Source: Lachnospiraceae bacterium GAM79 (GTDB lineage Bacteria > Bacillota > Clostridia > Lachnospirales > Lachnospiraceae). From it: a stretch of 64,000 nt of DNA. Below are positions 1 to 64,000 of the stretch, in pieces. The notes under the pieces are model-generated. The model was not told the DNA's origin, did no database searches, and saw only the letters and a list, made by a program, of their open reading frames with translations. Position 1 is the stretch's first letter. Each line of letters starts with the position of its first letter. A program made the position numbers and the translations under genes. The stretch is taken from NCBI GenBank assembly GCA_003584705.1, contig AP018536.1:682001-746000 (forward strand), given 5' to 3'.

Positions 1-2543
1 TGCCGGGACAGATGAACATTCTCTACAGTGGGGAACAGGTAGCGGCTACTTTAGAGAAAAATGCCGTGGTGACCCTGGCTACCATGGAGACCAAGTACGG
101 ATATTTCAAGAAAGAAATGCATGTGGATATTGCTGCCCGCAACATCGCCCCTTATAACAACAGCTTTGAAGCCCTGGTCAAGGATCTGAAAAAATATAAA
201 AAGAACGGCTACCGGGTGCTGCTGTTGTCCGGTTCCCGTACCAGAGCCAGACGTCTGGCGGAGGATCTGCGGAACACCGAGGATGCCGGACTGACAGCAG
301 TATACACAGAAGACCCCATGAGGGAAGTACAGCCGGGAGAGATCCTGACCTATTACGGGCATGTGAACAAGGGCTTTGAGTATCCCTGGCTGAAATTCGT
401 GGTGCTGTCCGAGAGTGATATTTTCGGAGCGGAGAAGCGTAAGAAAAAGAAGAAAAAGCTCTATCAGGGGCAGAAGATCAATGATTTCAACGACCTGAAG
501 ATCGGGGATTATGTGGTACATGAGACCCACGGACTGGGCATCTATAAGGGCATCGAGAAGGTAGAGGTAGACAAGGTCGTCAAGGATTACCTCAAGATCG
601 AATACCGGGACGGCGGCAATCTGTACATTCTGGCCACCGGACTGGATGTGATTCAGAAGTACGCCTCCGCCGATGCAGCGAAGAAGCCGAAGCTGAACAA
701 ACTGGGCGGCAAGGAATGGGAACACACCAAGACGAAGGTACGCAGTGCCGTCAGCGCCGTGGCGAAGGATCTGGTGGAATTATACGCTGTCCGACAGCAG
801 AGCGAGGGCTATGCTTTTGGAAAAGATACGGTGTGGCAGCGGGAGTTCGAGGAAATGTTCCCATTTGAAGAGACAGAGGATCAGCTGAATGCCATCGCGG
901 ACACCAAGGCGGATATGGAAAGCCATCGGATCATGGACCGCCTGATCTGCGGAGATGTGGGCTACGGCAAGACTGAGATCGCCATCCGGGCCGCTTTCAA
1001 GGCTGTGCAGGAGGGAAAACAGGTGGTCTATCTGGTGCCCACCACCATTCTGGCACAGCAGCATTACAACACCTTTGTGCAGAGAATGAAGGATTTTCCC
1101 ATCAACATCGCATTGATGAGCCGCTTCCGTACGCCATCGGAGATCAAAAAGACGGTGAAGGATCTGGAAAAGGGCATGGTGGATATCGTGATCGGTACCC
1201 ACAGAGTATTATCTGCGGATGTGAAGTTCAAGGATCTGGGTCTGCTGATCATTGACGAGGAACAGCGTTTCGGTGTGGCCCATAAGGAGAAGATCAAGAA
1301 ATTAAAAGAAAACGTGGACGTGCTGACCCTGACGGCAACCCCCATTCCCCGGACACTGCATATGAGCCTGATCGGTATCCGGGATATGAGCGTGCTGGAA
1401 GAGGCCCCCAATGACCGACTGCCGATCCAGACTTTTGTCTGCGAATACAATGACGAACTGGTGAGAGAGGCCATTGTCCGGGAAATGGCCCGGGGCGGAC
1501 AGGTCTACTATGTCTACAACCGGGTGAACAATATTGCGGATATCGCGGCACAGATCGCAAAGCTTGTGCCGGAAGCCAACGTTGCATACGCCCATGGACA
1601 GATGAAGGAACACGAACTGGAGCGGATCATGTTTGATTTCATTAACGGAGAGATCGATGTGCTGGTGTCCACCACCATCATAGAGACCGGACTGGATATT
1701 TCCAATGTCAACACTATGATCATCCACGATTCGGACAATCTGGGATTGTCCCAGCTGTATCAGCTCAGAGGCCGTGTGGGTCGTTCCAACCGGAATGCCT
1801 ATGCTTTTCTGATGTACAAGCGGGATAAGATGTTAAAAGAAGTGGCGGAAAAGCGGCTGGCGGCCATCAAGGAATTTACGGATCTGGGCAGCGGCTTCAA
1901 GATCGCCATGCGTGATCTGGAGATCCGCGGCGCCGGTAATCTGCTGGGATTAAGTCAGCACGGACATATGGAGGCCGTGGGATATGACCTGTACTGCAAG
2001 ATGCTGAACGAAGCGGTGCAGAACCTGAAGGGCATTCATACGGCAGTGGATTTCGCTACGGTGATCGATCTGGATGTGGATGCTTACATTCCGGCGGAAT
2101 ACATTGTCAACGAGACACAGAAGCTGGATATTTACAAACGGATCGCCGGCATCGAGACGATAAAAGAGCGGGATGAAATGAAGGATGAACTGTTAGATCG
2201 CTTCGGCAACATCCCCAAGGCAGTGGACAATCTGCTGCGGATCGCCCTTATCCGTATGGCGGCCCACGGTCTGGACATGACGGAGATCAAGGGCAAGAAC
2301 GAACGCATTACCTTCAACTTCCGGCCGGATGCGAAGATCGATCCCCGCAAGATTCCGGATTTCCTGAAAAAGCATAAGGATGAATTAAGCTTTACTGCTT
2401 ACGGCAATCCGTTTTTTACCTATAAGTATAAAAAGACGGGACTGGTGGAGACCGATGCGGAGCTTTTGATGGGCAGAACCGAGGAATTATTGGAAGAAAT
2501 GAAAGAATTGGTGCTGGAAACAGAGCCGGTTCAGAATAATTAA
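1..2543 (+). CDS. mfd: Transcription-repair coupling factor Mfd, 5'-truncated by the window edge
   Basis: C-terminal about 843 residues of Mfd, the ATPase that removes RNA polymerase stalled at DNA lesions and recruits UvrA. The reading frame is open to base 1, so the N-terminal UvrB-like part lies outside; the family is usually 1100-1200 residues. Visible from the left: end of the UvrB-homology part, the polymerase-interaction domain (GDYVVHETHGLGIYKG), then a superfamily 2 helicase with Walker A GDVGYGKTE, DEEQ box (IIDEEQRFGV), TATPIPRT, and QLRGRVGRS, followed by the C-terminal TRCF domain. The DEEQ and RGRVGRS motifs are those of RecG/Mfd translocases. A 36-residue small ORF follows after 80 bases. 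Confidence 0.97.
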   Translation, partial: PGQMNILYSGEQVAATLEKNAVVTLATMETKYGYFKKEMHVDIAARNIAPYNNSFEALVKDLKKYKKNGYRVLLLSGSRTRARRLAEDLRNTEDAGLTAVYTEDPMREVQPGEILTYYGHVNKGFEYPWLKFVVLSESDIFGAEKRKKKKKKLYQGQKINDFNDLKIGDYVVHETHGLGIYKGIEKVEVDKVVKDYLKIEYRDGGNLYILATGLDVIQKYASADAAKKPKLNKLGGKEWEHTKTKVRSAVSAVAKDLVELYAVRQQSEGYAFGKDTVWQREFEEMFPFEETEDQLNAIADTKADMESHRIMDRLICGDVGYGKTEIAIRAAFKAVQEGKQVVYLVPTTILAQQHYNTFVQRMKDFPINIALMSRFRTPSEIKKTVKDLEKGMVDIVIGTHRVLSADVKFKDLGLLIIDEEQRFGVAHKEKIKKLKENVDVLTLTATPIPRTLHMSLIGIRDMSVLEEAPNDRLPIQTFVCEYNDELVREAIVREMARGGQVYYVYNRVNNIADIAAQIAKLVPEANVAYAHGQMKEHELERIMFDFINGEIDVLVSTTIIETGLDISNVNTMIIHDSDNLGLSQLYQLRGRVGRSNRNAYAFLMYKRDKMLKEVAEKRLAAIKEFTDLGSGFKIAMRDLEIRGAGNLLGLSQHGHMEAVGYDLYCKMLNEAVQNLKGIHTAVDFATVIDLDVDAYIPAEYIVNETQKLDIYKRIAGIETIKERDEMKDELLDRFGNIPKAVDNLLRIALIRMAAHGLDMTEIKGKNERITFNFRPDAKIDPRKIPDFLKKHKDELSFTAYGNPFFTYKYKKTGLVETDAELLMGRTEELLEEMKELVLETEPVQNN

Positions 2544-2623
2544 GAGAGTTTTATGGGACTTTAAAAATGATACCTTTTTATCAGAACAGGGAACGAAAGG
2601 ATTCTGATAAGGAGGTATTTTTT

Positions 2624-2734
2624 ATGAAAGGATATGTGACTGCCAGCGGATATATGGGATATGTGGAGAATGAATATATCTTATTTGCCAGCGAGGATGA
2701 TTATTTTGAATATGTGGATTCGTTAAATTTTTAA
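2624..2734 (+). CDS. Small protein of 36 residues, function unknown
   Basis: An open frame of 36 codons preceded by a near-perfect ribosome site (ATAAGGAGGT) at good spacing from the ATG. The product is acidic and tyrosine-rich (seven Tyr), with the partly repeated pattern GYVTASGYMGYVENEY, and has no membrane segment or signal peptide. It lies 80 bases after mfd and before the sugar kinase. The strong ribosome site and full-length frame argue for real translation. Function is not recognised; I have an impression of similar short proteins in Lachnospiraceae but cannot verify it here. Confidence 0.6.
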   Translation: MKGYVTASGYMGYVENEYILFASEDDYFEYVDSLNF

Positions 2735-2749
2735 TTAATGTCCAGTGTC

Positions 2750-2779
2750 TTTACCGGGGCTGTGTATATGTGATATAGT
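2750..2779 (+). promoter_or_regulatory. Probable sigma-A promoter of the PfkB kinase gene
   Basis: TTTACC (2750-2755), 18 bases, TATAGT (2774-2779). It lies between the small ORF and the kinase start and gives a leader of about 100 bases. Confidence 0.4.
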
Positions 2780-2885
2780 ACAAATGTAAAGAAAAAATGT
2801 AAGGGGTTTCAACGCTGCACTGTAAGGAGTAACGGTGAAATTCTGATAAAGCATTTGGCAAAATATGCAGATGGGAGTTTATATT

Positions 2886-3920
2886 ATGGAACTGACTGAG
2901 AAGAAGGAATTTGACCTGCTCTCCCTGGGAGAGATCATGCTGAGATTATCACCGCCCGACAATGAGCGTATTACCAGAGGCGACAGCTTCAGCAAGCAGG
3001 CAGGAGGCGCAGAACTGAATGCCATTACCGGTGCGGCAATGCTGGGATTGCGCTGCGGTATCATTTCCAAGCTTCCGGCCAATGACCTGGGTGTATATAT
3101 CAAGAACCGTGTACGTCTCTGCGGTGTCAGCGATGACTATCTGGTATACGATGATGACAAGGATGCCAGATTGGGTGTGTACTACTATGAGAATGGTGCT
3201 TACCCCAGAAAGCCCCGTATTGTATATGACCGTAAGAATACCTCCATCAACAAGCTGACCGTTGATGACTATGATGACAAGATCTACAGCGATACCCGCT
3301 GCTTCCATACCAGCGGCATCACACTGGCTCTCAGCCCGGAACTGAGAGCTACCGCTGTTGAGATGATCAAGCGCTTTAAAGCACAGGGGGCCATCATCTC
3401 CTTCGATGTGAACTTCCGTGGGAACTTGTGGACCGGCGCCGAGGCGAAGGAATGCATCGAATCCATTCTGCCTTATGTGGACATCTTCTTCTGCTCCGAG
3501 GACACGGCGCGTTTGACCTTCCTGAAGGAAGGCGATGCCAAGAGCATTATGAAGAGCTTCACGGAGGAGTATCCAATCTCCATCGTGGCATCCACACAGC
3601 GTATCGTACATAGCCCGAAGCGTCATACCTTCGGCTCCATTATCTACAGTGCCACGGATGATACCTATTATGAGGAAGCACCTTACACCGATATCGAAGT
3701 CGTAGACCGCATCGGAAGCGGTGACGCTTATATCTCCGGTGTCCTGTACGGACTGTTGGCACATCCCGGTGAGTATCAGAGAGCACTGGAATATGGCAAT
3801 GCCATCAGCGCACTTAAGAACACCATCCCCGGTGACCTGCTGTGCACCGACTTAAAGGAGATCCAGGGGATCATCAAGGAGCACAAGTCCACCGGACGTA
3901 TTGCGGAGATGGACCGCTAA
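2886..3920 (+). CDS. PfkB-family carbohydrate kinase (2-keto-3-deoxygluconate kinase-like)
   Basis: Cytoplasmic ATP-dependent sugar kinase of the ribokinase/PfkB fold, about 344 residues. The N-terminus carries the substrate-side pattern (LGEIMLRLSP, then GGAELNAITGAAMLG) and the C-terminus the PfkB signature DRIGSGDAYISG, whose Asp near residue 280 is the expected catalytic base. The opening resembles 2-dehydro-3-deoxygluconokinases more than fructokinases, but substrate cannot be fixed. Start chosen at the ATG at 2886 (MELTEKK), which has GGGAG 8 bases upstream, instead of the upstream in-frame ATG at 2865, which has no ribosome site. Stand-alone gene followed by a clear terminator. Confidence 0.88.
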   Translation: MELTEKKEFDLLSLGEIMLRLSPPDNERITRGDSFSKQAGGAELNAITGAAMLGLRCGIISKLPANDLGVYIKNRVRLCGVSDDYLVYDDDKDARLGVYYYENGAYPRKPRIVYDRKNTSINKLTVDDYDDKIYSDTRCFHTSGITLALSPELRATAVEMIKRFKAQGAIISFDVNFRGNLWTGAEAKECIESILPYVDIFFCSEDTARLTFLKEGDAKSIMKSFTEEYPISIVASTQRIVHSPKRHTFGSIIYSATDDTYYEEAPYTDIEVVDRIGSGDAYISGVLYGLLAHPGEYQRALEYGNAISALKNTIPGDLLCTDLKEIQGIIKEHKSTGRIAEMDR

Positions 3921-3961
3921 AGCATTTACACTTCTTATCTGATCGAACAAATAGAAAACAC

Positions 3962-4005
3962 AAAGCTCTGCCATGTTAATTTAAGTGCATGGCAGGGCTT
4001 TTTCT
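3962..4005 (+). terminator. Intrinsic terminator after the PfkB kinase
   Basis: Inverted repeat AAGCTCTGCCATG / CATGGCAGGGCTT (one G-T pair) followed by a T-rich run. Confidence 0.85.
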
Positions 4006-4152
4006 GTTTATTTTTAACAAAATTGAACCTAAAATATATTAAAAAGTCTGCTGTACAAGGTTAAATTAGTTTGATATACTAAAGACTGATATAGAACTAA
4101 AAGCAGGATATTATCAGACGGAAGATTCGAGAAACGGAAGGGAGACAGCAAC

Positions 4153-4821
4153 TTGGAAAAGGAAGATCGTATCCGGCAGAAAGAGCAACGGAAAGAACTG
4201 TCTCCTTCTGAAAAATGGCAGTATTTTATGGACTATTATCTGTGGGTTACCATAGGTGTGGCAGCGGGGATCGCTATTGTTATTTTCCTGATCGTACATT
4301 TTGCCACCAAGACCAGCTTCGTCATGGGAGTCATGGCAGTGAATACGGACGGAGAGCACATCGAAGCCACCGGTCCGGATTATTTTACGGATTTCCTGCG
4401 CGAACACGGTGTGATATCCAAACGGGATGTGGTGAACCTGAATGATACGATCTGGATCGATCCGAACTCGGATTCCGATGTGGATTCCACGAATCTCAGC
4501 ACGATCCAGGTATTGTTCATGACCCGGTCGGTGGATGTGTTTTTTTCTGACGAAGAGTTTTTGAAGCTCATGGGTGGCACGGATTATCTGGCGGATTTAA
4601 GGGATTATCTGCCTAAGGAACTATTGGACAGATATGAAGATCAGCAGATCATGGTGTTAAATACCATGACGGGAGAAACGATTGTGGCGGGGATCCGGCT
4701 GGAGAACAACGAATGGGTAAGGAAGACCGGATGGTATCAGGAGACCGCAGCCGTGGGGCTGGCGGATGGCATGAAGAATCCGGAGCTGGCAGTGGCACTG
4801 TTGGAGGAGATCCTACAGTAG
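4153..4821 (+). CDS. Membrane-anchored protein of unknown function
   Basis: About 222 residues starting at TTG (4153), with AAGGGAG placed 8 bases upstream; no ATG in a better position was seen. The first 35 residues are charged and cytoplasmic in character, followed by one strong membrane helix (YLWVTIGVAAGIAIVIFLIV) and an extracytoplasmic domain of about 150 residues. That domain contains segments reminiscent of solute-binding folds (TDFLREHGVI, DVFFSDEEFLKLMG, YLADLRDYLP), but no catalytic motif is visible. A NUDIX gene follows after 99 bases on the same strand. Function unknown. Confidence 0.75.
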   Translation: MEKEDRIRQKEQRKELSPSEKWQYFMDYYLWVTIGVAAGIAIVIFLIVHFATKTSFVMGVMAVNTDGEHIEATGPDYFTDFLREHGVISKRDVVNLNDTIWIDPNSDSDVDSTNLSTIQVLFMTRSVDVFFSDEEFLKLMGGTDYLADLRDYLPKELLDRYEDQQIMVLNTMTGETIVAGIRLENNEWVRKTGWYQETAAVGLADGMKNPELAVALLEEILQ

Positions 4822-4920
4822 TTCCGTCACGGCTGCCTGCGCCTGCGGCAGATGATGCGCTGTGGGAACGTGGATGACAGAGCACGATGGGAACAGAAAG
4901 ACATGGAGTATAAATAGGGC

Positions 4921-5559
4921 ATGGAAAACATGGACGCAAAAGGAAATGACAGAAAACACTATCGGGGAATCGAGAAACAGACGGATAATCCGTTTTTGAA
5001 CCTGTATCACATTGATGCCCTGGGACGGGACGGAACGCCGTTTCATTATTATTTTGCGTCCCGAAATGATGAAAACAATATCAAACACAAGACCCACAGT
5101 ATGCGCCCCGAGGGCATGGCGGTCTACGCAGTGACAGAGGACGGAGAGAAACTGGTGCTGGTGCGTCAGTACCGGTATCCCGTGAATGATTATCTGTATG
5201 AATTGCCGGCGGGACTGATCGAGCCGGAGGAGACCGCTTCGGAGGCCGCCTGTCGGGAAATGATCGAGGAGACCGGCTGGAAACTGGAAGTCTACGAAGG
5301 CGGAGAACCGGCTTTCCGAAGAGGATTTTTCCTGGCACAGGGGCTGACAGACGAGAGCGGCAGTATGATCTTCGGAACCGTGACAGAGAATGTGGGACAG
5401 CAGATGGAAAATACCGAGGATATTCAGGTGATCCTGGCAGACAGACAGGAAGTACTTCGTATCCTGCGGGAAGAACGGGTGTCCATGCGCTGTGGACTGA
5501 TGCTGATGCAGTTTTTGAAGACAGAACCGAAAGCACCATTTGCTTTTTTATATTTGTGA
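4921..5559 (+). CDS. NUDIX hydrolase, ADP-ribose pyrophosphatase-like
   Basis: About 212 residues. The NUDIX box is complete (pattern GX5EX7REUXEEXGU), starting GLIEPEETASEAACREMIEE and ending TGW, near residues 98-120. It follows a beta-strand region of the ADP-ribose pyrophosphatase type (LVLVRQYRYPVNDYLYELPAG). Such enzymes hydrolyse nucleoside diphosphates linked to another moiety, here most likely ADP-ribose-type substrates, with the box glutamates binding magnesium. Substrate is inferred from family only. The ribosome site before the ATG is weak. Confidence 0.88.
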   Translation: MENMDAKGNDRKHYRGIEKQTDNPFLNLYHIDALGRDGTPFHYYFASRNDENNIKHKTHSMRPEGMAVYAVTEDGEKLVLVRQYRYPVNDYLYELPAGLIEPEETASEAACREMIEETGWKLEVYEGGEPAFRRGFFLAQGLTDESGSMIFGTVTENVGQQMENTEDIQVILADRQEVLRILREERVSMRCGLMLMQFLKTEPKAPFAFLYL

Positions 5560-5658
5560 TAGAACCCTTGGGCGATTTATTATTCGGAAATGCCCGGAAG
5601 AACCGATATTGTGAAAACGGCTATTGGTTATTAATTTTTATAAAGGAAGAGGTAAATT

Positions 5659-7866
5659 ATGGCAATCAGATACATCGAACAGGACAGAACCTTCTGGCTG
5701 GACACGGAACACACCAGCTATCTTCTGGCAATTGTAGATCAGGAGAATTTTGTGGGACACGTATATTACGGTCAGAAATTGCAGTATACCGAGAATACAC
5801 CGGCACCGGTATATTTGCTGCGTATGGGAGAAGCACCCTTCGTTCCGTCACAGAATAACAGAGAGAGGGTCTCCTTCCTGGATTCTTTCCCCATGGAATA
5901 TCCGGGAAACGGACTGGGAGATTACAGAGAAAGCGCCATTTCCGTGCGGACAGCACAGGGACATGTAGGAGTGCAGTTACAGTATGTCTCTCATGAGATC
6001 GTAAAGGAGAAGCCGGCACTGCCGGGACTTCCTTCCACATTTCCGGGGGATGAGGACTGCGATACCCTGATCCTACATCTGGCGGATCCGGTCATCGGTC
6101 TGGCTGCAGACCTGATCTATACTACATTTGAAGAGGAAGATGTGATCACCCGCAGTGTGATCCTGAAAAATACGGCAGGGCAGCCTATTTATGTGACAAA
6201 AGTTATGTCTGCCTGCCTGGATCTGGACTGCACGGATGAAAAGTATGACATTCTTACGCTGCACGGATCCTGGGGGAGAGAGCGCCAGATGGAGAGAAGA
6301 AGTCTGATGCACGGCAAACAGAGTGTTGGCTCCGTGCGGGGAGAATCTTCCCATCAGGAGCATCCCTTTATAGCACTGCTTTCTGCGGATGCTACGCAGG
6401 ATGCCGGTGAAGTCTACGGTATGCACTTTGTATACTCCGGCAATTTCCTGGCGCAGGCGGAGCTTTCCCAGTTCGATTCCATCCGTATGACTATGGGCAT
6501 TCATCCGGAGAACTTTGTCTGGAAACTGGAGCAGGGCGAGAGCTTTGCGGCTCCGGAAGTCGTTATGACCTATTCTGCGGAAGGTCTGGGAGGCATGACC
6601 CGCCATTACCACGATATGTACCGCAATCATCTGATCCGCGGAGAATACCGTGATAAGAAGAGACCGATCCTGATTAACAACTGGGAAGCTACCTATTTTG
6701 ATTTTAACACCGAAAAGTTATTGAAGATCGCAGAGCAGGCATCAAAGCTCGGCATTGAGATGCTGGTCATGGATGACGGCTGGTTCGGACACCGCAATGA
6801 TGACAGTACCAGCCTGGGTGACTGGAAGGTCAATGAACAGAAGCTTCCGGGTGGCCTGAAGCCTCTGGTGGATCAGGTCAATGCTCTGGGAATGAAGTTT
6901 GGTATCTGGTTTGAGCCGGAGATGATCTCCCCGGATTCGGATCTGTACAGAGAGCATCCCGATTGGGCCATCGCCATTCCGGGACGGGCAGGCAGCTTAT
7001 GCCGGAACCAGTATGTGCTGGATCTGTCCCGGAAGGAAGTCAGAGACCATGCCTTTGAAAGCGTGGCGGCGGTTCTGCACAGCGCCAATATCGAATATGT
7101 GAAATGGGATATGAACCGTCAACTGTCGGATCTGGGAAGCGTGGAACTGCCCGCAGACCGTCAGGGTGAACTGTATCACAGATATGTGCTGGGAGTCTAT
7201 GAACTGCAGGAGAGACTGCTTGCGGAATTCCCTCATCTGCTTCTGGAGAACTGTTCCGGTGGCGGAGCGAGATTCGACCCAGGTATGTTGTATTACAGTC
7301 CGCAGATCTGGTGCTCCGATGATATGGATGCCATCGAGCGGTTGAAGATCCAGGAAGGAACAATGTTATTGTATCCGCTGTCCACCATGGGCGCCCATGT
7401 GTCGGACTGCCCCAACCACACGGTGGGAAGAGTCACACCCTTCGAGACCAGAGGGCATGTGGCGCTGGCAGGCACCTTTGGCTACGAACTGGATATCACG
7501 AAGATCCCGGAGGAGGACAGACAGCAGATTCCCGCACAGACCGCCATGTACCACAAATACAACGATCTGATCCGCAGAGGGGATTATTCCCGGATTGCAT
7601 CATTTTTGGAAAACGGTAATTATGACTGCTATCAGGTGACATCCAAGGATCAGAAAGAAGCGTTGGTAACCTATGTACAGGTACTTTCCCGACCGAATTT
7701 CCACAGCAGGAGAGTACGTCTGAAAGGCCTGGCACTGGAGAAACAGTATCGCATCGAGGAGACCGGGGAAATCTTTGGCGGCGACGTGCTGATGCAGGCA
7801 GGACTGCTGGTGACACCTCTGTGGGGAGACTACCGCAGTAAGCTGATCCACTTGACCGAGGTGTAA
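5659..7866 (+). CDS. GH36 alpha-galactosidase
   Basis: 735 residues, the usual length for bacterial GH36. It removes alpha-1,6-galactosyl branches, here probably from galactomannan fragments. Visible motifs: EMLVMDDGWFGHRNDD, KFGIWFEPEMISPDSDLY, the nucleophile motif YVKWDMNR (Asp about 484), CSGGGARFDPGMLYY, and the acid/base motif WCSDDMDAI (Asp about 554, 70 residues after the nucleophile as in characterised members). No signal peptide, so it acts inside the cell on imported oligosaccharides. SD AGGAAGAGG precedes the ATG. First gene of the mannan locus, followed by the lacI-type gene. Confidence 0.94.
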   Translation: MAIRYIEQDRTFWLDTEHTSYLLAIVDQENFVGHVYYGQKLQYTENTPAPVYLLRMGEAPFVPSQNNRERVSFLDSFPMEYPGNGLGDYRESAISVRTAQGHVGVQLQYVSHEIVKEKPALPGLPSTFPGDEDCDTLILHLADPVIGLAADLIYTTFEEEDVITRSVILKNTAGQPIYVTKVMSACLDLDCTDEKYDILTLHGSWGRERQMERRSLMHGKQSVGSVRGESSHQEHPFIALLSADATQDAGEVYGMHFVYSGNFLAQAELSQFDSIRMTMGIHPENFVWKLEQGESFAAPEVVMTYSAEGLGGMTRHYHDMYRNHLIRGEYRDKKRPILINNWEATYFDFNTEKLLKIAEQASKLGIEMLVMDDGWFGHRNDDSTSLGDWKVNEQKLPGGLKPLVDQVNALGMKFGIWFEPEMISPDSDLYREHPDWAIAIPGRAGSLCRNQYVLDLSRKEVRDHAFESVAAVLHSANIEYVKWDMNRQLSDLGSVELPADRQGELYHRYVLGVYELQERLLAEFPHLLLENCSGGGARFDPGMLYYSPQIWCSDDMDAIERLKIQEGTMLLYPLSTMGAHVSDCPNHTVGRVTPFETRGHVALAGTFGYELDITKIPEEDRQQIPAQTAMYHKYNDLIRRGDYSRIASFLENGNYDCYQVTSKDQKEALVTYVQVLSRPNFHSRRVRLKGLALEKQYRIEETGEIFGGDVLMQAGLLVTPLWGDYRSKLIHLTEV

Positions 7867-7978
7867 AATTAAGGCAGTGACATGCCTTGACAAACGATTT
7901 TTAGAAATCTAATATGGAAGTATAATTGACGATTTATCGGGAAATGTGTAGAAAAATAGCGATAAGGAGTACAAGATT

Positions 7979-8998
7979 ATGGCAAAAGCAATAAAATTAG
8001 CAGATATCGCAGAGAGAGTTGGAGTCAGCACAGTAACAGTGTCCAAGGCACTGTCCGGACAAAAAGGCGTCAGCGAGGAAGTCCGGGAGAAGATCCGCAG
8101 CATTGCAGAGGAACTGGGTTATCAGCAGCCGTCAGCGGCAAGAAAAAGTCAGAACCAGAAGAGCTACAATATCGGTATTCTGATCTCTGAGAGATTCCTT
8201 GATAAATATGAATCGTTTTACTGGCAGATGTACCAGGTGGTAGCTACCAGAGCCACGGCAAAGGAATGCTTTACCATGCTGGAGGTCATCGGAATGTCAG
8301 AGGAAGAGAACGGCAGAATGCCGAAGCTGGTACAGGAACGCAAGGTGGATGGCATTATCGTTATCGGTAAGATGATGGATACTTACCTGCAGCATCTGAA
8401 TACAGAAGCCGGGATCCCGGTGATCTATCTGGATTATTATAACGGAAGGGAAGCCAGTGATTCTGTGATCTCCAACAGCTACTACGGAACCTATGAGCTG
8501 ACCTACTATCTGTATCGGATGGGACATCGCAAAATTGCTTATGTGGGAACTTTACTTGCCACCGAGAGTATCACGGATCGTTATTTCGGTTACCAGAAAG
8601 CATTGCTGGAACTGGGGCTGGAACAAAAGAGAGAATGGGTGCTGGATGACCGTCATATTGAGACCGGCAAGATCGATACCGTGAACATGCTGCAGATTCC
8701 CAAGGATATGCCCACGGCTTTCGTATGCAACTGCGATCTGACCGCCAGCTTACTCATCAAGAAGCTGAGAGAGAACGGATACCGTGTGCCGGAGGATATT
8801 TCCGTGGTAGGTTTTGATAACTACCTGTATCCCGGCCTCAGCGACATCCGCATTACTACGTATGAAGTAGATATGGGAGAGATGGCGAGAAGAGCCCTTC
8901 ATAATATGATCAAGAAGATCACCAGTGATAATTATAAGTCCGGAGTTACCGTGGTGGAAGGCCGACTGGTACTGAAGGACAGTGTGTCTCACGTATAG
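7979..8998 (+). CDS. LacI-family transcriptional regulator
   Basis: 339 residues. The N-terminal helix-turn-helix is typical of LacI/PurR (LADIAERVGVSTVTVSKALS, near residues 6-25), followed by the hinge and a periplasmic-binding-protein-like sensor domain ending in the usual DMGEMARRALHNM segment. It sits between the GH36 gene and the importer operon, so it is the likely local repressor responding to a manno-oligosaccharide or its phosphorylated product. Its last 53 bases overlap the 3' end of the convergent AraC-type gene. Confidence 0.93.
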   Translation: MAKAIKLADIAERVGVSTVTVSKALSGQKGVSEEVREKIRSIAEELGYQQPSAARKSQNQKSYNIGILISERFLDKYESFYWQMYQVVATRATAKECFTMLEVIGMSEEENGRMPKLVQERKVDGIIVIGKMMDTYLQHLNTEAGIPVIYLDYYNGREASDSVISNSYYGTYELTYYLYRMGHRKIAYVGTLLATESITDRYFGYQKALLELGLEQKREWVLDDRHIETGKIDTVNMLQIPKDMPTAFVCNCDLTASLLIKKLRENGYRVPEDISVVGFDNYLYPGLSDIRITTYEVDMGEMARRALHNMIKKITSDNYKSGVTVVEGRLVLKDSVSHV

Positions 8999-9893
8999 AC
9001 TGCGGTGCATTCTGCCGGTAGACGAAGGGTGTGACACCGGTGTGCTTTTTGAACAGGTGGATGAAATGATTGGTATTGTCGATGCCTACCATAGCCCCCA
9101 CCTCGTGAATCGGATTATCCGTAGATAGGAGCAGTGATTTTGCTGCTTCTATTTTTTTTCCTTGAAGATATTGCAGCGGGGAAGTATGGAATGTAGCGGA
9201 AAATTCCCGACATAGACGGTAGCGGCTGATGCCCAAAGTCTGCTCAAAGTATTCTAAAGAGTGATTTTCAGCATAGTTTTCCTCAAAATCCGCTTTCATG
9301 GACAGCAGATAAGCAGGAATGGGCTTCACATCCCGGGAGACGGACAGGGCGGACAGCATCAGTTCTGCGAACATGTCGGTCAGCTCCCGGTGAAGCTGTA
9401 TCTGCTCTGCAGGAGTCGGGGTGAATGAAAATTTGGTCAGCTGCTGCATCCGCTGTGAAACGCAGGAGCCGATGGGAATCGGGTAACAACAGGTAAAAGC
9501 AGCCTGAAATATGCTATAATAAGAAGAAAGCTCCGCTCCACTTAAGAAAAACATCTGAAAACGCCACTTTCCCTGCAACAGCCGGAGGGAGAAGCCCTGA
9601 CTGCAATCTAAGAACAACAGATGCTCGTGATCCAGGACCACCTCACTGTCCCGGGTGGTAAGGAGAGCACTACCCTCTAAGGTGTAGAGCAGCAGATAAG
9701 AAGGAAATGGGTTCCATTCATAATAAAAGGGATCTGACAGGCGGAATTCTCCACCGGCCAGAGGCAGTAAAAAGCCTTTTTCTTCCAGGGATACTTTGTA
9801 GATCTGTCCCAGGAGGATCTCCGGGGAACGTTGTCCCTCCACACCGGAGGAAGTGTGCTTCAATGCATTGAGAAAAGTGGTGGAAATGTTCAT
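8946..9893 (-). CDS. AraC-family transcriptional regulator
   Basis: About 315 residues from the ATG at 9893; an in-frame TTG at 9923 is a weaker alternative. The N-terminal part looks like a ligand-binding cupin domain. The C-terminal 100 residues hold the two AraC helix-turn-helix units (LEYFEQTLGISRYRLCREFSATFHTSPLQYL; then IHEVGAMVGIDNTNHFIHLFKKHTGVTPFVYR). It is divergent from the solute-binding protein gene across 470 bases, so it probably activates the importer operon. Convergent 53-base overlap with the LacI-type gene. A LacI plus AraC pair suggests dual control of this locus. Confidence 0.92.
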   Translation of the reverse strand: MNISTTFLNALKHTSSGVEGQRSPEILLGQIYKVSLEEKGFLLPLAGGEFRLSDPFYYEWNPFPSYLLLYTLEGSALLTTRDSEVVLDHEHLLFLDCSQGFSLRLLQGKWRFQMFFLSGAELSSYYSIFQAAFTCCYPIPIGSCVSQRMQQLTKFSFTPTPAEQIQLHRELTDMFAELMLSALSVSRDVKPIPAYLLSMKADFEENYAENHSLEYFEQTLGISRYRLCREFSATFHTSPLQYLQGKKIEAAKSLLLSTDNPIHEVGAMVGIDNTNHFIHLFKKHTGVTPFVYRQNAPQSIRETHCPSVPVGLPPR

Positions 9894-10366
9894 ACAAAAA
9901 CCTTGCCTTTCCGCGATCTTCAAACTTCGGCTGCTTTAGCAGCTTGTGCAGGAACAAAACTTCATGTGAAAAATTTATTTTTCACACTAGAAACATGCTT
10001 TTTGAAAAAAATAATTAAGCTTAAATACATTATAAGCCATTATTTAAGCTGTTTCAATGACAAAGGATGCAAAGAAAACAAAATTAGTTAATTAAATCAG
10101 CTAATTTAACTCAAATTAATTACTTTAATTGTATAATATGTACAAAACATAGGCATGGAACTTGTGAAAATAGAAGATAATAACGAAAATAGCAAGAATA
10201 AGAGATTAAAAACAAGAATAGTTGATGATTAATTAATGTAATCATGTATAATTAAATTAAGTTACAAAACAGTAAACGCTATCAAATGTAACAAAAAACA
10301 AGGAGGCTAAATCCTCTCCTCGTCAGAGGACTCGGATTTTCCTTCGGAAAACTAGGAGGATTTCTT
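9894..10366. promoter_or_regulatory. AT-rich divergent control region between araC-type gene and mannan importer operon
   Basis: About 470 bases with no gene. It is very AT-rich. It includes a TATAAT at 10247-10252, a cre-like palindrome at 10271-10284, and a long leader with small hairpins just before the solute-binding protein gene: CCTC/GAGG (about 10317-10328) and TTTTCC-TTC-GGAAAA (10338-10352). The ribosome site AGGAGG lies directly after the second hairpin. Confidence 0.6.
10271..10284 (+). promoter_or_regulatory. cre-like operator (CcpA or LacI-family) downstream of the importer promoter
   Basis: AGTAAACGCTATCA fits the cre consensus TGNAANCGNTNNCA at all but the first base. Its place, 18 bases after a TATAAT box, is suited to repression. 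The half-sites could bind CcpA or the LacI-family regulator of this locus; sequence alone cannot separate them. Confidence 0.5.
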
Positions 10367-11818
10367 ATGAAGATGAAAAAGTTTTTAGCTCTTTCCACAG
10401 CATCAGTCATGGCACTGTCTATGGCAGCATGTGGAAGCACAGACAACGGCGGCGCCGCTGAGAGTTCTGCAGCAAGCACCACTCCCGCAACTGCAGAAGC
10501 TTCCAGCGAGGCTGCAGCACCTGCAGAGGTTACCAGCCTGAATTACGCAGACATTACTCTGGGTGAGGATTACACCGACATTACCACGACCATTAAGGTC
10601 CTGACTAACCGTACCGACCTGTTAGAGGACGGCGCAGCAGTTCCTTTCCAGACTTACATTGATGCATTCAACGAGATGTATCCCAACATCACTGTTGATA
10701 TTGAAGGTATCACCGACTATGCAAGTGATACGCTGCTTCGTCTGCAGGGTGGTGACTGGGGCGATGTTATGTTTATCCCCGCAGTTGACAAGGCTGACTT
10801 AAGCACATACTTCCTTCCTCTTGGAACTACTACCGAGATGGACGGACAGCTGAACTACTACAACCAGATGTACGAAGGCACTGTATACGGTGTTCCTTAC
10901 ACCGCAGGTGTTAGCGGTGGTATCGTATATAACAAGGCAGTATTCGAAGCAGCAGGAATCACTGAGATGCCTAAGACTCCCGAAGATTTCATCGCAGCAT
11001 TAAAGCAGATCAAAGAGTATGACAGCTCCATCATTCCTCTGTACACCAACTACGCAGCTGGCTGGGCAATGGGCGGCCAGTGGGATCCCGCTATCAGCGG
11101 CAGTGCTACCGGAGACAGCACTTATATGAACCAGAAGTTACTGCACACAGCCAATCCTTTTGCTGATCCCGGCGACGGAACAGGCGCTTACAACGTATAC
11201 AAAGTAATGTACGATGCAGTTGCTGAAGGCCTTACCGAGGAAGACTACTCCACCACCGACTGGGAAGGTTGTAAGGGTATGATCAACAATGGTCAGATCG
11301 CTTGCATGGTTCTTGGTTCCTGGGCAGTGCCTCAGATGAAGGAAGCCGGCGATCACGCTGACGACATCGCTTACATGCCTTTCCCTATTACTTTAGCTAG
11401 CGGTAAGCAGGCAGCTTCCGTAGGCCCTGACTACAGCTTTGGTATCAATGCAGATGCATCTGAAGAGAACCAGGCAGCAGCACTGTGCTTCGTGAAATTC
11501 ATGGCAGAAGAATCCGGCTTCTCCTATGACTGCGGCGGACTTCCCGTTGCTATCAAGGATACCAGATTACCGGACTTCTACGCTGCATTCAAGGGTATCG
11601 ACTTCGTAGTGGATGAGCCTGCGATCGAAGGTGAAGAGGATCTGTTAAACGAGCTGAACGCTGAAAGTGGTCTTAACATCAACAACAACGGTGAGACCAA
11701 GATGCAGGAGCTGGTAGAGTGTGCAGCAGATGGCTCCAAGACCTACGATGAGATCATCGACGAGTGGAACGAAGAGTGGACTTCCGCACAGGAGAGCTGT
11801 GGTGTAGAGATCCAGTAA
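10367..11818 (+). CDS. ABC transporter sugar-binding lipoprotein (manno-oligosaccharide binding candidate)
   Basis: 483 residues with a lipoprotein signal: charged start, hydrophobic core, lipobox SMAAC with Cys 22, then a low-complexity Ala/Ser/Thr linker. The body has the family 1 extracellular solute-binding pattern (VYGVPYTAGVSGGIVYNKAVFEAAGI, then CKGMINNGQIACMVLGSWAVPQMKEAG). It is anchored outside the membrane and delivers oligosaccharide to the two permeases downstream. Codon use is biased to high expression, as expected for a binding protein. The substrate (beta-manno-oligosaccharide) is inferred from the neighbouring epimerase and GH130 genes. No ATPase gene is in the operon, so a shared MsmK-type ATPase elsewhere is likely. 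Confidence 0.93.
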   Translation: MKMKKFLALSTASVMALSMAACGSTDNGGAAESSAASTTPATAEASSEAAAPAEVTSLNYADITLGEDYTDITTTIKVLTNRTDLLEDGAAVPFQTYIDAFNEMYPNITVDIEGITDYASDTLLRLQGGDWGDVMFIPAVDKADLSTYFLPLGTTTEMDGQLNYYNQMYEGTVYGVPYTAGVSGGIVYNKAVFEAAGITEMPKTPEDFIAALKQIKEYDSSIIPLYTNYAAGWAMGGQWDPAISGSATGDSTYMNQKLLHTANPFADPGDGTGAYNVYKVMYDAVAEGLTEEDYSTTDWEGCKGMINNGQIACMVLGSWAVPQMKEAGDHADDIAYMPFPITLASGKQAASVGPDYSFGINADASEENQAAALCFVKFMAEESGFSYDCGGLPVAIKDTRLPDFYAAFKGIDFVVDEPAIEGEEDLLNELNAESGLNINNNGETKMQELVECAADGSKTYDEIIDEWNEEWTSAQESCGVEIQ

Positions 11819-11850
11819 TTAATAGGTAACTAATTTAATCTTCTGAAGTG

Positions 11851-11880
11851 AGAGGGAACCATTTATCCGGTTCCCTCTTA
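11851..11880 (+). terminator. Intercistronic hairpin between binding protein and permease genes
   Basis: Perfect 10-bp stem AGAGGGAACC / GGTTCCCTCT with an 8-base loop and only a short T stretch. Such hairpins commonly give partial termination or protect the 3' end of the binding-protein message, letting it exceed the permeases. Confidence 0.65.
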
Positions 11881-11910
11881 TCTAAGAGAGAAGGGTATGG
11901 AGGTATTTCG

Positions 11911-12921
11911 ATGAGTGCAGAGACAATGAAGAAAACAAAAAAACCCTTCAGCATGAAAAAATGGGTAAAGAGCAGGAACGGACAACAGACCATCGTCATA
12001 CTGTCCTTCATGATCATTCCCCTGCTTTTGCTGTTCGTGTTCACCTATCTTCCCTTTGGAGAGATGGTAAAATTCAGTTTTTATAAAATGAAATATGCTA
12101 CCCCGGTAGACAAAAGACAGTTTGTAGGATTCCGGAATTACATTGATGTATTTAAGAAAGATGAATGCTTCAGTGCATTGAAGCTGAGCCTTTATTACAT
12201 GGCGGGCGCAATGGTGCAGCTGGCACTTGCATTGTACCTGGCAACGATCCTTAGCTTTAAGACCAAGTTTGGCAATATGTTCAAGGGATTCATGTTTTTC
12301 CCCTATCTGATCAGTGGTATTGCCATTGGATTTATCTTTAAATTCTTCTACACCAGAGGATTTGTATTCGATACGGTATTACAGTGGTGTGGATTTAACT
12401 TAGAAAGTCTTCCGTTCTGGCTGAAGGACAAGAGCGTTAACAATATCTCTCTGGTGGCTTCCTCGGTATGGCGTTATTACGGCAACAACATGGTACTCTT
12501 CATCGGTGCCATCATGTCCGTGGACTCCGAGATGTACGAGGCAGCAGAGCTGGACGGTGCCAATAAATTCCAACAGTTTATACATATTATCTTACCCAGC
12601 ATTAAGACCATCGTTACGCTGAACGTGATCCTGTCTATCACAGGTTCCCTGAGTGCTTTCGATCCTCCCTACGTTATCACCAAGGGTGGCGGCGGAACCG
12701 CAACCTACTTCGTATTGATGGACAAGATCGCACATACCAACCAGCAGGTAGGTCTGGCGTCTGCTATGGCGGTGGTACTGTTACTGATCATTTTTGCAGC
12801 AACAATTTTACAAAAGCTTTTCTTCAAACTGGTATTTAGAAGCTCCGATGCGGATAATGAAGAATATACCAGAAGAAAACGGCTCAGAAGAGAGAGAAGA
12901 TGGAAGAAGGAGGCAGTGTAA
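11911..12921 (+). CDS. ABC sugar transporter permease, MalF/LacF type
   Basis: About 336 residues. Start set at the ATG at 11911 (MSAETMKK) with GGAGG upstream; the frame is open further 5' but that part covers the hairpin. Six hydrophobic segments are visible and the EAA loop of binding-protein-dependent permeases is present (YEAAELDGANKFQQFIHIILP, about residues 209-229), the site that contacts the ATPase. Upstream of the second permease with one base between stop and next ATG, so the two are translated together. Confidence 0.92.
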   Translation: MSAETMKKTKKPFSMKKWVKSRNGQQTIVILSFMIIPLLLLFVFTYLPFGEMVKFSFYKMKYATPVDKRQFVGFRNYIDVFKKDECFSALKLSLYYMAGAMVQLALALYLATILSFKTKFGNMFKGFMFFPYLISGIAIGFIFKFFYTRGFVFDTVLQWCGFNLESLPFWLKDKSVNNISLVASSVWRYYGNNMVLFIGAIMSVDSEMYEAAELDGANKFQQFIHIILPSIKTIVTLNVILSITGSLSAFDPPYVITKGGGGTATYFVLMDKIAHTNQQVGLASAMAVVLLLIIFAATILQKLFFKLVFRSSDADNEEYTRRKRLRRERRWKKEAV

Positions 12922-12922
12922 A

Positions 12923-13789
12923 ATGGCAAAGATGAAAACTAACCACAAACATTACAGCGCAGGCGCTGTCATCTGGATCATCATTAAATATTTCAGCCTG
13001 GTATTTTTCTCCTTCGTGGCACTTTTGCCTATTGTATCCTGTGTCATCACAGCATTCAAGACCGATGCAGAATATCAGAGCACCAATGTTATGACCCTGC
13101 CGGAAAGCTGGCTGAACTTCCAGAACTTTATTGATGCATTTAACCGTGCCAATATGGGCAGAGCCTATCTGAATTCAGCGATCATCCTGGTATTTGTACT
13201 GTTAGGCTCCGTCCTGGTGGGAACACAGCTCGCTTATGTACTGAACCGATTCAAGTTCCCCGGCAACGGCCTGATCCGCAGCCTGTTCCTGTTCGCAACC
13301 CTCCTTCCCGGAATTGCCATGCAGGTATCTGTGTACCAGATCATGAGTAACCTTGGATTTATCAATCATCTGTATGGTTATATCATTATGAGTATGGGTA
13401 CGGATGTTATCTCCATCTACATCTTCATCCAGTTCATGGAAAACATTTCGGTATCGTTGGATGAATCCGCATTTATTGACGGAGCCTCCTATTTTACCAT
13501 TTACTGGAAGATCATTCTTCCGCTTCTGAAGCCCGCTATCGTAACTTCGATGGTGCTTAAGGGAGTAGGCGTATATAACGAGTATTATTGCGCCAGTCTG
13601 TATCTGCAGGACAAGAGGACTCTCGGTGTGGTAGCAACCTCCCTGTATACCTTCACCGGACCTCTTGGCAGCAAATACAATCTGATCTGTGCAGGTGTAC
13701 TGATGTCTCTGCTGCCTGCATTGATCGTATTCCTGCTCTGTCAGAAACAGATTTACAGTGGAATCACCTCCGGCGCTGTCAAGGGTTAA
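12923..13789 (+). CDS. ABC sugar transporter permease, MalG type
   Basis: About 288 residues. The ATG at 12923 (MAKMKTNHKHY) follows GAAGGAGG near the end of the previous gene. Six membrane segments, with the EAA loop seen as DESAFIDGASYFTIYWKIILPLLKP. Pairs with the preceding permease to form the channel of the oligosaccharide importer. The extra upstream codons in the open frame overlap the first permease and are not expected to be used. Confidence 0.92.
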   Translation: MAKMKTNHKHYSAGAVIWIIIKYFSLVFFSFVALLPIVSCVITAFKTDAEYQSTNVMTLPESWLNFQNFIDAFNRANMGRAYLNSAIILVFVLLGSVLVGTQLAYVLNRFKFPGNGLIRSLFLFATLLPGIAMQVSVYQIMSNLGFINHLYGYIIMSMGTDVISIYIFIQFMENISVSLDESAFIDGASYFTIYWKIILPLLKPAIVTSMVLKGVGVYNEYYCASLYLQDKRTLGVVATSLYTFTGPLGSKYNLICAGVLMSLLPALIVFLLCQKQIYSGITSGAVKG

Positions 13790-13809
13790 TACAAAGGAGA
13801 GTGTGGAAC

Positions 13810-15000
13810 ATGAAAAATGCGGAAACAAAGAAAATGAGAGAAGAGATCAAAAAGCATCTGACCGAAGGAATCATTCCTTTCTGGAAAGGGATGCGGGATG
13901 ACGAGTTCGGCGGTTATTACGGTTTTCTGGACTACGATCTGAATCTGGATAAAAAGGCGGAAAAAGGCTGTATCCTGAACAGCAGGATCACCTGGTTCTT
14001 CTCCAACGCATATACACTGTTGAAGGACGAGAGTCTGTTGGAGGAAGCAAAGCACGGCTACGATTTCCTGAAAGACCATTGTCTGGACAAAGAATATGGC
14101 GGTATCTACTGGTCCCTAAACTATGACGGAACCCCGAAGGATACCACAAAACATACCTACAATCAGGCATTCTGCATCTACGCGCTGTCCTCTTACTATG
14201 AGGCCAGCGGGGATGCAGAAGCCCTGGAGCTGGCGAAAAAGCTGTTTACTCTGATTGAGACTACGTGTATGGATGAGGTGGGATATCTGGAAGCATTCAC
14301 CAGAGACTTTAAACCGGAATCCAATGAGAAATTGTCGGAGAACGGTGTTCTGGCAGACAAGACCATGAATACCCTGCTTCATGTTTTTGAAGCTTATACG
14401 GAGCTGTACCGGGTATCCGGGGATGAAAAAGTGCGCAGACGCCTTCTGTGGATCATGGATGTGTTCGCTGAGAAAGTTTATAATCCGAAGCTCCACAGAC
14501 AGGAAGTATTTTTCGATAAGCATTATAATACCATTCTGAATCTGCATTCCTACGGCCACGACATCGAGACGGCATGGCTGATCGACAGAGGCTGCAAGGT
14601 TCTGGATGATCCGGAACTGACGCAGAAGATGTATGCCATCACCAGAGACCTTACCGCACAGATCTATAAGGTGGCATTCGACGGACACTCTCTGGCCAAT
14701 GAATGTGACAGAGGTGTCGTGAATGTACACAGAGTCTGGTGGGTACAGGCGGAGACCGTGATCGGTTTCTTAAACGGCTATGAGAAAGAGCCGGAGAAAA
14801 CGGAATATCTGGAAGCCGCAGAGAAGGAATGGGCATTTATCAGAGATCATGTGATCGATAAGAGACCCGGTTCCGAATGGTTCTGGGAAGTGGATCCGGA
14901 AGGAAATCCCTATCCTGACCGCCCCATTGTGGAGCCTTGGAAATGCCCTTACCATAACGGCAGGATGTGCATGGAGATCATGAAGCGTATTCCCGAATAA
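13810..15000 (+). CDS. AGE-family disaccharide 2-epimerase (cellobiose/mannobiose 2-epimerase)
   Basis: About 396 residues. The ATG at 13810 follows AAAGGAGAG; upstream codons in the open frame overlap the permease gene. The alpha/alpha-barrel motifs of N-acylglucosamine/cellobiose 2-epimerases are visible: FWKGMRDDEFGGYYGFLDYD, HTYNQAFCIYALSSYY, DKTMNTLLHVFEAYTELYR, HSYGHDIETAWLI (a catalytic His), VNVHRVWWVQAETVIGF and SEWFWEVDPEGNP. In beta-mannan pathways this enzyme turns beta-1,4-mannobiose into mannosyl-glucose, the substrate of the GH130_1 phosphorylase encoded next. Its last 21 bases are repeated 28 bases downstream. Confidence 0.9.
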   Translation: MKNAETKKMREEIKKHLTEGIIPFWKGMRDDEFGGYYGFLDYDLNLDKKAEKGCILNSRITWFFSNAYTLLKDESLLEEAKHGYDFLKDHCLDKEYGGIYWSLNYDGTPKDTTKHTYNQAFCIYALSSYYEASGDAEALELAKKLFTLIETTCMDEVGYLEAFTRDFKPESNEKLSENGVLADKTMNTLLHVFEAYTELYRVSGDEKVRRRLLWIMDVFAEKVYNPKLHRQEVFFDKHYNTILNLHSYGHDIETAWLIDRGCKVLDDPELTQKMYAITRDLTAQIYKVAFDGHSLANECDRGVVNVHRVWWVQAETVIGFLNGYEKEPEKTEYLEAAEKEWAFIRDHVIDKRPGSEWFWEVDPEGNPYPDRPIVEPWKCPYHNGRMCMEIMKRIPE

Positions 15001-15028
15001 AACTGTAACGGGGGACCTCCAGGAGGTT

Positions 15029-15049
15029 ATGAAGCGTATTCCAGAATAA
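15029..15049 (+). repeat. Short second copy of the epimerase 3' end
   Basis: Bases 15029-15049 repeat the last 21 bases of the epimerase gene (14980-15000, encoding MKRIPE and stop) with one substitution. The copy has its own AGGAGG just upstream and an ACCTCC-A-GGAGGT palindrome, so it reads as a six-codon mini-ORF. Looks like a recombination scar at the gene end. Confidence 0.6.
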
Positions 15050-15078
15050 TTGATTTATTTTAAGAGAGGATACCTAAT

Positions 15079-16254
15079 ATGTTAGAGCGTTATTACATAG
15101 AAAAAGAGAAGCAGGAGAAGCTGCTTTCCCGGAAAAATGTAAAGTCTGATTTCTACAACGGTATTTATGACCGTTATGAATATCCGGTTCTGACCAGAGA
15201 ACATATTCCCCTGACCTGGAGATATGATCTCAATCCCAAGACCAACCCTTATTTCATGGAGCGCCTGGGAATCAATGCGGTCATGAATTCCGGTGCGATT
15301 GAATTAAACGGTAAGTATTATCTGGTAGCCCGTATCGAAGGCAACGACAGAAAGTCTTTCTTTGGTGTGGCAGAGAGTGACAACGGTGTCGATGGTTTCC
15401 GTTTCTGGGACTATCCCATCCTGTTGGACGATACTTGTCCGGAAGAGACCAATGTGTACGACATGCGTCTCACCAAGCATGAAGATGGTTACATCTACGG
15501 TGTGTTCTGTTCCGAGAGCAAGGATACCTCCGTAAATGATCTGTCCGCAGCAGTAGCAGCTGCCGGTATTGTAAGAACCAAAGACTTAAAGCACTGGGAG
15601 AGACTGGAGAATTTAAAGACCCTTCGTTCTCCCCAGCAGAGAAATGTAGTGCTGCATCCGGAATTCGTGGATGGCAAATATGCTTTCTACACCAGACCGA
15701 TGGATGACTTCATCGAGACCGGAAGCGGCGGAGGAATCGGTTTCGGACTGTGCGACGACATTACCCATGCAGTCGTCGACGAAGAGCGCATGACCAGCCT
15801 GCGGAAATATCACACCATCACCGAGGCCAAAAACGGTGCGGGAGCTACCCCCATCAAGACAGACAGAGGTTGGATCCATATCGCACATGGAGTTCGTAAT
15901 ACCGCAGCCGGTTTACGTTACGTCATTTATGCTTTTGCCACAGACTTAAAGGATCCGGCAAAAGTGATCGCAGAGCCTTCGGGTCTGCTGATCGGTCCCA
16001 GAGGGGATGAGAGAGTGGGAGATGTTTCAAACGTAGTATTTACCAACGGTGCTATCGCGAATGAGAAGGGGGAAGTCTTTATCTACTACGCATCCAGCGA
16101 TACCCGCATGCATGTGGCAACGACTACCATAGATAAGCTTGTGGATTATGTATTCCACACCCCTTCCGATCCCGGAAGAAGCGTGGAGTGTGTGGCACAG
16201 AGATGTGAACTCATCCGCAGAAATGAAGAGTTCTTAAAACAGGAAGCAAGATAA
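15079..16254 (+). CDS. GH130 phosphorylase, 4-O-beta-D-mannosyl-D-glucose phosphorylase type (GH130_1)
   Basis: 391 residues of the five-bladed propeller family GH130. It would phosphorolyse mannosyl-glucose to mannose-1-phosphate and glucose in the cytoplasm. Motifs visible: [21 protein letters not shown], the catalytic-Asp segment [20 protein letters not shown], and [24 protein letters not shown] with the phosphate-contact residues. No signal peptide. Assignment to the mannosyl-glucose subgroup rests on length, the N-terminal extension and its position after the epimerase. SD AAGAGAGGA precedes the ATG. Confidence 0.88.
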
Positions 16255-16279
16255 ATAACGCAGAAATGAGGTAACTCGA

Positions 16280-17302
16280 ATGAGCAAAGTTAAGATGATC
16301 AGCCCTGCAGTACCTAATGTACCCTGGCAGGATAAACCGGAAGGACATACCGGTGCACCGGTATGGAGATACAGTGAGAACCCTATCATTGGCAGAAATC
16401 CTGTAGAAGGAGTAGCCAGAATCTTCAACAGTGCGGTAATGCCCTATGGGGATGAATTCATCGGCGTGTTCCGCGGTGAACAGGTCAACGGTATTCCCTA
16501 TATTTATTTAGGACGCAGCAAGGATGCTATTCACTGGGATTTTGATCAGAATAAGATCCAGTTCGTAGATGAAGAAGGCAAGCCTTTCATGCCGATTTAT
16601 GCATATGATCCCAGACTGGTAAAGGTAGAAGATACCTACTATATCATCTGGTGTCAGGATTTCTACGGCGCAGCCATCGGTATTGCGAAAACCACGGATT
16701 TCAAGACGTTTACCAGAATCGAGAATCCGTTCCTTCCTTTTAACCGTAACGCCGTACTGTTCCCCAGAAAAGTACACGGCAATTTCATGATGCTGTCCCG
16801 CCCTTCCGACAGCGGGCATACACCCTTCGGTGATATTTTCGTCAGTGAGAGCCCCGATATGGTATTCTGGGGCAAACACAGACATGTGATGGGCAAGTCT
16901 TCCGAATGGTGGGAGTCCTTAAAGATCGGTGGCGGTGCAGCTCCCATTGAGACTTCCGAAGGATGGCTATTGTTCTATCATGGTGTGAGCGGAACCTGTA
17001 ACGGTTATGTCTATTCCATCGGTGGAGCGATCCTGGATATTGACAACCCGTCCATCGTAAAATATCGTTGTGAGAACTTCCTGCTGACACCGGAAGAGTG
17101 GTATGAGGAGAGAGGATTTGTACCGAATGTATGCTTCCCCTGCGCTACCATCCATGATTCCGAGAGCGGCAAGATCGCCATTTACTATGGCACAGCAGAC
17201 AGCTACGTAGGGCTGGCGTTTACGACCATCGATGAAGTGGTTGACTATATCAAAGAACACAGCGTGGTCACAACAAGCGATACGGAAGAAGGCAGAAGAT
17301 AG
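16280..17302 (+). CDS. GH130 phosphorylase, beta-1,4-mannooligosaccharide phosphorylase type (GH130_2)
   Basis: 340 residues, GH130 propeller. Visible motifs: ENPIIGRNPVEGVARIFNSAV, the catalytic segment YAYDPRLVKVEDTYYIIWCQ, and NRNAVLFPRKVHGNFMMLSRPSD. It would shorten manno-oligosaccharides from the non-reducing end, giving mannose-1-phosphate, and so feeds mannobiose to the epimerase. Twenty-five bases after the GH130_1 gene, same operon, followed by a hairpin. Confidence 0.88.
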   Translation: MSKVKMISPAVPNVPWQDKPEGHTGAPVWRYSENPIIGRNPVEGVARIFNSAVMPYGDEFIGVFRGEQVNGIPYIYLGRSKDAIHWDFDQNKIQFVDEEGKPFMPIYAYDPRLVKVEDTYYIIWCQDFYGAAIGIAKTTDFKTFTRIENPFLPFNRNAVLFPRKVHGNFMMLSRPSDSGHTPFGDIFVSESPDMVFWGKHRHVMGKSSEWWESLKIGGGAAPIETSEGWLLFYHGVSGTCNGYVYSIGGAILDIDNPSIVKYRCENFLLTPEEWYEERGFVPNVCFPCATIHDSESGKIAIYYGTADSYVGLAFTTIDEVVDYIKEHSVVTTSDTEEGRR

Positions 17303-17309
17303 AATCGAG

Positions 17310-17340
17310 GGACCCGCGATGAGCGGGTCCTTTGCGGTTT
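17310..17340 (+). terminator. Hairpin between GH130_2 and the esterase gene
   Basis: Perfect stem GGACCCGC / GCGGGTCC with GATGA loop, followed by a T-containing but G-interrupted tail. Probably a weak or attenuating terminator within the operon. Confidence 0.6.
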
Positions 17341-17352
17341 TGGAGACAGCGT

Positions 17353-18978
17353 ATGATGGAAAAAGAGGAATTATATGCCAGAGTGGAGACAACGGAAAGC
17401 TTTTCGATAAAACTGGAACAGATCCTGCCCTGGCAGGACGGTCAGTATGCAGAGGTATTTCTGGGCATCCGGGATTACGATGAGATTTCCGCGAAGATGA
17501 GTGAGGAAGTGAAAAACAGCCTTCTGTACCATCTGGGGACGCACATTCAAAAGCACCTGAAGGGACAGGAAATGGTGTGCCATGTGAAAAAGGATGAGTT
17601 CCTATTGCTGTTGGACAATCATGTGGAAGCTGCGGCAGAGAAGATCGGTCATATTATGATCATGTTCGAAGCTATGATCGGAGATAAATACCCCGATGTA
17701 TCGATCAACCTGTACAGCGGCATTTATTATCTGGAGTCCAGAGGATACCGCCCGGAGGAAATTTTCCGCATCGGCAAGACTCTGAAAAACAAGGCGAAAC
17801 GTTATTGCACTCTGGAAAACAGCATCTATGAGAACCGCAAGAGTGCGGGGAACATCATTGATAAAGAAGCCGGAATCCTGAACCGGGGCAACCTGACCAG
17901 ACTGAAAGGTTTTATGAACCGTGCAGCCAAAGGAGAGCGGCTTACGGTAGGATTTATCGGCGGTTCCATTACCCAGGGATTTTCCGCTACGGATCCGGAC
18001 AAATGTTATGCGGCAAGGACATTTGGCTGGCTGAAAAAGGTATTTCCCAATACGGAATTTGATTATGTGAACGCCGGAATCGGAGCTACCGATTCCCAGT
18101 TCGGCGCGGCGAGAGTACAGGAAGACCTGCTTCAGCGGCTGCCGGATCTGGTATTTGTAGAATTTTCCGTGAACGATCACAGTACGCCGCATTTCTGTGA
18201 GACCTACGAAGGCCTGGTGAGGCAGATTTATGGCAGTGCGAGCGCACCGGCAATGGTGCTGATCCATAATGTCTATTATGATACCGGTAAAAGTGCGGCA
18301 TATTATCATGCGCAGGTAGGACGACATTATGATCTGCCCTGTATCAGTATACAGAACAGCATCTATCCGGCAGTGGCAGCAGGAAGACTTCCGGCAGAGA
18401 AGATTACTGCGGATTTCCTGCACCCCAATGATCTGGGACATGAACTGGTGGCATCCGTGATCACGAACTTCCTGGAAAAGGTGATCCATGATAAAACGCA
18501 AGAGCCGCAGGAAATTTTCCCGGCTCCGCTGACAGAAAATGCCTATGAGCATTGCGTGAGACTGCAATATTCTAATTCCACACCGGGGAAGAGTGTTTTT
18601 GTAGAAGATATGACACCGCAGAGAGATATCACGGATATTTTCCGCAACGGATGGAGCGCCGGGGAAAAAGGAGCTTATCTGGAGTTCGCTTTTCGGGGAA
18701 CCGGTGCCGCCGTGCAATACCGCCGAGTGAAGGACGGACCTGCACCCATTGCCACGGCAGTGGTGGATGAGAACCCTGAGACGGCGTGCGTGTTGGACGG
18801 AACCTTTGATGAGACCTGGGGAGATAAGATGGAACTGGCAACGATTGCGGAGCATCTGCCCTATGGGGAACACCGGGTGAGAATCGAGCTCACGGAGACA
18901 CACGAGAACGATAAGGCCGGATTTTATCTGGTGTCATTGATTGTATCCGGGGTAAGAACAGAAACAGAAGCGGAATAG
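17353..18978 (+). CDS. SGNH/GDSL carbohydrate acetylesterase with an N-terminal degenerate GGDEF-like domain
   Basis: About 541 residues; start at ATG 17353 with GGAG 7 bases upstream. The central domain is an SGNH hydrolase: block I GFIGGSITQG (Ser about 205), Gly block NAGIGATDSQFG, Asn block FVEFSVND, and DFLHPND (Asp about 354, His about 357). The C-terminal 150 residues look like a beta-sandwich. This arrangement recalls the CE17-type acetylesterases of Roseburia mannan loci that remove acetyl groups from manno-oligosaccharides. The first 165 residues do not belong to that plan: they resemble a GGDEF fold in which the signature has become VKKDEFLLLL, followed by YYLESRGYRPEEIFRIGKTLKNKAKR. 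That half lacks GGDEF glycines, so it is unlikely to make c-di-GMP. No signal peptide. Confidence 0.82.
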   Translation: MMEKEELYARVETTESFSIKLEQILPWQDGQYAEVFLGIRDYDEISAKMSEEVKNSLLYHLGTHIQKHLKGQEMVCHVKKDEFLLLLDNHVEAAAEKIGHIMIMFEAMIGDKYPDVSINLYSGIYYLESRGYRPEEIFRIGKTLKNKAKRYCTLENSIYENRKSAGNIIDKEAGILNRGNLTRLKGFMNRAAKGERLTVGFIGGSITQGFSATDPDKCYAARTFGWLKKVFPNTEFDYVNAGIGATDSQFGAARVQEDLLQRLPDLVFVEFSVNDHSTPHFCETYEGLVRQIYGSASAPAMVLIHNVYYDTGKSAAYYHAQVGRHYDLPCISIQNSIYPAVAAGRLPAEKITADFLHPNDLGHELVASVITNFLEKVIHDKTQEPQEIFPAPLTENAYEHCVRLQYSNSTPGKSVFVEDMTPQRDITDIFRNGWSAGEKGAYLEFAFRGTGAAVQYRRVKDGPAPIATAVVDENPETACVLDGTFDETWGDKMELATIAEHLPYGEHRVRIELTETHENDKAGFYLVSLIVSGVRTETEAE

Positions 18979-19134
18979 GCATAGTACGGAAGTCAGGTAG
19001 ACAGATCGGAAGAAATGTGTTACATATCAGATAGAATATTTTTCCAGAAACGGACGTTGCAAAGCTAAGTAGCGGAATAACGGGAAAGATGCAGTGCAAT
19101 ACATAGTAAGTATCATGGGAAAGGATAGATGATC

Positions 19135-20070
19135 ATGAACAAAGATATTATTTTTTTATCACCGGTGTGCACCCACAATATCTGGGGCGGTACCCGGTTA
19201 AACAGAGAATTCGGGTACCCCATCGAGGGCGACGACATCGGTGAGTGCTGGGGTATCAGCGCCCATCCCAACGGAGACGGCACCGTGGCAAGCGGCGCTT
19301 ATAAGGGAATGAAGCTGTCCGAGCTGTGGGAGAAGCATCCGGAATTGTTCGGCAATACGGGAATGGATCGTTTTCCGTTACTGATCAAGATCATTGATGC
19401 CAAGGACGATTTAAGCATCCAGGTGCATCCGGATGATGCTTATGCGAAGGTACATGAAAACGGATCCCTGGGCAAAACCGAGTGCTGGTTCATCTTAGAC
19501 TGTAAGGAGAATGCTACGCTGGTGGTCGGACATAATGCAAAGACGAAGGAAGAGCTGGAACAGATGATTCATGAGGGCAAGTGGAAAGAATTCATTCGTG
19601 AGATCCCTATTAAGCCCGGTGACTTCATCCAGATCGATCCCGGTACCGTACATGCCATTAAGGGCGGTACACTGCTTCTTGAGACACAGCAGAGCAGCGA
19701 CATTACTTACCGTGTATACGATTATGACAGACTGAGCAATGGCCAGCCCAGACAGCTACATATCGCTCAGAGTATCGATGTTATCACTGTTCCTGCCAAA
19801 TCCGCAGAGAACAGCGTGGTGCATACCGAGAAAAAGGACGATGCGATCCAGCAGCTGATCCGCTGTCCTTACTACACCGTATACCGCATTGACGTGGAGC
19901 ATCGTGTGGAGACCTGGCAGGATAAGCCCTTTGTACTGATGAGTGTGGTAGAGGGAGAAGGCACCCTGAACGGTACTCATTTAAAAAAGGGCAATCACCT
20001 GATCCTGCCCGACGGCTACGGTAAGGTAGAGTTACAGGGCAGGATGCAGATCATCGCATCTACGATCTAA
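19135..20070 (+). CDS. manA: Mannose-6-phosphate isomerase, class I
   Basis: About 311 residues from ATG 19135, spaced 9 bases after AAAGGA; an in-frame ATG at 19129 is too close to that site. Zinc and active-site motifs of type I isomerases are visible: GECWGISAHPNG, SIQVHPDDAYA, GKTECWFILD, and DPGTVHAIKGG. It interconverts mannose-6-phosphate and fructose-6-phosphate and so ends the mannan pathway after mannose-1-phosphate is converted by a mutase not seen in the window. The last 154 bases recur, diverged, at 24837-24990. Confidence 0.93.
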   Translation: MNKDIIFLSPVCTHNIWGGTRLNREFGYPIEGDDIGECWGISAHPNGDGTVASGAYKGMKLSELWEKHPELFGNTGMDRFPLLIKIIDAKDDLSIQVHPDDAYAKVHENGSLGKTECWFILDCKENATLVVGHNAKTKEELEQMIHEGKWKEFIREIPIKPGDFIQIDPGTVHAIKGGTLLLETQQSSDITYRVYDYDRLSNGQPRQLHIAQSIDVITVPAKSAENSVVHTEKKDDAIQQLIRCPYYTVYRIDVEHRVETWQDKPFVLMSVVEGEGTLNGTHLKKGNHLILPDGYGKVELQGRMQIIASTI

Positions 20071-20120
20071 GCTTACGCCAGATCAAAAGCCGGTAAATGA
20101 CAGCTGTCTTTAAAACAGAT

Positions 20121-22187
20121 TTACTTTCCAAGTACAACGGATAGCTTGATTTCTTTTTCTGTTTCGCTCAGGTCGAAATCACCGCCGTCGGAGACGGTCA
20201 CGCGCAGTTCATAGAGCACGCCGTCTGTCAGCTCCGTCACATTTGCTCCGGTCTCGTCTGTGAGCGACCACAGTTCAGAGCCAACCTTTTCCAGCTTGCC
20301 GTCTGCACCATAGGCGTAGAGCGTCAGATCGGAGGCACTGCCGGACAGGTTGTTCATACGGAAGGCTACCATGGTGTTGGGATGCACGTTGCAGATGGTC
20401 GCGGTGTTGTGCCAGCTTGCAACCGTACCTTCACCGCCATCCTGCGCAAACTGATCCTGCGAAAGAACATTTCTTGCCGCCTGATCAAGATCAACCTCAC
20501 GGTACGGAAGCTCTGGCAGGTACACGAAGCGATCCTGCAAACGCAGCAGTTCCAGATAGCCTGTCGGGCAGTAGAGCGTATTTCCGTTGCTGCCGGTGTA
20601 CATGCCGATGGCCATATTATTGTAGCCGTATTTGTTGGACACATCCATCGTGAAGACGGTTTCGCCCGTTGCAAAGTCCAAAATAATGTACTGCCACATG
20701 CCGGTATCCAAATCCTGTACGTAACCGTAGATATAGCCTGTTGCAGTGGAGAGTTTCATGATCGCCGTGTCGCGCAGATCGTTCCGGCTCCAGACGCTCT
20801 TCATTTCATAGCCATCAGCGGTTTTTAAGGTGTCCACCCGTTCAACGCCCGGGGCGATCATAACATTACCCTTCATCAGCCAGTTCTGGTCATAAATGTT
20901 GGCGTAGCTCTGAATCGAAGAGTCATTGTCAGGGTCGGCAAGCCCTGCGTTACCGGCGCCGAACCAGTTGCAGACGATCGTGCTGACGGTGCCTTCACCG
21001 TCGTCATAAACGATTGCAGAGTTCTCAACCGCCACCTGATACCCATCGGGCAGATCATCCAAAACAGGCATGCTGGCTACGACCTCTCCGGTCTTCATGT
21101 CGAGCGCGAGAAGCTTAACGGGGTCAGCGTTGTCGGTGAATAGTACAAGGTCTGGTGTCAGTGTGGGCGAGCAGCCACCACCCCAGGCAAGCCCGCCTCC
21201 GGTTGTCTTATCGCCATCGTGGCTGACCTTCGCACCGACACTCTCATATGGCGTGCACCACACAACGTTCACACCTTCTTCCGCGCGCAACAGGTAGCAG
21301 TTCTGGTTCGTCAGAATGACCGCACCGTCTTTGGAGGCAGCAATGCCGTTTTCTGCGCCCTCGCCAAGGGGCAGCCCGTAAACAAAGACAGCTTTTGAAA
21401 GATCGGGTTGTTCGCCGTTCAGAATCGATTCTATCGCTGTGTGGGCAATGTAGCCGAGAACACCCTGCTGCTGTCGCTCAGGATAGATCCGGAAGCCGCC
21501 GGTGGCGAACCAAAGGTTTCCGTCGTAGTCAAAGACCACGGACAGAAGATTCTGTGTCAGCTCTTTGCCGAGCGCGGTCTCAGCAGCCGCTTTGATATCG
21601 ATATCCAGAACCTTTTCGAATTCCGGAATGACGCTGCCGTCTTCCTCCGTCGTACGAAGTATCAGTACATGGTTGTTGCTCGTCGGGCAGACGATACGGT
21701 TTTTAGAGTCAAGGAATGTGTAGGAACTCTGGATGACGTAACCACCGCCATCATGCTGCATCGGTGAAAAATAGCCGAGCGTCTTCGTCTCTGTTGCATT
21801 CAGATCACGGATGGCGATGCCGCCGAGCAATGGCACGACTGCGTGACCGTAGTTGTCAAAGTAAATCGCGGGTGAGGCGTTCGGGTTCGTTGTCTCAAAG
21901 GAAACATTGATTTCCGGATAGATGCCGAGCGGCAGAATTTCATCCGTTGAGTCGGTGTTGTAGCCGTCGTGATGGATGTTTGCATCACTTTTTGCCATAT
22001 AAGGGTTTTCATCCACGTGTTTTGGCTGTAAAGCCTTCACGGGCAGTGCACCGGATAACGGTGCAGAAGATGTTGTTTCGTCCTCTGCCGGTGTGGGCGT
22101 TCCACCGCAGGCCGCCATAGATAGGCACAGTGTTCCCGCCAGAAGGAAACTAAATACAGAATAAATCTTTTTTCTCTTTTTCATCAA
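20121..22187 (-). CDS. Large lipoprotein of unknown function, probable beta-propeller
   Basis: 688 residues. Signal peptide with lipobox SMAACGG (Cys about 27) and a short Thr/Ser/Glu linker. The body has recurrent strand patterns of propeller proteins (YFDNYGHAVVPLLGG, FLDSKNRIVCPTSNN, VFDYDGNLWFATGG, TGGGLAWGGGCSPTLTPDLVLFTDN) and a C-terminal beta-sandwich domain. It is exported and membrane anchored. No enzyme motif is recognised; arylsulfotransferase-like or quinoprotein-like propellers are remote possibilities. Its start overlaps the stop of the upstream receiver gene (TGATGATG), so the two are translated together, inside the cassette bracketed by the manA 3' ends. Confidence 0.72.
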   Translation of the reverse strand: MMKKRKKIYSVFSFLLAGTLCLSMAACGGTPTPAEDETTSSAPLSGALPVKALQPKHVDENPYMAKSDANIHHDGYNTDSTDEILPLGIYPEINVSFETTNPNASPAIYFDNYGHAVVPLLGGIAIRDLNATETKTLGYFSPMQHDGGGYVIQSSYTFLDSKNRIVCPTSNNHVLILRTTEEDGSVIPEFEKVLDIDIKAAAETALGKELTQNLLSVVFDYDGNLWFATGGFRIYPERQQQGVLGYIAHTAIESILNGEQPDLSKAVFVYGLPLGEGAENGIAASKDGAVILTNQNCYLLRAEEGVNVVWCTPYESVGAKVSHDGDKTTGGGLAWGGGCSPTLTPDLVLFTDNADPVKLLALDMKTGEVVASMPVLDDLPDGYQVAVENSAIVYDDGEGTVSTIVCNWFGAGNAGLADPDNDSSIQSYANIYDQNWLMKGNVMIAPGVERVDTLKTADGYEMKSVWSRNDLRDTAIMKLSTATGYIYGYVQDLDTGMWQYIILDFATGETVFTMDVSNKYGYNNMAIGMYTGSNGNTLYCPTGYLELLRLQDRFVYLPELPYREVDLDQAARNVLSQDQFAQDGGEGTVASWHNTATICNVHPNTMVAFRMNNLSGSASDLTLYAYGADGKLEKVGSELWSLTDETGANVTELTDGVLYELRVTVSDGGDFDLSETEKEIKLSVVLGK

Positions 22188-22606
22188 TAATCCTCCTCAA
22201 TGTTATGTTTATTGTGATCCACCCGGAATAAGGCAGACGTTTTTTTCCCATCTAACCATGTAGAAAGTCCCTGCTGAAACGCTTCTTCTGTTATTGGCTC
22301 TAACAGAAAATAGTCTACACGCAGCCGAAACGCATGCAGGGAAAAATCCAGATCGCTGCACCAGATGATGCGCATTTCGGGAAAAAGCGTCCGCAGATGC
22401 TCCACCGCATTCAACCCTGCTACCCCCGGAAGTGCGATCACAGTGCAGGTTGGCGCATTTATACGCGCCACATCAAAGAACAACTCCTGCCCACGGTAAC
22501 AGTCCATTTTGGGAAACAGACCGCGTTCAAAGCAGAACCGTGAAAGCTGCTCTATATAAAAGGCTTCCTGTGTTTCACTACTTGTCAGCACGGCAATGTG
22601 GTACAC
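22184..22606 (-). CDS. Stand-alone receiver-like protein
   Basis: 140 residues with the pattern of a response-regulator receiver of the LytTR type: MYHIAVLTSSETQEAFYIEQL at the start, a central hydrophobic strand, and IIWCSDLDFSLHAFRLRVDYFLLEPITEEAFQQGL, which matches the usual alpha4-beta5-alpha5 end (Lys replaced by Glu in LLEP). The expected phosphoacceptor region reads PTCTVIALPGV with no Asp, so it is probably a pseudo-receiver. No output domain. It is divergent from the two-component pair and coupled to the lipoprotein gene. Confidence 0.6.
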   Translation of the reverse strand: MYHIAVLTSSETQEAFYIEQLSRFCFERGLFPKMDCYRGQELFFDVARINAPTCTVIALPGVAGLNAVEHLRTLFPEMRIIWCSDLDFSLHAFRLRVDYFLLEPITEEAFQQGLSTWLDGKKTSALFRVDHNKHNIEEDY

Positions 22607-22792
22607 GGCACTCCCTCCTTTCTGCCGTCATTGATGCTTTCTGCTTGTCAGTATACGGATATGCAAACGCTTTTCAAGTTGTTTGGCACGAAAGCCTCAA
22701 TTCTGTCACGAAATCTGATTTTTTCACGGTGCCGGTGTTGGACAGGTATGATATAATTTAGTTGGAATCTTTTACAAAGGAGTCAGTCCAGT
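22607..22792. promoter_or_regulatory. Divergent promoter region with spaced CACGAAA repeats and an extended -10 box
   Basis: Contains CACGAAA at 22687-22693 and 22707-22713 (20 bases apart) and a further CACG at 22725, upstream of TGATATAAT (TATAAT at 22751-22756) that would drive the two-component pair. Direct repeats about two helical turns apart are the usual arrangement for LytTR regulators, so these may be autoregulatory sites. Confidence 0.4.
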
Positions 22793-23509
22793 ATGAGAAT
22801 AGCAATCGTGGATGATATTGAGACCGAACGTGCGCTGTTGAAAATGCGGCTTGAGCGACAGCTGAACTTGTACGGTGTAGAGACGGAGATTTTAGAATTT
22901 GACAGCAGCGAGAGCTTTCTCGCAGCAGAAAAAGAACGGCACTTTACTGTGGCATTTTTGGACATTTACATGAAAGGATTAAGCGGCATGGATGCCGCAA
23001 AGGAACTTCGGAAGATGGATGCAGACTGCTTTCTGATCTTCACCACAACATCTACCGACCATGCATTGGAAGGATTTCAGGTGCGGGCATTTCACTATCT
23101 CGTGAAGCCTTTTTCCGAGGGAGAACTTGCCGGTCTGCTTGCTGAACTGCTCGCTAAACTTCCGCGTCCTGAGCCGATTCTGACGGTGAAAGTCAGTGGC
23201 AGCGACGTTCGCCTTCGCTATAGGGACATCATCTTTGCCGAGCATTTTGCTCATATGATCAACATTCGCACGACTGCCGGTAAAACGCTTGCCACGCGGC
23301 AAAGCTTTAAGGCATTTACCGAGCCGCTGAAAAAAGATCCCCGCTTTTTTGTCTGCGGCCGCGGTACGATTGTCAATTTAGAACATGCCGTTGATTTTCA
23401 GGCCGCCGCTTTCTGCATGACCGACGGTAGCCGCGTATATGTCAACCAGGAACTTTTGAAGCCTGCCAGGCAGGCATTTATGGAATTTCTGCTGCAAGGG
23501 GGTGTATGA
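22793..23509 (+). CDS. LytTR-family response regulator
   Basis: 238 residues. N-terminal receiver with the phosphoacceptor Asp about 57 (VAFLDIYMKG), acidic pair DD near residues 8-9 and the conserved Lys in YLVKPFSE. The C-terminal 100 residues are a LytTR DNA-binding domain (LRYRDIIFAEHFAHMINIRT, FFVCGRGTIVNLEHAVDF). AgrA-like. Overlaps the histidine kinase gene by 8 bases, so the pair is co-translated. Confidence 0.92.
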   Translation: MRIAIVDDIETERALLKMRLERQLNLYGVETEILEFDSSESFLAAEKERHFTVAFLDIYMKGLSGMDAAKELRKMDADCFLIFTTTSTDHALEGFQVRAFHYLVKPFSEGELAGLLAELLAKLPRPEPILTVKVSGSDVRLRYRDIIFAEHFAHMINIRTTAGKTLATRQSFKAFTEPLKKDPRFFVCGRGTIVNLEHAVDFQAAAFCMTDGSRVYVNQELLKPARQAFMEFLLQGGV

Positions 23510-24830
23510 GATGAAAGATATTCTGCGTCCGATCCTGGAGTTGTCCGTCGTACTCCCCGGTCTTTTACTTGCATATTTCCCTGTAAAATCCTATCTGAAG
23601 CAGTCCCCCGGAAAGCTTGCCGCCCGGATTCTCCCCCTGATGGCAGGATTATGTATCGGTGGTGGGATCGTCTGCTATCAGCTGCATGCTTCCACTGCGT
23701 CTGCCCTGGCAGGGATCACATTGCTTGCAATTGGGCTATATACCGGAACGCTCAAAATCTCCCTCTGGAAATCCGGAACAATTGCACTGACTGTTTGCGC
23801 AGTATTTGCATGCATCAACAGCTTGTCTCGAGCTATCAGTGTTATGATTGCTCTGCATATGCAGCTGCCACAGGACGAACCGTGGTTCTGCCTTGCAGCC
23901 TGTGTATTTTATAATGTTGTTTGCTGGATTTTGGTGCTGACAGCGTTCTATCCGTCAACCCATGCAGTTCGTGTGATGGTCGAGGATGATAATTTTGCGC
24001 AAACATGGTATGTGTTCTGGGTTTTGCCGCTGGTGTTCATTTTTTTGAACCTTTTTATGATTCCGCGCTATCAGACGACACTTAGGACCGGTCGTGTATT
24101 GCAGGGATATATTGTGATAAGTATTGCACTTCTTTTGCTTTTGCTCTTGTTCAACGCAATTTTCCTGCTAATGGCCACCAGTCTTAACCGCAACGCGAGA
24201 TTACAGCAGGAAAACCAGCTTCTTTTCCTGCAGCAGCAGCGCTATGAGAATCTCAAAGCTGCCATCGAAGAAGTGCGGCAGGCGCGGCATGATATGCGCC
24301 ATCAACTGAATCAAATTTCCGCACTGGCTGAGACCGGCGATCTGGAAAGATTGAAAAGCTACCTTGAAAAAAACATTTCCCGCATCCCGGATCTCGGTAT
24401 ACACTTCTGCGAAAACTGCGCAGCAGATAGCGTCATCGGCTATTATTGTGCCCTGGCAAAGCGCGAAGGCATTCCCTTTTGTGCAAAGCTCGATCTGCCG
24501 CAGACTCTTCCAATCGATGAGATCAACATGTGTCTGGTCTTGTCCAACTTGTTGGAAAATGCGCTCGAAGCCAGTATCCGCACTGCACCAGACAGACGGC
24601 AGATTAAAATCACTGCATACCTGCATGCCGGGCGGCTGCTTCTGATCGAAGTTGAGAATGCCTATGACGGCGAAATCAGGGAGAAGGACGGTGTTTTTCA
24701 ATCCTCCAAACGAAAGGGAAACGGCGTCGGCATCCAGTCAATCCAACATATTGCAGAAAAAAGCGGTGGTGCAAGTACGTTTGCCTGTCAGAATGGTGTT
24801 TTCTCCGCTAAAGTTATGCTCTGCGGATAA
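23502..24830 (+). CDS. GHKL-type sensor histidine kinase (AgrC-like)
   Basis: 442 residues. The first 230 residues contain about six membrane helices forming the sensor; a coiled coil follows (LQQENQLLFLQQQRYENLKA). The phosphoacceptor His lies in QARHDMRHQLNQIS. The catalytic part has the N box (NMCLVLSNLLENALEAS) and a G box (GNGVGIQSI), as in the GHKL_5 group of AgrC/ComD kinases that often sense peptides. It phosphorylates the LytTR regulator encoded just upstream. Its stop is seven bases before the duplicated manA fragment. Confidence 0.92.
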   Translation: MYEMKDILRPILELSVVLPGLLLAYFPVKSYLKQSPGKLAARILPLMAGLCIGGGIVCYQLHASTASALAGITLLAIGLYTGTLKISLWKSGTIALTVCAVFACINSLSRAISVMIALHMQLPQDEPWFCLAACVFYNVVCWILVLTAFYPSTHAVRVMVEDDNFAQTWYVFWVLPLVFIFLNLFMIPRYQTTLRTGRVLQGYIVISIALLLLLLLFNAIFLLMATSLNRNARLQQENQLLFLQQQRYENLKAAIEEVRQARHDMRHQLNQISALAETGDLERLKSYLEKNISRIPDLGIHFCENCAADSVIGYYCALAKREGIPFCAKLDLPQTLPIDEINMCLVLSNLLENALEASIRTAPDRRQIKITAYLHAGRLLLIEVENAYDGEIREKDGVFQSSKRKGNGVGIQSIQHIAEKSGGASTFACQNGVFSAKVMLCG

Positions 24831-24836
24831 ATGCAC

Positions 24837-24990
24837 GCAGGATAAGCCCTTTGTGCTGATGAGTGTGGCAGAGGGAGAAGGTACCCTGAACGGCACCAGA
24901 CTGAAAAAGGGAGACCATCTGATTCTGCCCGATGGATACGGTAAGGTGGAATTACAGGGGAAGATGCAGATCATTGCATCTACCATCTAG
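24837..24990 (+). pseudogene. Second copy of the manA 3' end (51-codon fragment)
   Basis: Aligns without gaps to the last 154 bases of manA (19917-20070), with about 24 mismatches (about 84% identity), most of them silent third-position changes. It encodes the ManA C-terminal 51 residues and ends in a stop but has no start or ribosome site. The pattern indicates it came from a functional, diverged manA allele. It marks the right edge of the 20.07-24.84 kb cassette. Confidence 0.85.
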
Positions 24991-25014
24991 AAATTTCTTC
25001 AATGAAAAGAGGGA

Positions 25015-25146
25015 TTGATTTCTCAACCCCTCATAGTGTATAATCTACTTAGAAAGGTGGTCGGAAGTGAAAATTCCGATTCGCCCTCAGTTCAGCTTAA
25101 AAAGAAATAGCATTCACTTTGGTCGGGGGATGCTATTTCTTTTTGT
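25015..25146 (+). ncRNA. Probable antisense antitoxin RNA of a type I toxin-antitoxin pair
   Basis: Promoter TTGATT (25015-25020), 18 bases, TATAAT (25039-25044) gives an RNA of about 95 bases ending at a perfect 15-bp hairpin (25099-25113 with 25130-25144) and T run. The RNA runs convergently into the 3' end of the toxin gene on the other strand, as in TxpA/RatA and BsrG/SR4 of Bacillus. The hairpin serves as terminator in both directions. Confidence 0.7.
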
Positions 25147-25228
25147 TATTATCGTCACCATGTCTGTCGATGTATGATAGAGCTGCAAAGACAACTAACA
25201 ACAGAGTAAGTACTTCCATTGTATTCAT
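25133..25228 (-). CDS. Small hydrophobic holin-like toxin (type I TA, TxpA/BsrG-like)
   Basis: 31 codons starting MNTMEVLTLLLVVFAAL, then SYIDRHGDDNNKKK. It is one membrane helix followed by a YIDR segment and a charged tail, the build of Firmicutes putative holin-like toxins. The ribosome site AAAGGAGG is 8 bases before the ATG at 25228; an ATG at 25234 is too close to it. Promoter on the minus strand: TTGAAC (25338-25333), 17 bases, TATAAT (25315-25310). The leader of about 75 bases can fold (AATCG/CGATT). The gene is too short for routine annotation. Expected action: membrane damage when the antisense RNA is outpaced. Confidence 0.78.
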   Translation of the reverse strand: MNTMEVLTLLLVVFAALSYIDRHGDDNNKKK

Positions 25229-25323
25229 GGGCATCCCCTCCTTTGTATTACTAGAGGGCATCTAACAATCGGAAAATCGCATCCGCTTTCGTTTCGATTA
25301 CACAATAACATTATAACACAAAT

Positions 25324-25337
25324 CGAACAAATGTTCA
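25324..25337. promoter_or_regulatory. LexA (SOS) box over the toxin -35 element
   Basis: CGAACAAATGTTCA fits the Firmicutes LexA box CGAACRNRYGTTYC at 13 of 14 positions, including both GAAC/GTTC half-sites. It overlaps the toxin -35 hexamer (25333-25338), the right place for LexA to block the polymerase. This predicts DNA-damage induction of the toxin. Confidence 0.7.
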
Positions 25338-25388
25338 ACTCGAGATATGGTGTCTTTCGGTGCAGTCTATCGATTCACTATGAAGTGA

Positions 25389-25417
25389 TTGATACCGCCT
25401 TGTCTATGGTATATACT
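25389..25417 (+). promoter_or_regulatory. Promoter of the small alarmone synthetase gene
   Basis: TTGATA (25389-25394), 17 bases, TATACT (25412-25417). Transcription would begin near 25424, before the mini-ORF and hairpin. Confidence 0.6.
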
Positions 25418-25443
25418 ATGGATATACCGTATGCAAGGAGACA

Positions 25444-25487
25444 TTTTTTATGATAATCTATGATTCATCATAGATTATCATAAAAAA
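25444..25487 (+). promoter_or_regulatory. Perfect 20-bp leader hairpin containing a seven-codon mini-ORF
   Basis: Arms 25444-25463 and 25468-25487 are exact inverse complements with a 4-base loop. The arm begins with six T and ends with six A. An AAGGAG site (25435-25440) lies 9 bases before ATG 25450, which opens the mini-ORF MIIYDSS (stop 25471-25473) spanning both arms. No T run follows, so this is not a standard terminator. A ribosome on the mini-ORF would melt the stem, which suggests translation-linked control of the alarmone synthetase. Confidence 0.6.
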
Positions 25488-25517
25488 TATTGATCAAAAA
25501 ATAGAGACAATAAAAGA

Positions 25518-26267
25518 GTGAGTTATATCATGGATACAATCAGAGGTAAATTTTTCAAACAACATTTATTATCAGATCAATTCCTCGATCTGATTGAGAA
25601 AAACAAGCGCCCCATGGACGAACTGATGTCGTATTATCAGTGCGCCATCATGGAGGTGGAGACGAAATTCAAGGTTTTGAATCAGGAGTATTCCCTGGAA
25701 TACGACCGCAATCCCATCGAAGGGATCAAGACCAGAGTCAAATCGTATGACAGTATTCTGCGTAAGATCCGTCGGAAAAATATTCCCATGACGCTGGAAG
25801 GCATCGAAGAGAATATCCGGGATATCGCCGGAGTCCGGGTCATCTGTTCCTTCCCGGATGATATTTACGAACTGGCGGAGAGTTTCTTACGGCAGGATGA
25901 CATTACTCTGATCGAGCGCAAGGATTATATAAAGAATCCCAAGGAGAGCGGCTACCGGAGCCTGCATCTGATCGTGCAGGTGCCGATCTTTTTACAGAAT
26001 ACGAAGAAACTGGTCTATGTGGAGGTGCAGTTCCGCACCATAGCCATGGATTTCTGGGCAAGCCTGGAGCACAAGCTGCAGTATAAGAAAAACATTCCGG
26101 AAAGTCAGTCGAAGTTTTTAAAGGATGAGCTGTATGACTGTGCGCAGCAGAGCGCAGCGCTGGATAAGCGGATGCAGAATATCCGGAATGTCATTGCGGC
26201 GAGTGAGACCGCAGAAGAGGAGAAACAGGATTTCCTGCCAATCTTTTTGCGGGAAAACAAAGGGTAA
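25518..26267 (+). CDS. Small alarmone synthetase, (p)ppGpp synthetase of the RelQ/RelP type
   Basis: About 249 residues containing only the RelA/SpoT synthetase domain, with no HD hydrolase, TGS or ACT domain. Visible: RVKSYDSILRKIRRK, the substrate segment IRDIAGVRVICSFPDDIYELA, KDYIKNPKESGYRSLHLIVQVP, and VEVQFRTIAMDFWASLEHKLQYKK. It transfers pyrophosphate from ATP to GTP or GDP to make alarmone. Start either GTG 25518 or ATG 25530; neither has a strong ribosome site. The leader hairpin upstream and weak start suggest controlled expression. Confidence 0.9.
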   Translation: MSYIMDTIRGKFFKQHLLSDQFLDLIEKNKRPMDELMSYYQCAIMEVETKFKVLNQEYSLEYDRNPIEGIKTRVKSYDSILRKIRRKNIPMTLEGIEENIRDIAGVRVICSFPDDIYELAESFLRQDDITLIERKDYIKNPKESGYRSLHLIVQVPIFLQNTKKLVYVEVQFRTIAMDFWASLEHKLQYKKNIPESQSKFLKDELYDCAQQSAALDKRMQNIRNVIAASETAEEEKQDFLPIFLRENKG

Positions 26268-26315
26268 TTACGTAGCCTGAAGGTATGTAGATGATGGAAA
26301 GGCGAGAAGAATTGT

Positions 26316-27185
26316 ATGAAGATCAGAGATATTTTGAATAAAGATACAGCAACGCTCTCTTTTGAGGTATTTCCTCCGAAGAAGAGTACGGATTTCGGAA
26401 ATGTGGAGGCAGCAGCACTGGGGATCGCGGCATTGCAGCCTGCTTATATGAGCGTGACTTATGGTGCCGGCGGTAGTACCAAGGGACATACCATTGCTTT
26501 GGCAGGAGAGATTCAGAAGCAGCACAATGTGCCTACGGTAGCGCATCTGACCTGTGTCTGTGCTGACAGGAGCAGTATCGGCGCAGCTCTTACAGAAATG
26601 CAGGCGGCGGGAATCGAGAATATTCTGGCTCTGAGAGGAGATATTCCGAAGGATTTTGATGGGGAGGTATTTACAGATTTTACCCATGCATCAGATCTGG
26701 TACGCTTTATCAAAGAGAACGGAGATTTCTGCGTAGGAGGTGCCTGCTACCCGGAAGTTCATCCCGATTCTGCTAACAAAAATGCGGATATTCAGGGACT
26801 GAAGGCAAAGGTGGATGCCGGATGTGAGTATCTGACGACCCAGATGTTCTTCGACAACAATATCTTCTTCAACTTCATGTACCGTGTGCGGGAAGCAGGG
26901 ATTACCGTGCCCATCGTTCCCGGCATCATGCCCATTACCCGCGGCGTACAGGTGAGAAATGCCGTAAAACTGTCCGGCTGTAATGTGCCGGAGCGCTTTA
27001 AGAATATCGTAGACCGCTTCGGAGACAACCCGGAAGCCATGAAACAGGCAGGCATCGCCTATGCCACCGATCAGATCATCGACCTGCTGGCGAACGGAGT
27101 GAAGCATGTCCATGTCTATTCCATGAACAAGCCCGATGTGGCGGCAGGGATCCAGAGGAACCTTTCGGAGATTTTGAAGGCGTAA
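26316..27185 (+). CDS. metF: 5,10-methylenetetrahydrofolate reductase
   Basis: 289 residues of the MetF TIM barrel with the N-terminal signature LSFEVFPPKK, YGAGGSTKG, FAD-site segment LALRGDIPKD, and ITTQMFFDN-like LTTQMFFDNNIFF. Reduces methylene-THF to methyl-THF for methionine synthesis. No corrinoid or MetH gene is nearby. The stop codon TAA is part of the A-rich edge of the CreR-like element: the guide handle begins three bases after the stop, so the metF message carries that element in its 3' untranslated region. Confidence 0.95.
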   Translation: MKIRDILNKDTATLSFEVFPPKKSTDFGNVEAAALGIAALQPAYMSVTYGAGGSTKGHTIALAGEIQKQHNVPTVAHLTCVCADRSSIGAALTEMQAAGIENILALRGDIPKDFDGEVFTDFTHASDLVRFIKENGDFCVGGACYPEVHPDSANKNADIQGLKAKVDAGCEYLTTQMFFDNNIFFNFMYRVREAGITVPIVPGIMPITRGVQVRNAVKLSGCNVPERFKNIVDRFGDNPEAMKQAGIAYATDQIIDLLANGVKHVHVYSMNKPDVAAGIQRNLSEILKA

Positions 27186-27230
27186 AGAATTTCTACTTTG
27201 GTAGATTAAAGCTGTCAGGTTAAAAAGAAA
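27184..27230 (+). ncRNA. CreR-like guide RNA: lone Cas12a repeat handle with a short promoter-matching spacer
   Basis: AATTTCTACTTTGGTAGAT (27188-27206) equals the 3' part of the CRISPR repeat except for three changes, all in the hairpin loop; the UCUAC/GUAGA stem and flanking AAUU/U are intact. Identity extends back to 27184 inside the metF stop. The following bases TAAAGCTGT (27207-27215) match the minus strand of the cas12a promoter at 27328-27320, directly after a TTTG PAM (27332-27329); matching then stops. A 9-base seed permits Cas12a binding but not cleavage. Probably cut out of the metF 3' UTR by Cas12a itself; no separate promoter was seen. CreR (Cas-regulating RNAs) are known for type I and V-A systems. 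Confidence 0.82.
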
Positions 27231-27267
27231 ATATATGCTATAAACACAATTAAATAAAATGATGATT

Positions 27268-27305
27268 AAACGCTTAGGGAATGTTCTCTGAGCGTTTTTA
27301 TTTGA
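27268..27305 (+). terminator. Intrinsic terminator after metF and the CreR-like RNA
   Basis: AAACGCTTAGGGA / TCTCTGAGCGTTT stem (wobble and one mismatch) followed by TTTTATTT. It separates the metF-CreR transcript from the cas12a promoter. Confidence 0.8.
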
Positions 27306-27319
27306 AAAAATAGCATAAC

Positions 27320-27332
27320 ACAGCTTTACAAA
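27320..27332 (-). promoter_or_regulatory. CreR target: PAM plus 9-base seed match over the cas12a -35 box
   Basis: Read on the minus strand: TTTG (PAM, 27332-27329) then TAAAGCTGT (27328-27320), identical to the first nine guide bases of the CreR-like RNA. It covers the -35 hexamer TTTACA at 27325-27330, so Cas12a bound here would block its own transcription. Confidence 0.8.
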
Positions 27333-27353
27333 AAATATAGTAGAGGATATAAT
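27325..27353 (+). promoter_or_regulatory. cas12a promoter
   Basis: TTTACA (27325-27330), exactly 17 bases, TATAAT (27348-27353): a near-consensus sigma-A promoter 37 bases before the cas12a ATG, with GGGGAGG as ribosome site. Confidence 0.85.
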
Positions 27354-27389
27354 TAGATATAAGATTTTACAACAAGGGGAGGAAAATAT

Positions 27390-30300
27390 ATGAATTATAA
27401 AACAGGCCTTGAAGATTTTATTGGAAAAGAATCCTTATCAAAGACATTAAGAAATGCATTGATTCCTACAGAGAGTACAAAGATCCATATGGAAGAGATG
27501 GGGGTCATCCGTGATGATGAATTGCGAGCAGAAAAACAACAGGAATTAAAGGAAATCATGGATGACTATTATAGAACATTTATTGAGGAAAAACTTGGTC
27601 AAATTCAAGGAATACAATGGAATTCCTTATTCCAAAAAATGGAAGAAACGATGGAGGACATATCAGTACGAAAAGATCTTGATAAAATACAAAACGAAAA
27701 AAGAAAAGAAATCTGTTGCTATTTTACCAGTGATAAAAGATTTAAGGATCTGTTTAATGCTAAATTAATTACGGATATCCTTCCAAACTTTATAAAAGAT
27801 AATAAAGAGTATACTGAGGAGGAGAAGGCAGAGAAAGAGCAGACACGGGTGTTATTTCAGCGTTTTGCTACTGCATTTACTAATTATTTTAATCAGCGGA
27901 GAAACAATTTTTCTGAAGATAATATTTCTACGGCCATAAGCTTTCGGATTGTAAATGAAAATTCGGAAATTCATTTACAGAATATGCGGGCGTTTCAGCG
28001 AATAGAGCAACAATACCCGGAGGAAGTCTGTGGAATGGAAGAAGAATATAAAGATATGTTGCAGGAATGGCAGATGAAACATATATATTCGGTAGACTTC
28101 TATGACAGAGAATTAACACAGCCAGGAATAGAATATTACAATGGCATTTGCGGGAAAATAAATGAACATATGAATCAATTCTGCCAGAAAAATAGAATTA
28201 ACAAAAATGATTTTCGAATGAAAAAGCTACATAAACAAATACTATGCAAAAAATCTTCCTATTATGAGATCCCGTTTAGATTTGAATCAGACCAGGAAGT
28301 ATATGATGCCTTAAACGAATTTATAAAAACAATGAAAAAGAAAGAAATTATTCGCAGATGTGTACATTTAGGGCAAGAATGTGATGATTATGACCTGGGG
28401 AAGATATATATTAGTAGTAATAAATATGAGCAGATATCAAATGCGCTATATGGAAGCTGGGATACTATAAGAAAATGTATAAAAGAAGAATATATGGATG
28501 CGCTGCCCGGTAAGGGGGAAAAGAAAGAAGAGAAAGCAGAAGCAGCTGCAAAAAAAGAAGAGTATAGAAGTATTGCTGATATAGATAAAATAATTTCCTT
28601 ATATGGATCGGAAATGGATCGAACAATATCAGCAAAAAAATGTATTACTGAGATTTGTGATATGGCAGGACAAATTTCTATAGATCCGCTGGTATGCAAT
28701 AGTGATATAAAATTGCTGCAAAATAAGGAGAAGACAACGGAAATCAAGACAATATTGGATTCCTTTTTGCATGTATATCAGTGGGGACAGACTTTTATCG
28801 TAAGCGATATAATAGAAAAAGATAGTTATTTTTATTCTGAGTTAGAAGATGTTTTGGAAGACTTCGAGGGGATTACAACGCTTTATAATCATGTTCGAAG
28901 CTATGTTACGCAGAAGCCATATAGTACAGTAAAATTTAAGCTTCATTTCGGTTCTCCTACATTGGCAAACGGATGGAGTCAAAGCAAAGAGTACGATAAT
29001 AATGCAATTTTGCTGATGCGGGATCAAAAATTTTATTTGGGAATTTTTAATGTAAGGAATAAACCGGATAAACAAATCATAAAAGGCCATGAAAAAGAAG
29101 AAAAAGGAGATTATAAAAAAATGATTTATAATCTTCTTCCGGGGCCTTCAAAAATGTTGCCTAAGGTTTTTATTACTTCACGGTCAGGTCAGGAGACATA
29201 TAAACCGTCAAAACACATTTTAGATGGATATAACGAAAAGAGACATATTAAGTCATCGCCCAAATTTGATTTGGGATATTGCTGGGATTTGATTGACTAC
29301 TATAAAGAATGTATTCATAAACACCCTGATTGGAAGAATTACGATTTTCACTTTTCAGATACCAAAGACTATGAAGATATCAGTGGATTTTACAGAGAAG
29401 TAGAAATGCAGGGGTATCAAATTAAGTGGACGTATATTAGTGCTGATGAGATTCAAAAGCTTGATGAGAAGGGGCAAATATTTTTATTTCAGATATATAA
29501 TAAAGACTTTTCCGTTCATAGCACAGGAAAAGATAATCTGCATACGATGTATCTCAAAAATTTATTTAGTGAAGAGAATCTCAAAGATATTGTTTTGAAA
29601 TTAAATGGAGAGGCAGAATTATTTTTCCGAAAAGCAAGTATAAAAACTCCGATTGTACATAAGAAGGGATCTGTTTTGGTAAATAGAAGTTATACACAGA
29701 CGGTAGGTAATAAAGAAATCAGAGTTTCCATACCGGAGGAATACTATACAGAAATATACAATTATTTGAACCATATAGGAAAGGGAAAATTGTCTTCGGA
29801 AGCCCAAAGATATCTCGATGAAGGCAAGATTAAAAGCTTCACTGCGACAAAAGATATTGTAAAAAATTATCGCTATTGTTGTGACCACTATTTTCTGCAT
29901 CTTCCCATAACCATTAATTTCAAGGCAAAAAGTGACGTTGCAGTAAATGAAAGGACTTTGGCATATATTGCTAAAAAAGAAGATATTCATATTATTGGAA
30001 TTGACAGAGGGGAAAGAAATCTACTGTATATTTCTGTAGTAGATGTGCATGGGAATATACGGGAGCAGCGTTCCTTTAACATTGTTAATGGGTATGATTA
30101 TCAACAGAAGTTAAAGGATAGGGAGAAGAGCAGGGATGCAGCAAGAAAAAATTGGGAAGAAATAGAAAAAATCAAAGAGTTAAAAGAAGGCTACTTATCC
30201 ATGGTAATTCATTATATTGCGCAATTAGTTGTGAAATATAATGCGGTTGTAGCCATGGAAGACTTGAATTATGGATTTAAAACAGGAAGATTTAAGGTTG

Positions 30301-31169
30301 AGAGGCAGGTTTATCAGAAGTTTGAAACGATGTTAATTGAAAAATTACATTATCTGGTATTTAAAGACAGAGAAGTATGTGAAGAAGGAGGAGTGTTAAG
30401 AGGTTATCAGTTAACTTATATTCCGGAAAGCCTTAAAAAAGTTGGGAAACAGTGCGGATTTATTTTTTATGTTCCTGCTGGATATACTTCTAAAATTGAT
30501 CCAACAACAGGATTTGTAAATCTTTTTTCATTTAAGAATCTGACAAATCGAGAGAGCAGACAGGATTTTGTAGGGAAGTTTGATGAAATAAGATATGACA
30601 GGGATAAGAAAATGTTTGAGTTCTCATTTGACTATAATAATTACATAAAAAAGGGAACAATTTTGGCTTCAACAAAATGGAAAGTGTATACTAATGGTAC
30701 GAGATTAAAGAGGATAGTTGTCAATGGAAAATATACAAGTCAATCGATGGAGGTAGAACTTACCGATGCTATGGAAAAAATGTTGCAGAGGGCAGGGATT
30801 GAGTACCACGACGGAAAAGATTTAAAAGGTCAAATTGTTGAAAAAGGTATTGAAGCCGAAATTATTGATATTTTTCGACTCACAGTTCAGATGCGGAACA
30901 GCCGAAGTGAGTCGGAAGACAGAGAATATGACAGGTTGATTTCTCCAGTATTAAATGATAAAGGCGAGTTCTTTGATACCGCAACAGCAGACAAAACTTT
31001 GCCTCAGGATGCAGATGCAAATGGTGCATATTGTATTGCTCTGAAAGGTCTTTATGAAGTAAAACAGATTAAAGAAAACTGGAAGGAAAACGAACAGTTC
31101 CCAAGGAACAAACTTGTGCAGGATAATAAAACATGGTTTGATTTTATGCAGAAAAAAAGGTATTTGTAG
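27390..31169 (+). CDS. cas12a: CRISPR-associated nuclease Cas12a (Cpf1), type V-A
   Basis: 1259 residues, usual Cas12a length. The effector processes its own pre-crRNA and cuts DNA next to T-rich PAMs. Visible: N-terminal SKTLRNALIPT; REC lobe; WED/PI segments (LANGWSQSKEYDNNAILLMRDQ; LLPGPSKMLPKVF); pre-crRNA-processing region KNYRYCCDHYFLHLPITINF; RuvC-I IIGIDRGERNLLY (Asp about 872), bridge helix region, RuvC-II VVAMEDLNYGFKTGR (Glu about 957), and RuvC-III DADANGAYCIALKGL (Asp about 1209). All three catalytic acids are present, so it should be active. A Lys/Glu/Ala-rich stretch (KGEKKEEKAEAAAKKEE, near residue 375) looks like a flexible insert. Strongly AT-rich compared with neighbours. 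No cas1, cas2 or cas4 nearby. Confidence 0.97.
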   Translation: MNYKTGLEDFIGKESLSKTLRNALIPTESTKIHMEEMGVIRDDELRAEKQQELKEIMDDYYRTFIEEKLGQIQGIQWNSLFQKMEETMEDISVRKDLDKIQNEKRKEICCYFTSDKRFKDLFNAKLITDILPNFIKDNKEYTEEEKAEKEQTRVLFQRFATAFTNYFNQRRNNFSEDNISTAISFRIVNENSEIHLQNMRAFQRIEQQYPEEVCGMEEEYKDMLQEWQMKHIYSVDFYDRELTQPGIEYYNGICGKINEHMNQFCQKNRINKNDFRMKKLHKQILCKKSSYYEIPFRFESDQEVYDALNEFIKTMKKKEIIRRCVHLGQECDDYDLGKIYISSNKYEQISNALYGSWDTIRKCIKEEYMDALPGKGEKKEEKAEAAAKKEEYRSIADIDKIISLYGSEMDRTISAKKCITEICDMAGQISIDPLVCNSDIKLLQNKEKTTEIKTILDSFLHVYQWGQTFIVSDIIEKDSYFYSELEDVLEDFEGITTLYNHVRSYVTQKPYSTVKFKLHFGSPTLANGWSQSKEYDNNAILLMRDQKFYLGIFNVRNKPDKQIIKGHEKEEKGDYKKMIYNLLPGPSKMLPKVFITSRSGQETYKPSKHILDGYNEKRHIKSSPKFDLGYCWDLIDYYKECIHKHPDWKNYDFHFSDTKDYEDISGFYREVEMQGYQIKWTYISADEIQKLDEKGQIFLFQIYNKDFSVHSTGKDNLHTMYLKNLFSEENLKDIVLKLNGEAELFFRKASIKTPIVHKKGSVLVNRSYTQTVGNKEIRVSIPEEYYTEIYNYLNHIGKGKLSSEAQRYLDEGKIKSFTATKDIVKNYRYCCDHYFLHLPITINFKAKSDVAVNERTLAYIAKKEDIHIIGIDRGERNLLYISVVDVHGNIREQRSFNIVNGYDYQQKLKDREKSRDAARKNWEEIEKIKELKEGYLSMVIHYIAQLVVKYNAVVAMEDLNYGFKTGRFKVERQVYQKFETMLIEKLHYLVFKDREVCEEGGVLRGYQLTYIPESLKKVGKQCGFIFYVPAGYTSKIDPTTGFVNLFSFKNLTNRESRQDFVGKFDEIRYDRDKKMFEFSFDYNNYIKKGTILASTKWKVYTNGTRLKRIVVNGKYTSQSMEVELTDAMEKMLQRAGIEYHDGKDLKGQIVEKGIEAEIIDIFRLTVQMRNSRSESEDREYDRLISPVLNDKGEFFDTATADKTLPQDADANGAYCIALKGLYEVKQIKENWKENEQFPRNKLVQDNKTWFDFMQKKRYL

Positions 31170-31484
31170 ATGGAAGATTTTTTGCCCGGCCTCCACATAT
31201 TTTCATAAATTATATGGAGGTCAGGACAACCTGACCTATCAGACCGAAGCGCAGATGAACGGAACAAATGCCCATAAAGTGATTCGGACATAGGATACAA
31301 TATTCTGTGTTTGAAATTGACAATAGTGATCGAATAAAGGATAATATAATTACAGAAAATACAAACCTAGCCTCAAATATCTGTAGATAGGTTTATTGTA
31401 AAAAAAATTAGTGAAATAATAACAAAAAAGTGCATAAAACATAAGCACATTAAGTCCCAAATTGTGCAATAACACAAAATAAGA
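31170..31484 (+). other. CRISPR leader region between cas12a and the array
   Basis: About 315 bases without a gene. It holds two hairpins just after cas12a (31190-31220, a CCTCCA/TGGAGG stem; 31216-31235, AGGTCAGG-ACAA-CCTGACCT), the array promoter at 31317-31345, and an AAACCTA/TAGGTTT inverted repeat within the first part of the pre-crRNA leader. Confidence 0.65.
31317..31345 (+). promoter_or_regulatory. Promoter of the CRISPR array
   Basis: TTGACA (31317-31322), 17 bases, GATAAT (31340-31345), about 140 bases before the first repeat. A perfect -35 box: the array appears to have its own promoter, separate from the one for cas12a. Confidence 0.7.
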
Positions 31485-31818
31485 GTTAAATAATAAGAAA
31501 GAATTTCTACTAGTGTAGATCACGGTTGACTGATAGATGTGTCGATAGTTAAATAATAAGAAAGAATTTCTACTAGTGTAGATGTGAAACACCCTATATT
31601 GCTGTCACGGTTAAATAATAAGAAAAAATTTCTACTAGTGTAGATTTAAGTGGTGCTTAGTGATTTTTTTATTGTTAAATAAAATAATAAGAAAGAATTT
31701 CTACTAGTGTAGATATGTGGGTATAGCCTATGTGGTTACCGGGTTAAATAATAAGAAAGAATTTCTACTAGTGTAGATCGGTTTTTTTAACATATATAGA
31801 TTTAAATAACCAGAAACA
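31485..31818 (+). CRISPR. Type V-A CRISPR array, five repeats plus a decayed terminal repeat
   Basis: Repeat of 36 bases (GTTAAATAATAAGAAAG then AATTTCTACTAGTGTAGAT) at 31485-31520, 31548-31583, 31610-31645, 31674-31714 and 31743-31778. Spacers are 27, 26, 28 and 28 bases. Repeat 3 has one G-to-A change. Repeat 4 has a 5-base insertion in its AT-rich 5' half. After repeat 5 come 22 bases and then a decayed 5' half-repeat at 31801-31818 (14 of 18 bases). The Cas12a handle is at the 3' end of every repeat, so guides read on the plus strand with the leader on the cas12a side. No spacer matches elsewhere in the window were noticed. Confidence 0.97.
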
Positions 31819-31843
31819 CAACATTAACTCGTCAAATAAATCA

Positions 31844-31894
31844 TTGACAGAGCAAAAAAGATGTACTATCATCCATTTTGGATGCAGGTACATC
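31844..31894 (+). promoter_or_regulatory. marR-ABC promoter with an overlapping inverted-repeat operator
   Basis: TTGACA (31844-31849), 17 bases, TATCAT (31867-31872). An interrupted palindrome, GATGTAC-TAT-CATCC paired with GGATG-CA-GGTACATC (31860-31894), covers the -10 box and start site. It is the probable site for autorepression by the MarR protein. Confidence 0.6.
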
Positions 31895-31933
31895 CTTTTC
31901 TGTTATCTGAATACAACACAGAGAGGTAGAACA

Positions 31934-32506
31934 ATGGATGCAACAGAACGAAAAATGACGAAAATAGCAAGAGAAGTGAGCAAATTCACGGTGCAGACCA
32001 TGAAGGAAGATGGGATTGGGACTGCGGAATTTGATTTTATCCATTTGGTACGGCACAATCCGGGCATTACCCAGGCGGCGGTGCGGGAACAGCTGAAGAT
32101 CGACAAGGGAGCTGCCGCAAGGCGTGCGGCGAGTCTGGAGAGCAAGGGATACCTTTACCGGAAGCCCAACCCGGCGGATGGCAGGAGCCAGCTGTTGTAT
32201 GCCACGGAGAAGGCGGAGCAGTTGAAAAACTCCAAGGCTGCCATTGAGAGCAAATTTTATGAATGGCTGTTGGCGGAACTTCCGGAGGAAGAGAAGGAAG
32301 CATTTTGTAAGACGCTGGATACCCTGTACTGGCGCACCAAGCAGGAACGTCGGGCAGGATTTGTCAATGTGGCAAAATGCGTGGAAGAAGGAGCAGGAGA
32401 GGATGAAACAGATACCGGAGACAGTGAAAAAGGATCAGATCCTGTATTATTTCAAAACCCAGTGGACTGTGCTGCTGGCAGTAACAATCTCCGGTCTGAT
32501 CTATAA
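31934..32506 (+). CDS. MarR-family transcriptional regulator
   Basis: About 190 residues from ATG 31934, after GAGGT. Winged-helix core: EFDFIHLVRHNPGITQAAVREQLKIDKGAAARRAASLESKGYLYRKPNPADGRSQLLYAT, with the typical DGR of the wing. It precedes and overlaps a two-gene ABC exporter by about 104 bases, the usual order for a drug-responsive repressor and its efflux pump. The C-terminal 35 residues are low complexity and acidic. Confidence 0.9.
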   Translation: MDATERKMTKIAREVSKFTVQTMKEDGIGTAEFDFIHLVRHNPGITQAAVREQLKIDKGAAARRAASLESKGYLYRKPNPADGRSQLLYATEKAEQLKNSKAAIESKFYEWLLAELPEEEKEAFCKTLDTLYWRTKQERRAGFVNVAKCVEEGAGEDETDTGDSEKGSDPVLFQNPVDCAAGSNNLRSDL

Positions 32507-34178
32507 TCTCGGACTGCTGGCAGAACCGTGGTTCGAGGGCCGGATGACGGGATGTCTGGTGGACATTCTGGGTGGGAACGCCGGATATCGGGATATGCTG
32601 GTGCTGGTGACTGCGTATGTGATATCTATTGCCATCGTGCAGCTTTCCCGTTATATCAAACGTTTTTATGTCAGACGATTTGCTAATAATGTGAATCGTG
32701 ACATGAAAGAGATCCTGTACCGCAGCCTGGTGCACAGAAGCCGTGCCGAACTGGAAGAAGAGGGTGTCGGAAATGTCATGACCAAAGCAATCCTGGATGT
32801 GGATGACTGTGCGGAGGGTATGCGGAAATTTACCACAGAGATCTTTGATACCGGTGTGGCACTGGCAGCATATGTGGGAATGTTGCTATTTTATGACTGG
32901 CGGCTGGCAATCTTAGGCATGCTGTTTTTACCGGTATCTTATGTGCTGGCGGAGAAGATGAAGCGTAACGTGCAGCGTACCGGTGCAGCATATAAGGAAC
33001 AGTCCGGAGATTTAAGCGCCGCAACACTGGACAGAGCCACTAACGCTGTTACCTACCGTGTCTATGGCAGAGAAAAAGAGCGGGAACAGGCTTATGAAGA
33101 GAATCTTACCGCTTATGAGAAAGCTGCTGTGAAGGCTAATATCTGGAGTACCGCGTTCCCCCCGCTGTACCGGATCATCTCCATGACAGGCATACTGTTT
33201 ATCCTGTATTTCGGCAGCAGAAATGTGCTGGGAACCGGCTGGAAAATATGGGATGTGGCAGCCTTTACCACGTTTTTATCCTGTTTTTTGAAGTTAGCCG
33301 TGAAATCTTCTCATGCAGCGAAGCTATTCAATGCGGTACATAAAGCCCAGGTCTCCTGGAAACGAATCAAACTGCTGATGAAGGAAGACACTTATGAGGA
33401 CGACAGCCTGGTACAGGAGCCAGGAACGCTGGAAGTATCGGATGTAAGCTTCGCTTATCCCGGCGGAGAGAAGATCTATGAGGACTTCAATCTGTCAGCC
33501 ACTCCGGGACAGATCATTGGTGTCACCGGCGCAGTGGCGTGTGGTAAATCCACATTGGGAAAGACCTTCCTCTGTGAATACCCTTACGAAGGAAGGATCT
33601 GTTTCCACGGCAAAGAATTATCCGGGATGACCAAGGCAGAGCAAAACGGCATGGTGGGATATTTAGGACATGATCCGGAGCTGTTCAATGACAGTGTCCG
33701 TAACAATATACTGCTGGGCGATGATGACGATCCGGAGAAGTATCTGAAGGCAGTCTGCTTCGACGGTGAAGTGGCAGAGATGGAAGAGGGTATGGACACC
33801 ATTGTGGGAAATGGCGGCATCCGGCTCTCCGGTGGACAGGCACAGCGGTTGGCATTGGCGAGAACCCTGTGCCATAAGCGTCCGGTCCTGATCCTAGACG
33901 ATCCTTTTTCCGCACTGGATCGTGAGACGGAGGAAGAGGTCTTCGCCAATCTGCGGAAGTTTACAGCGGACAGTATCGTGATCCTGCTGTCCCACAGACT
34001 CTATCTGTTCCCCGAAATGGATCAGGTGCTGTGGATGGAGGCTGGAAAAGTGACCGCGGGAACCCACGAACAGATCCTTGAAAAGTTCCCGGAATATGCG
34101 AGACTGTATGAAGCACAGGCAGATGGCGCTGATGCACACAGTACGCAGGAGGGAGGTCCGGATCATGCAGAAAAATAA
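32403..34178 (+). CDS. Heterodimeric ABC exporter subunit 1 (multidrug-type)
   Basis: About 591 residues from ATG 32403 (MKQIPETVKKD), inside the marR 3' end with AGGAGAGG upstream. N-terminal six-helix transmembrane domain, then a nucleotide-binding domain: Walker A GAVACGKST, signature LSGGQAQRLALART, Walker B PVLILDDPFSALD. The residue after the Walker B Asp is Asp in place of the catalytic Glu, and the other subunit has a weak signature motif, the pattern of heterodimeric exporters with one degenerate site. Likely drug or lipid efflux. Confidence 0.92.
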   Translation: MKQIPETVKKDQILYYFKTQWTVLLAVTISGLIYNLGLLAEPWFEGRMTGCLVDILGGNAGYRDMLVLVTAYVISIAIVQLSRYIKRFYVRRFANNVNRDMKEILYRSLVHRSRAELEEEGVGNVMTKAILDVDDCAEGMRKFTTEIFDTGVALAAYVGMLLFYDWRLAILGMLFLPVSYVLAEKMKRNVQRTGAAYKEQSGDLSAATLDRATNAVTYRVYGREKEREQAYEENLTAYEKAAVKANIWSTAFPPLYRIISMTGILFILYFGSRNVLGTGWKIWDVAAFTTFLSCFLKLAVKSSHAAKLFNAVHKAQVSWKRIKLLMKEDTYEDDSLVQEPGTLEVSDVSFAYPGGEKIYEDFNLSATPGQIIGVTGAVACGKSTLGKTFLCEYPYEGRICFHGKELSGMTKAEQNGMVGYLGHDPELFNDSVRNNILLGDDDDPEKYLKAVCFDGEVAEMEEGMDTIVGNGGIRLSGGQAQRLALARTLCHKRPVLILDDPFSALDRETEEEVFANLRKFTADSIVILLSHRLYLFPEMDQVLWMEAGKVTAGTHEQILEKFPEYARLYEAQADGADAHSTQEGGPDHAEK

Positions 34179-35829
34179 GAGACAGAATGTGAAAAATGTC
34201 CGCAGCGTGATTCGGCAGACTGTGACAGGTTATGCAGGGCTGTCACTGGGAATCCTGTTGGCAGTCGTAGGTGCCATTGTAACCGCACTTTTGCCACCCT
34301 GGATTCTCGGAAGTATTGTGGATACGATCACTGTAGGAAACGCAGTTCCGGTTGCATTGGTGATACTATATTTTGCTTTTACAGTGCTCACCGGTCTGAC
34401 CGAAAGCCTTCGGGAAGGTCTGCTGACGGTCTTCGGTCAGAAGATCACACATGCACTGCGGAGCAGCATGATGGAGAAATATACGAACCTGACGGCAGGG
34501 GAACTGACGAAGCAGGAACCCGGTACTATCGTATCCCGGTTCGTAGGGGATGCGGATACGGTGGAGAACCTGTTCACCTCCGGAATCATCAGTATGTTCG
34601 CCGATGCCTGTAAGATTATAAGTATCCTGGTGGTGATCTGGTTAAAAAACAGAGGACTGGCGATCGTACTTTTGGTTCTGCTTCCATTTCTGTATTGGTT
34701 CACCCGGACGGTGCAGAAAAACATGCTGAAAGCCCAGATCGAGAACCGTTGCGCCGTGGGCAGAGCATCCGGACATGTGCCGGAGACGCTGCACAATATC
34801 CGTACCATTCATACGCTGGGAAAAGAGCGCTATATGGAGCAGCGGTATGATGAATATATTGCGGAGAGCTACCGCGCGGTAGATCGCACGAATTTTTATG
34901 ATGCCATTTATTCCCCGGTGATCCTGATCCTGAATGCTATCGTGGTGGCGGTTGTGATGCTGTTTTCTGCCTCCGGTAATGCAAAGGTGCTGACATTGTT
35001 CGGTATGTCTGCAGGTACAGCGGTAGCGGTAATTAACTATATCTCACAGATTTTTACCCCTGTGGAGAGTCTGGGAATGGAGATCCAGACCATACAGTCC
35101 GCCATTGCGGGTGTGCACCGGATCAATGAATTCTATGCGTTGGAGGAATTGCCGGAGAGAAATTCCGGGGGAAAACCGGCAGAACCACAGAATAGATCGG
35201 AAAAACCTTTTGTGGAACTGCAAAATGTGACCTTTAGCTATGAGGATGATGACCGTAAGATTTTGCAGGCTTTAAATTTTCAAGTATATCCCGGAGAACA
35301 GGTGACACTGTCCGGAAGAACCGGAGCAGGGAAGAGTACGGTCTTCAAACTGTTGTTGGGACTCTATCAGCCGGGAGAGGGTAAAGTGCTGATTCAGGGA
35401 AGAGATGCTTTTCAGATTCCGGAACATGAAAAGCGCAGCCTGTACGGCTATGTGGAGCAGGCTTTTCATAGAGTACCCGGTACCGTGAAGGATCAGATCA
35501 CGCTGTTTGACGATTCTTTTACCATGGAAGAGGTACGGGGGGCTGCAAGAATTGCGGGACTGGATGCGACGATAGAACAATTGGAAAAAGGCTATGACAC
35601 TCCCTGTACCCAGGAGATCTTCTCCCAGGGACAGTGGCAGCTGTTATCTATTGCCAGAGCTGCGGTGGCGAAGCCGAAGCTCCTTCTGTTGGATGAGATT
35701 ACGGCAAATCTGGATGCCCAGACCGAGGAAGAGGTGCTGCAGGCACTGAAGCGTGCCTCGGAAGGAAGAACGGTAATCTCAATTTCACATAGAGTAAATG
35801 CGGAGACAGGACGGATCATTAACATATAG
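34165..35829 (+). CDS. Heterodimeric ABC exporter subunit 2 (multidrug-type)
   Basis: About 554 residues from ATG 34165 (MQKNKRQNVK), with GGGAGG upstream and a 14-base overlap with subunit 1. Six-helix transmembrane domain, then Walker A GRTGAGKST, signature FSQGQWQLLSIARA (divergent from LSGGQ) and Walker B LLLLDEITANLD with the catalytic Glu. Complements subunit 1: together they have one competent and one degenerate ATP site, as in LmrCD-type pumps. Ends near two strong hairpins. Confidence 0.92.
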   Translation: MQKNKRQNVKNVRSVIRQTVTGYAGLSLGILLAVVGAIVTALLPPWILGSIVDTITVGNAVPVALVILYFAFTVLTGLTESLREGLLTVFGQKITHALRSSMMEKYTNLTAGELTKQEPGTIVSRFVGDADTVENLFTSGIISMFADACKIISILVVIWLKNRGLAIVLLVLLPFLYWFTRTVQKNMLKAQIENRCAVGRASGHVPETLHNIRTIHTLGKERYMEQRYDEYIAESYRAVDRTNFYDAIYSPVILILNAIVVAVVMLFSASGNAKVLTLFGMSAGTAVAVINYISQIFTPVESLGMEIQTIQSAIAGVHRINEFYALEELPERNSGGKPAEPQNRSEKPFVELQNVTFSYEDDDRKILQALNFQVYPGEQVTLSGRTGAGKSTVFKLLLGLYQPGEGKVLIQGRDAFQIPEHEKRSLYGYVEQAFHRVPGTVKDQITLFDDSFTMEEVRGAARIAGLDATIEQLEKGYDTPCTQEIFSQGQWQLLSIARAAVAKPKLLLLDEITANLDAQTEEEVLQALKRASEGRTVISISHRVNAETGRIINI

Positions 35830-35886
35830 TAAGATGTAAGATGCCTGACGGATTGCTCCGTGCTGCGCACTCTCACAATCCTGCCC

Positions 35887-35935
35887 GGTATTCGCATATC
35901 GTGAAGCTGACGCTTCCCTTTTATGCGAATATCGG
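35887..35935. repeat. Nested inverted repeat after the ABC exporter
   Basis: TATTCGCATA (about 35890-35899) pairs with TATGCGAATA (about 35922-35931), and a second stem GAAGC/GCTTC lies inside the loop. It is not followed by a T run. Possibly a palindromic repeat element or a transcript-stabilising structure. Confidence 0.5.
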
Positions 35936-35938
35936 AGC

Positions 35939-36000
35939 GGGTCATGAAACAAGAACCCCACGTTTGTGCGAGCACAGCGTGGGGTTCTTGTTTATGACCC
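35939..36000. terminator. Bidirectional terminator between ABC exporter and symporter genes
   Basis: About 23-bp stem with one bulged base; core AAGAACCCCACG / CGTGGGGTTCTT, outer GGGTCAT / ATGACCC. Sits between two convergent genes. Confidence 0.85.
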
Positions 36001-36007
36001 TGGCATC

Positions 36008-37381
36008 TTACATAGAAATAAGTCCAAATGCATTTGCCACAGAGCTTAATAAAATAATCGCAGCAAATACCGGGCAGAGATACTTGATCATGAAATTGAA
36101 TATCTTTTTGCGGCGGAAAGCGGCTTCTCCGTGCATGACTTCTTCTTCCACAGCCTTTACTCCGATGACGCGGGACACCAGTAGACAGATGGTGATGGCA
36201 GCAATAGGCATCATCACGGAGTTGGTCAGGAAATCGAAGAAATCAAGGAACTGCATGCCGATGATCTTCACAGCACCAAGCGGTCCGTAACCCAGTGAGG
36301 ATAACGTTCCCAGTGCCAGCATGATCACACCCATGATCAGGGTAGATTTTTTACGACCCCAGCCAAGCTCGTCCTCGAAAGTAGACACAGCACTTTCGGT
36401 AAGTGCAATGGAGCTGGTCATGGCTGCGAACAGTACCAGTACGAAGAACATAATACCTACGAAGGTGCCCATTCCCATGCTATCGAAGACCTTGGGAAGT
36501 GTGATGAACATCAGGGAAGGACCAGCCTGTAAGGTATCGGGATCTCCGCCGGAAAATGCGAACACGGCGGGAATGATCATGAGACCTGCCATGATCGCGA
36601 TGGCAGTATCAAAGATCTCCACATTTTTCGTGGAACCTTCAATGGAGACATCTTTTTTCATATAAGAGCCGAAGGTGATGAGAATACCCATGGCAATGGA
36701 CAGAGAGTAGAACATCTGTCCCATGGCAGCTACGACGGTCATCCAGGAGAAATTCGCAGGATTCGGGATCAGGAAATACTTCACGCCGCTCAGTGCTCCC
36801 GGTCTGGTAACAGAATAGACTGTGATGACCACGGAGAGCACTACCAGGATCGGCATCATAATGCGGGATACGCGCTCGATACCGTTGCGGACACCGGCGT
36901 AGATGATTCCCAGAGTACACAGAGTGAATACGATAAAGCACAGCTCTGTAGAGACACCATTGGAAATAAACGTGGAAAAATAACCGTCTGCTGCCAGATC
37001 ATGTCCGTGACCCTTGGCATATTCCACCAGATATTTGATCACCCATCCGCCGATGACGGAATAATAAGGAACGATCAGAATAGGAATAATAGCGTTGATC
37101 CATCCACCGAAGGACAACCATTTGGATTTCCCGAAGGTATGAAAGGCACCTACGGGGCTTTTGCCTGTCATGCGTCCCAGTGATGTCTCTGCCACGATCA
37201 TGGTATAACCGAAAGTCAGCGCCAGGATAATATAGATCAGCAGAAAGATACCACCGCCGTATTTGGCTGCCAGATACGGGAAACGCCAGATATTGCCCAG
37301 ACCTACCGAGGCACCGGCTGCCGACAGGACGAAACCGATCTTGCCGGAAAATGAGCTTCTGTTATTCTTTTTGTGATTCAT
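36008..37381 (-). CDS. Sodium-dependent amino acid symporter (SNF/NSS family)
   Basis: 457 residues with 11-12 membrane helices. The family opening is clear (FVLSAAGASVGLGNIWRFPYLAAKYGGGIF), giving the unwound TM1 sodium site, followed by SLGRMTGKSPVGAF. LeuT/MhsT-type transporters take up amino acids with sodium. The substrate cannot be told from sequence. Ends at the bidirectional terminator; upstream lies a long intergenic region shared with spoVT. Confidence 0.92.
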   Translation of the reverse strand: MNHKKNNRSSFSGKIGFVLSAAGASVGLGNIWRFPYLAAKYGGGIFLLIYIILALTFGYTMIVAETSLGRMTGKSPVGAFHTFGKSKWLSFGGWINAIIPILIVPYYSVIGGWVIKYLVEYAKGHGHDLAADGYFSTFISNGVSTELCFIVFTLCTLGIIYAGVRNGIERVSRIMMPILVVLSVVITVYSVTRPGALSGVKYFLIPNPANFSWMTVVAAMGQMFYSLSIAMGILITFGSYMKKDVSIEGSTKNVEIFDTAIAIMAGLMIIPAVFAFSGGDPDTLQAGPSLMFITLPKVFDSMGMGTFVGIMFFVLVLFAAMTSSIALTESAVSTFEDELGWGRKKSTLIMGVIMLALGTLSSLGYGPLGAVKIIGMQFLDFFDFLTNSVMMPIAAITICLLVSRVIGVKAVEEEVMHGEAAFRRKKIFNFMIKYLCPVFAAIILLSSVANAFGLISM

Positions 37382-37720
37382 AGTTTAAACTCTCCCATAA
37401 AAAATTGTCGTAAACAGAATAAGTGTAACATAGAAATAAGGAAAATACAGTACGAAACAGTCTGATTGAGAATGGAAAAATTCGATCATGCAAGAGTAAA
37501 AATTGAATGGATGCATTTTAATTTTAATATAAAACAATCATTCTGAGGGAAAATACAGAACTGCTATAAATATAAGCCAGCAATGGCGCTGCTGAATGAC
37601 GGTGTATCTGGCAATTTAAAGTATATTTTTTCCTGCATTTCGCATACTAACTGCAACGTTAATGATTAGTAATGCGAGATGATGATTTATCTTACGCAAT
37701 ATATCATGGAGGAAAAAATG
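37382..37720. other. Intergenic region between the symporter and spoVT genes
   Basis: About 340 bases, AT-rich, divergent promoters expected. A small inverted repeat CAGCA/TGCTG lies near 37580. No gene or convincing RNA was seen. Confidence 0.5.
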
Positions 37721-38266
37721 ATGAAAGCAACCGGAATTGTAAGAAGAATAGATGACCTGGGACGCATCGTGATCCCGAAGGAGATCCGCCGCACGTTACA
37801 CATCAGAGAGAGTGATCCGCTGGAGATATTCACCGACAGAGAGGGGCAGGTCATCCTGAAAAAATATTCCCCCATCGGAGAGATGACCACATTTGCCAAA
37901 CAGTATGCGGAAAGCCTGGCACAGGTGTCGGGACATGCCACACTGATCGCGGACAGAGACCAGTTCATCGCCGTCTCAGGAGGCTGTAAGCAGCTGTTAA
38001 ATAAATCCGTGAGCCGTCAACTGGAAGAGAAGGTCAATAACAGAGAGACTGTGATTGCCGCAAAAGGAGACCGCAACTATGTCAACATTGCGGAGGACAT
38101 TGCCGTGGACTATGCCTGGCAGCTGATCACGCCGATCATCTGCGAAGGGGACATCATCGGAAGTGTGATCCTGTTGGAAAATGACGGGAAGAGCAAAATG
38201 GGAGAAGTGGAGCAGAAACTGGCTCTGTCTGCGGCGGGCTTCCTGGGCAGACAGATGGAACAATAA
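37721..38266 (+). CDS. spoVT: Stage V sporulation protein T (AbrB-family regulator)
   Basis: About 181 residues from ATG 37721, 8 bases after GGAGG. N-terminal swapped-hairpin AbrB domain (MKATGIVRRIDDLGRIVIPKEIRRTLHIRESDPLEIFTD), C-terminal GAF-like domain (residues 55-180). The two-domain build and length are those of SpoVT, which modulates forespore gene expression under sigma-G in spore formers. Supports a spore-forming Clostridia host. Confidence 0.92.
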   Translation: MKATGIVRRIDDLGRIVIPKEIRRTLHIRESDPLEIFTDREGQVILKKYSPIGEMTTFAKQYAESLAQVSGHATLIADRDQFIAVSGGCKQLLNKSVSRQLEEKVNNRETVIAAKGDRNYVNIAEDIAVDYAWQLITPIICEGDIIGSVILLENDGKSKMGEVEQKLALSAAGFLGRQMEQ

Positions 38267-38372
38267 TCTTTTCCAAAAATGAAGCAAGTATGTTGATTTT
38301 CAGTTAAATTATCCATATAATAGAATAGAAAAGTGCAACCAGTTGCAAAAATCTATTCCAGGGAGAAAATAT

Positions 38373-39668
38373 ATGGATATTCGCAGAGATTTCTATTTGG
38401 AAAAGTTAATAAAAAGAAAGAGCAATGGATTAATCAAGGTGATTACCGGTATTCGAAGATGTGGTAAGTCTTATCTGCTGAATAACATTTTCTATCATCA
38501 TTTGTTAGATTCCGATGTGGAAGCAGACCATATCATACGGTTTGCCTTTGATTCTGCGGATGATCTTTACCTGATCGGTGAAAGTCTTATTCAGATCGAA
38601 AAGGAAAAGCGGGGTGTGGATCCGGAGAAATTTATGGCATATATTCGGTCGAAAACTACAGGAGAGGGAATATATTATCTGCTGTTGGATGAAATTCAGA
38701 TGCTGGATTGTTTTGAGGCTGTTTTGAATGGATACCTTCGCAAAGAGAATATTGATGTGTTTGTGACGGGAAGTAACGCAAAACTGTTGTCAAAGGATAT
38801 TGCTACGGAATTTGCAGGCAGGGGTGATGAAATTCATATGTACCCTCTCAGCTTTGCTGAATTTATGTCTGTTTATAACGGAGATAAATATACCGGGTTA
38901 TCTGAATATATGCTTTACGGTGGAATTCCATTAGTGGTTCTGCGGGATGGTGCCGGGGATAAAGCAACAGCGCTGCAGAATTTATTTAACGAAATTTATA
39001 TCCGTGATATTACGAAACGGAATCGTATAAAGAATATTGGGGAACTGGAAGACCTGCTAAATATTCTTTCCTCTGCGATCGGTTCGTTGACCAATCCGGA
39101 AAAACTAAAGAACACTTTTAAAACCGTGAAGAAATCTAAAATTACTTCTGCAACCATAAAGAAATATTTGGATTACTTTGAAGATTCTTTTTTGATAGAG
39201 TCAGCACAGCGTTATGATATTAAAGGAAAGTCATATATAGAGACTCCTAAGAAATATTATTTTTCTGATTTGGGGCTTCGGAATGCCAGAATTCATTTCC
39301 GGCAGTTGGAGCAGACACATTCCATGGAAAATGTAATCTATAACGAACTCCGGATGCGGGGATATAGTGTGGATGTAGGTGTTGTCCCTATCGCAGAAAA
39401 AGATTTGGAAGGAAAGGTAAACCGCAGGCAACTGGAAGTGGATTTTGTCTGCAATCTTGGTTCTGCCAGATATTACATTCAATCGGCATATTCTCTTCCG
39501 GATGAAGCAAAGCGGACGCAGGAAATCCGACCGTTCCGGAAGATTGATGACTCTTTTAAGAAACTTGTCATTACAAAAGATATTGTGCAGCCATATTATG
39601 ATGAATATGGTATTCTGACAATCAATATTTATGATTTCCTGTTGAATCCGGAATGCCTGCAAGGTTAA
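38373..39668 (+). CDS. AAA+ ATPase with DUF4143 domain
   Basis: About 431 residues from ATG 38373 (MDIRRDFY) after GGGAG. N-terminal AAA_14 domain with Walker A TGIRRCGKSYLL and Walker B YYLLLDEIQML; middle arginine-type segments (VTGSNAKLLSKD, EFAGRGDEIHMYPLSFAEF); C-terminal DUF4143 restriction-endonuclease-like part (VIYNELRMRGYSVDVG, then LEVDFVC). These stand-alone ATPases are common and patchily distributed in gut Firmicutes and Bacteroidetes; the role is unknown. Often horizontally transferred. Ends at a strong hairpin. Confidence 0.88.
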   Translation: MDIRRDFYLEKLIKRKSNGLIKVITGIRRCGKSYLLNNIFYHHLLDSDVEADHIIRFAFDSADDLYLIGESLIQIEKEKRGVDPEKFMAYIRSKTTGEGIYYLLLDEIQMLDCFEAVLNGYLRKENIDVFVTGSNAKLLSKDIATEFAGRGDEIHMYPLSFAEFMSVYNGDKYTGLSEYMLYGGIPLVVLRDGAGDKATALQNLFNEIYIRDITKRNRIKNIGELEDLLNILSSAIGSLTNPEKLKNTFKTVKKSKITSATIKKYLDYFEDSFLIESAQRYDIKGKSYIETPKKYYFSDLGLRNARIHFRQLEQTHSMENVIYNELRMRGYSVDVGVVPIAEKDLEGKVNRRQLEVDFVCNLGSARYYIQSAYSLPDEAKRTQEIRPFRKIDDSFKKLVITKDIVQPYYDEYGILTINIYDFLLNPECLQG

Positions 39669-39694
39669 AGATAACAAGATCAGAAACAAATAAA

Positions 39695-39742
39695 AAACGG
39701 TCGTAACCGGGTTAAGATACCACCTGGTTACGACCGTTTGTC
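39695..39742. terminator. Bidirectional terminator between ATPase and diguanylate cyclase genes
   Basis: Perfect 14-bp stem AAACGGTCGTAACC (39695-39708) / GGTTACGACCGTTT (39726-39739). The stop codon of the minus-strand gene lies in the loop, and T runs flank both sides. Confidence 0.82.
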
Positions 39743-41007
39743 TTACCGATATATAATTTCTCATCAGCTTCTTTTAATAATGCAGGAATATCTTTGTCGG
39801 GGTCACAGATCAGACCGAAGGTCATATTTACTTTTACGTGCTGCCCTTCGTAGAGTGTATCCAGTTCGTGGATTTTGTCCATGAGAAGCTCCAGCTGCTT
39901 CCGGGCTTCTGTAAGATCTACATTTTCAAATACCAGTAGAAATTCCTCACCACCCCAACGCGCGGCAAAGCCACGGCGCCACATATGCTGTTTCAGCAGG
40001 GCAGAAACATTTTTCAGTACGGTATCCCCGCATTCATGACCGTAGGTATCGTTAACCTTTTTGAAAAAGTCAATATCTCCGATGGCGAGCGCAAAAGAAT
40101 GGCGGGAGGATCTGGCTTCCTCGAAGATCTGCCGCAGCTTTTTGTCTCCGCTGCGGCGGTTGTACAGCTCGGTCAGGGCATCCTGCTCGATCATGGTACG
40201 AAGAGAACGCTGCATGGACAGGGCACAGCGACCGATATCACCTAACTCATCACTGCGCTTTGTTACGGAATGATCCAGTGTGGCGTTCAGATTCCCGGAG
40301 GCTACTTCCGACAGGAAACTATGGATATGGAGTAATACAGCCACGAATCTTCTGGTGTAAAAATAGATGCAGACAGATACGAGAGCCACAAAACCGATGA
40401 TCAGCCACGTCAGCGGATAGACGTAATTCTGAATGGATAGGGAGACTGTTTCACTGGGTCTGCCCACAAAAAGCATTCCGACGACGCTGCCGTCCTGATT
40501 GCGCAGAGGTATATAGTAGGAAAAATAAGCTTTGCCGTTAATGAGGGTATGAGTGTAGAAATGATTTTCGCCGGTGTTCAAAACATCCCGGATCACAATA
40601 TCGGGAGCACCGGAACCGACGATGCGTTCATCCTGGGCATTATACAGGGTCGTCAGAATGCGGGTATCCTGATAGAACAGGGTGATGTCCAGTCCGGTAT
40701 CCTCTTTGAACTGATCCAGAAGAGAATAGTCCCTGGTGATATCCGTCTCTCCTTTATACAGAAGATAAGCAACATCTCCCTCCAGGTGGTAATCGCCGGG
40801 ATAGGCAGCGTTCAGAAGTGTAGTGGCACTTTTCGTGGCATCATACAATTCACGTTCCACTTCCTGATACATAGTTTTTGTGAACCATTGGGAAGTGAAA
40901 AACAACATCGCAATTCCCAACGCCAGTAAAGGAAGCAGTCCGATCGCCTGCAGAGTATATGATATTTTACCGCCGCTTTTTTTGGGCGTATTTTGCGTAT
41001 TTTCCAT
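39712..41007 (-). CDS. Membrane diguanylate cyclase with extracytoplasmic sensor
   Basis: About 431 residues from ATG 41007 (MENTQNTPKK), which has AGGGA upstream; the open frame extends further but without a ribosome site. Membrane helix near residue 20-45, an extracellular single-Cache-like sensor of about 150 residues (TGLDITLFYQDTRILTTL, YFSYYIPLRNQDGSVVGMLFVG), a second helix, HAMP region, then a GGDEF domain with intact RWGGEEF. It should make cyclic di-GMP in response to an external signal. Codes toward the ATPase gene, ends inside the shared terminator. Confidence 0.9.
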   Translation of the reverse strand: MENTQNTPKKSGGKISYTLQAIGLLPLLALGIAMLFFTSQWFTKTMYQEVERELYDATKSATTLLNAAYPGDYHLEGDVAYLLYKGETDITRDYSLLDQFKEDTGLDITLFYQDTRILTTLYNAQDERIVGSGAPDIVIRDVLNTGENHFYTHTLINGKAYFSYYIPLRNQDGSVVGMLFVGRPSETVSLSIQNYVYPLTWLIIGFVALVSVCIYFYTRRFVAVLLHIHSFLSEVASGNLNATLDHSVTKRSDELGDIGRCALSMQRSLRTMIEQDALTELYNRRSGDKKLRQIFEEARSSRHSFALAIGDIDFFKKVNDTYGHECGDTVLKNVSALLKQHMWRRGFAARWGGEEFLLVFENVDLTEARKQLELLMDKIHELDTLYEGQHVKVNMTFGLICDPDKDIPALLKEADEKLYIGKTNGRNQVVS

Positions 41008-41125
41008 AGAATTCCCTGCCCCTTCCGGTAAGATCGGTACACATATCAGTATTAATATAATTATATGAAATAAATGTCGGAAAAGCAAGAAATAAAAGCT
41101 TTATAAGCAAATCTCAACATCCGGC

Positions 41126-41155
41126 TTGACAACGCAAAAAAATGAGATATATAAT
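41126..41155 (+). promoter_or_regulatory. Promoter of the T-box/ileS transcript
   Basis: TTGACA (41126-41131), 18 bases, TATAAT (41150-41155): both hexamers match consensus. Confidence 0.85.
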
Positions 41156-41164
41156 AGCGGTATA

Positions 41165-41420
41165 TCAAAAATGCATTGACGAAGAGAGTAACTTTTCCGC
41201 AGAAAGGCAAAGCGAGCCGGTGATGGTGAGAGACCGGTGCGAGTAAGGGAATCGTGAAAATCACTTCTGAGCTGTCAGAACCAAAGCGTATGCCGGTAGT
41301 TCTGGACGGAATCCCGCCGTTATCGGGAAGCATATCACTCCTATATAATAGGAAGTATGTTGTAAGAGGTGGTTAACGAATGCATAAGCTTCGTCCTGTT
41401 ACGGGACGGAGCTTATTTTT
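41165..41420 (+). promoter_or_regulatory. T-box riboswitch (tRNA-Ile) upstream of ileS
   Basis: Leader of about 250 bases with stem I features (GAGAGT, GGTGAGAGACCGGTGCGA), the specifier ATC for isoleucine in AAAATCACTTCTGAG (41260-41262), the T-box core GAGGTGGTTAACG (41366-41378) with TGGT suited to a tRNA ending ACCA, and a terminator hairpin ATAAGCTTCGTCC / GGACGGAGCTTAT with T run at 41384-41420. Uncharged tRNA-Ile would stop terminator formation and let ileS be transcribed. Confidence 0.9.
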
Positions 41421-41513
41421 GTACTATTCAGAGGAAAGCATCGAAGATGCGATTTTGTGAATGAGGCGCTGAATAGTACAAAAGCTGTAATAAGAAAAGA
41501 AAGGAAGCGCACT

Positions 41514-44500
41514 ATGTACAAGCAGGTACCTACAAGCCTGAATTTCGTAGACCGTGAGAAAGCCGTCGAGAAATTCTGGGAAGACAACGACATTTTCAAA
41601 AAAAGTATGGAGCATCGTAAGGAAGGCGAAACCTATACCTTCTACGACGGACCGCCTACCGCTAACGGTAAGCCTCACATCGGTCATGTAGAGACCCGTA
41701 CCATCAAGGATATGATCCCCAGATACCGTACCATGAAGGGATATATGGTTCCCCGTAAGGCCGGCTGGGATACTCACGGACTTCCCGTAGAACTGGAAGT
41801 CGAGAAGATGCTGGGTCTGGACGGTAAGGAGCAGATCGAGGAATACGGTCTGGCACCTTTCATTGACAAATGTAAAGAGAGCGTCTGGAAATATAAGGGA
41901 ATGTGGGAAGATTTCTCCCGTACCGTTGGTTTCTGGGCGGACATGGATAACCCTTATGTTACCTATGATGACAATTTCATCGAGTCCGAGTGGTGGGCAC
42001 TGAAGACCATCTGGGACAAGGGTCTGTTGTACAAGGGCTTCAAGATTGTTCCCTACTGCCCTCGCTGCGGAACCCCGCTGTCCAGTCACGAAGTGGCACA
42101 GGGCTATAAGGCAGTCAAAGAGCGCTCCGCTATCGTACGTTTCAAGGTAAAGGGCGAGGATGCATATTTCCTGGCATGGACCACCACTCCCTGGACCCTT
42201 CCTTCCAACGTTGCACTGTGCGTGAATCCGGAGGAGACCTACCTGAAGGTGAAGGCTGCTGACGGTTATACCTATTATATTGCAAAGGCACTGGCAGACA
42301 AGGTTCTGGGACGTCTTGCAGAAGAGGGCAAGGATGCTTACGAAGTACTGGAGACTTATGTTGGTAAGGATCTGGAGTACAAGGAGTACGAGCCTCTGTA
42401 CAAGTGTGCGGGAGATGCCGCTGAAAAGCAGAAGAAAAAGGCACATTTCGTAACCTGCGACGGTTATGTAACCATGACCGACGGTACCGGTATCGTTCAT
42501 ATTGCACCGGCTTTCGGTGAAGACGACAGCCGTATCGGACGTAACTATGAACTGCCCTTCGTACAGTTCGTAGATGGCAAGGGTGATCTGACCGCAGAGA
42601 CTCCTTATGCCGGTAAATTTGTAAAGGATGCAGATCCTCTGGTATTAAAGGATCTGGACGCAGAGGGCAAGCTGTTCGATGCACCGAAGTTCGAGCATGA
42701 TTATCCTTTCTGCTGGAGATGTGATACTCCGCTGATCTACTATGCAAGAGAGTCCTGGTTCATCAAGATGACCGCTGTGAAGGATGATCTGGTACGTAAT
42801 AATAAGACCATCAACTGGATCCCCGCTTCCATCGGTGAGGGACGTTTCGGCAACTGGCTGGAGAATATTCAGGACTGGGGCGTATCCCGTAACCGTTACT
42901 GGGGTACTCCGTTAAATATCTGGGAGTGCGAATGCGGACACCAGCATTCCATCGGCAGCCGTGAAGAGCTGTACAAGATGAGCGGCAATGAGAAGGCGAA
43001 GACTGTAGAATTCCATCGTCCTTACATTGACGAGATCACTATCACCTGCCCCGAGTGCGGCAAGCAGATGAAGCGTGTTCCTGAGGTGATCGACTGCTGG
43101 TTCGACTCCGGAGCAATGCCTTTTGCGCAGCATCATTATCCGTTTGAAAACAAGGATCTGTTCGAGCAGCAGTTCCCTGCCAACTTTATCTCCGAGGCAG
43201 TGGACCAGACCCGTGGATGGTTCTACTCTCTGCTAGCGGAATCCACCCTGCTCTTCAACAAGGCTCCTTACAAGAACGTTATCGTTATGGGCCATGTACA
43301 GGATGAGAACGGTCAGAAGATGAGTAAGAGTAAGGGCAATGCGGTAGATCCTTTCAACGCACTGGAGACCTACGGTGCAGATGCCATCCGTTGGTATTTC
43401 TACACCAGTTCCGCACCCTGGCTGCCGAAGAGATTCTCCGGCAAGGCCGTACAGGAAGGACAGCGTAAATTCATGGGTACCCTGTGGAACACCTACGCAT
43501 TCTTCGTACTGTATGCAAATATTGACAATTTTGACGCTTCCAAATATACACTGGAATATGACAAACTGCCCGTAATGGATAAGTGGCTGCTGTCCAAGCT
43601 GAATTCTACCGTTGCAGAAGTAGACAGCAATCTGGACCAGTACCGTATCCCCGAGGCTGCCAAGGCTTTGCAGGACTTCGTCGATGAGATGAGTAACTGG
43701 TATGTAAGACGCAGCCGTGAGCGTTTCTGGGCAAAGGGTATGGAGCAGGATAAGATCAATGCCTACATGACGCTGTACACCGCACTGGTGAACATCTGTA
43801 AGGCAGCCGCACCCATGATCCCCTTCATGACCGAGGATATTTACCAGAATCTGGTAAGAAGCAATGATGCATCCGCTCCCGAGAGTATCCATCTGTGTGA
43901 CTTCCCTGTAGTCAACAAGGATCACATCGACAAGAAGCTGGAAGAGGATATGGAGGATGTACTGGATGCTGTCGTTATGGGACGTGCGTGCCGTAACGAG
44001 GCTGCCATCAAGAACCGTCAGCCCATCAGCAGAATGTATATCAAGGCAGATTTCACCTTAAGTGAGTTCTACCAGGAGATCATTGAGGATGAGTTAAACG
44101 TCAAGGAAGTGGTATTCACCGATGACGTACGTGACTTTACTTCCTATACCTTCAAGCCTCAGCTGCGTACCGTAGGACCTAAATATGGCAAACAGTTAGG
44201 CGGCATCCAGAAGCACCTGGCTGCACTGGACGGCAACGCAGCCATGGATGAACTGAATGCAGACGGCGCATTAAAGTTCGATGTAGACGGTGTGGCTGTG
44301 GAACTGACCAAGGACGATCTGCTGATCGACATGGCACAGAAGGAAGGCTATGTATCTCAGGAGGACAATAAGATGACCGTTGTGCTGGATACCAACCTGA
44401 CACCGGAACTGGTAGAGGAAGGCTTCGTATACGAGATCATCAGCAAGATCCAGACCATGCGTAAGGAGAGCGGCTTCGAAGTGACTGATCACATCCGCGT

Positions 44501-44666
44501 ATCCATCAACGGCAACGACAGGCTGTCCGAGATCGCCCGGAAGAACAAAGACGCCATCAGCGGAAAGGTTCTGGCAGACGAACTGACAAGCGGTGCGGAA
44601 TATGCCGTATCCAAGGAATGGAACATCAATGGCGAGAACGCAGTGATCGCTGTGGAGAGAGTATAA
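41514..44666 (+). CDS. ileS: Isoleucyl-tRNA synthetase
   Basis: About 1050 residues from ATG 41514 (MYKQVPTSL), with AAAGGAAG upstream. Class I synthetase: HIGH motif in PPTANGKPHIGH, KMSKS motif in KMSKSKGNAVDP, editing domain with TTTPWTLPSNVAL, and zinc-type cysteines (YCPRCGTP; CECGHQ; CPECGKQ). The C-terminal anticodon-binding region is of the longer eukaryote-like/IleS2-type layout. Charges tRNA-Ile; controlled by the T-box. High-expression codon use. A terminator follows. Confidence 0.97.
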   Translation: MYKQVPTSLNFVDREKAVEKFWEDNDIFKKSMEHRKEGETYTFYDGPPTANGKPHIGHVETRTIKDMIPRYRTMKGYMVPRKAGWDTHGLPVELEVEKMLGLDGKEQIEEYGLAPFIDKCKESVWKYKGMWEDFSRTVGFWADMDNPYVTYDDNFIESEWWALKTIWDKGLLYKGFKIVPYCPRCGTPLSSHEVAQGYKAVKERSAIVRFKVKGEDAYFLAWTTTPWTLPSNVALCVNPEETYLKVKAADGYTYYIAKALADKVLGRLAEEGKDAYEVLETYVGKDLEYKEYEPLYKCAGDAAEKQKKKAHFVTCDGYVTMTDGTGIVHIAPAFGEDDSRIGRNYELPFVQFVDGKGDLTAETPYAGKFVKDADPLVLKDLDAEGKLFDAPKFEHDYPFCWRCDTPLIYYARESWFIKMTAVKDDLVRNNKTINWIPASIGEGRFGNWLENIQDWGVSRNRYWGTPLNIWECECGHQHSIGSREELYKMSGNEKAKTVEFHRPYIDEITITCPECGKQMKRVPEVIDCWFDSGAMPFAQHHYPFENKDLFEQQFPANFISEAVDQTRGWFYSLLAESTLLFNKAPYKNVIVMGHVQDENGQKMSKSKGNAVDPFNALETYGADAIRWYFYTSSAPWLPKRFSGKAVQEGQRKFMGTLWNTYAFFVLYANIDNFDASKYTLEYDKLPVMDKWLLSKLNSTVAEVDSNLDQYRIPEAAKALQDFVDEMSNWYVRRSRERFWAKGMEQDKINAYMTLYTALVNICKAAAPMIPFMTEDIYQNLVRSNDASAPESIHLCDFPVVNKDHIDKKLEEDMEDVLDAVVMGRACRNEAAIKNRQPISRMYIKADFTLSEFYQEIIEDELNVKEVVFTDDVRDFTSYTFKPQLRTVGPKYGKQLGGIQKHLAALDGNAAMDELNADGALKFDVDGVAVELTKDDLLIDMAQKEGYVSQEDNKMTVVLDTNLTPELVEEGFVYEIISKIQTMRKESGFEVTDHIRVSINGNDRLSEIARKNKDAISGKVLADELTSGAEYAVSKEWNINGENAVIAVERV

Positions 44667-44696
44667 AAGTTCTGCAATAAAATGCCGGAATAAAGA

Positions 44697-44742
44697 GATT
44701 CTGTGGTTTTCCCAACGGGGAGGACCGCGGAATCTTTTTTGT
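44697..44742 (+). terminator. Terminator after ileS
   Basis: GATTCTGTGGT / ACCGCGGAATC stem with wobble pairs, followed by six T. Confidence 0.85.
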
Positions 44743-44786
44743 TTCGCAAAAACATTTACGAAACTTACGAAAACCGGCGAAAACAG

Positions 44787-44815
44787 TTGGAATGCGCATG
44801 GAAGTTTGTTATAAT
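44787..44815 (+). promoter_or_regulatory. glgP promoter
   Basis: TTGGAA (44787-44792), 17 bases, TATAAT (44810-44815), about 90 bases before the gene. Confidence 0.7.
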
Positions 44816-44903
44816 ATTACCTGTATTTGGTTAAGAATATGGATGAAATCATAACGCTATCCGGTGCGGAATATCTTGAGAAGAGTACAGTACCGGAGAG
44901 GCA

Positions 44904-47426
44904 ATGGAGAGGAGAACACAGGTGAAAAAATCAGTAGCAGCCAGCGAGAAGCCGGTAAAGGCAAAAGAGTTCGACAAGGAGCTCTTCAAGAGAAGTGTGG
45001 AATATAATGTGCGCACCCTGTATCGTAAGAATCTGGAAGAAGCAGATGCACAGCAGATCTTCCAGGCAGTATCTTATGCGATCAAGGATCGTATCGTAGA
45101 GAACTGGATGGAGACCCAGAAGGCATATGAGAAGGAAGATCCCAAGATGGTCTACTACATGTCCATGGAGTTCCTGATGGGAAGAGCACTGGGTAATAAC
45201 CTGATCAACTTAAAGGCATATAAGCCCGTAGCAGAAGCTTTGGAAGAACTGGGACTGGATCTGAACCTGATCGAAGACCAGGAGCCGGATGCAGCACTGG
45301 GTAACGGTGGTCTTGGACGTCTGGCAGCATGTTTCCTGGATTCCCTGGCAACGCTGGGATATCCCGCATACGGCTGCGGTATCCGTTATCGTTATGGCAT
45401 GTTCAAGCAGGAAATCCGCGACGGTTATCAGGTAGAGGTTCCCGATAACTGGCTGATGAACGGCAATCCTTTTGAATTGCGCAGACCCGAATACGCCAAG
45501 ATCGTAAAGTTCGGCGGTTATGTCAGCGTACACACCGATGAGAATGGCAGAAATGTATTTACCCAGGAAGGTTATCAGTCTGTTAAGGCAATTCCGTTTG
45601 ATTTCCCCATCGTGGGTTATGGCAATGGCATTGTAAACACCCTGCGTATCTGGGATGCGGAGCCTGTAGAGTGCTTCCAGCTGGATTCCTTTGACAAGGG
45701 TGACTACCAGAAGGCGGTAGAGCAGGAGAACCTGGCACGTAATATCGTAGAGGTTCTGTATCCCAACGACAATCACTATGCAGGTAAGGAGCTGCGTCTG
45801 AAGCAGCAGTATTTCTTCATTTCCGCCTCCGTACAGGAAGCTGTAGAGAAGTACATGAGAAAGCATGACGATATCCATAAATTCTATGAGAAGGTTACGT
45901 TCCAGCTGAACGATACCCATCCTACTGTAGCAATCGCAGAGCTGATGCGTGTGCTGATGGATGATTATTATCTGACCTGGGAAGAAGCATGGGAGATCAC
46001 CACCAAGACCTGCGCTTACACCAACCATACCATTATGGCGGAAGCATTGGAGAAATGGCCCATCGAACTGTTCTCCAGACTGCTTCCCAGAATCTACCAG
46101 ATCGTAGAGGAGATCAACCGCAGATTCGTTCTGGATATCCAGCAGAAGTACAGCAATGTACCCGGCGTGGATGTACAGGAGAAGATCCGCAAGATGGCCA
46201 TCATCTATGATGGACAGGTGAAGATGGCAAATATGGCTATCGTTTCCGGTTACTCAGTCAACGGCGTGGCAAGACTGCATACCGAGATCCTGGAGAAGCA
46301 GGAACTGAAGGACTTCTACGAGATGTTCCCGGAGCGCTTCAACAATAAGACCAACGGTATCACCCAGAGACGTTTCCTGCTGCATGCGAACCCGCTGTTA
46401 GCTGACTGGGTAACGGCTCACGTAGGTGACGACTGGATCACCGATCTGCCGCAGATCTCCCGCCTGAAGGTATATGCGGATGACAAAAAGGCACAGCAGG
46501 AATTCATGAACATTAAGTACCAGAATAAAGTACGTCTGGCAAAATACATTTTAGAGCACAATGGTATCGAAGTAGATCCCAGATCCATCTTCGATGTACA
46601 GGTAAAGCGTCTGCATGAGTACAAGAGACAGCTGCTCAATATTCTGCATGTAATGCACCTGTATAACGAACTGAAGGAGCATCCGGAGCTGGATTTCTAC
46701 CCCAGAACCTTTATCTTCGGCGCCAAGGCAGCAGCCGGTTACCGCAATGCAAAGCTGACCATCAAGCTGATCAACTCCGTAGCGGATGTGGTGAACAACG
46801 ATCCCGCCATCAATGGCAAGATCAAGGTTGTATTTATCGAGAACTATAACGTATCCAACGCAGAGATCATCTTTGCGGCAGCAGATGTCTCCGAGCAGAT
46901 TTCTACCGCAAGTAAGGAAGCGTCCGGTACCGGTAACATGAAGTTCATGCTGAACGGTGCCCTGACTCTGGGAACCATGGACGGTGCCAATGTGGAGATT
47001 GTAGAAGAAGTGGGCGAGGAGAATGCATTCATCTTCGGTCTGTCCGCACAGGAAGTTATCAACTATGAGAACCATGGCGGATATGATCCCATGGAGATAT
47101 TCAACAACGATCAGGATGTCCGCAAGGTACTGATGCAGCTGATCAATGGAACCTTTGCACCGGGAGATCCCGAACTGTTCCGTCCGCTGTACAACTCTCT
47201 GCTGAATACCCAGTGCACCGCCAAGGCAGACACCTACTTCATCCTCAAGGACTTCAAGTCCTACGCAGAGGCACAGAAGAGAGTAGAAGCCGCTTACCGC
47301 GACGAAGACAACTGGGCTAAGAGCGCTATCCTCAATGTGGCATGCTCTGGCAAGTTTACCTCCGACAGAACCATCCAGCAGTATGTGGATGAGATCTGGC
47401 ATCTGGATAAAGTGGTACTGAAGTAA
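44904..47426 (+). CDS. glgP: Glycogen/maltodextrin phosphorylase
   Basis: 840 residues, the full GT35 length. The pyridoxal-phosphate site is intact (SKEASGTGNMKFMLNGALTLGTMDGANVEI), along with NGGLGRLAACFLDSLATLGYPAYGCGIRY and the 380s segment NHTIMAEALEKWP. It releases glucose-1-phosphate from glycogen. No other glg genes are adjacent, so it is a separate unit with its own promoter. Start at ATG 44904; GTG 44922 is another in-frame option. Followed by two large inverted repeats. Confidence 0.96.
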   Translation: MERRTQVKKSVAASEKPVKAKEFDKELFKRSVEYNVRTLYRKNLEEADAQQIFQAVSYAIKDRIVENWMETQKAYEKEDPKMVYYMSMEFLMGRALGNNLINLKAYKPVAEALEELGLDLNLIEDQEPDAALGNGGLGRLAACFLDSLATLGYPAYGCGIRYRYGMFKQEIRDGYQVEVPDNWLMNGNPFELRRPEYAKIVKFGGYVSVHTDENGRNVFTQEGYQSVKAIPFDFPIVGYGNGIVNTLRIWDAEPVECFQLDSFDKGDYQKAVEQENLARNIVEVLYPNDNHYAGKELRLKQQYFFISASVQEAVEKYMRKHDDIHKFYEKVTFQLNDTHPTVAIAELMRVLMDDYYLTWEEAWEITTKTCAYTNHTIMAEALEKWPIELFSRLLPRIYQIVEEINRRFVLDIQQKYSNVPGVDVQEKIRKMAIIYDGQVKMANMAIVSGYSVNGVARLHTEILEKQELKDFYEMFPERFNNKTNGITQRRFLLHANPLLADWVTAHVGDDWITDLPQISRLKVYADDKKAQQEFMNIKYQNKVRLAKYILEHNGIEVDPRSIFDVQVKRLHEYKRQLLNILHVMHLYNELKEHPELDFYPRTFIFGAKAAAGYRNAKLTIKLINSVADVVNNDPAINGKIKVVFIENYNVSNAEIIFAAADVSEQISTASKEASGTGNMKFMLNGALTLGTMDGANVEIVEEVGEENAFIFGLSAQEVINYENHGGYDPMEIFNNDQDVRKVLMQLINGTFAPGDPELFRPLYNSLLNTQCTAKADTYFILKDFKSYAEAQKRVEAAYRDEDNWAKSAILNVACSGKFTSDRTIQQYVDEIWHLDKVVLK

Positions 47427-47461
47427 ATGGAAAGTTAGTTAAATACATTGGCAAAATCAAC

Positions 47462-47699
47462 GAACTCCCGGAGCATGCGATACACATGTCTCGATGTAAG
47501 GTCTCCGGATGTGAATTTTCTACGAAAAGTGATGAGTAGTTCTCGTCATGACGGGGCCGCCTACAGTCGACATCCATGTCGACAATCGGCTGACGCGGAC
47601 ATCGTGTCCGCTTTCCCCCTGCCTTTCAGCACTTTTCTAGAAAATATCAACATCCTCCGACAAACATCTTCGACATGGCACCGCATACGCCGGGAGTTC
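47462..47699. repeat. Large imperfect inverted repeat (about 240 bases), MITE-like
   Basis: Ends GAACTCCCGG (47462-47471) and CCGGGAGTTC (47690-47699) are exact inverse complements. Pairing continues inward with gaps (ATGCG/CGCAT; ATTTTCTA and GAAAAGTG with their complements at 47629-47645). The centre carries two perfect small hairpins, GTCGACAT-CC-ATGTCGAC (47566-47583) and GCGGACA-TCG-TGTCCGC (47595-47611). No coding frame of interest. Confidence 0.75.
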
Positions 47700-47725
47700 T
47701 GCGTTTTGGAAAGTTTAAAAAAACA

Positions 47726-47867
47726 GTAGCCCCGGCTGGGTATAAGAATAAGCAGTGCCGTAAGCAGACGTCGGTACTTAGCGGTCGTACTGTGACCGCT
47801 TATGTACCGCTACGCTCTGCGACAGAGCGCGAGCGTGCCGCGTTTCTTATACCCTGCCAAGGGCTAC
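47726..47867. repeat. Second inverted-repeat element, about 140 bases
   Basis: GTAGCCC...GGGTATAAGAA (47726-47748) pairs with TTCTTATACCC...GGGCTAC (47844-47867). Inside are AGCGGTC/GACCGCT flanked by CGGTAC/GTACCG, and GCTCTG-CGA-CAGAGC. It lies directly beside the first element and ends 25 bases before the stop of the GH53 gene. Looks like a REP-type palindromic unit. Confidence 0.7.
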
Positions 47868-47891
47868 GGGGATATTTCGCTAAATTTCTAT

Positions 47892-49940
47892 TTAATTCCC
47901 GACCCGATGCAATGTCACATCATCCAGAGTTCCCCAGCTGTTCTTATTACATTGATATCTCACGCCAATGGTCAGGGTGCCGTCGGTGACTTTGATACCG
48001 GAGACGGTGGGATTCTGCCAGTCGGCATAGGTGGTGAGCATAAAAGGCACTGTCAGTTCCTTGCCGTCTACGACAGCATACAGCTCCATGGAAGCATCCG
48101 CTGCCAGGTCACCGCCCTGTGAGAAAGCGGACAATTCATAAGTACCGGGTTCCAGATCTGTGAAGCTCTGCTCAATGGAAAAGTCCATATCGGAGGTACC
48201 GGACCAGAAGTGGAAAGCCACCTCACCGCTGTGGGCATCGGCAGCTTTGACCTGATAGTCGGTGGGATTCGTTTCACCGGAGTATGTTACAGTCCACATA
48301 GAAGTATCAGCATCCTCAAAGCCGGGATTCTGTACATAATTGACCCGTTCTACCGTGACAATGGCAGTAACTTCCGTACCTTCATCCAGAGATCCGGCAA
48401 CTGTGAACTCTCCGCCGTTTTCCGTGTCGATGGCGGCAATATCTTCAGCATCCCAGGTGACAGGAACCTGTTCTTCGGAACGATCGTTATAGATGATACT
48501 TACGGTATCCGGAAGCTTGACTTCCGCACCGATATTGCAGGACACCACTATTTCGGGGATGGTGTCTATCGCCAGAGGAGCAGTGGCTCCGTACTTCAGA
48601 TATTTAAATATATTTAGGGAGGCCAGAGGATGTCCGGTGAAGTCGAACATGGCCTGATTGTCCCAGGAGCTTCCGCCGTAATACTGTCCGGCATCCTTTG
48701 GATCATAACCGCCTGCATAACTGCTGGCCCAACCGCTGCCGTATTTTTCCCAGATGGCAGAATTATCAGCATCGGCGGGACCGACCGGGATCCAGGTACC
48801 TTCCCAGTAGAAGATGCCTTCGGCACCGGCCTCGCTGGCAGCCGCACAGACATCCCGCACTTCGTTGGCCTGCCCCTGTACGCTGGCTGAATATCCTTCT
48901 GCCAGATCATCGGTTCCCTTGATACTGTTGGCAGAGCCATCGCCGTCTTCCGAAGTATAACAGTAAGCGTTTTCCGCTACATATACCTTTTTGCCATAAG
49001 TATCACGGATATGGATAATGGCATTTTTCAGATCGTCCATCGTGCCGTGCCAGTAGGGATAGAAGGAAAGACCTACAATATCATAATCGATTTCTTTTAC
49101 CTGCAGACCGGTCAGCAGTGTATCCAGCTTTTTCATATCATCGATGTTGGTGTAATGTACAGCCACCAGAATATCTTTTCCGGAAGCAGTGGCAGCATCC
49201 CTGACAGCCTTACTGCCGGAGGCCAACAGTTTTCGAACGTTTGATGCATCTGTCTCTCCACACATGCCGTTGTTGATCTCGTTGCCCACCTGTACCATAC
49301 CGACGTCCACACCGGCATCCAGAATCTGCGTCAGGTTTTCCAGAGTGAAGTTATAGAGAGCGTCGGATTTTTCTTCGATATCCATACCTTCCCAGGCCTT
49401 TGGAACGAACTGCTTCTTGGGATCTGCCCAGAAATCGGAATAATGGAAATCAATGCAGACCTTCATGCCATACTGCGTGGCACGTTGTCCCAGAGTGATG
49501 GCAGTCGCCACGTCATTGTTGCCGCCACCGTAACCGTTGCCGTTCTCATCATAGGGATCGTTCCAGACCCGGAGACGGATATAGTTCACACCGGCCTGCG
49601 CCAGCGTCATAAATACATCCTGCTCTTCTCCGTCAAAGTTATAATATTTCACGCCACTGTTTTCCAGAGCCAATACTGCGGATATGTCCATACCACGGTA
49701 AAAATCATCGGAAATGCCGTCCACCGGCTCCACATAAACGGTAGACTCCACCGGCCCTTCCGGCTGGGAAAAAGTGATGACATCCGTGGCATCTGCAGTA
49801 GCGGTAACTGCGGATTCTGCCACTGTATCTGCGATTTCCAGATCCTGACTGCCGCATCCGGGCAGCCAGCCCATGACCAGTCCCGCACTGAGATACAGAG
49901 TCAACAGCCGTGTACGTAATTGTTTGCTAAAATGTTGCAT
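47892..49940 (-). CDS. GH53 arabinogalactan endo-beta-1,4-galactanase lipoprotein
   Basis: About 682 residues from ATG 49940 after GGGAGGA. Lipoprotein signal ending LPGCGSQ. GH53 domain with RLRVWNDPYDENGNGYGGGNND, acid/base Glu in QVGNEINNG, GLSFYPYWHGT, and nucleophile Glu in VYVAENAYCYT. Next a Big_4-type Ig-like domain (VSIIYNDRSEEQVPVTWDAED) and a C-terminal beta-sandwich, possibly a CBM61 galactan-binding module. It acts at the cell surface on pectic galactan or arabinogalactan. No transporter for the products lies next to it. Confidence 0.9.
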   Translation of the reverse strand: MQHFSKQLRTRLLTLYLSAGLVMGWLPGCGSQDLEIADTVAESAVTATADATDVITFSQPEGPVESTVYVEPVDGISDDFYRGMDISAVLALENSGVKYYNFDGEEQDVFMTLAQAGVNYIRLRVWNDPYDENGNGYGGGNNDVATAITLGQRATQYGMKVCIDFHYSDFWADPKKQFVPKAWEGMDIEEKSDALYNFTLENLTQILDAGVDVGMVQVGNEINNGMCGETDASNVRKLLASGSKAVRDAATASGKDILVAVHYTNIDDMKKLDTLLTGLQVKEIDYDIVGLSFYPYWHGTMDDLKNAIIHIRDTYGKKVYVAENAYCYTSEDGDGSANSIKGTDDLAEGYSASVQGQANEVRDVCAAASEAGAEGIFYWEGTWIPVGPADADNSAIWEKYGSGWASSYAGGYDPKDAGQYYGGSSWDNQAMFDFTGHPLASLNIFKYLKYGATAPLAIDTIPEIVVSCNIGAEVKLPDTVSIIYNDRSEEQVPVTWDAEDIAAIDTENGGEFTVAGSLDEGTEVTAIVTVERVNYVQNPGFEDADTSMWTVTYSGETNPTDYQVKAADAHSGEVAFHFWSGTSDMDFSIEQSFTDLEPGTYELSAFSQGGDLAADASMELYAVVDGKELTVPFMLTTYADWQNPTVSGIKVTDGTLTIGVRYQCNKNSWGTLDDVTLHRVGN

Positions 49941-50034
49941 AAGTAATCCTCCCACAAAACATAATTGAACAACCGATTGCACATATATATTATAGCATAT
50001 TATCATACATCAAAGATAAAAATGTAACAAAAAG

Positions 50035-50063
50035 TGCGCAATAATTTCGAGGACTATTGCGCA
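50035..50063. repeat. Inverted repeat upstream of the GH53 gene
   Basis: TGCGCAATA (50035-50043) and TATTGCGCA (50055-50063) with an 11-base spacer. Possible operator or stem; lies upstream of the GH53 promoter region and before a decayed gene. Confidence 0.45.
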
Positions 50064-50069
50064 AAACAT

Positions 50070-50252
50070 TTGTTTTAAATACCAGAAGCAGGGAATCGTA
50101 GATGTATTATTGGAATTGAACAAAGCATTGACCGGGCAGCGGATGGATGAGTGGATACAATTGTTCAATGTAGAAACGGTGGATGATCTGAAGATGTTGG
50201 AAACCATGACAAAGAACCCCGGAATTCGTACAGGAAATGTTAAAAAAATATG
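50070..50252 (+). pseudogene. Decayed gene fragment resembling an Rpn/PD-(D/E)XK 'transposase' C-terminus
   Basis: An open stretch reading KQGIVDVLLELNKALTGQ then MDEWIQLFNVETVDDLKMLE and TMTKNPGI runs to a TGA without a start codon or ribosome site. This pattern resembles the C-terminal part of PD-(D/E)XK nuclease-family putative transposases common in Lachnospiraceae. That identification is from memory of the family and is tentative. The nuclease half is missing. Confidence 0.4.
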
Positions 50253-50285
50253 ATTTGTAAAAGTTTCTGTGAAGAAGCCGGACCA

Positions 50286-50333
50286 TAAAAATACGCCATG
50301 GGGAAGGAATCCTTCTCAATGGCGTGTTTTATT
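50286..50333. terminator. Terminator for azlCD
   Basis: AAAATACGCCAT / ATGGCGTGTTTT stem with T and A runs on either side, so it can act in both directions; on the minus strand it ends the azlCD transcript. Confidence 0.75.
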
Positions 50334-50341
50334 ACAAGGCA

Positions 50342-50641
50342 TTATACAAACAATTCGATCACAAACACCAGCACACAGCAGATCACGGATACCGGAAACA
50401 GTCCGGCACCGAGCCATGCGGCGATGATACCGGCAATGAGTGCCACCAGTCCGGAAATGGGGGTCTGGGTAGCATGGATGATGGCCGGGAAGGTCATGAC
50501 GGCCAGCGTCACGTAAGGTACATAGTACAAAAAGGACTGAATAAACTGATTCTTGATGGGTTTACGGATCAGTGTCAGGGGTAAGACACGGATCGTATAG
50601 GAGACAGCCGCCATAACAGCAATATAAATATAATTATTCAT
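50342..50641 (-). CDS. azlD: Branched-chain amino acid export protein, small subunit AzlD
   Basis: 99 residues, about four membrane helices, typical AzlD length. Starts YIYIAVMAAVSYTIRVLPLTL and contains PYVTLAVMTFPAII. Works with AzlC, whose gene it overlaps by 8 bases, as a two-part exporter of branched-chain amino acids. Confidence 0.9.
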   Translation of the reverse strand: MNNYIYIAVMAAVSYTIRVLPLTLIRKPIKNQFIQSFLYYVPYVTLAVMTFPAIIHATQTPISGLVALIAGIIAAWLGAGLFPVSVICCVLVFVIELFV

Positions 50642-51407
50642 TTACGTGGTCTCCTTTCTGTACAGATTCTCCGTTTTCCGCAGGAACGGCTTCCTCTGCA
50701 TCCTGCTTCACCGGGAACAGGATTGCTGCAGCACCGGAGATGATCACGGTCAACAGGATGGTTCTCGTACCTTCTGACAGGGAAGAAATCCCGGGCAGAT
50801 AGTTGCAGGCAAAGCTCAGTGCGAAGCTGATTGCTACCAGAGCTGCCACGATCTTACTTTTTCTGGCAGGCGGAATGATAATGGCCAGAAACATTCCGTA
50901 TAACGCAACACTCAGGGCGCTGACAGCACGAAGAGGCAGCGCATTTCCGGCGATGATACCGCAGGCGGTTCCTCCGGCCCAGGCGGGCGCTGCCAACAGG
51001 ATCGCACCGTAGGTATAGTACGGATTCAGGATACCCGGCCGGGCAATGGTAATGCCGAACAACTCATCGGTGACATCGTAAGCAATGATCAGACGGTGGA
51101 AAAAGGGCGTGCTGGGAGAAAATTTCTGGGCCAGCGCACAACTCATGAGTAGATATCTGGCATTGGCAATCAGCGTGATGATCGCCACTTCCAGATATGT
51201 GGCCTGTGCCGCAATCAGGGTAAAGGCTGCATATTCTCCGGCGGAAGCGTTATTTAACAGGCTTGCCAGAAAACCCTGCATGGGGGTAAAGCCTGCATGT
51301 CTTGCGGCAATTCCCAAAGAAAATGATACTGCGAAATATCCCAGAGCAATGGGAAAGCCGTCGCGGATACCGTCGCAGAAGACTTTCCTGCTGAATTTAT
51401 CATTCAT
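50634..51407 (-). CDS. azlC: Branched-chain amino acid export protein, large subunit AzlC
   Basis: 257 residues with the AzlC opening FCDGIRDGFPIALGYFAVSFSLGIAARHAGFTPMQGFLASLL and several membrane helices. The last 25 residues are a charged tail. Co-transcribed with azlD. Exports leucine, isoleucine, valine or analogues. Confidence 0.92.
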   Translation of the reverse strand: MNDKFSRKVFCDGIRDGFPIALGYFAVSFSLGIAARHAGFTPMQGFLASLLNNASAGEYAAFTLIAAQATYLEVAIITLIANARYLLMSCALAQKFSPSTPFFHRLIIAYDVTDELFGITIARPGILNPYYTYGAILLAAPAWAGGTACGIIAGNALPLRAVSALSVALYGMFLAIIIPPARKSKIVAALVAISFALSFACNYLPGISSLSEGTRTILLTVIISGAAAILFPVKQDAEEAVPAENGESVQKGDHVNE

Positions 51408-51581
51408 AATTATGATTCCCTCATCTTTCTGTAAGGCGTCTTTTGACGCACATCACCTATTATAACGCACATTTTCAAAGGAGAAAAGGATGAAAATTAA
51501 TGAGATAGGTACAGAACAGGAGTATATTTCTGCTTTTTTCACATAAATATGCAATAAGGAAGTTTTAACGGTGGATGACGG

Positions 51582-52007
51582 ATGAAAATCAAATGGAGAC
51601 AGTGGAAAATCATAATGACCGCAGTACTGGGGGCATTGCTGCTCACAGGCTGCGGTCTGCTTTCAAAAGAGAATGTGAAACTCAGAGATCTGGATTTTAC
51701 GGTACTCAGTGAAGAAAAAATTCCCGAGGAATTAAAGACAGTAATCGCTGAAAAAGGAACGGAGCCATTTCAGCTGACCTACAGTGATAATCAGAACCTC
51801 TATATCAGTATTGGTTACGGTGAGCAGAAGACCGGTGGGTACAGCATTGCTGTGGATGCCCTGTATCTGACGGACGATGCCATTCATGTCAGCACCAGCC
51901 TCTTAGGCCCGGACATCACCGGACAAAAGGAAGGCGCAGGGAAACCCTCCACGCCTTACATTGTGTTAAAAACAGAACTTCTGGATAAAACCGTGCTTTA
52001 TGATTAA
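51582..52007 (+). CDS. Small lipoprotein with a PrcB-like C-terminal domain
   Basis: 141 residues. Signal with lipobox LLTGCG (Cys about 23), then about 115 residues with the pattern of PrcB_C-type domains (FQLTYSDNQNLYISIGYGEQKTGGYSIAVDALYL, then TPYIVLKT). Anchored on the outer face of the membrane; function unknown. Start ATG 51582 has only a weak ribosome site. Confidence 0.75.
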   Translation: MKIKWRQWKIIMTAVLGALLLTGCGLLSKENVKLRDLDFTVLSEEKIPEELKTVIAEKGTEPFQLTYSDNQNLYISIGYGEQKTGGYSIAVDALYLTDDAIHVSTSLLGPDITGQKEGAGKPSTPYIVLKTELLDKTVLYD

Positions 52008-52018
52008 ACGAATGGTTC

Positions 52019-52120
52019 TTACAGATCCATCAAAATCTCCCGGCGCCGCCAGCTGATAAAACCATACATATCATTGGTAGCAAAGATCAGGGAAGTGACG
52101 CACACCAGCGCAGCCAGCAA
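52019..52120 (-). CDS. Short hydrophobic ORF without a proper start, directly after the LysR gene
   Basis: Minus-strand frame ending at 52019 encodes LLAALVCVTSLIFATNDMYG then FISWRRREILMDL: one membrane helix and a basic tail. A good AGGAGG lies just upstream, after the LysR stop, but the codon at the right distance is not a start in this frame; the first in-frame TTG is 22 bases from it. Possibly a small membrane protein with a frameshifted or unusual start. Low certainty. Confidence 0.3.
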   Translation of the reverse strand: MLAALVCVTSLIFATNDMYGFISWRRREILMDL

Positions 52121-52158
52121 AGTTAACGGGTCAAAATTTTTTCCTCCTGAAATATGAT

Positions 52159-53100
52159 TTAGTTGCCAGCAACAGACTCATTTTCAGGATCCAGGATTGG
52201 CAGATTACGCTGACAGCATTCCCGCAGATAACTGCAGAAAGTAGCGGTAGCCCGGCTCTGACTGCGGCTTTTGTCCCACAGCATTTTTACTTCGCGGGAC
52301 GGTAGAGGCACATTTAAGGTCAGCGGAACGAGACTGTCGTTTTCAAAAAAGGGAGCTGCCAGAGGCTCCGGCACGAAGCCCACTCCCAGATTGTTCTGGA
52401 GCAGAGGGATGACCAGATCGGCGGTAGCTACTTCCATGGCGGGTTCGTAGTCCAGATGCTGTTCAATAAATACCTTCCGGTAATATTCATAGCTGGCGGT
52501 GCCGTATCCCAGACCAATGATGGAATGGAGCCGGAATTCTTTCAGCGTCATGGGACGATCAGACAAGGCGGCATAGTCGGGGCCGCCGGCGGGAACCTCC
52601 CGGAAAGTCAGCAGATCTTCGCAGGCCAGAGCATCATGAAGTTCAAAAGGGGTTGTCACAACAGCCAGATCCAGCCGGCCGTTCTGCAGAGATTTCAGAA
52701 TCTCCGGAGTGGTATTGTTCTGGATACGTATTTTGATCTCCGGATAGCCAGTCTGGAAATCATGGAGATTCTGTAACAGAAATAAATGCAGGGCGGTCTC
52801 GGTGACACCCAGTTCAATGGTGCCGCTGCACACGTTTTTGTCCCGGCACAGTTCGGCTTCCGCATCCAACAGATGTTGACAGGCGATGGCAACATGGGCA
52901 TAGAGCCGTTTTCCCTCTTCGGTCAGCTTCAGTCCCCGGGGTTCCCGGAGAAATAAACGGCAGTCCAGCTGATCCTCCAGAATATGAATAATCCGGGTCA
53001 CATTAGGCTGGCTGCTTTTTAAGACCATGGCAGCCTTGGTGATATTTTCGTATTTTGCGACATAATAGAAAATCTTGTAATATTCAAAACTAATATCCAT
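52159..53100 (-). CDS. LysR-family transcriptional regulator
   Basis: 313 residues. N-terminal winged helix: YYKIFYYVAKYENITKAAMVLKSSQPNVTRIIHILEDQLDCRLFLREPRGLKLTEEG, then a substrate-binding-like effector domain. It is divergent from pyrB across about 100 bases, so pyrBI may be one of its targets, though that would be unusual for pyrimidine genes. Confidence 0.92.
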   Translation of the reverse strand: MDISFEYYKIFYYVAKYENITKAAMVLKSSQPNVTRIIHILEDQLDCRLFLREPRGLKLTEEGKRLYAHVAIACQHLLDAEAELCRDKNVCSGTIELGVTETALHLFLLQNLHDFQTGYPEIKIRIQNNTTPEILKSLQNGRLDLAVVTTPFELHDALACEDLLTFREVPAGGPDYAALSDRPMTLKEFRLHSIIGLGYGTASYEYYRKVFIEQHLDYEPAMEVATADLVIPLLQNNLGVGFVPEPLAAPFFENDSLVPLTLNVPLPSREVKMLWDKSRSQSRATATFCSYLRECCQRNLPILDPENESVAGN

Positions 53101-53201
53101 ATAAAAATGATATACCTCGCATATAAACTATATATTTTTAGTATCCGTGTGGATATAGTATAATACGCGGTTGAAAAAAAGTAAACAGAGGAGAAAAGGA
53201 T

Positions 53202-54149
53202 ATGCGACATTTGATTGATTCACTGGACCTGTCGGTAGCGGAGACGCAGGAAATCTTAGACCTGGCAGACCGGATTGCTGCCGATTCCGCTGCATATGCT
53301 CATTGTGCAGATGGAAAAATACTGGCAACCTTATTTTACGAGCCCAGCACACGTACCAGATTATCTTTTGAGACGGCTATGCTGAACCTTGGCGGCAGAA
53401 CATTGGGATTTGCCGGTGCGGAACAGTGCAGTGCCACGAAAGGTGAGACGGTGGCAGATACCGCACGGGTGGTCAGCTGCTATGCAGATATCATTGCCAT
53501 GCGGCATCCGAAAGAGGGAGCACCGCTCCGAGCTTCCATGTATTCCCGGATTCCGGTGATCAATGCCGGGGACGGAGGGCATAACCACCCGACCCAGACC
53601 ATGATCGATCTGCTGACCATAAGACAGCGCAAAGGACACTTGGATCATCTGAAGATTGGCTTTTGCGGTGACTTGAAATTCGGCAGAACCGTACACTCCC
53701 TGGTGAACAGTCTGGTGCGCTATCCGGGCAATGAATTTTATTTCATTTCTCCGGAGGAACTGAAGGTTCCGGAATATCTGATCGAGGATACTCTGAAACC
53801 GGCCAAAGCCCCCTACCATGAGATATCCAGCCTGGAGGAGACGCTGCCAGAGCTGGATGTGCTTTACATGACCAGAGTTCAGAAGGAACGTTTTTTCAAT
53901 GAGGAAGATTATATCCGGTTAAAAGATATCTACATTTTGGATCAGGAGAAACTGAATCTGGCGAAAGCGGACATGCCGGTTCTTCATCCGCTCCCAAGAG
54001 TGGACGAGATCGCACCGGAAGTGGATGCAGATCCGAGAGCAGCGTATTTTCAGCAGGTATTGAATGGTAAATTTATCCGTATGGCATTGATCTTAAGTCT
54101 GTTAGACCTTACGGATCCTGTGACGGGAAAGAAGGTGTTTTTATGTTAA
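53202..54149 (+). CDS. pyrB: Aspartate carbamoyltransferase, catalytic chain
   Basis: 315 residues. Carbamoyl-phosphate motif [21 protein letters not shown] (STRT), the [18 protein letters not shown] loop and HPLPRVDEI. Catalyses the first committed step of pyrimidine synthesis. Overlaps pyrI by 7 bases. No PyrR-type attenuator was seen in the short leader (about 35 bases). Confidence 0.97.
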
Positions 54150-54568
54150 ACGTAGAATCCATTCAGAATGGTGTTGTGATCGATCATATTCCCGCGGGAA
54201 AGGGAATGGACATCTACAGATTGCTGGAATTGGAATCCAAGACGCAGTCCGTAGCATTGCTGCAATCGGTGAAAAGCCAGAAATACGGTTGCAAGGATCT
54301 GATCAAGATTGAGGGCGAGACGTTGCCGGAGCGGTTGGATATTCTGGGATATCTGGACAGTCAGATCACACTGATCGTGATCCGGGACGGAAAAGTTTCA
54401 AAAAAGTATCATCCGGTTCCTCCACAAAGACTGGTTAATGTGATAAAATGTAAAAATCCCCGTTGTATTACCAGTATAGAGACGAGTTGTGACCACATAT
54501 TTGAACTGTCACCTTCCGGAAGATATCGTTGCCTGTACTGTAATCAGGAGATGCCTGTAGGAAGGTAA
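54143..54568 (+). CDS. pyrI: Aspartate carbamoyltransferase, regulatory chain
   Basis: 141 residues. Allosteric domain ([16 protein letters not shown]) and a C-terminal zinc domain with four Cys (CKNPRC ... [18 protein letters not shown]). Gives nucleotide feedback control to PyrB. Fused B-I gene order is common in Clostridia. Confidence 0.95.
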
Positions 54569-54609
54569 TTGTATGTATCGGAGACAGAATCTGCAGGTTA
54601 CTGAAAGGA

Positions 54610-55413
54610 ATGAGAATTACTATGCAACGTAAATTACACGGACAAATGTCAGAGTCGTTTCTGATTGCTGGAATTCTGTCAATTTCCGGCGGATTACAGG
54701 ATGCTTATACTTATATGTACCGTGGCAAGGTATTCGCCAATGCCCAGACCGGTAATATCGTGTTGCTGGCCCAGAATCTGGTAGACCGGAACTGGTCCGT
54801 GGCGCTTCGGTATTTTTCCCCGCTTTTGTTCTTCGCGTTGGGAGTAGCGGCAGCGGAGTGCATCCATATGCGATATCAGAAGGCTCAGAGGATCCACTGG
54901 CGGCAGCTGGTGCTTGCTATAGAGATTCTGTTGCTGTTTGCCGTGGGATTTTTCCCGAATGAGATGGATCTGCTGGCCAATGCCATGGTATCTTTCGCCT
55001 GCGCCATGCAGGTACAGGCTTTCCGCAAGGTGAACGGTTATGCTTTTGCCAGTACCATGTGTATCGGTAATCTGCGCAGCGGCATGGAATCCCTGTGTGC
55101 CTATGGGAAGACGAAGGACAAAAAAATCTTACGGAAATCCGGCAATTATTTTGGAATCATTTTCCTGTTTGCCGTTGGTGCGGCGCTGGGCGGACATATG
55201 ATCGGCTACATAGGGGCGAGGACCATCTGGATCTCCTGCATCATATTACTGATCAGCTTCCTGTGTATGTTCATTAAAGAAGAAAAGAAGGAACATCCCG
55301 AGATCGTACAGGAGGAACGGGAGATTCGTGAAAATCTGCAAAACATCCGCAAAGAAGCAAAAGATGTGGAACATATTCTGGAGGATGATATCCGTTCCCA
55401 GATTGAGAAGTAA
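54610..55413 (+). CDS. DUF1275 (YoaK-like) membrane protein
   Basis: 267 residues with about six membrane helices. The family opening is clear (AGILSISGGLQDAYTYMYRGKVFANAQTGNIVLLAQNL). The last 40 residues are a charged coiled tail (KKEHPEIVQEEREIREN). Start either ATG 54610 or ATG 54622. Role of the family unknown, suggested transporter. Confidence 0.88.
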   Translation: MRITMQRKLHGQMSESFLIAGILSISGGLQDAYTYMYRGKVFANAQTGNIVLLAQNLVDRNWSVALRYFSPLLFFALGVAAAECIHMRYQKAQRIHWRQLVLAIEILLLFAVGFFPNEMDLLANAMVSFACAMQVQAFRKVNGYAFASTMCIGNLRSGMESLCAYGKTKDKKILRKSGNYFGIIFLFAVGAALGGHMIGYIGARTIWISCIILLISFLCMFIKEEKKEHPEIVQEEREIRENLQNIRKEAKDVEHILEDDIRSQIEK

Positions 55414-55435
55414 AAGTAAAAAAACTGCAATGAAA

Positions 55436-55610
55436 AATATTACAGTGCTTTTACATCGTCCCGTAAAGCACCGGTCATCTCCTGGACAAAAGTAGTCTGG
55501 GAGGAAATCTCTTCCGCTACGACGGCGAATCCGCGGCTATGTTCTCAGGCACGGGTCGTCTCGATGGAAGCATTCAGGGACAGAAGATTGGTTTTTCACA
55601 CCGCAGTATG
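55436..55610 (-). pseudogene. Remnant of a methyl-accepting chemotaxis protein signalling domain
   Basis: Minus-strand translation gives pieces of the MCP hairpin tip: LSLNASIETTRA, an in-frame stop, then [20 protein letters not shown]. This is the [27 protein letters not shown] signature with a stop and a frame break. The rest of the receptor is gone. Confidence 0.75.
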
Positions 55611-55699
55611 GCCTTGCTGACATGGTAAAAAATCGGCCAGAACCGATGAAATTTGCCGGCTTCCGGTATCATGGACGAAAGGCTGCGATGAAAAAAGTT

Positions 55700-56326
55700 T
55701 CACAGCGATATACCGAATTTCTGCAGGTCTACTTTATTGCCGGTGACCTCAATGCCGTCGGCCCGGAGTCGGTTGGCCTGTTCGTCGGAACCGCCGAAGG
55801 CAAAGGCACCGGAGAGTTCCCCTTTGGAATTGACCACGCGGTAGCAGGGGATATGGTCGGGATCCGGGTTCTTGTGCAGGGCATTGCCCACGGCCCGGGC
55901 CATCTTCGGTTCTCCGGCCATGGCGGCAACCTGACCGTAGGTGGCGACGCAGCCTTTCGGAATCTTTTTGACGGCTTCATAGATCCGCTTCGTAGGACTG
56001 TCGGTGACGAGATCATAGCTTTCTGCGATCATGCGCCGGATGTCCTCATCGGGGATCGAACCATCTAAAATAATGGTGTTCCAGTGATCTTTATTCTGAT
56101 GATATGCGGGAATGACGGAAGAAAAGGTACTGCGCCAGAAGTCCCGCCAGGCAGGATCGGTCTTCACATTCAGATGCAGACAGCCATCCTTTTCATAAGT
56201 CCATAGAAAAGCTTTTTTACTGCCCTTCACACGTACCAGCTGCCAGTTGGGATCGTGGAAGGGCATTTCCATATAAGTATTTGGAAAAGACAATCCGTAG
56301 TTCAGCGCTTCCTCTCTTGTTTTCAT
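55700..56326 (-). CDS. MmcQ/YjbR domain fused to an MGMT-type (alkyltransferase-like) DNA-binding domain
   Basis: 208 residues. Residues 1-115 match the MmcQ/YjbR fold (ALNYGLSFPNTYMEMPFHDPNWQLVRVKGSKKAFLWTY, NKDHWNTIILDGSIPDEDI). Residues 118-205 match the methylguanine methyltransferase DNA-binding domain (IYEAVKKIPKGCVATYGQVAAMAG, ARAVGNALHKNP). The active-site motif PCHRV reads PCYRVV: the Cys is kept and the His that activates it is Tyr. It may be a repair-signalling protein like the ATLs or a weak transferase. Strand opposite to neighbours. Confidence 0.85.
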   Translation of the reverse strand: MKTREEALNYGLSFPNTYMEMPFHDPNWQLVRVKGSKKAFLWTYEKDGCLHLNVKTDPAWRDFWRSTFSSVIPAYHQNKDHWNTIILDGSIPDEDIRRMIAESYDLVTDSPTKRIYEAVKKIPKGCVATYGQVAAMAGEPKMARAVGNALHKNPDPDHIPCYRVVNSKGELSGAFAFGGSDEQANRLRADGIEVTGNKVDLQKFGISL

Positions 56327-56444
56327 GTCGTCAGACCTCCTTTTTTCTATTATAACACTCTTTTCTTTTCTATGAAAACATGATAAACTTTTCCGAGAAA
56401 CAGGTCACGAAGGCGGGTGGTAAAAGCCCGGGAATGGAGACAAT

Positions 56445-57710
56445 ATGATACTGATACATGATGGCTACATGATCGATCCCAAGTCGGGCAGAGAGGGCAA
56501 TTATGATATCCTGATCGACGGTGACAAGATTGTAAAGATTGCGGAAAAGATAGAACCGAGGGGCAAAGTGACCCGGATCAATGCGGAAGGGTTATTGGTG
56601 GCTCCCGGGCTGGTGGATGTGCATGTGCATTTCCGGGATCCCGGCTTTACGGCAAAGGAAGATATCAACACCGGTGCTGCGGCAGCAGCAAAAGGCGGCG
56701 TGACCACAGTGGTACTGATGGCGAACACGAAGCCTGCGGTGGACAGTGAGGAGACGCTGCATTATATCCTGGATAAGGGAGCGAAGACAGGCATTCATGT
56801 GACCACCTGCGCCAATGTGACCATGGGGATGCAGGGAAAACAGCTGACGGATATGAAGAAGCTGGCAGTGGCAGGTGCCGTGGGATTCACGGATGACGGA
56901 GTGCCCCTGCTGGATGCGGAACTGGTGCGCCGTGCCATGGAGATCTCCGCAGAGCTGGACATGCCCATCAGCTTCCATGAAGAAGATCCGAAATATATCG
57001 AGAACAACGGTGTGAACCGGGGAAAGGCCAGCGAGTATTACGGTATCGGCGGTTCTGCCAGAGAGGCGGAGATCGCGCTGGTGGAGCGGGACCTGAAGCT
57101 GGCAGAGGAGACAGGCGCCTGCATCGATATCCAGCATATCAGCAGCAAGGAAGCGGTGGAGCTGGTGCGTCAGGCCAAAAAGCGCTACTCCAATATCCAC
57201 GCGGAAGCCACTCCTCATCATTTTACCCTGACTGAGGATGCCGTGATCAAGTACGGTACACTGGCGAAGATGAATCCGCCCCTGCGGGAGGAAGCGGACC
57301 GTCAGGCGGTGATCCGGGGACTGGTGGACGGCACCATCGATATGATCGCTACGGATCATGCACCCCATACTGCGGAGGAAAAAGCAAAGCCGATCACAGA
57401 GGCACCCAGCGGTATTACCGGGTTGGAGACGTCTCTGGCGCTGGGCATTACGGAACTGGTGGACAGAGGATATCTGACCATGAAGCAGCTGTTACGTCTG
57501 ATGAGTACCAATCCGGCGGCTATGTACCATCTGGATGCCGGATATCTGGCCGAGGACGGCCCGGCGGATGTGATTCTGATCGATACCGCAGCGGAGTTCA
57601 CTCCGGAGAAATATGCGTCCAAGGCCACGAATACACCGTTTACCGGATGGAATCTGAAGGGTGAAGTGAGGAAGACCATCTGCGGAGGCAGAATCGTATA
57701 CGAAGCGTAG
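56445..57710 (+). CDS. pyrC: Dihydroorotase
   Basis: 421 residues of the type I, PyrC-Bacillus-like group. Metal motifs VDVHVHFRDPGFTAKED, the IQHISSKEA segment, EATPHHFTLTED and ATDHAPHTAEEK. Third step of pyrimidine synthesis. First of pyrC-pyrK-pyrD on the same strand; pyrK follows after 67 bases containing a small AT-rich palindrome. Confidence 0.96.
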   Translation: MILIHDGYMIDPKSGREGNYDILIDGDKIVKIAEKIEPRGKVTRINAEGLLVAPGLVDVHVHFRDPGFTAKEDINTGAAAAAKGGVTTVVLMANTKPAVDSEETLHYILDKGAKTGIHVTTCANVTMGMQGKQLTDMKKLAVAGAVGFTDDGVPLLDAELVRRAMEISAELDMPISFHEEDPKYIENNGVNRGKASEYYGIGGSAREAEIALVERDLKLAEETGACIDIQHISSKEAVELVRQAKKRYSNIHAEATPHHFTLTEDAVIKYGTLAKMNPPLREEADRQAVIRGLVDGTIDMIATDHAPHTAEEKAKPITEAPSGITGLETSLALGITELVDRGYLTMKQLLRLMSTNPAAMYHLDAGYLAEDGPADVILIDTAAEFTPEKYASKATNTPFTGWNLKGEVRKTICGGRIVYEA

Positions 57711-57777
57711 AGCCCATGGTAGAGAGCACTTATAAGAGCGCTATAGCGTTATAAATAGAAGAGAAAAGGACAATAAC

Positions 57778-58554
57778 ATGAAAAAGAAAATCACAGCAAC
57801 TGTGCTTTCCCAGAAGGAGATCGCACCCAGAATTTTTGACATGTGGATCGCTACAGATCTGGCTGAACAGGCAAAAGCCGGTCAGTTCATCGGCGTATAC
57901 CCCAAGGACCGGAGCACCTTGCTGCCCCGTCCTATCAGCATCTGTCAGGTAAGCGACAAAAAGGATGCCCTGCGCATTGTGTACCGGATTGCCGGACAGG
58001 GCACCGCGGAATTTTCTTCTTATACAGAAGGAGACAGTGTGGAGATTCTGGGAACCTTAGGCAACGGCTTCCCCACAGAGGCAGCGGAAGGTAAAAAAGT
58101 ATTCCTTATGGGCGGAGGTATCGGTATCCCTCCCATGCTGGAGCTGGCAAGAGAGCTTCCGGCTTCCGCAGAAAAGCAGATCATCGTGGGCTACCGTGAT
58201 AACCAGCTGTTCTTAAAAGAGGATCTGGAAGAGAACGGAACCGTATATATTGCCACCGAGGATGGCAGTGTTGGCACGAAGGGCAATGTCATGAATGCCA
58301 TCGAAGAAAATGCATTGCAGGCAGATGTGATCTTCGCATGCGGACCGATGCCCATGCTCCGTGCGATCAAAAAATATGCGGAAGAAAAGGGAATCAAGGC
58401 CTATATCTCTCTGGAAGAGCATATGGCCTGTGGCGTGGGTGCCTGCCTGGGCTGCGTGGTAAAGACCAAAGAAGTGGATCATCATTCTCATGTGCATAAT
58501 GCGAGAATCTGCACCGATGGCCCCGTATTTGATGCTGAGGAGGTAGAGATCTGA
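57778..58554 (+). CDS. pyrK: Dihydroorotate dehydrogenase B, electron transfer subunit
   Basis: 258 residues. FAD-binding fold (RPISICQVSD, GGGIGIPPMLELAREL) and the C-terminal 2Fe-2S cysteines in EEHMACGVGACLGCVVKTK. Passes electrons from PyrD to NAD. Overlaps pyrD by one base (TGATG). Confidence 0.95.
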   Translation: MKKKITATVLSQKEIAPRIFDMWIATDLAEQAKAGQFIGVYPKDRSTLLPRPISICQVSDKKDALRIVYRIAGQGTAEFSSYTEGDSVEILGTLGNGFPTEAAEGKKVFLMGGGIGIPPMLELARELPASAEKQIIVGYRDNQLFLKEDLEENGTVYIATEDGSVGTKGNVMNAIEENALQADVIFACGPMPMLRAIKKYAEEKGIKAYISLEEHMACGVGACLGCVVKTKEVDHHSHVHNARICTDGPVFDAEEVEI

Positions 58555-59459
58555 TGAATACACAGACAACGATTGCAGGAGTAACTTTCAAAAACCCCGT
58601 AATGACAGCATCCGGAACCTTTGGCTCCGGCATGGAATATGAAGAATTCGTAGATCTGAACCGCCTGGGTGCGGTGGTGACCAAGGGTGTAGCCAATGTG
58701 CCCTGGCCCGGCAACCCGACCCCTCGTGTGGCAGAAGTATATGGCGGTATGCTCAATGCCATCGGTTTGCAGAACCCCGGCATTGACGTATTCATGGAGA
58801 GAGATATTCCTTTCCTGAAAAAATATGATACGAAGATCATTGTGAACGTCTGCGGTAAGACCGTGGAGGATTACGTGGATGTGGTAGAGCGACTGGGAGA
58901 CGAACCGGCAGTCAGCATGCTGGAGATCAATGTATCCTGTCCCAATGTCAAGGAAGGAGCCATTGCGTTCGGACAGAAAGCAGATGCTCTGTACAATATT
59001 ACTTCCGAACTGAAAAATCATGCAAAACAGCCCATTATCATGAAGCTGAGCCCTAACGTAACGGACATTACGGAGATGGCAAAGGCAGCGGAGGCAGCAG
59101 GCGCAGATGCCCTGTCCCTGATCAATACCATCACCGGTATGAAGATCGACATTCACCGCAGAAAATTCGCCATTGCCAACAAGACCGGCGGCATGAGCGG
59201 CCCTGCCATCAAACCCATCGCTGTCCGTATGGTCTATCAGGTGGCACAGGCGGTACAGATCCCCATTATCGGTATGGGAGGTATTGCCACGGCGGAGGAT
59301 GCCATCGAATTTATCCTGGCAGGTGCCAGCGCTGTCAGCGTCGGAGCCATGAATTTTGTGGATCCCTATACTACCGTGAAAGTAGTGGAGGGCATCGAGG
59401 ATTACATGCGTACCTACCATGTGGAGAATCTGACCGATCTGATCGGTGCAGTGCAGTAA
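58554..59459 (+). CDS. pyrD: Dihydroorotate dehydrogenase B, catalytic subunit
   Basis: 301 residues, class 1B. FMN-binding TIM barrel with TASGTFGSGMEY, LEINVSCPNVKEG (active-site Cys), IMKLSPNVTD and GMGGIATAEDAIEF. Oxidises dihydroorotate, paired with PyrK. Ends before a hairpin that also carries the next gene's ribosome site. Confidence 0.96.
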   Translation: MNTQTTIAGVTFKNPVMTASGTFGSGMEYEEFVDLNRLGAVVTKGVANVPWPGNPTPRVAEVYGGMLNAIGLQNPGIDVFMERDIPFLKKYDTKIIVNVCGKTVEDYVDVVERLGDEPAVSMLEINVSCPNVKEGAIAFGQKADALYNITSELKNHAKQPIIMKLSPNVTDITEMAKAAEAAGADALSLINTITGMKIDIHRRKFAIANKTGGMSGPAIKPIAVRMVYQVAQAVQIPIIGMGGIATAEDAIEFILAGASAVSVGAMNFVDPYTTVKVVEGIEDYMRTYHVENLTDLIGAVQ

Positions 59460-59492
59460 GATACAGAGAACAGAATACGGTATAAGTACACA

Positions 59493-59540
59493 GAGACCTT
59501 CATATATATAGATATATCTGTATATATGGAGGTCTTTTAT
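59493..59540 (+). terminator. pyrD terminator that also contains the ribosome site of the next gene
   Basis: AGACCTTCATATATATAG pairs with CTGTATATATGGAGGTCT and is followed by TTTATT. The GGAGG that serves the GTG start at 59542 is in the 3' arm, so the fold both ends the pyr transcript and hides the downstream ribosome site in any read-through RNA. Confidence 0.7.
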
Positions 59541-59541
59541 T

Positions 59542-61122
59542 GTGGAGCTGATCAAGAAAAATATACATATGGACCGGGTAAAACGATCCACTGTCATACA
59601 GTTTACCATGGAGGAGGATCTGAATCTTCCAGAGGATAAACCGGACATCAGTACCCTGAACCTGGAAAAGGGAGAAGTTGTCATCGAGGAGATCCGGCCC
59701 GGTACGGATGAGGTGACAGTACGGGGAAAACTGGGCTATGCCATTCTGTATCATACGCAGGAGACAGGGAGCAATCTGGTGCTTTTAAGCGGTGCACTGC
59801 CCTTTGAAGAAAAAATTCATATGGAGGGAACGTTGCCGTCAGATACTGTAGCGGTGAATGGAACCGTAGAAGATTTCACGGTAAATATGATCAATTCCCG
59901 GAAGCTGAATCTGCAGGCATTGCTGCTTCTCACGGCCCGGATCGAAGAGATTTACGATGAAGAACTGCCCGTGGGAATCCAGGGAGGCAGTGCCGGAGAA
60001 GGTGTGGAATACCGGATCTCGCCCATGGAGGTGACGGAGCTTTCCATCTGCAAGAACGATATTTTTCGCAAAAAAGAGGAGATTCCGCTGCCCTCCAGCT
60101 ATCCGAATATTTACCAGATCCTCTGGAGTAATGTGTCACTGCGGGATGTGGAATTCAAGCCACAGGAAGAGAAACTGGCAGTGCAGGGAGATATTCAGGT
60201 CTTCGTTCTCTATGAGGCAGAGGGGGAGGAGCGGTCTATTCGTTCCTATGAGACGACAATTCCGCTGAATGGCACTCTGGAATGTCAGGGATGTCGGGAG
60301 GAATTGCTGCCGGACATCCGGTATTCACTGGTAAGACAGGAACACGGACAGCCAGAGCTGACGATCCAGCCGGATCTGGACGGGGAAGAGAGAATCCTGG
60401 GGCTGGAATGTGCTCTGGAACTGAATATCCGTCTCTATGAGGAAGAGCAGATCGATATTTTAAGAGATATTTACGGCGTGACAAAAGAAGTGATCCCGGA
60501 CACCAGAGATGCCAGCCTGCGTCAGTTGCTGGCCAGAATCACAGGCAAGACAAAAGTGACGGATCACAGAAAGACCGATATCGGCTCAGCAATACTGCAG
60601 GTGTTGCACAGTGAGGGAATCGTAACGATCGATCATCAGGAGACCACAGAGGAAGGAATCCGCCTGCAGGGCAGCATTGATCTTACAGTGTTGTGCATTA
60701 CGGAAAATGATGAGACTCCTTATGTGAGTACCAGAGAGCAGATTCCGTATGAATATACCCTGAATGTGCAGGGAGTGACGGGAACGGATCAGGCAGAGGT
60801 ACACAGTGAACTGGAGCAGCTGCAGGTGAATCTGCTGGAGGGAGAGGAACTGGATGTAAAGGCTGTTCTTTCCTTTTCCACGACCGTGATGAAGAATATT
60901 CCGCTGGAAGCCATCGAAGGGGTGGAAGAGCAGGAAATCGACAGTAATGTGCTGGCCGGACTGCCCAGTGCGGTGATCTATATTGCGGCACCGGGGGATG
61001 ACCTGTGGAGCATCGGCAGGAAATATCATATGCCGGTGAAGACTGTAAGAGAATTAAACGCGCTGGAAAGCGATGAATTACGCCCGGGGCAGAAGGTGCT
61101 GTTGGTAAAAGGTCTGGCCTGA
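59542..61122 (+). CDS. SPOCS (DUF3794) protein with C-terminal LysM domain
   Basis: About 526 residues starting at GTG 59542, 8 bases after GGAGGT. Repeats of the SPOCS/DUF3794 type are visible (e.g. LGYAILYHTQETGSNLVLLSGALPFEE; VQGDIQVFVLYEAEGEERSI; LQGSIDLTVLCITENDETPYV). The last 45 residues form a LysM peptidoglycan-binding domain (IYIAAPGDDLWSIGRKYHMPVKTVRELNAL). Proteins of this build are linked to spore coat or envelope in Clostridia, similar to SafA-type morphogens. No signal peptide. Confidence 0.88.
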   Translation: MELIKKNIHMDRVKRSTVIQFTMEEDLNLPEDKPDISTLNLEKGEVVIEEIRPGTDEVTVRGKLGYAILYHTQETGSNLVLLSGALPFEEKIHMEGTLPSDTVAVNGTVEDFTVNMINSRKLNLQALLLLTARIEEIYDEELPVGIQGGSAGEGVEYRISPMEVTELSICKNDIFRKKEEIPLPSSYPNIYQILWSNVSLRDVEFKPQEEKLAVQGDIQVFVLYEAEGEERSIRSYETTIPLNGTLECQGCREELLPDIRYSLVRQEHGQPELTIQPDLDGEERILGLECALELNIRLYEEEQIDILRDIYGVTKEVIPDTRDASLRQLLARITGKTKVTDHRKTDIGSAILQVLHSEGIVTIDHQETTEEGIRLQGSIDLTVLCITENDETPYVSTREQIPYEYTLNVQGVTGTDQAEVHSELEQLQVNLLEGEELDVKAVLSFSTTVMKNIPLEAIEGVEEQEIDSNVLAGLPSAVIYIAAPGDDLWSIGRKYHMPVKTVRELNALESDELRPGQKVLLVKGLA

Positions 61123-61139
61123 TACAGTTCGGAAAAGAA

Positions 61140-61192
61140 AAACCATGTTGTACATGGATGCGTTCTGTGGCATCGGTACAACATGGTTTTTC
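61140..61192. terminator. Bidirectional terminator
   Basis: AAACCATGTTGTAC / GTACAACATGGTTT stem with T run, between convergent genes. Confidence 0.85.
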
Positions 61193-61220
61193 TATAGGAA
61201 AGTCTGTCGAGAATACGACA

Positions 61221-61838
61221 TTATTCTTCTGTGGTCAGTCCGGCATCTGCTGCCAGCTTGTCGAATTTCTCCATAACAGCATCATAAGTCTTCTGGGAGA
61301 TCTCGGGAAGAGAACCGCCCCAGGTCTTCTCAGCCTGTGCGTAGCCCTTCTTGAATGCCTCGCGCATGGACTCGATCTTGTCCGGGTCACCGCCGGTCAG
61401 AGCATTGGCAAACTGAATGATACGGTCGGAAGTCTGGTTCACACCCCAGTAACCGTCCTCGGCGATATCTGCCTGCGCCTGTGCCTTGGTAGCAGGATCT
61501 ACGGTGAAATTACCGGAACGTAAAAAGGACCAGATGTCATTGGCATTGCCGTAGGTGTTAGCCTGCTTGCCCATCATCTGTTCTACCAGAGAACGAAGCT
61601 GACTGGCACGGTTTTCCGCATCTGCCTTTAATCTGTTGACCAGATTGGTATCCGGTGTATAGGTTTTCTTCGTGGAAGAAGTCTTGGCAGCGGTGCTGTG
61701 CTCATAGATGACACCGGTATCTTCCGCGGTAGTTGTAGTTTTTGCTTCCTCTGCGGAAGTTTTCTCTTTTGCTGCACTTGTGCTGTTATAGCTGTAGGCT
61801 GCAGCGGCCTGGGTTGATGTAACTCCGTTTACGCTCAT
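61221..61838 (-). CDS. Conserved-type protein of unknown function
   Basis: About 205 residues from ATG 61838 (MSVNGVTSTQ) with GAGGAAA upstream; the longer open frame is not supported. The first 70 residues are low complexity in Ala, Ser and Thr and look unstructured, as in flagellar or secreted-adapter proteins. The rest is mostly helical (NRLKADAENRASQLRSLVEQMM; TSDRIIQFANALTGGDPDKIESMREAFKKGYAQAEKTWGG). No signal peptide or catalytic motif seen. Confidence 0.75.
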   Translation of the reverse strand: MSVNGVTSTQAAAAYSYNSTSAAKEKTSAEEAKTTTTAEDTGVIYEHSTAAKTSSTKKTYTPDTNLVNRLKADAENRASQLRSLVEQMMGKQANTYGNANDIWSFLRSGNFTVDPATKAQAQADIAEDGYWGVNQTSDRIIQFANALTGGDPDKIESMREAFKKGYAQAEKTWGGSLPEISQKTYDAVMEKFDKLAADAGLTTEE

Positions 61839-62131
61839 AGTTTCCTCTTTTCCGGTACGGTTCTGCTGTCCGTACCTGTTGTCATCCTTGACTATACATG
61901 TTTTAACCTTCTGAGGGTTTTTGGTTTCACCTGTTATATCGTCCCCGGACAGTGGATACTTTAGAGGATTTAGAGAAAAACAGGGGAAAAATCTATGGAA
62001 AAATCTATGGAAAGAACCGCACTCCATTGACAAAATACGCAGGATTGTATAAAATTGAGTACAATTATTGTATACACGCTATTCAGAGGCATGTAGTTTT
62101 GGAATAGCGCCCTAACGTATTGGAGACAAAA

Positions 62132-62992
62132 ATGAACGAATATCGGATAAAAGCGTATGCCAAGATCAATCTGGGGCTGGATGTGGTCAGAAGACTGGAG
62201 AATGGTTACCATGAAGTGAAGATGGTCATGCAGACTGTAGGAATCTATGATGTGCTGGACTTTGAGAGAACAGACGGTGGGATCGTGATAACCACAGATT
62301 CCGGTGAACTGCCTACGGATGAGAATAATCTGATCTACAAAGCGGCAAAACTGATGATGGAGACTTATCCTATCAGTGGAGGCGTGAAGATCCATCTGGA
62401 GAAGCATATTCCCATAGCAGCGGGCATGGCCGGCGGCAGTACGGATGCAGCAGCTACCTTAAAAGGAATGAACCGTCTGTTTGATCTTGGGTGCACACTG
62501 AAGGATCTGATGGAACTGGGGGTGAAGATCGGTGCGGATGTTCCCTATTGCGTCATGGGCGGAACGGCGCTGGCTGAGGGAATCGGCGAGAAACTGACAC
62601 CGCTTGCTCCGGCACCGGACTGCTATGTACTGGTGGCAAAGCCCGATATCAATGTTTCCACCAAATACGTGTACGAACATCTGGATGCTCAGGAGATCGT
62701 GAAACATCCTGATATTGACGGTATGGTGGAAGCCATCGCTGAGGAAAGCTTACAGGGAATCCTGGACCGGATGGAAAATGTGCTGGAGACGGTAACCGTC
62801 AGTGCATATCCTGTAATCCAGACGATCAAGGACCGTATGAAGGAACTGGGAGCCATCAACAGTCTGATGAGCGGAAGCGGTCCCACGGTATTCGGTATTT
62901 TTGTAGAGAAGGACATGGCCCGCAGGGCATATGATAAATTAGAGGAGGAACAGCTGGCAAAGCAGATTTTCCTGACGGAATTTTGTGAGTAA
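62132..62992 (+). CDS. ispE: 4-diphosphocytidyl-2-C-methyl-D-erythritol kinase
   Basis: About 286 residues from ATG 62132 (MNEYRIKAYAKINLGL) after GGAG. GHMP kinase: AYAKINLGLDVVRRLENGYHEV, ATP loop IPIAAGMAGGSTDAAATL, and C-terminal LMSGSGPTVFGIF. Phosphorylates CDP-methylerythritol in the non-mevalonate isoprenoid pathway. The GntR gene follows after 15 bases. Confidence 0.96.
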   Translation: MNEYRIKAYAKINLGLDVVRRLENGYHEVKMVMQTVGIYDVLDFERTDGGIVITTDSGELPTDENNLIYKAAKLMMETYPISGGVKIHLEKHIPIAAGMAGGSTDAAATLKGMNRLFDLGCTLKDLMELGVKIGADVPYCVMGGTALAEGIGEKLTPLAPAPDCYVLVAKPDINVSTKYVYEHLDAQEIVKHPDIDGMVEAIAEESLQGILDRMENVLETVTVSAYPVIQTIKDRMKELGAINSLMSGSGPTVFGIFVEKDMARRAYDKLEEEQLAKQIFLTEFCE

Positions 62993-63007
62993 TGCCAGAG
63001 TAGAGGT

Positions 63008-63694
63008 ATGCAGGATAATTTACAGGTGACAATGGATGAATTTCTGCCACTCAGAGATGTGGTGTTCAATACTTTGCGTCAGGCCATTCTGACGGGGGAA
63101 CTGAAGCCGGGAGAACGACTGATGGAAATCCATCTTGCCAACAAGCTGGGAGTCAGTCGTACGCCGATCCGGGAAGCCATCCGTAAGCTGGAACTGGAGG
63201 GACTGGTGACCATGATCCCCAGAAGAGGAGCAGAAGTGGCTCAGATCACGGAGAAGAGCATGAACGATGTGCTGGAGGTCCGCAGGGCCATGGATGCGCT
63301 CTGCGTGGAGCTGGCGTGTGACCGGATCACTCCGGAGGAATTACAGGATCTGAAAAAGGCCTGCGATACCTTTGAAGCGGCGGTGAAGACCGATGACATT
63401 AAACAGATCGCACAGGCGGATGTGGCATTGCATGACATCATTGTACAGGCCACGGGGAACCAGCGCCTGATCCAGCTGGTCAACAACCTGTCCGAGCAGA
63501 TGTACCGTTATCGTTTTGAGTATATCAAGGATTTCAGCCAGCATGAGCGCCTGGTGGAGGAACACAAGGTCATCTATGAGAGCATCGTGAAAAAGGATAA
63601 GGAAACGGCATCCAATATGGCCAAGGTGCATATAGATAATCAGAAAAAGGCGATCATCCGCCAGATCCGTCTGGAACGGGAGAAAAATAAATAG
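63008..63694 (+). CDS. GntR-family regulator with FCD domain
   Basis: 228 residues (ATG 63008; ATG 63032 also possible). Winged helix LRQAILTGELKPGERLMEIHLANKLGVSRTPIREAIRKLELEGLVTMIPRRGAEV, followed by an all-helical FCD ligand domain. Lies 15 bases after ispE and is probably co-transcribed. The effector is unknown. Confidence 0.92.
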   Translation: MQDNLQVTMDEFLPLRDVVFNTLRQAILTGELKPGERLMEIHLANKLGVSRTPIREAIRKLELEGLVTMIPRRGAEVAQITEKSMNDVLEVRRAMDALCVELACDRITPEELQDLKKACDTFEAAVKTDDIKQIAQADVALHDIIVQATGNQRLIQLVNNLSEQMYRYRFEYIKDFSQHERLVEEHKVIYESIVKKDKETASNMAKVHIDNQKKAIIRQIRLEREKNK

Positions 63695-63775
63695 ATTTCA
63701 AAAGTATAATCTGTCCGGAAAGCGGTAATGATTTCCATAGAACCGAAACGGTAATTTATGGAAAGAGGAATGCTG

Positions 63776-64000
63776 ATGGATAGATTATATGTTTGTTATG
63801 AAAAATATCGCAGGATGATTGCAGAAAAGAAAATATTACACCGGCTGGTGCAGGGAGTCCGGATACTGACTGTGGCACTGGCCTGTTACGGCTGGTGGGG
63901 CGTGATCTACCCGGAGCTTACGATGCTGCCGTCCACCTATGAGATCGTATACGAGGAGACGGAAGCCACGGAGGCAGAGACTGTACAGACCGGTCCGGAA
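63776..64000 (+). CDS. N-terminal part of a membrane-anchored protein, cut by the window edge
   Basis: 75 codons to the right edge. ATG 63776 follows AAGAGGA at 6 bases. A short basic start (YEKYRRMIAEKKILHRLVQG) leads into one membrane helix (VRILTVALACYGWWGVIYP) and then an acidic, Glu/Thr-rich extracellular stretch (YEETEATEAETVQTG). Function unknown. Confidence 0.7.
   Translation, partial: MDRLYVCYEKYRRMIAEKKILHRLVQGVRILTVALACYGWWGVIYPELTMLPSTYEIVYEETEATEAETVQTGPE

Follow-up and report, generated by a model that had tools for sequence, protein, structure and literature searches.

At the end of the metF gene of Lachnospiraceae bacterium GAM79 lies a Cas12a locus, and between metF and cas12a stands a single repeat handle followed by a short guide whose first nine bases recur in the cas12a promoter. 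We describe this guide as a cas-regulating RNA (CreR) for the reasons given below. The window is the whole 64,000-nucleotide stretch of DNA that was analysed, and its coordinates are used throughout; the basis of each assignment is in brackets.

26316..27185, + strand: metF (methylenetetrahydrofolate reductase), the predicted host transcript (NCBIfam TIGR00676, 309.8 bits, cut-off 293.7)
27182..31834, right edge approximate, + strand: block of ~4.65 kb absent from the sister species G483 (comparison with G483, which has ~25 other bases)
27184..27187, + strand: AAAG, repeat-like bases 5' of the handle (repeat family D2 begins at 27184)
27188..27206, + strand: CreR handle, a lone Cas12a repeat handle (stem TCTAC/GTAGA, loop TTTG)
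27207..27215, + strand: CreR seed TAAAGCTGT, nine bases matching the cas12a promoter (sequence match)
27216..27227, + strand: CAG and GTTAAAAAG, the remainder of a 12-base spacer and then a possible degenerate start of a second repeat (spacing shared with L019 and L028)
27268..27297, + strand: intrinsic terminator (fold z -6.15), the sole + strand terminator-like site found between the metF stop and cas12a
27320..27328, - strand: target site (protospacer) of the CreR seed in the cas12a promoter (sequence match)
27329..27332, - strand: PAM TTTG of the target site (sequence)
27325..27353, + strand: cas12a promoter-like site (-35 TTTACA at 27325-27330, spacing 17, -10 TATAAT at 27348-27353)
27390..31169, + strand: cas12a, 1259 aa (TIGR04330, 1283.5 bits)
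31485..31778, + strand: CRISPR array of five repeats (repeat search)

The Cas12a protein, which we take to resemble ErCas12a (MAD7), carries the motifs DRGER (872), EDLN (957), ADANGA (1208) and HLPITINFKAK (837), whose roles are presumably those of a nuclease (three RuvC-type motifs) and of RNA processing. Since the nuclease motifs are intact, safety from self-cutting would depend on a short match between guide and promoter. A Cas1 search that was positive in 9 of 14 control genomes found none in this genome, and spacer acquisition has therefore probably ceased. Exact 20-base probes from four of the five array spacers had no match in viral contigs, and the PAM is therefore not readable from targets; a TTTV PAM is assumed for this Cas12a. 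Two structured RNAs lie further along the window on the minus strand, a Clostridiales-1 RNA at 35839-36008 (Rfam RF01699, 131 bits) and a TwoAYGGAY RNA at 47500-47662 (RF01731, 103.1 bits).

The metF stop codon is TAA at 27183-27185, and the two bases AG separate it from the handle, so that the repeat-like AAAG shares two bases with the stop codon (its last two). A sequence-only reading of this DNA had described a lone Cas12a handle after metF that differs from the array repeat at three loop positions, and the comparison agrees: the CreR handle, AATTTCTACTTTGGTAGAT, departs from the array handle, AATTTCTACTAGTGTAGAT, at three positions, all within the four-base loop (TTTG versus TAGT), the agreement outside the loop being what a guide compatible with its cognate effector would have. 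Across the whole 4,078,671-base genome, the handle motif with at most one mismatch occurs six times, in the five array repeats and in the lone CreR handle, and the reversed-motif control gave 0 matches. The hairpin of the handle alone folds no better than shuffles (58 of 200 as good), and an Rfam search of the handle returned no family at gathering score.

The seed TAAAGCTGT recurs on the minus strand at 27328-27320, directly after a TTTG PAM at 27332-27329, as that reading had stated, and it was also right that the site covers the -35 box of a near-consensus promoter with 17-base spacing. The target overlaps the TTTA of TTTACA, the PAM overlaps the last two bases of the box, and the promoter-like site has 11 of 12 consensus matches, the best of six such sites in 25400-27420 (shuffles average 4.1). 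This is a partial, PAM-flanked guide match to a cas promoter, nine bases long and lying over the -35, of the kind that defines CreR. The five array spacers, tested against the cas12a upstream region, gave matches of 2-3. Intergenic DNA is AT-rich and might produce such a resemblance by chance, a reading to which we give next to no credence: among 20,000 random 30-mers from the window (a few at the CreR locus itself were skipped), 1 gave a contiguous match of at least nine bases beside a TTTV PAM within -500..+40 of cas12a and 53 reached at least seven, and the same arrangement is present in 7 further distinct loci. The observation of a handle with a matching seed is confirmed as real and beyond chance.

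These further loci come from a survey of cas12a in other genomes. A single-protein scan of genome contigs gave no relative, and an alignment query was used instead. The resulting set holds 91 entries, namely the best 80 of 347 loci from the alignment search, 1 viral locus, 9 from family and genus samples and the window itself; 87 are distinct (4 duplicates) and 79 have at least 250 bases upstream, so that counts over this set cover nearer relatives. In the family, 8 of 397 genomes lie above the Cas12a cut-off (two weak matches, L015 and L016, were left out), and the seven besides the window's own came up again in a second sample of the family. The genus samples have cas12a in 3 of 101 and 3 of 138 genomes, each time the window's own plus two with a distant Cas12a, and the class sample in 2 of 391, own included, the new locus there (L113) having no handle. 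The genus of G042 has it in 1 of 2 genomes. Viral contigs yielded one Cas12a locus, without a handle, and plasmids one distant Cas12a.

A perfect handle within -500..+40 of cas12a is present in 9 of the 87 distinct loci, a set that includes the best 80 of 347; the other 78 lack one at this position, so the arrangement is not a general one. Eight of the nine have guides that match DNA just before their own cas12a beside TTTA or TTTG; the ninth, L053, has no seed match, and its three-repeat array abuts cas12a near a contig end. A search over -1000..+40, allowing handles with up to 2 mismatches and requiring the following bases to recur at least 7 in a row beside a TTTV PAM, matched 8 entries or 7 distinct loci (window, L019, L022, L028, L038, L074, L083), all with perfect handles, compared with 9 matched entries over 20 rounds of 91 Markov-1 resampled control regions. 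The record titles of the eight matched loci read Bacillota, Actinomycetota and Bacteroidota. L022 and L092 are the same contig by sequence; its record title is Bacteroidales, a genome search places it in the window's family, and the title may be wrong.

Guide and site have changed together across these loci. Contiguous seed matches run to 9 bases in the window, L028 and L019, 15 in L022, 11 in L083, 8 in L038 and 7 in L074; in L043, which is built like L038, 9 of 10 bases match with one mismatch (4 contiguous). When spacers were swapped onto each other's regions, none of the 56 swaps exceeded 6 contiguous bases. Across the eight loci, 68 of 72 cells agree between a seed and its own site, and of 40,320 possible pairings only the true one does so well, as would be the case if seed and site had been kept matched in evolution, a property of CreR. 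The window, L019 and L028 all match over exactly nine bases, and the four seed positions that vary among them (2, 6, 7, 8) are mirrored in the site, at Cas12a identities to the window's protein of 50% (L019) and 56% (L028). With the PAM requirement dropped, TTTA or TTTG still flanks the best contiguous match in 7 of 8 loci; for L028 the search gave a second, equal nine-base match without a PAM. Comparison of relatives for covariation had been proposed as a check on the sequence-only reading, and what the eight distinct loci have is seeds and sites that change together behind perfect handles, the opposite of independent drift.

Not every locus carries the same weight. If the measure is how many of the first ten bases match, L074 with 7 and L038 with 8 fail to rise above the swaps, 17 of which reach 7 and 1 of which reaches 8. 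The guide of L074 is on the other strand, and a PAM-less site agrees with it better (8 of 10). The L028 two-handle unit and the L053 three-repeat array include guides without a match. In L083, over the stretch ~-205 to -126 relative to the cas12a match, the target site is upstream of the CreR, and this CreR may therefore belong to the 5' leader of the cas12a mRNA itself. The CreR unit of L028 (two repeats, the first spacer of ordinary length), within 1075-4040, stands behind a likely methionine ABC transporter operon (NlpA lipoprotein, NIL-domain ATPase, permease), and the link to methionine that it shares with metF may be chance. L038 (titled Eggerthellaceae) and L043 (Coriobacteriia) have similar CreRs whose seeds differ at several places and whose sites mostly follow; the target sites of both adjoin a TTGACG or TTGACA box.

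Seed pairing in the window stops at base nine, again as the earlier reading had it, and the predicted transcript continues with CAG and then GTTAAAAAG, which resembles the start of an array repeat. Twelve bases after the handle come GTTAAAA in the window locus, GTTTAAA in L019 and GTTAAAA in L028, and letters of this type resemble the array-repeat starts of the window locus and L028; the build was not seen in the other four + strand loci (L022, L038, L043, L083). The build of the window, L019 and L028 would fit a mini-CRISPR whose second repeat is nearly lost, a form known from CreA (PMC8501985). The non-pairing part of the guide (CAGGTT, then A-rich; 27216-27227) is nearly identical in the window locus and L019, and the bases opposite it differ.

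A mini-CRISPR of this build is shared with CreA RNAs (PMC8501985), and the guide might accordingly be an antitoxin RNA whose main target is a toxin gene elsewhere, the cas12a match being secondary. We consider this very improbable. The matched promoter is that of cas12a itself, and exact matches to TTTV plus TAAAGCTGT occur genome-wide at two sites, the cas12a promoter and one inside a coding frame (the reversed pattern also occurs 1 time). Another possibility is that the guide is left over from an array end or mini-array in decay, still matched in appearance and no longer regulating, in keeping with a loop that differs from the array, a second repeat that is almost gone and a system that, lacking a detectable Cas1, may have stopped adapting. 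Against this, the stem, the seed and the PAM-flanked site are intact, and L019, whose Cas12a is 50% identical, has changed seed and site in step; we hold a relic to be quite unlikely, and a CreR acting on the cas12a promoter remains our preferred reading.

If the guide is a CreR, then how it is transcribed is the next question, and here the window locus differs from several of its relatives. The CreR is located between the metF stop and the first terminator, and the best promoter score 5' of its handle is 6, a value that 99.8% of shuffles reach; a promoter scan listed no candidate on the + strand from 26528 to 27325. The six other + strand loci (the scoring left out L074) have best scores of 8.5-11.5 ahead of the handle; the value for L028 is taken ahead of its first repeat, and directly before its second, CreR repeat the score is 7. 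Five of these six have TATAAT or TATATT 6-33 bases 5' of the handle, and L083 has GTTAAT in that position. The scores before L043 and L083 are not clearly over shuffles (0.134 and 0.244), and the promoter contrast comes mainly from L022, L019, L038 and the first repeat of L028. The gap from the stop of the upstream + strand frame to TCTAC is 6 bases in the window locus versus 50-398 in 7 others, measured from the nearest + strand frame of more than 80 codons, some of which are uncertain as genes. Because no recognisable promoter precedes the handle, the gap from the stop is 6 bases and a terminator follows the guide, the placement of the CreR in the metF 3' UTR is supported, on the letters of the locus. 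A promoter of its own, present in several relatives and not known to be definitional for CreR, is in any case not recognisable here.

The CreR might still have its own promoter hidden in the end of metF, poor or of a non-sigma-70 type, in which case metF transcription would matter little. Several other CreR loci have promoter-like sequence before the handle, and coding sequence can conceal promoters. We think a hidden promoter unlikely, given that the stretch with a -10 within ~45 bases of the handle offers no sigma-70-like pair of even average quality and that the scan listed no candidate on the + strand; transcription as the tail of metF is the reading we carry forward.

A comparison with the sister species G483 suggests how a guide might come to be there. 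The metF DNA of the two is 93% identical and the MetF protein 98%, and homology stops at 27181, just 5' of the stop codon, returning weakly at ~31835. G483 has metF, ~25 other bases, a shared hairpin stretch and then ABC transporter sequence, which in the window resumes at 32352; ~130 bases separate metF from that same transporter gene. The repeat-like sequence takes in two of the three letters of the metF stop codon in the window locus, and G483 uses TGA. Because G483 lacks the block and cas12a is rare in the genus (this Cas12a is limited to the window's genome among 138 genus genomes), insertion in the window's lineage is the simplest reading, with one sister genome compared. Fourteen other metF loci of the genus had none of the window's flanking genes within the flanking DNA compared. 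The history would then be that a creR-cas12a-array block inserted at the end of metF, with a breakpoint that removed a promoter of the sort that several relatives keep; the block probably lost the guide's promoter and uses that of metF. The origin in a 3' UTR, claimed from the start, draws support from the insert-free sister as well as from the missing promoter and the terminator after the handle. G483 likely represents the state before insertion, and the guide now appears to form the tail end of a metabolic gene.

The hairpin at ~31867-31900, common to G483, was considered as a displaced metF terminator and dropped, as it may equally be a control region of the next operon. A second stretch of ~5.5 kb, 20067-25529, is also absent from G483, which has ~220 bases between the same neighbours, and the region around that stretch and metF gains or loses blocks.

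Taken together, we consider it probable that the guide in the metF tail, likely freed and bound by Cas12a, would steer Cas12a to its own promoter and repress cas12a without cutting. The CreR would be transcribed from the metF promoter as the tail of the metF message. Cas12a cuts precursors 5' of the handle, and here it would cut 5' of AAUUUCUAC, two bases after the metF stop codon. The freed guide would load onto Cas12a, and the short R-loop over the -35 of the cas12a promoter should block RNA polymerase, with relief when crRNAs or anti-CRISPRs take up Cas12a. That Cas12a itself processes the precursors of its crRNAs has been reported (Fonfara et al. 2016, cited in PMC10115826). A reporter whose mRNA had a guide in its UTR was repressed by Cas12a in mammalian cells, which the authors say may reflect mRNA cleavage (PMC10115826), so trimming of metF by Cas12a is plausible.

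The length of the match is a difficulty for this mechanism. Stable binding by AsCas12a in vitro took 17 matched bases (PMC6050341), and given this value, binding through nine may perhaps be only fleeting; L022, with 15, comes nearest to the 17-base limit. Cell supercoiling and high Cas12a could permit short R-loops. The eight matched loci suggest a range of 7-11 bases (15 in one) for natural Cas12a repression, far below the AsCas12a 17. If the proposed mechanism holds, Cas12a levels would track metF transcription, and Cas12a in turn would trim the metF message. A bolder form of the proposal seems to us doubtful: a natural guide cut from the metF mRNA by Cas12a two bases after the stop would both silence cas12a and remove the terminator hairpin from metF, with one-carbon metabolism and CRISPR immunity each controlling the other, and all of this would have originated from a creR-cas12a-array block without a guide promoter that landed on the metF stop codon.

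Among known systems, the closest is CreR, reported for types I-B, I-E and V-A (Liu et al. 2023, Cell Host Microbe 31:1481, cited in PMC13131331, PMC12948488 and PMC12737573), which acts by a partial match to the cas promoter (PMC13131331, PMC12737573). Judged by its sequence, the metF-tail guide belongs to CreR, which has been reported before in type V-A, and the class assignment of the earlier reading has its counterpart in print (PMC12737573, PMC13131331). Both have a repeat handle and a short guide with a partial match to a cas promoter, and the repression by the effector of its own gene, relieved by crRNA load or anti-CRISPRs, is reported for CreR and predicted here. Unlike known CreR, the metF-tail guide is without a recognisable promoter of its own and lies between the metF stop and the first terminator. 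The literature searched, in which the class appears through reviews so that a case in a primary paper is possible, held no mention of a CreR in a 3' UTR and, in the parts consulted, no description of how CreR guides stay expressed when a CRISPR block moves.

CreA of CreTA is likewise a mini-CRISPR with degenerate repeats and a seed match of ~10 bases, and in some cases a terminator replaces its second repeat, to which the metF-tail guide can be likened (PMC8501985). Unlike CreA, which represses an adjacent toxin gene, the guide here matches the cas12a promoter, no toxin gene was seen, and the effector is a single protein rather than Cascade. With bacterial sRNAs derived from 3' UTRs (PMC9438474, PMC7398697) it shares the form of an mRNA-tail RNA that uses that mRNA's terminator. 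It falls between a stop codon and the terminator of the same mRNA without its own promoter, as such sRNAs do, by the evidence of sequence. Unlike them, its predicted maker and partner is Cas12a, and its target is promoter DNA rather than mRNA. Campa et al. 2019 (cited in PMC10115826) reportedly placed engineered Cas12a guides on the Cas12a-encoding mRNA, where, as is predicted here, the guide is supplied from an mRNA via Cas12a processing; that system is engineered, whereas the one described here is natural and the mRNA is that of metF.
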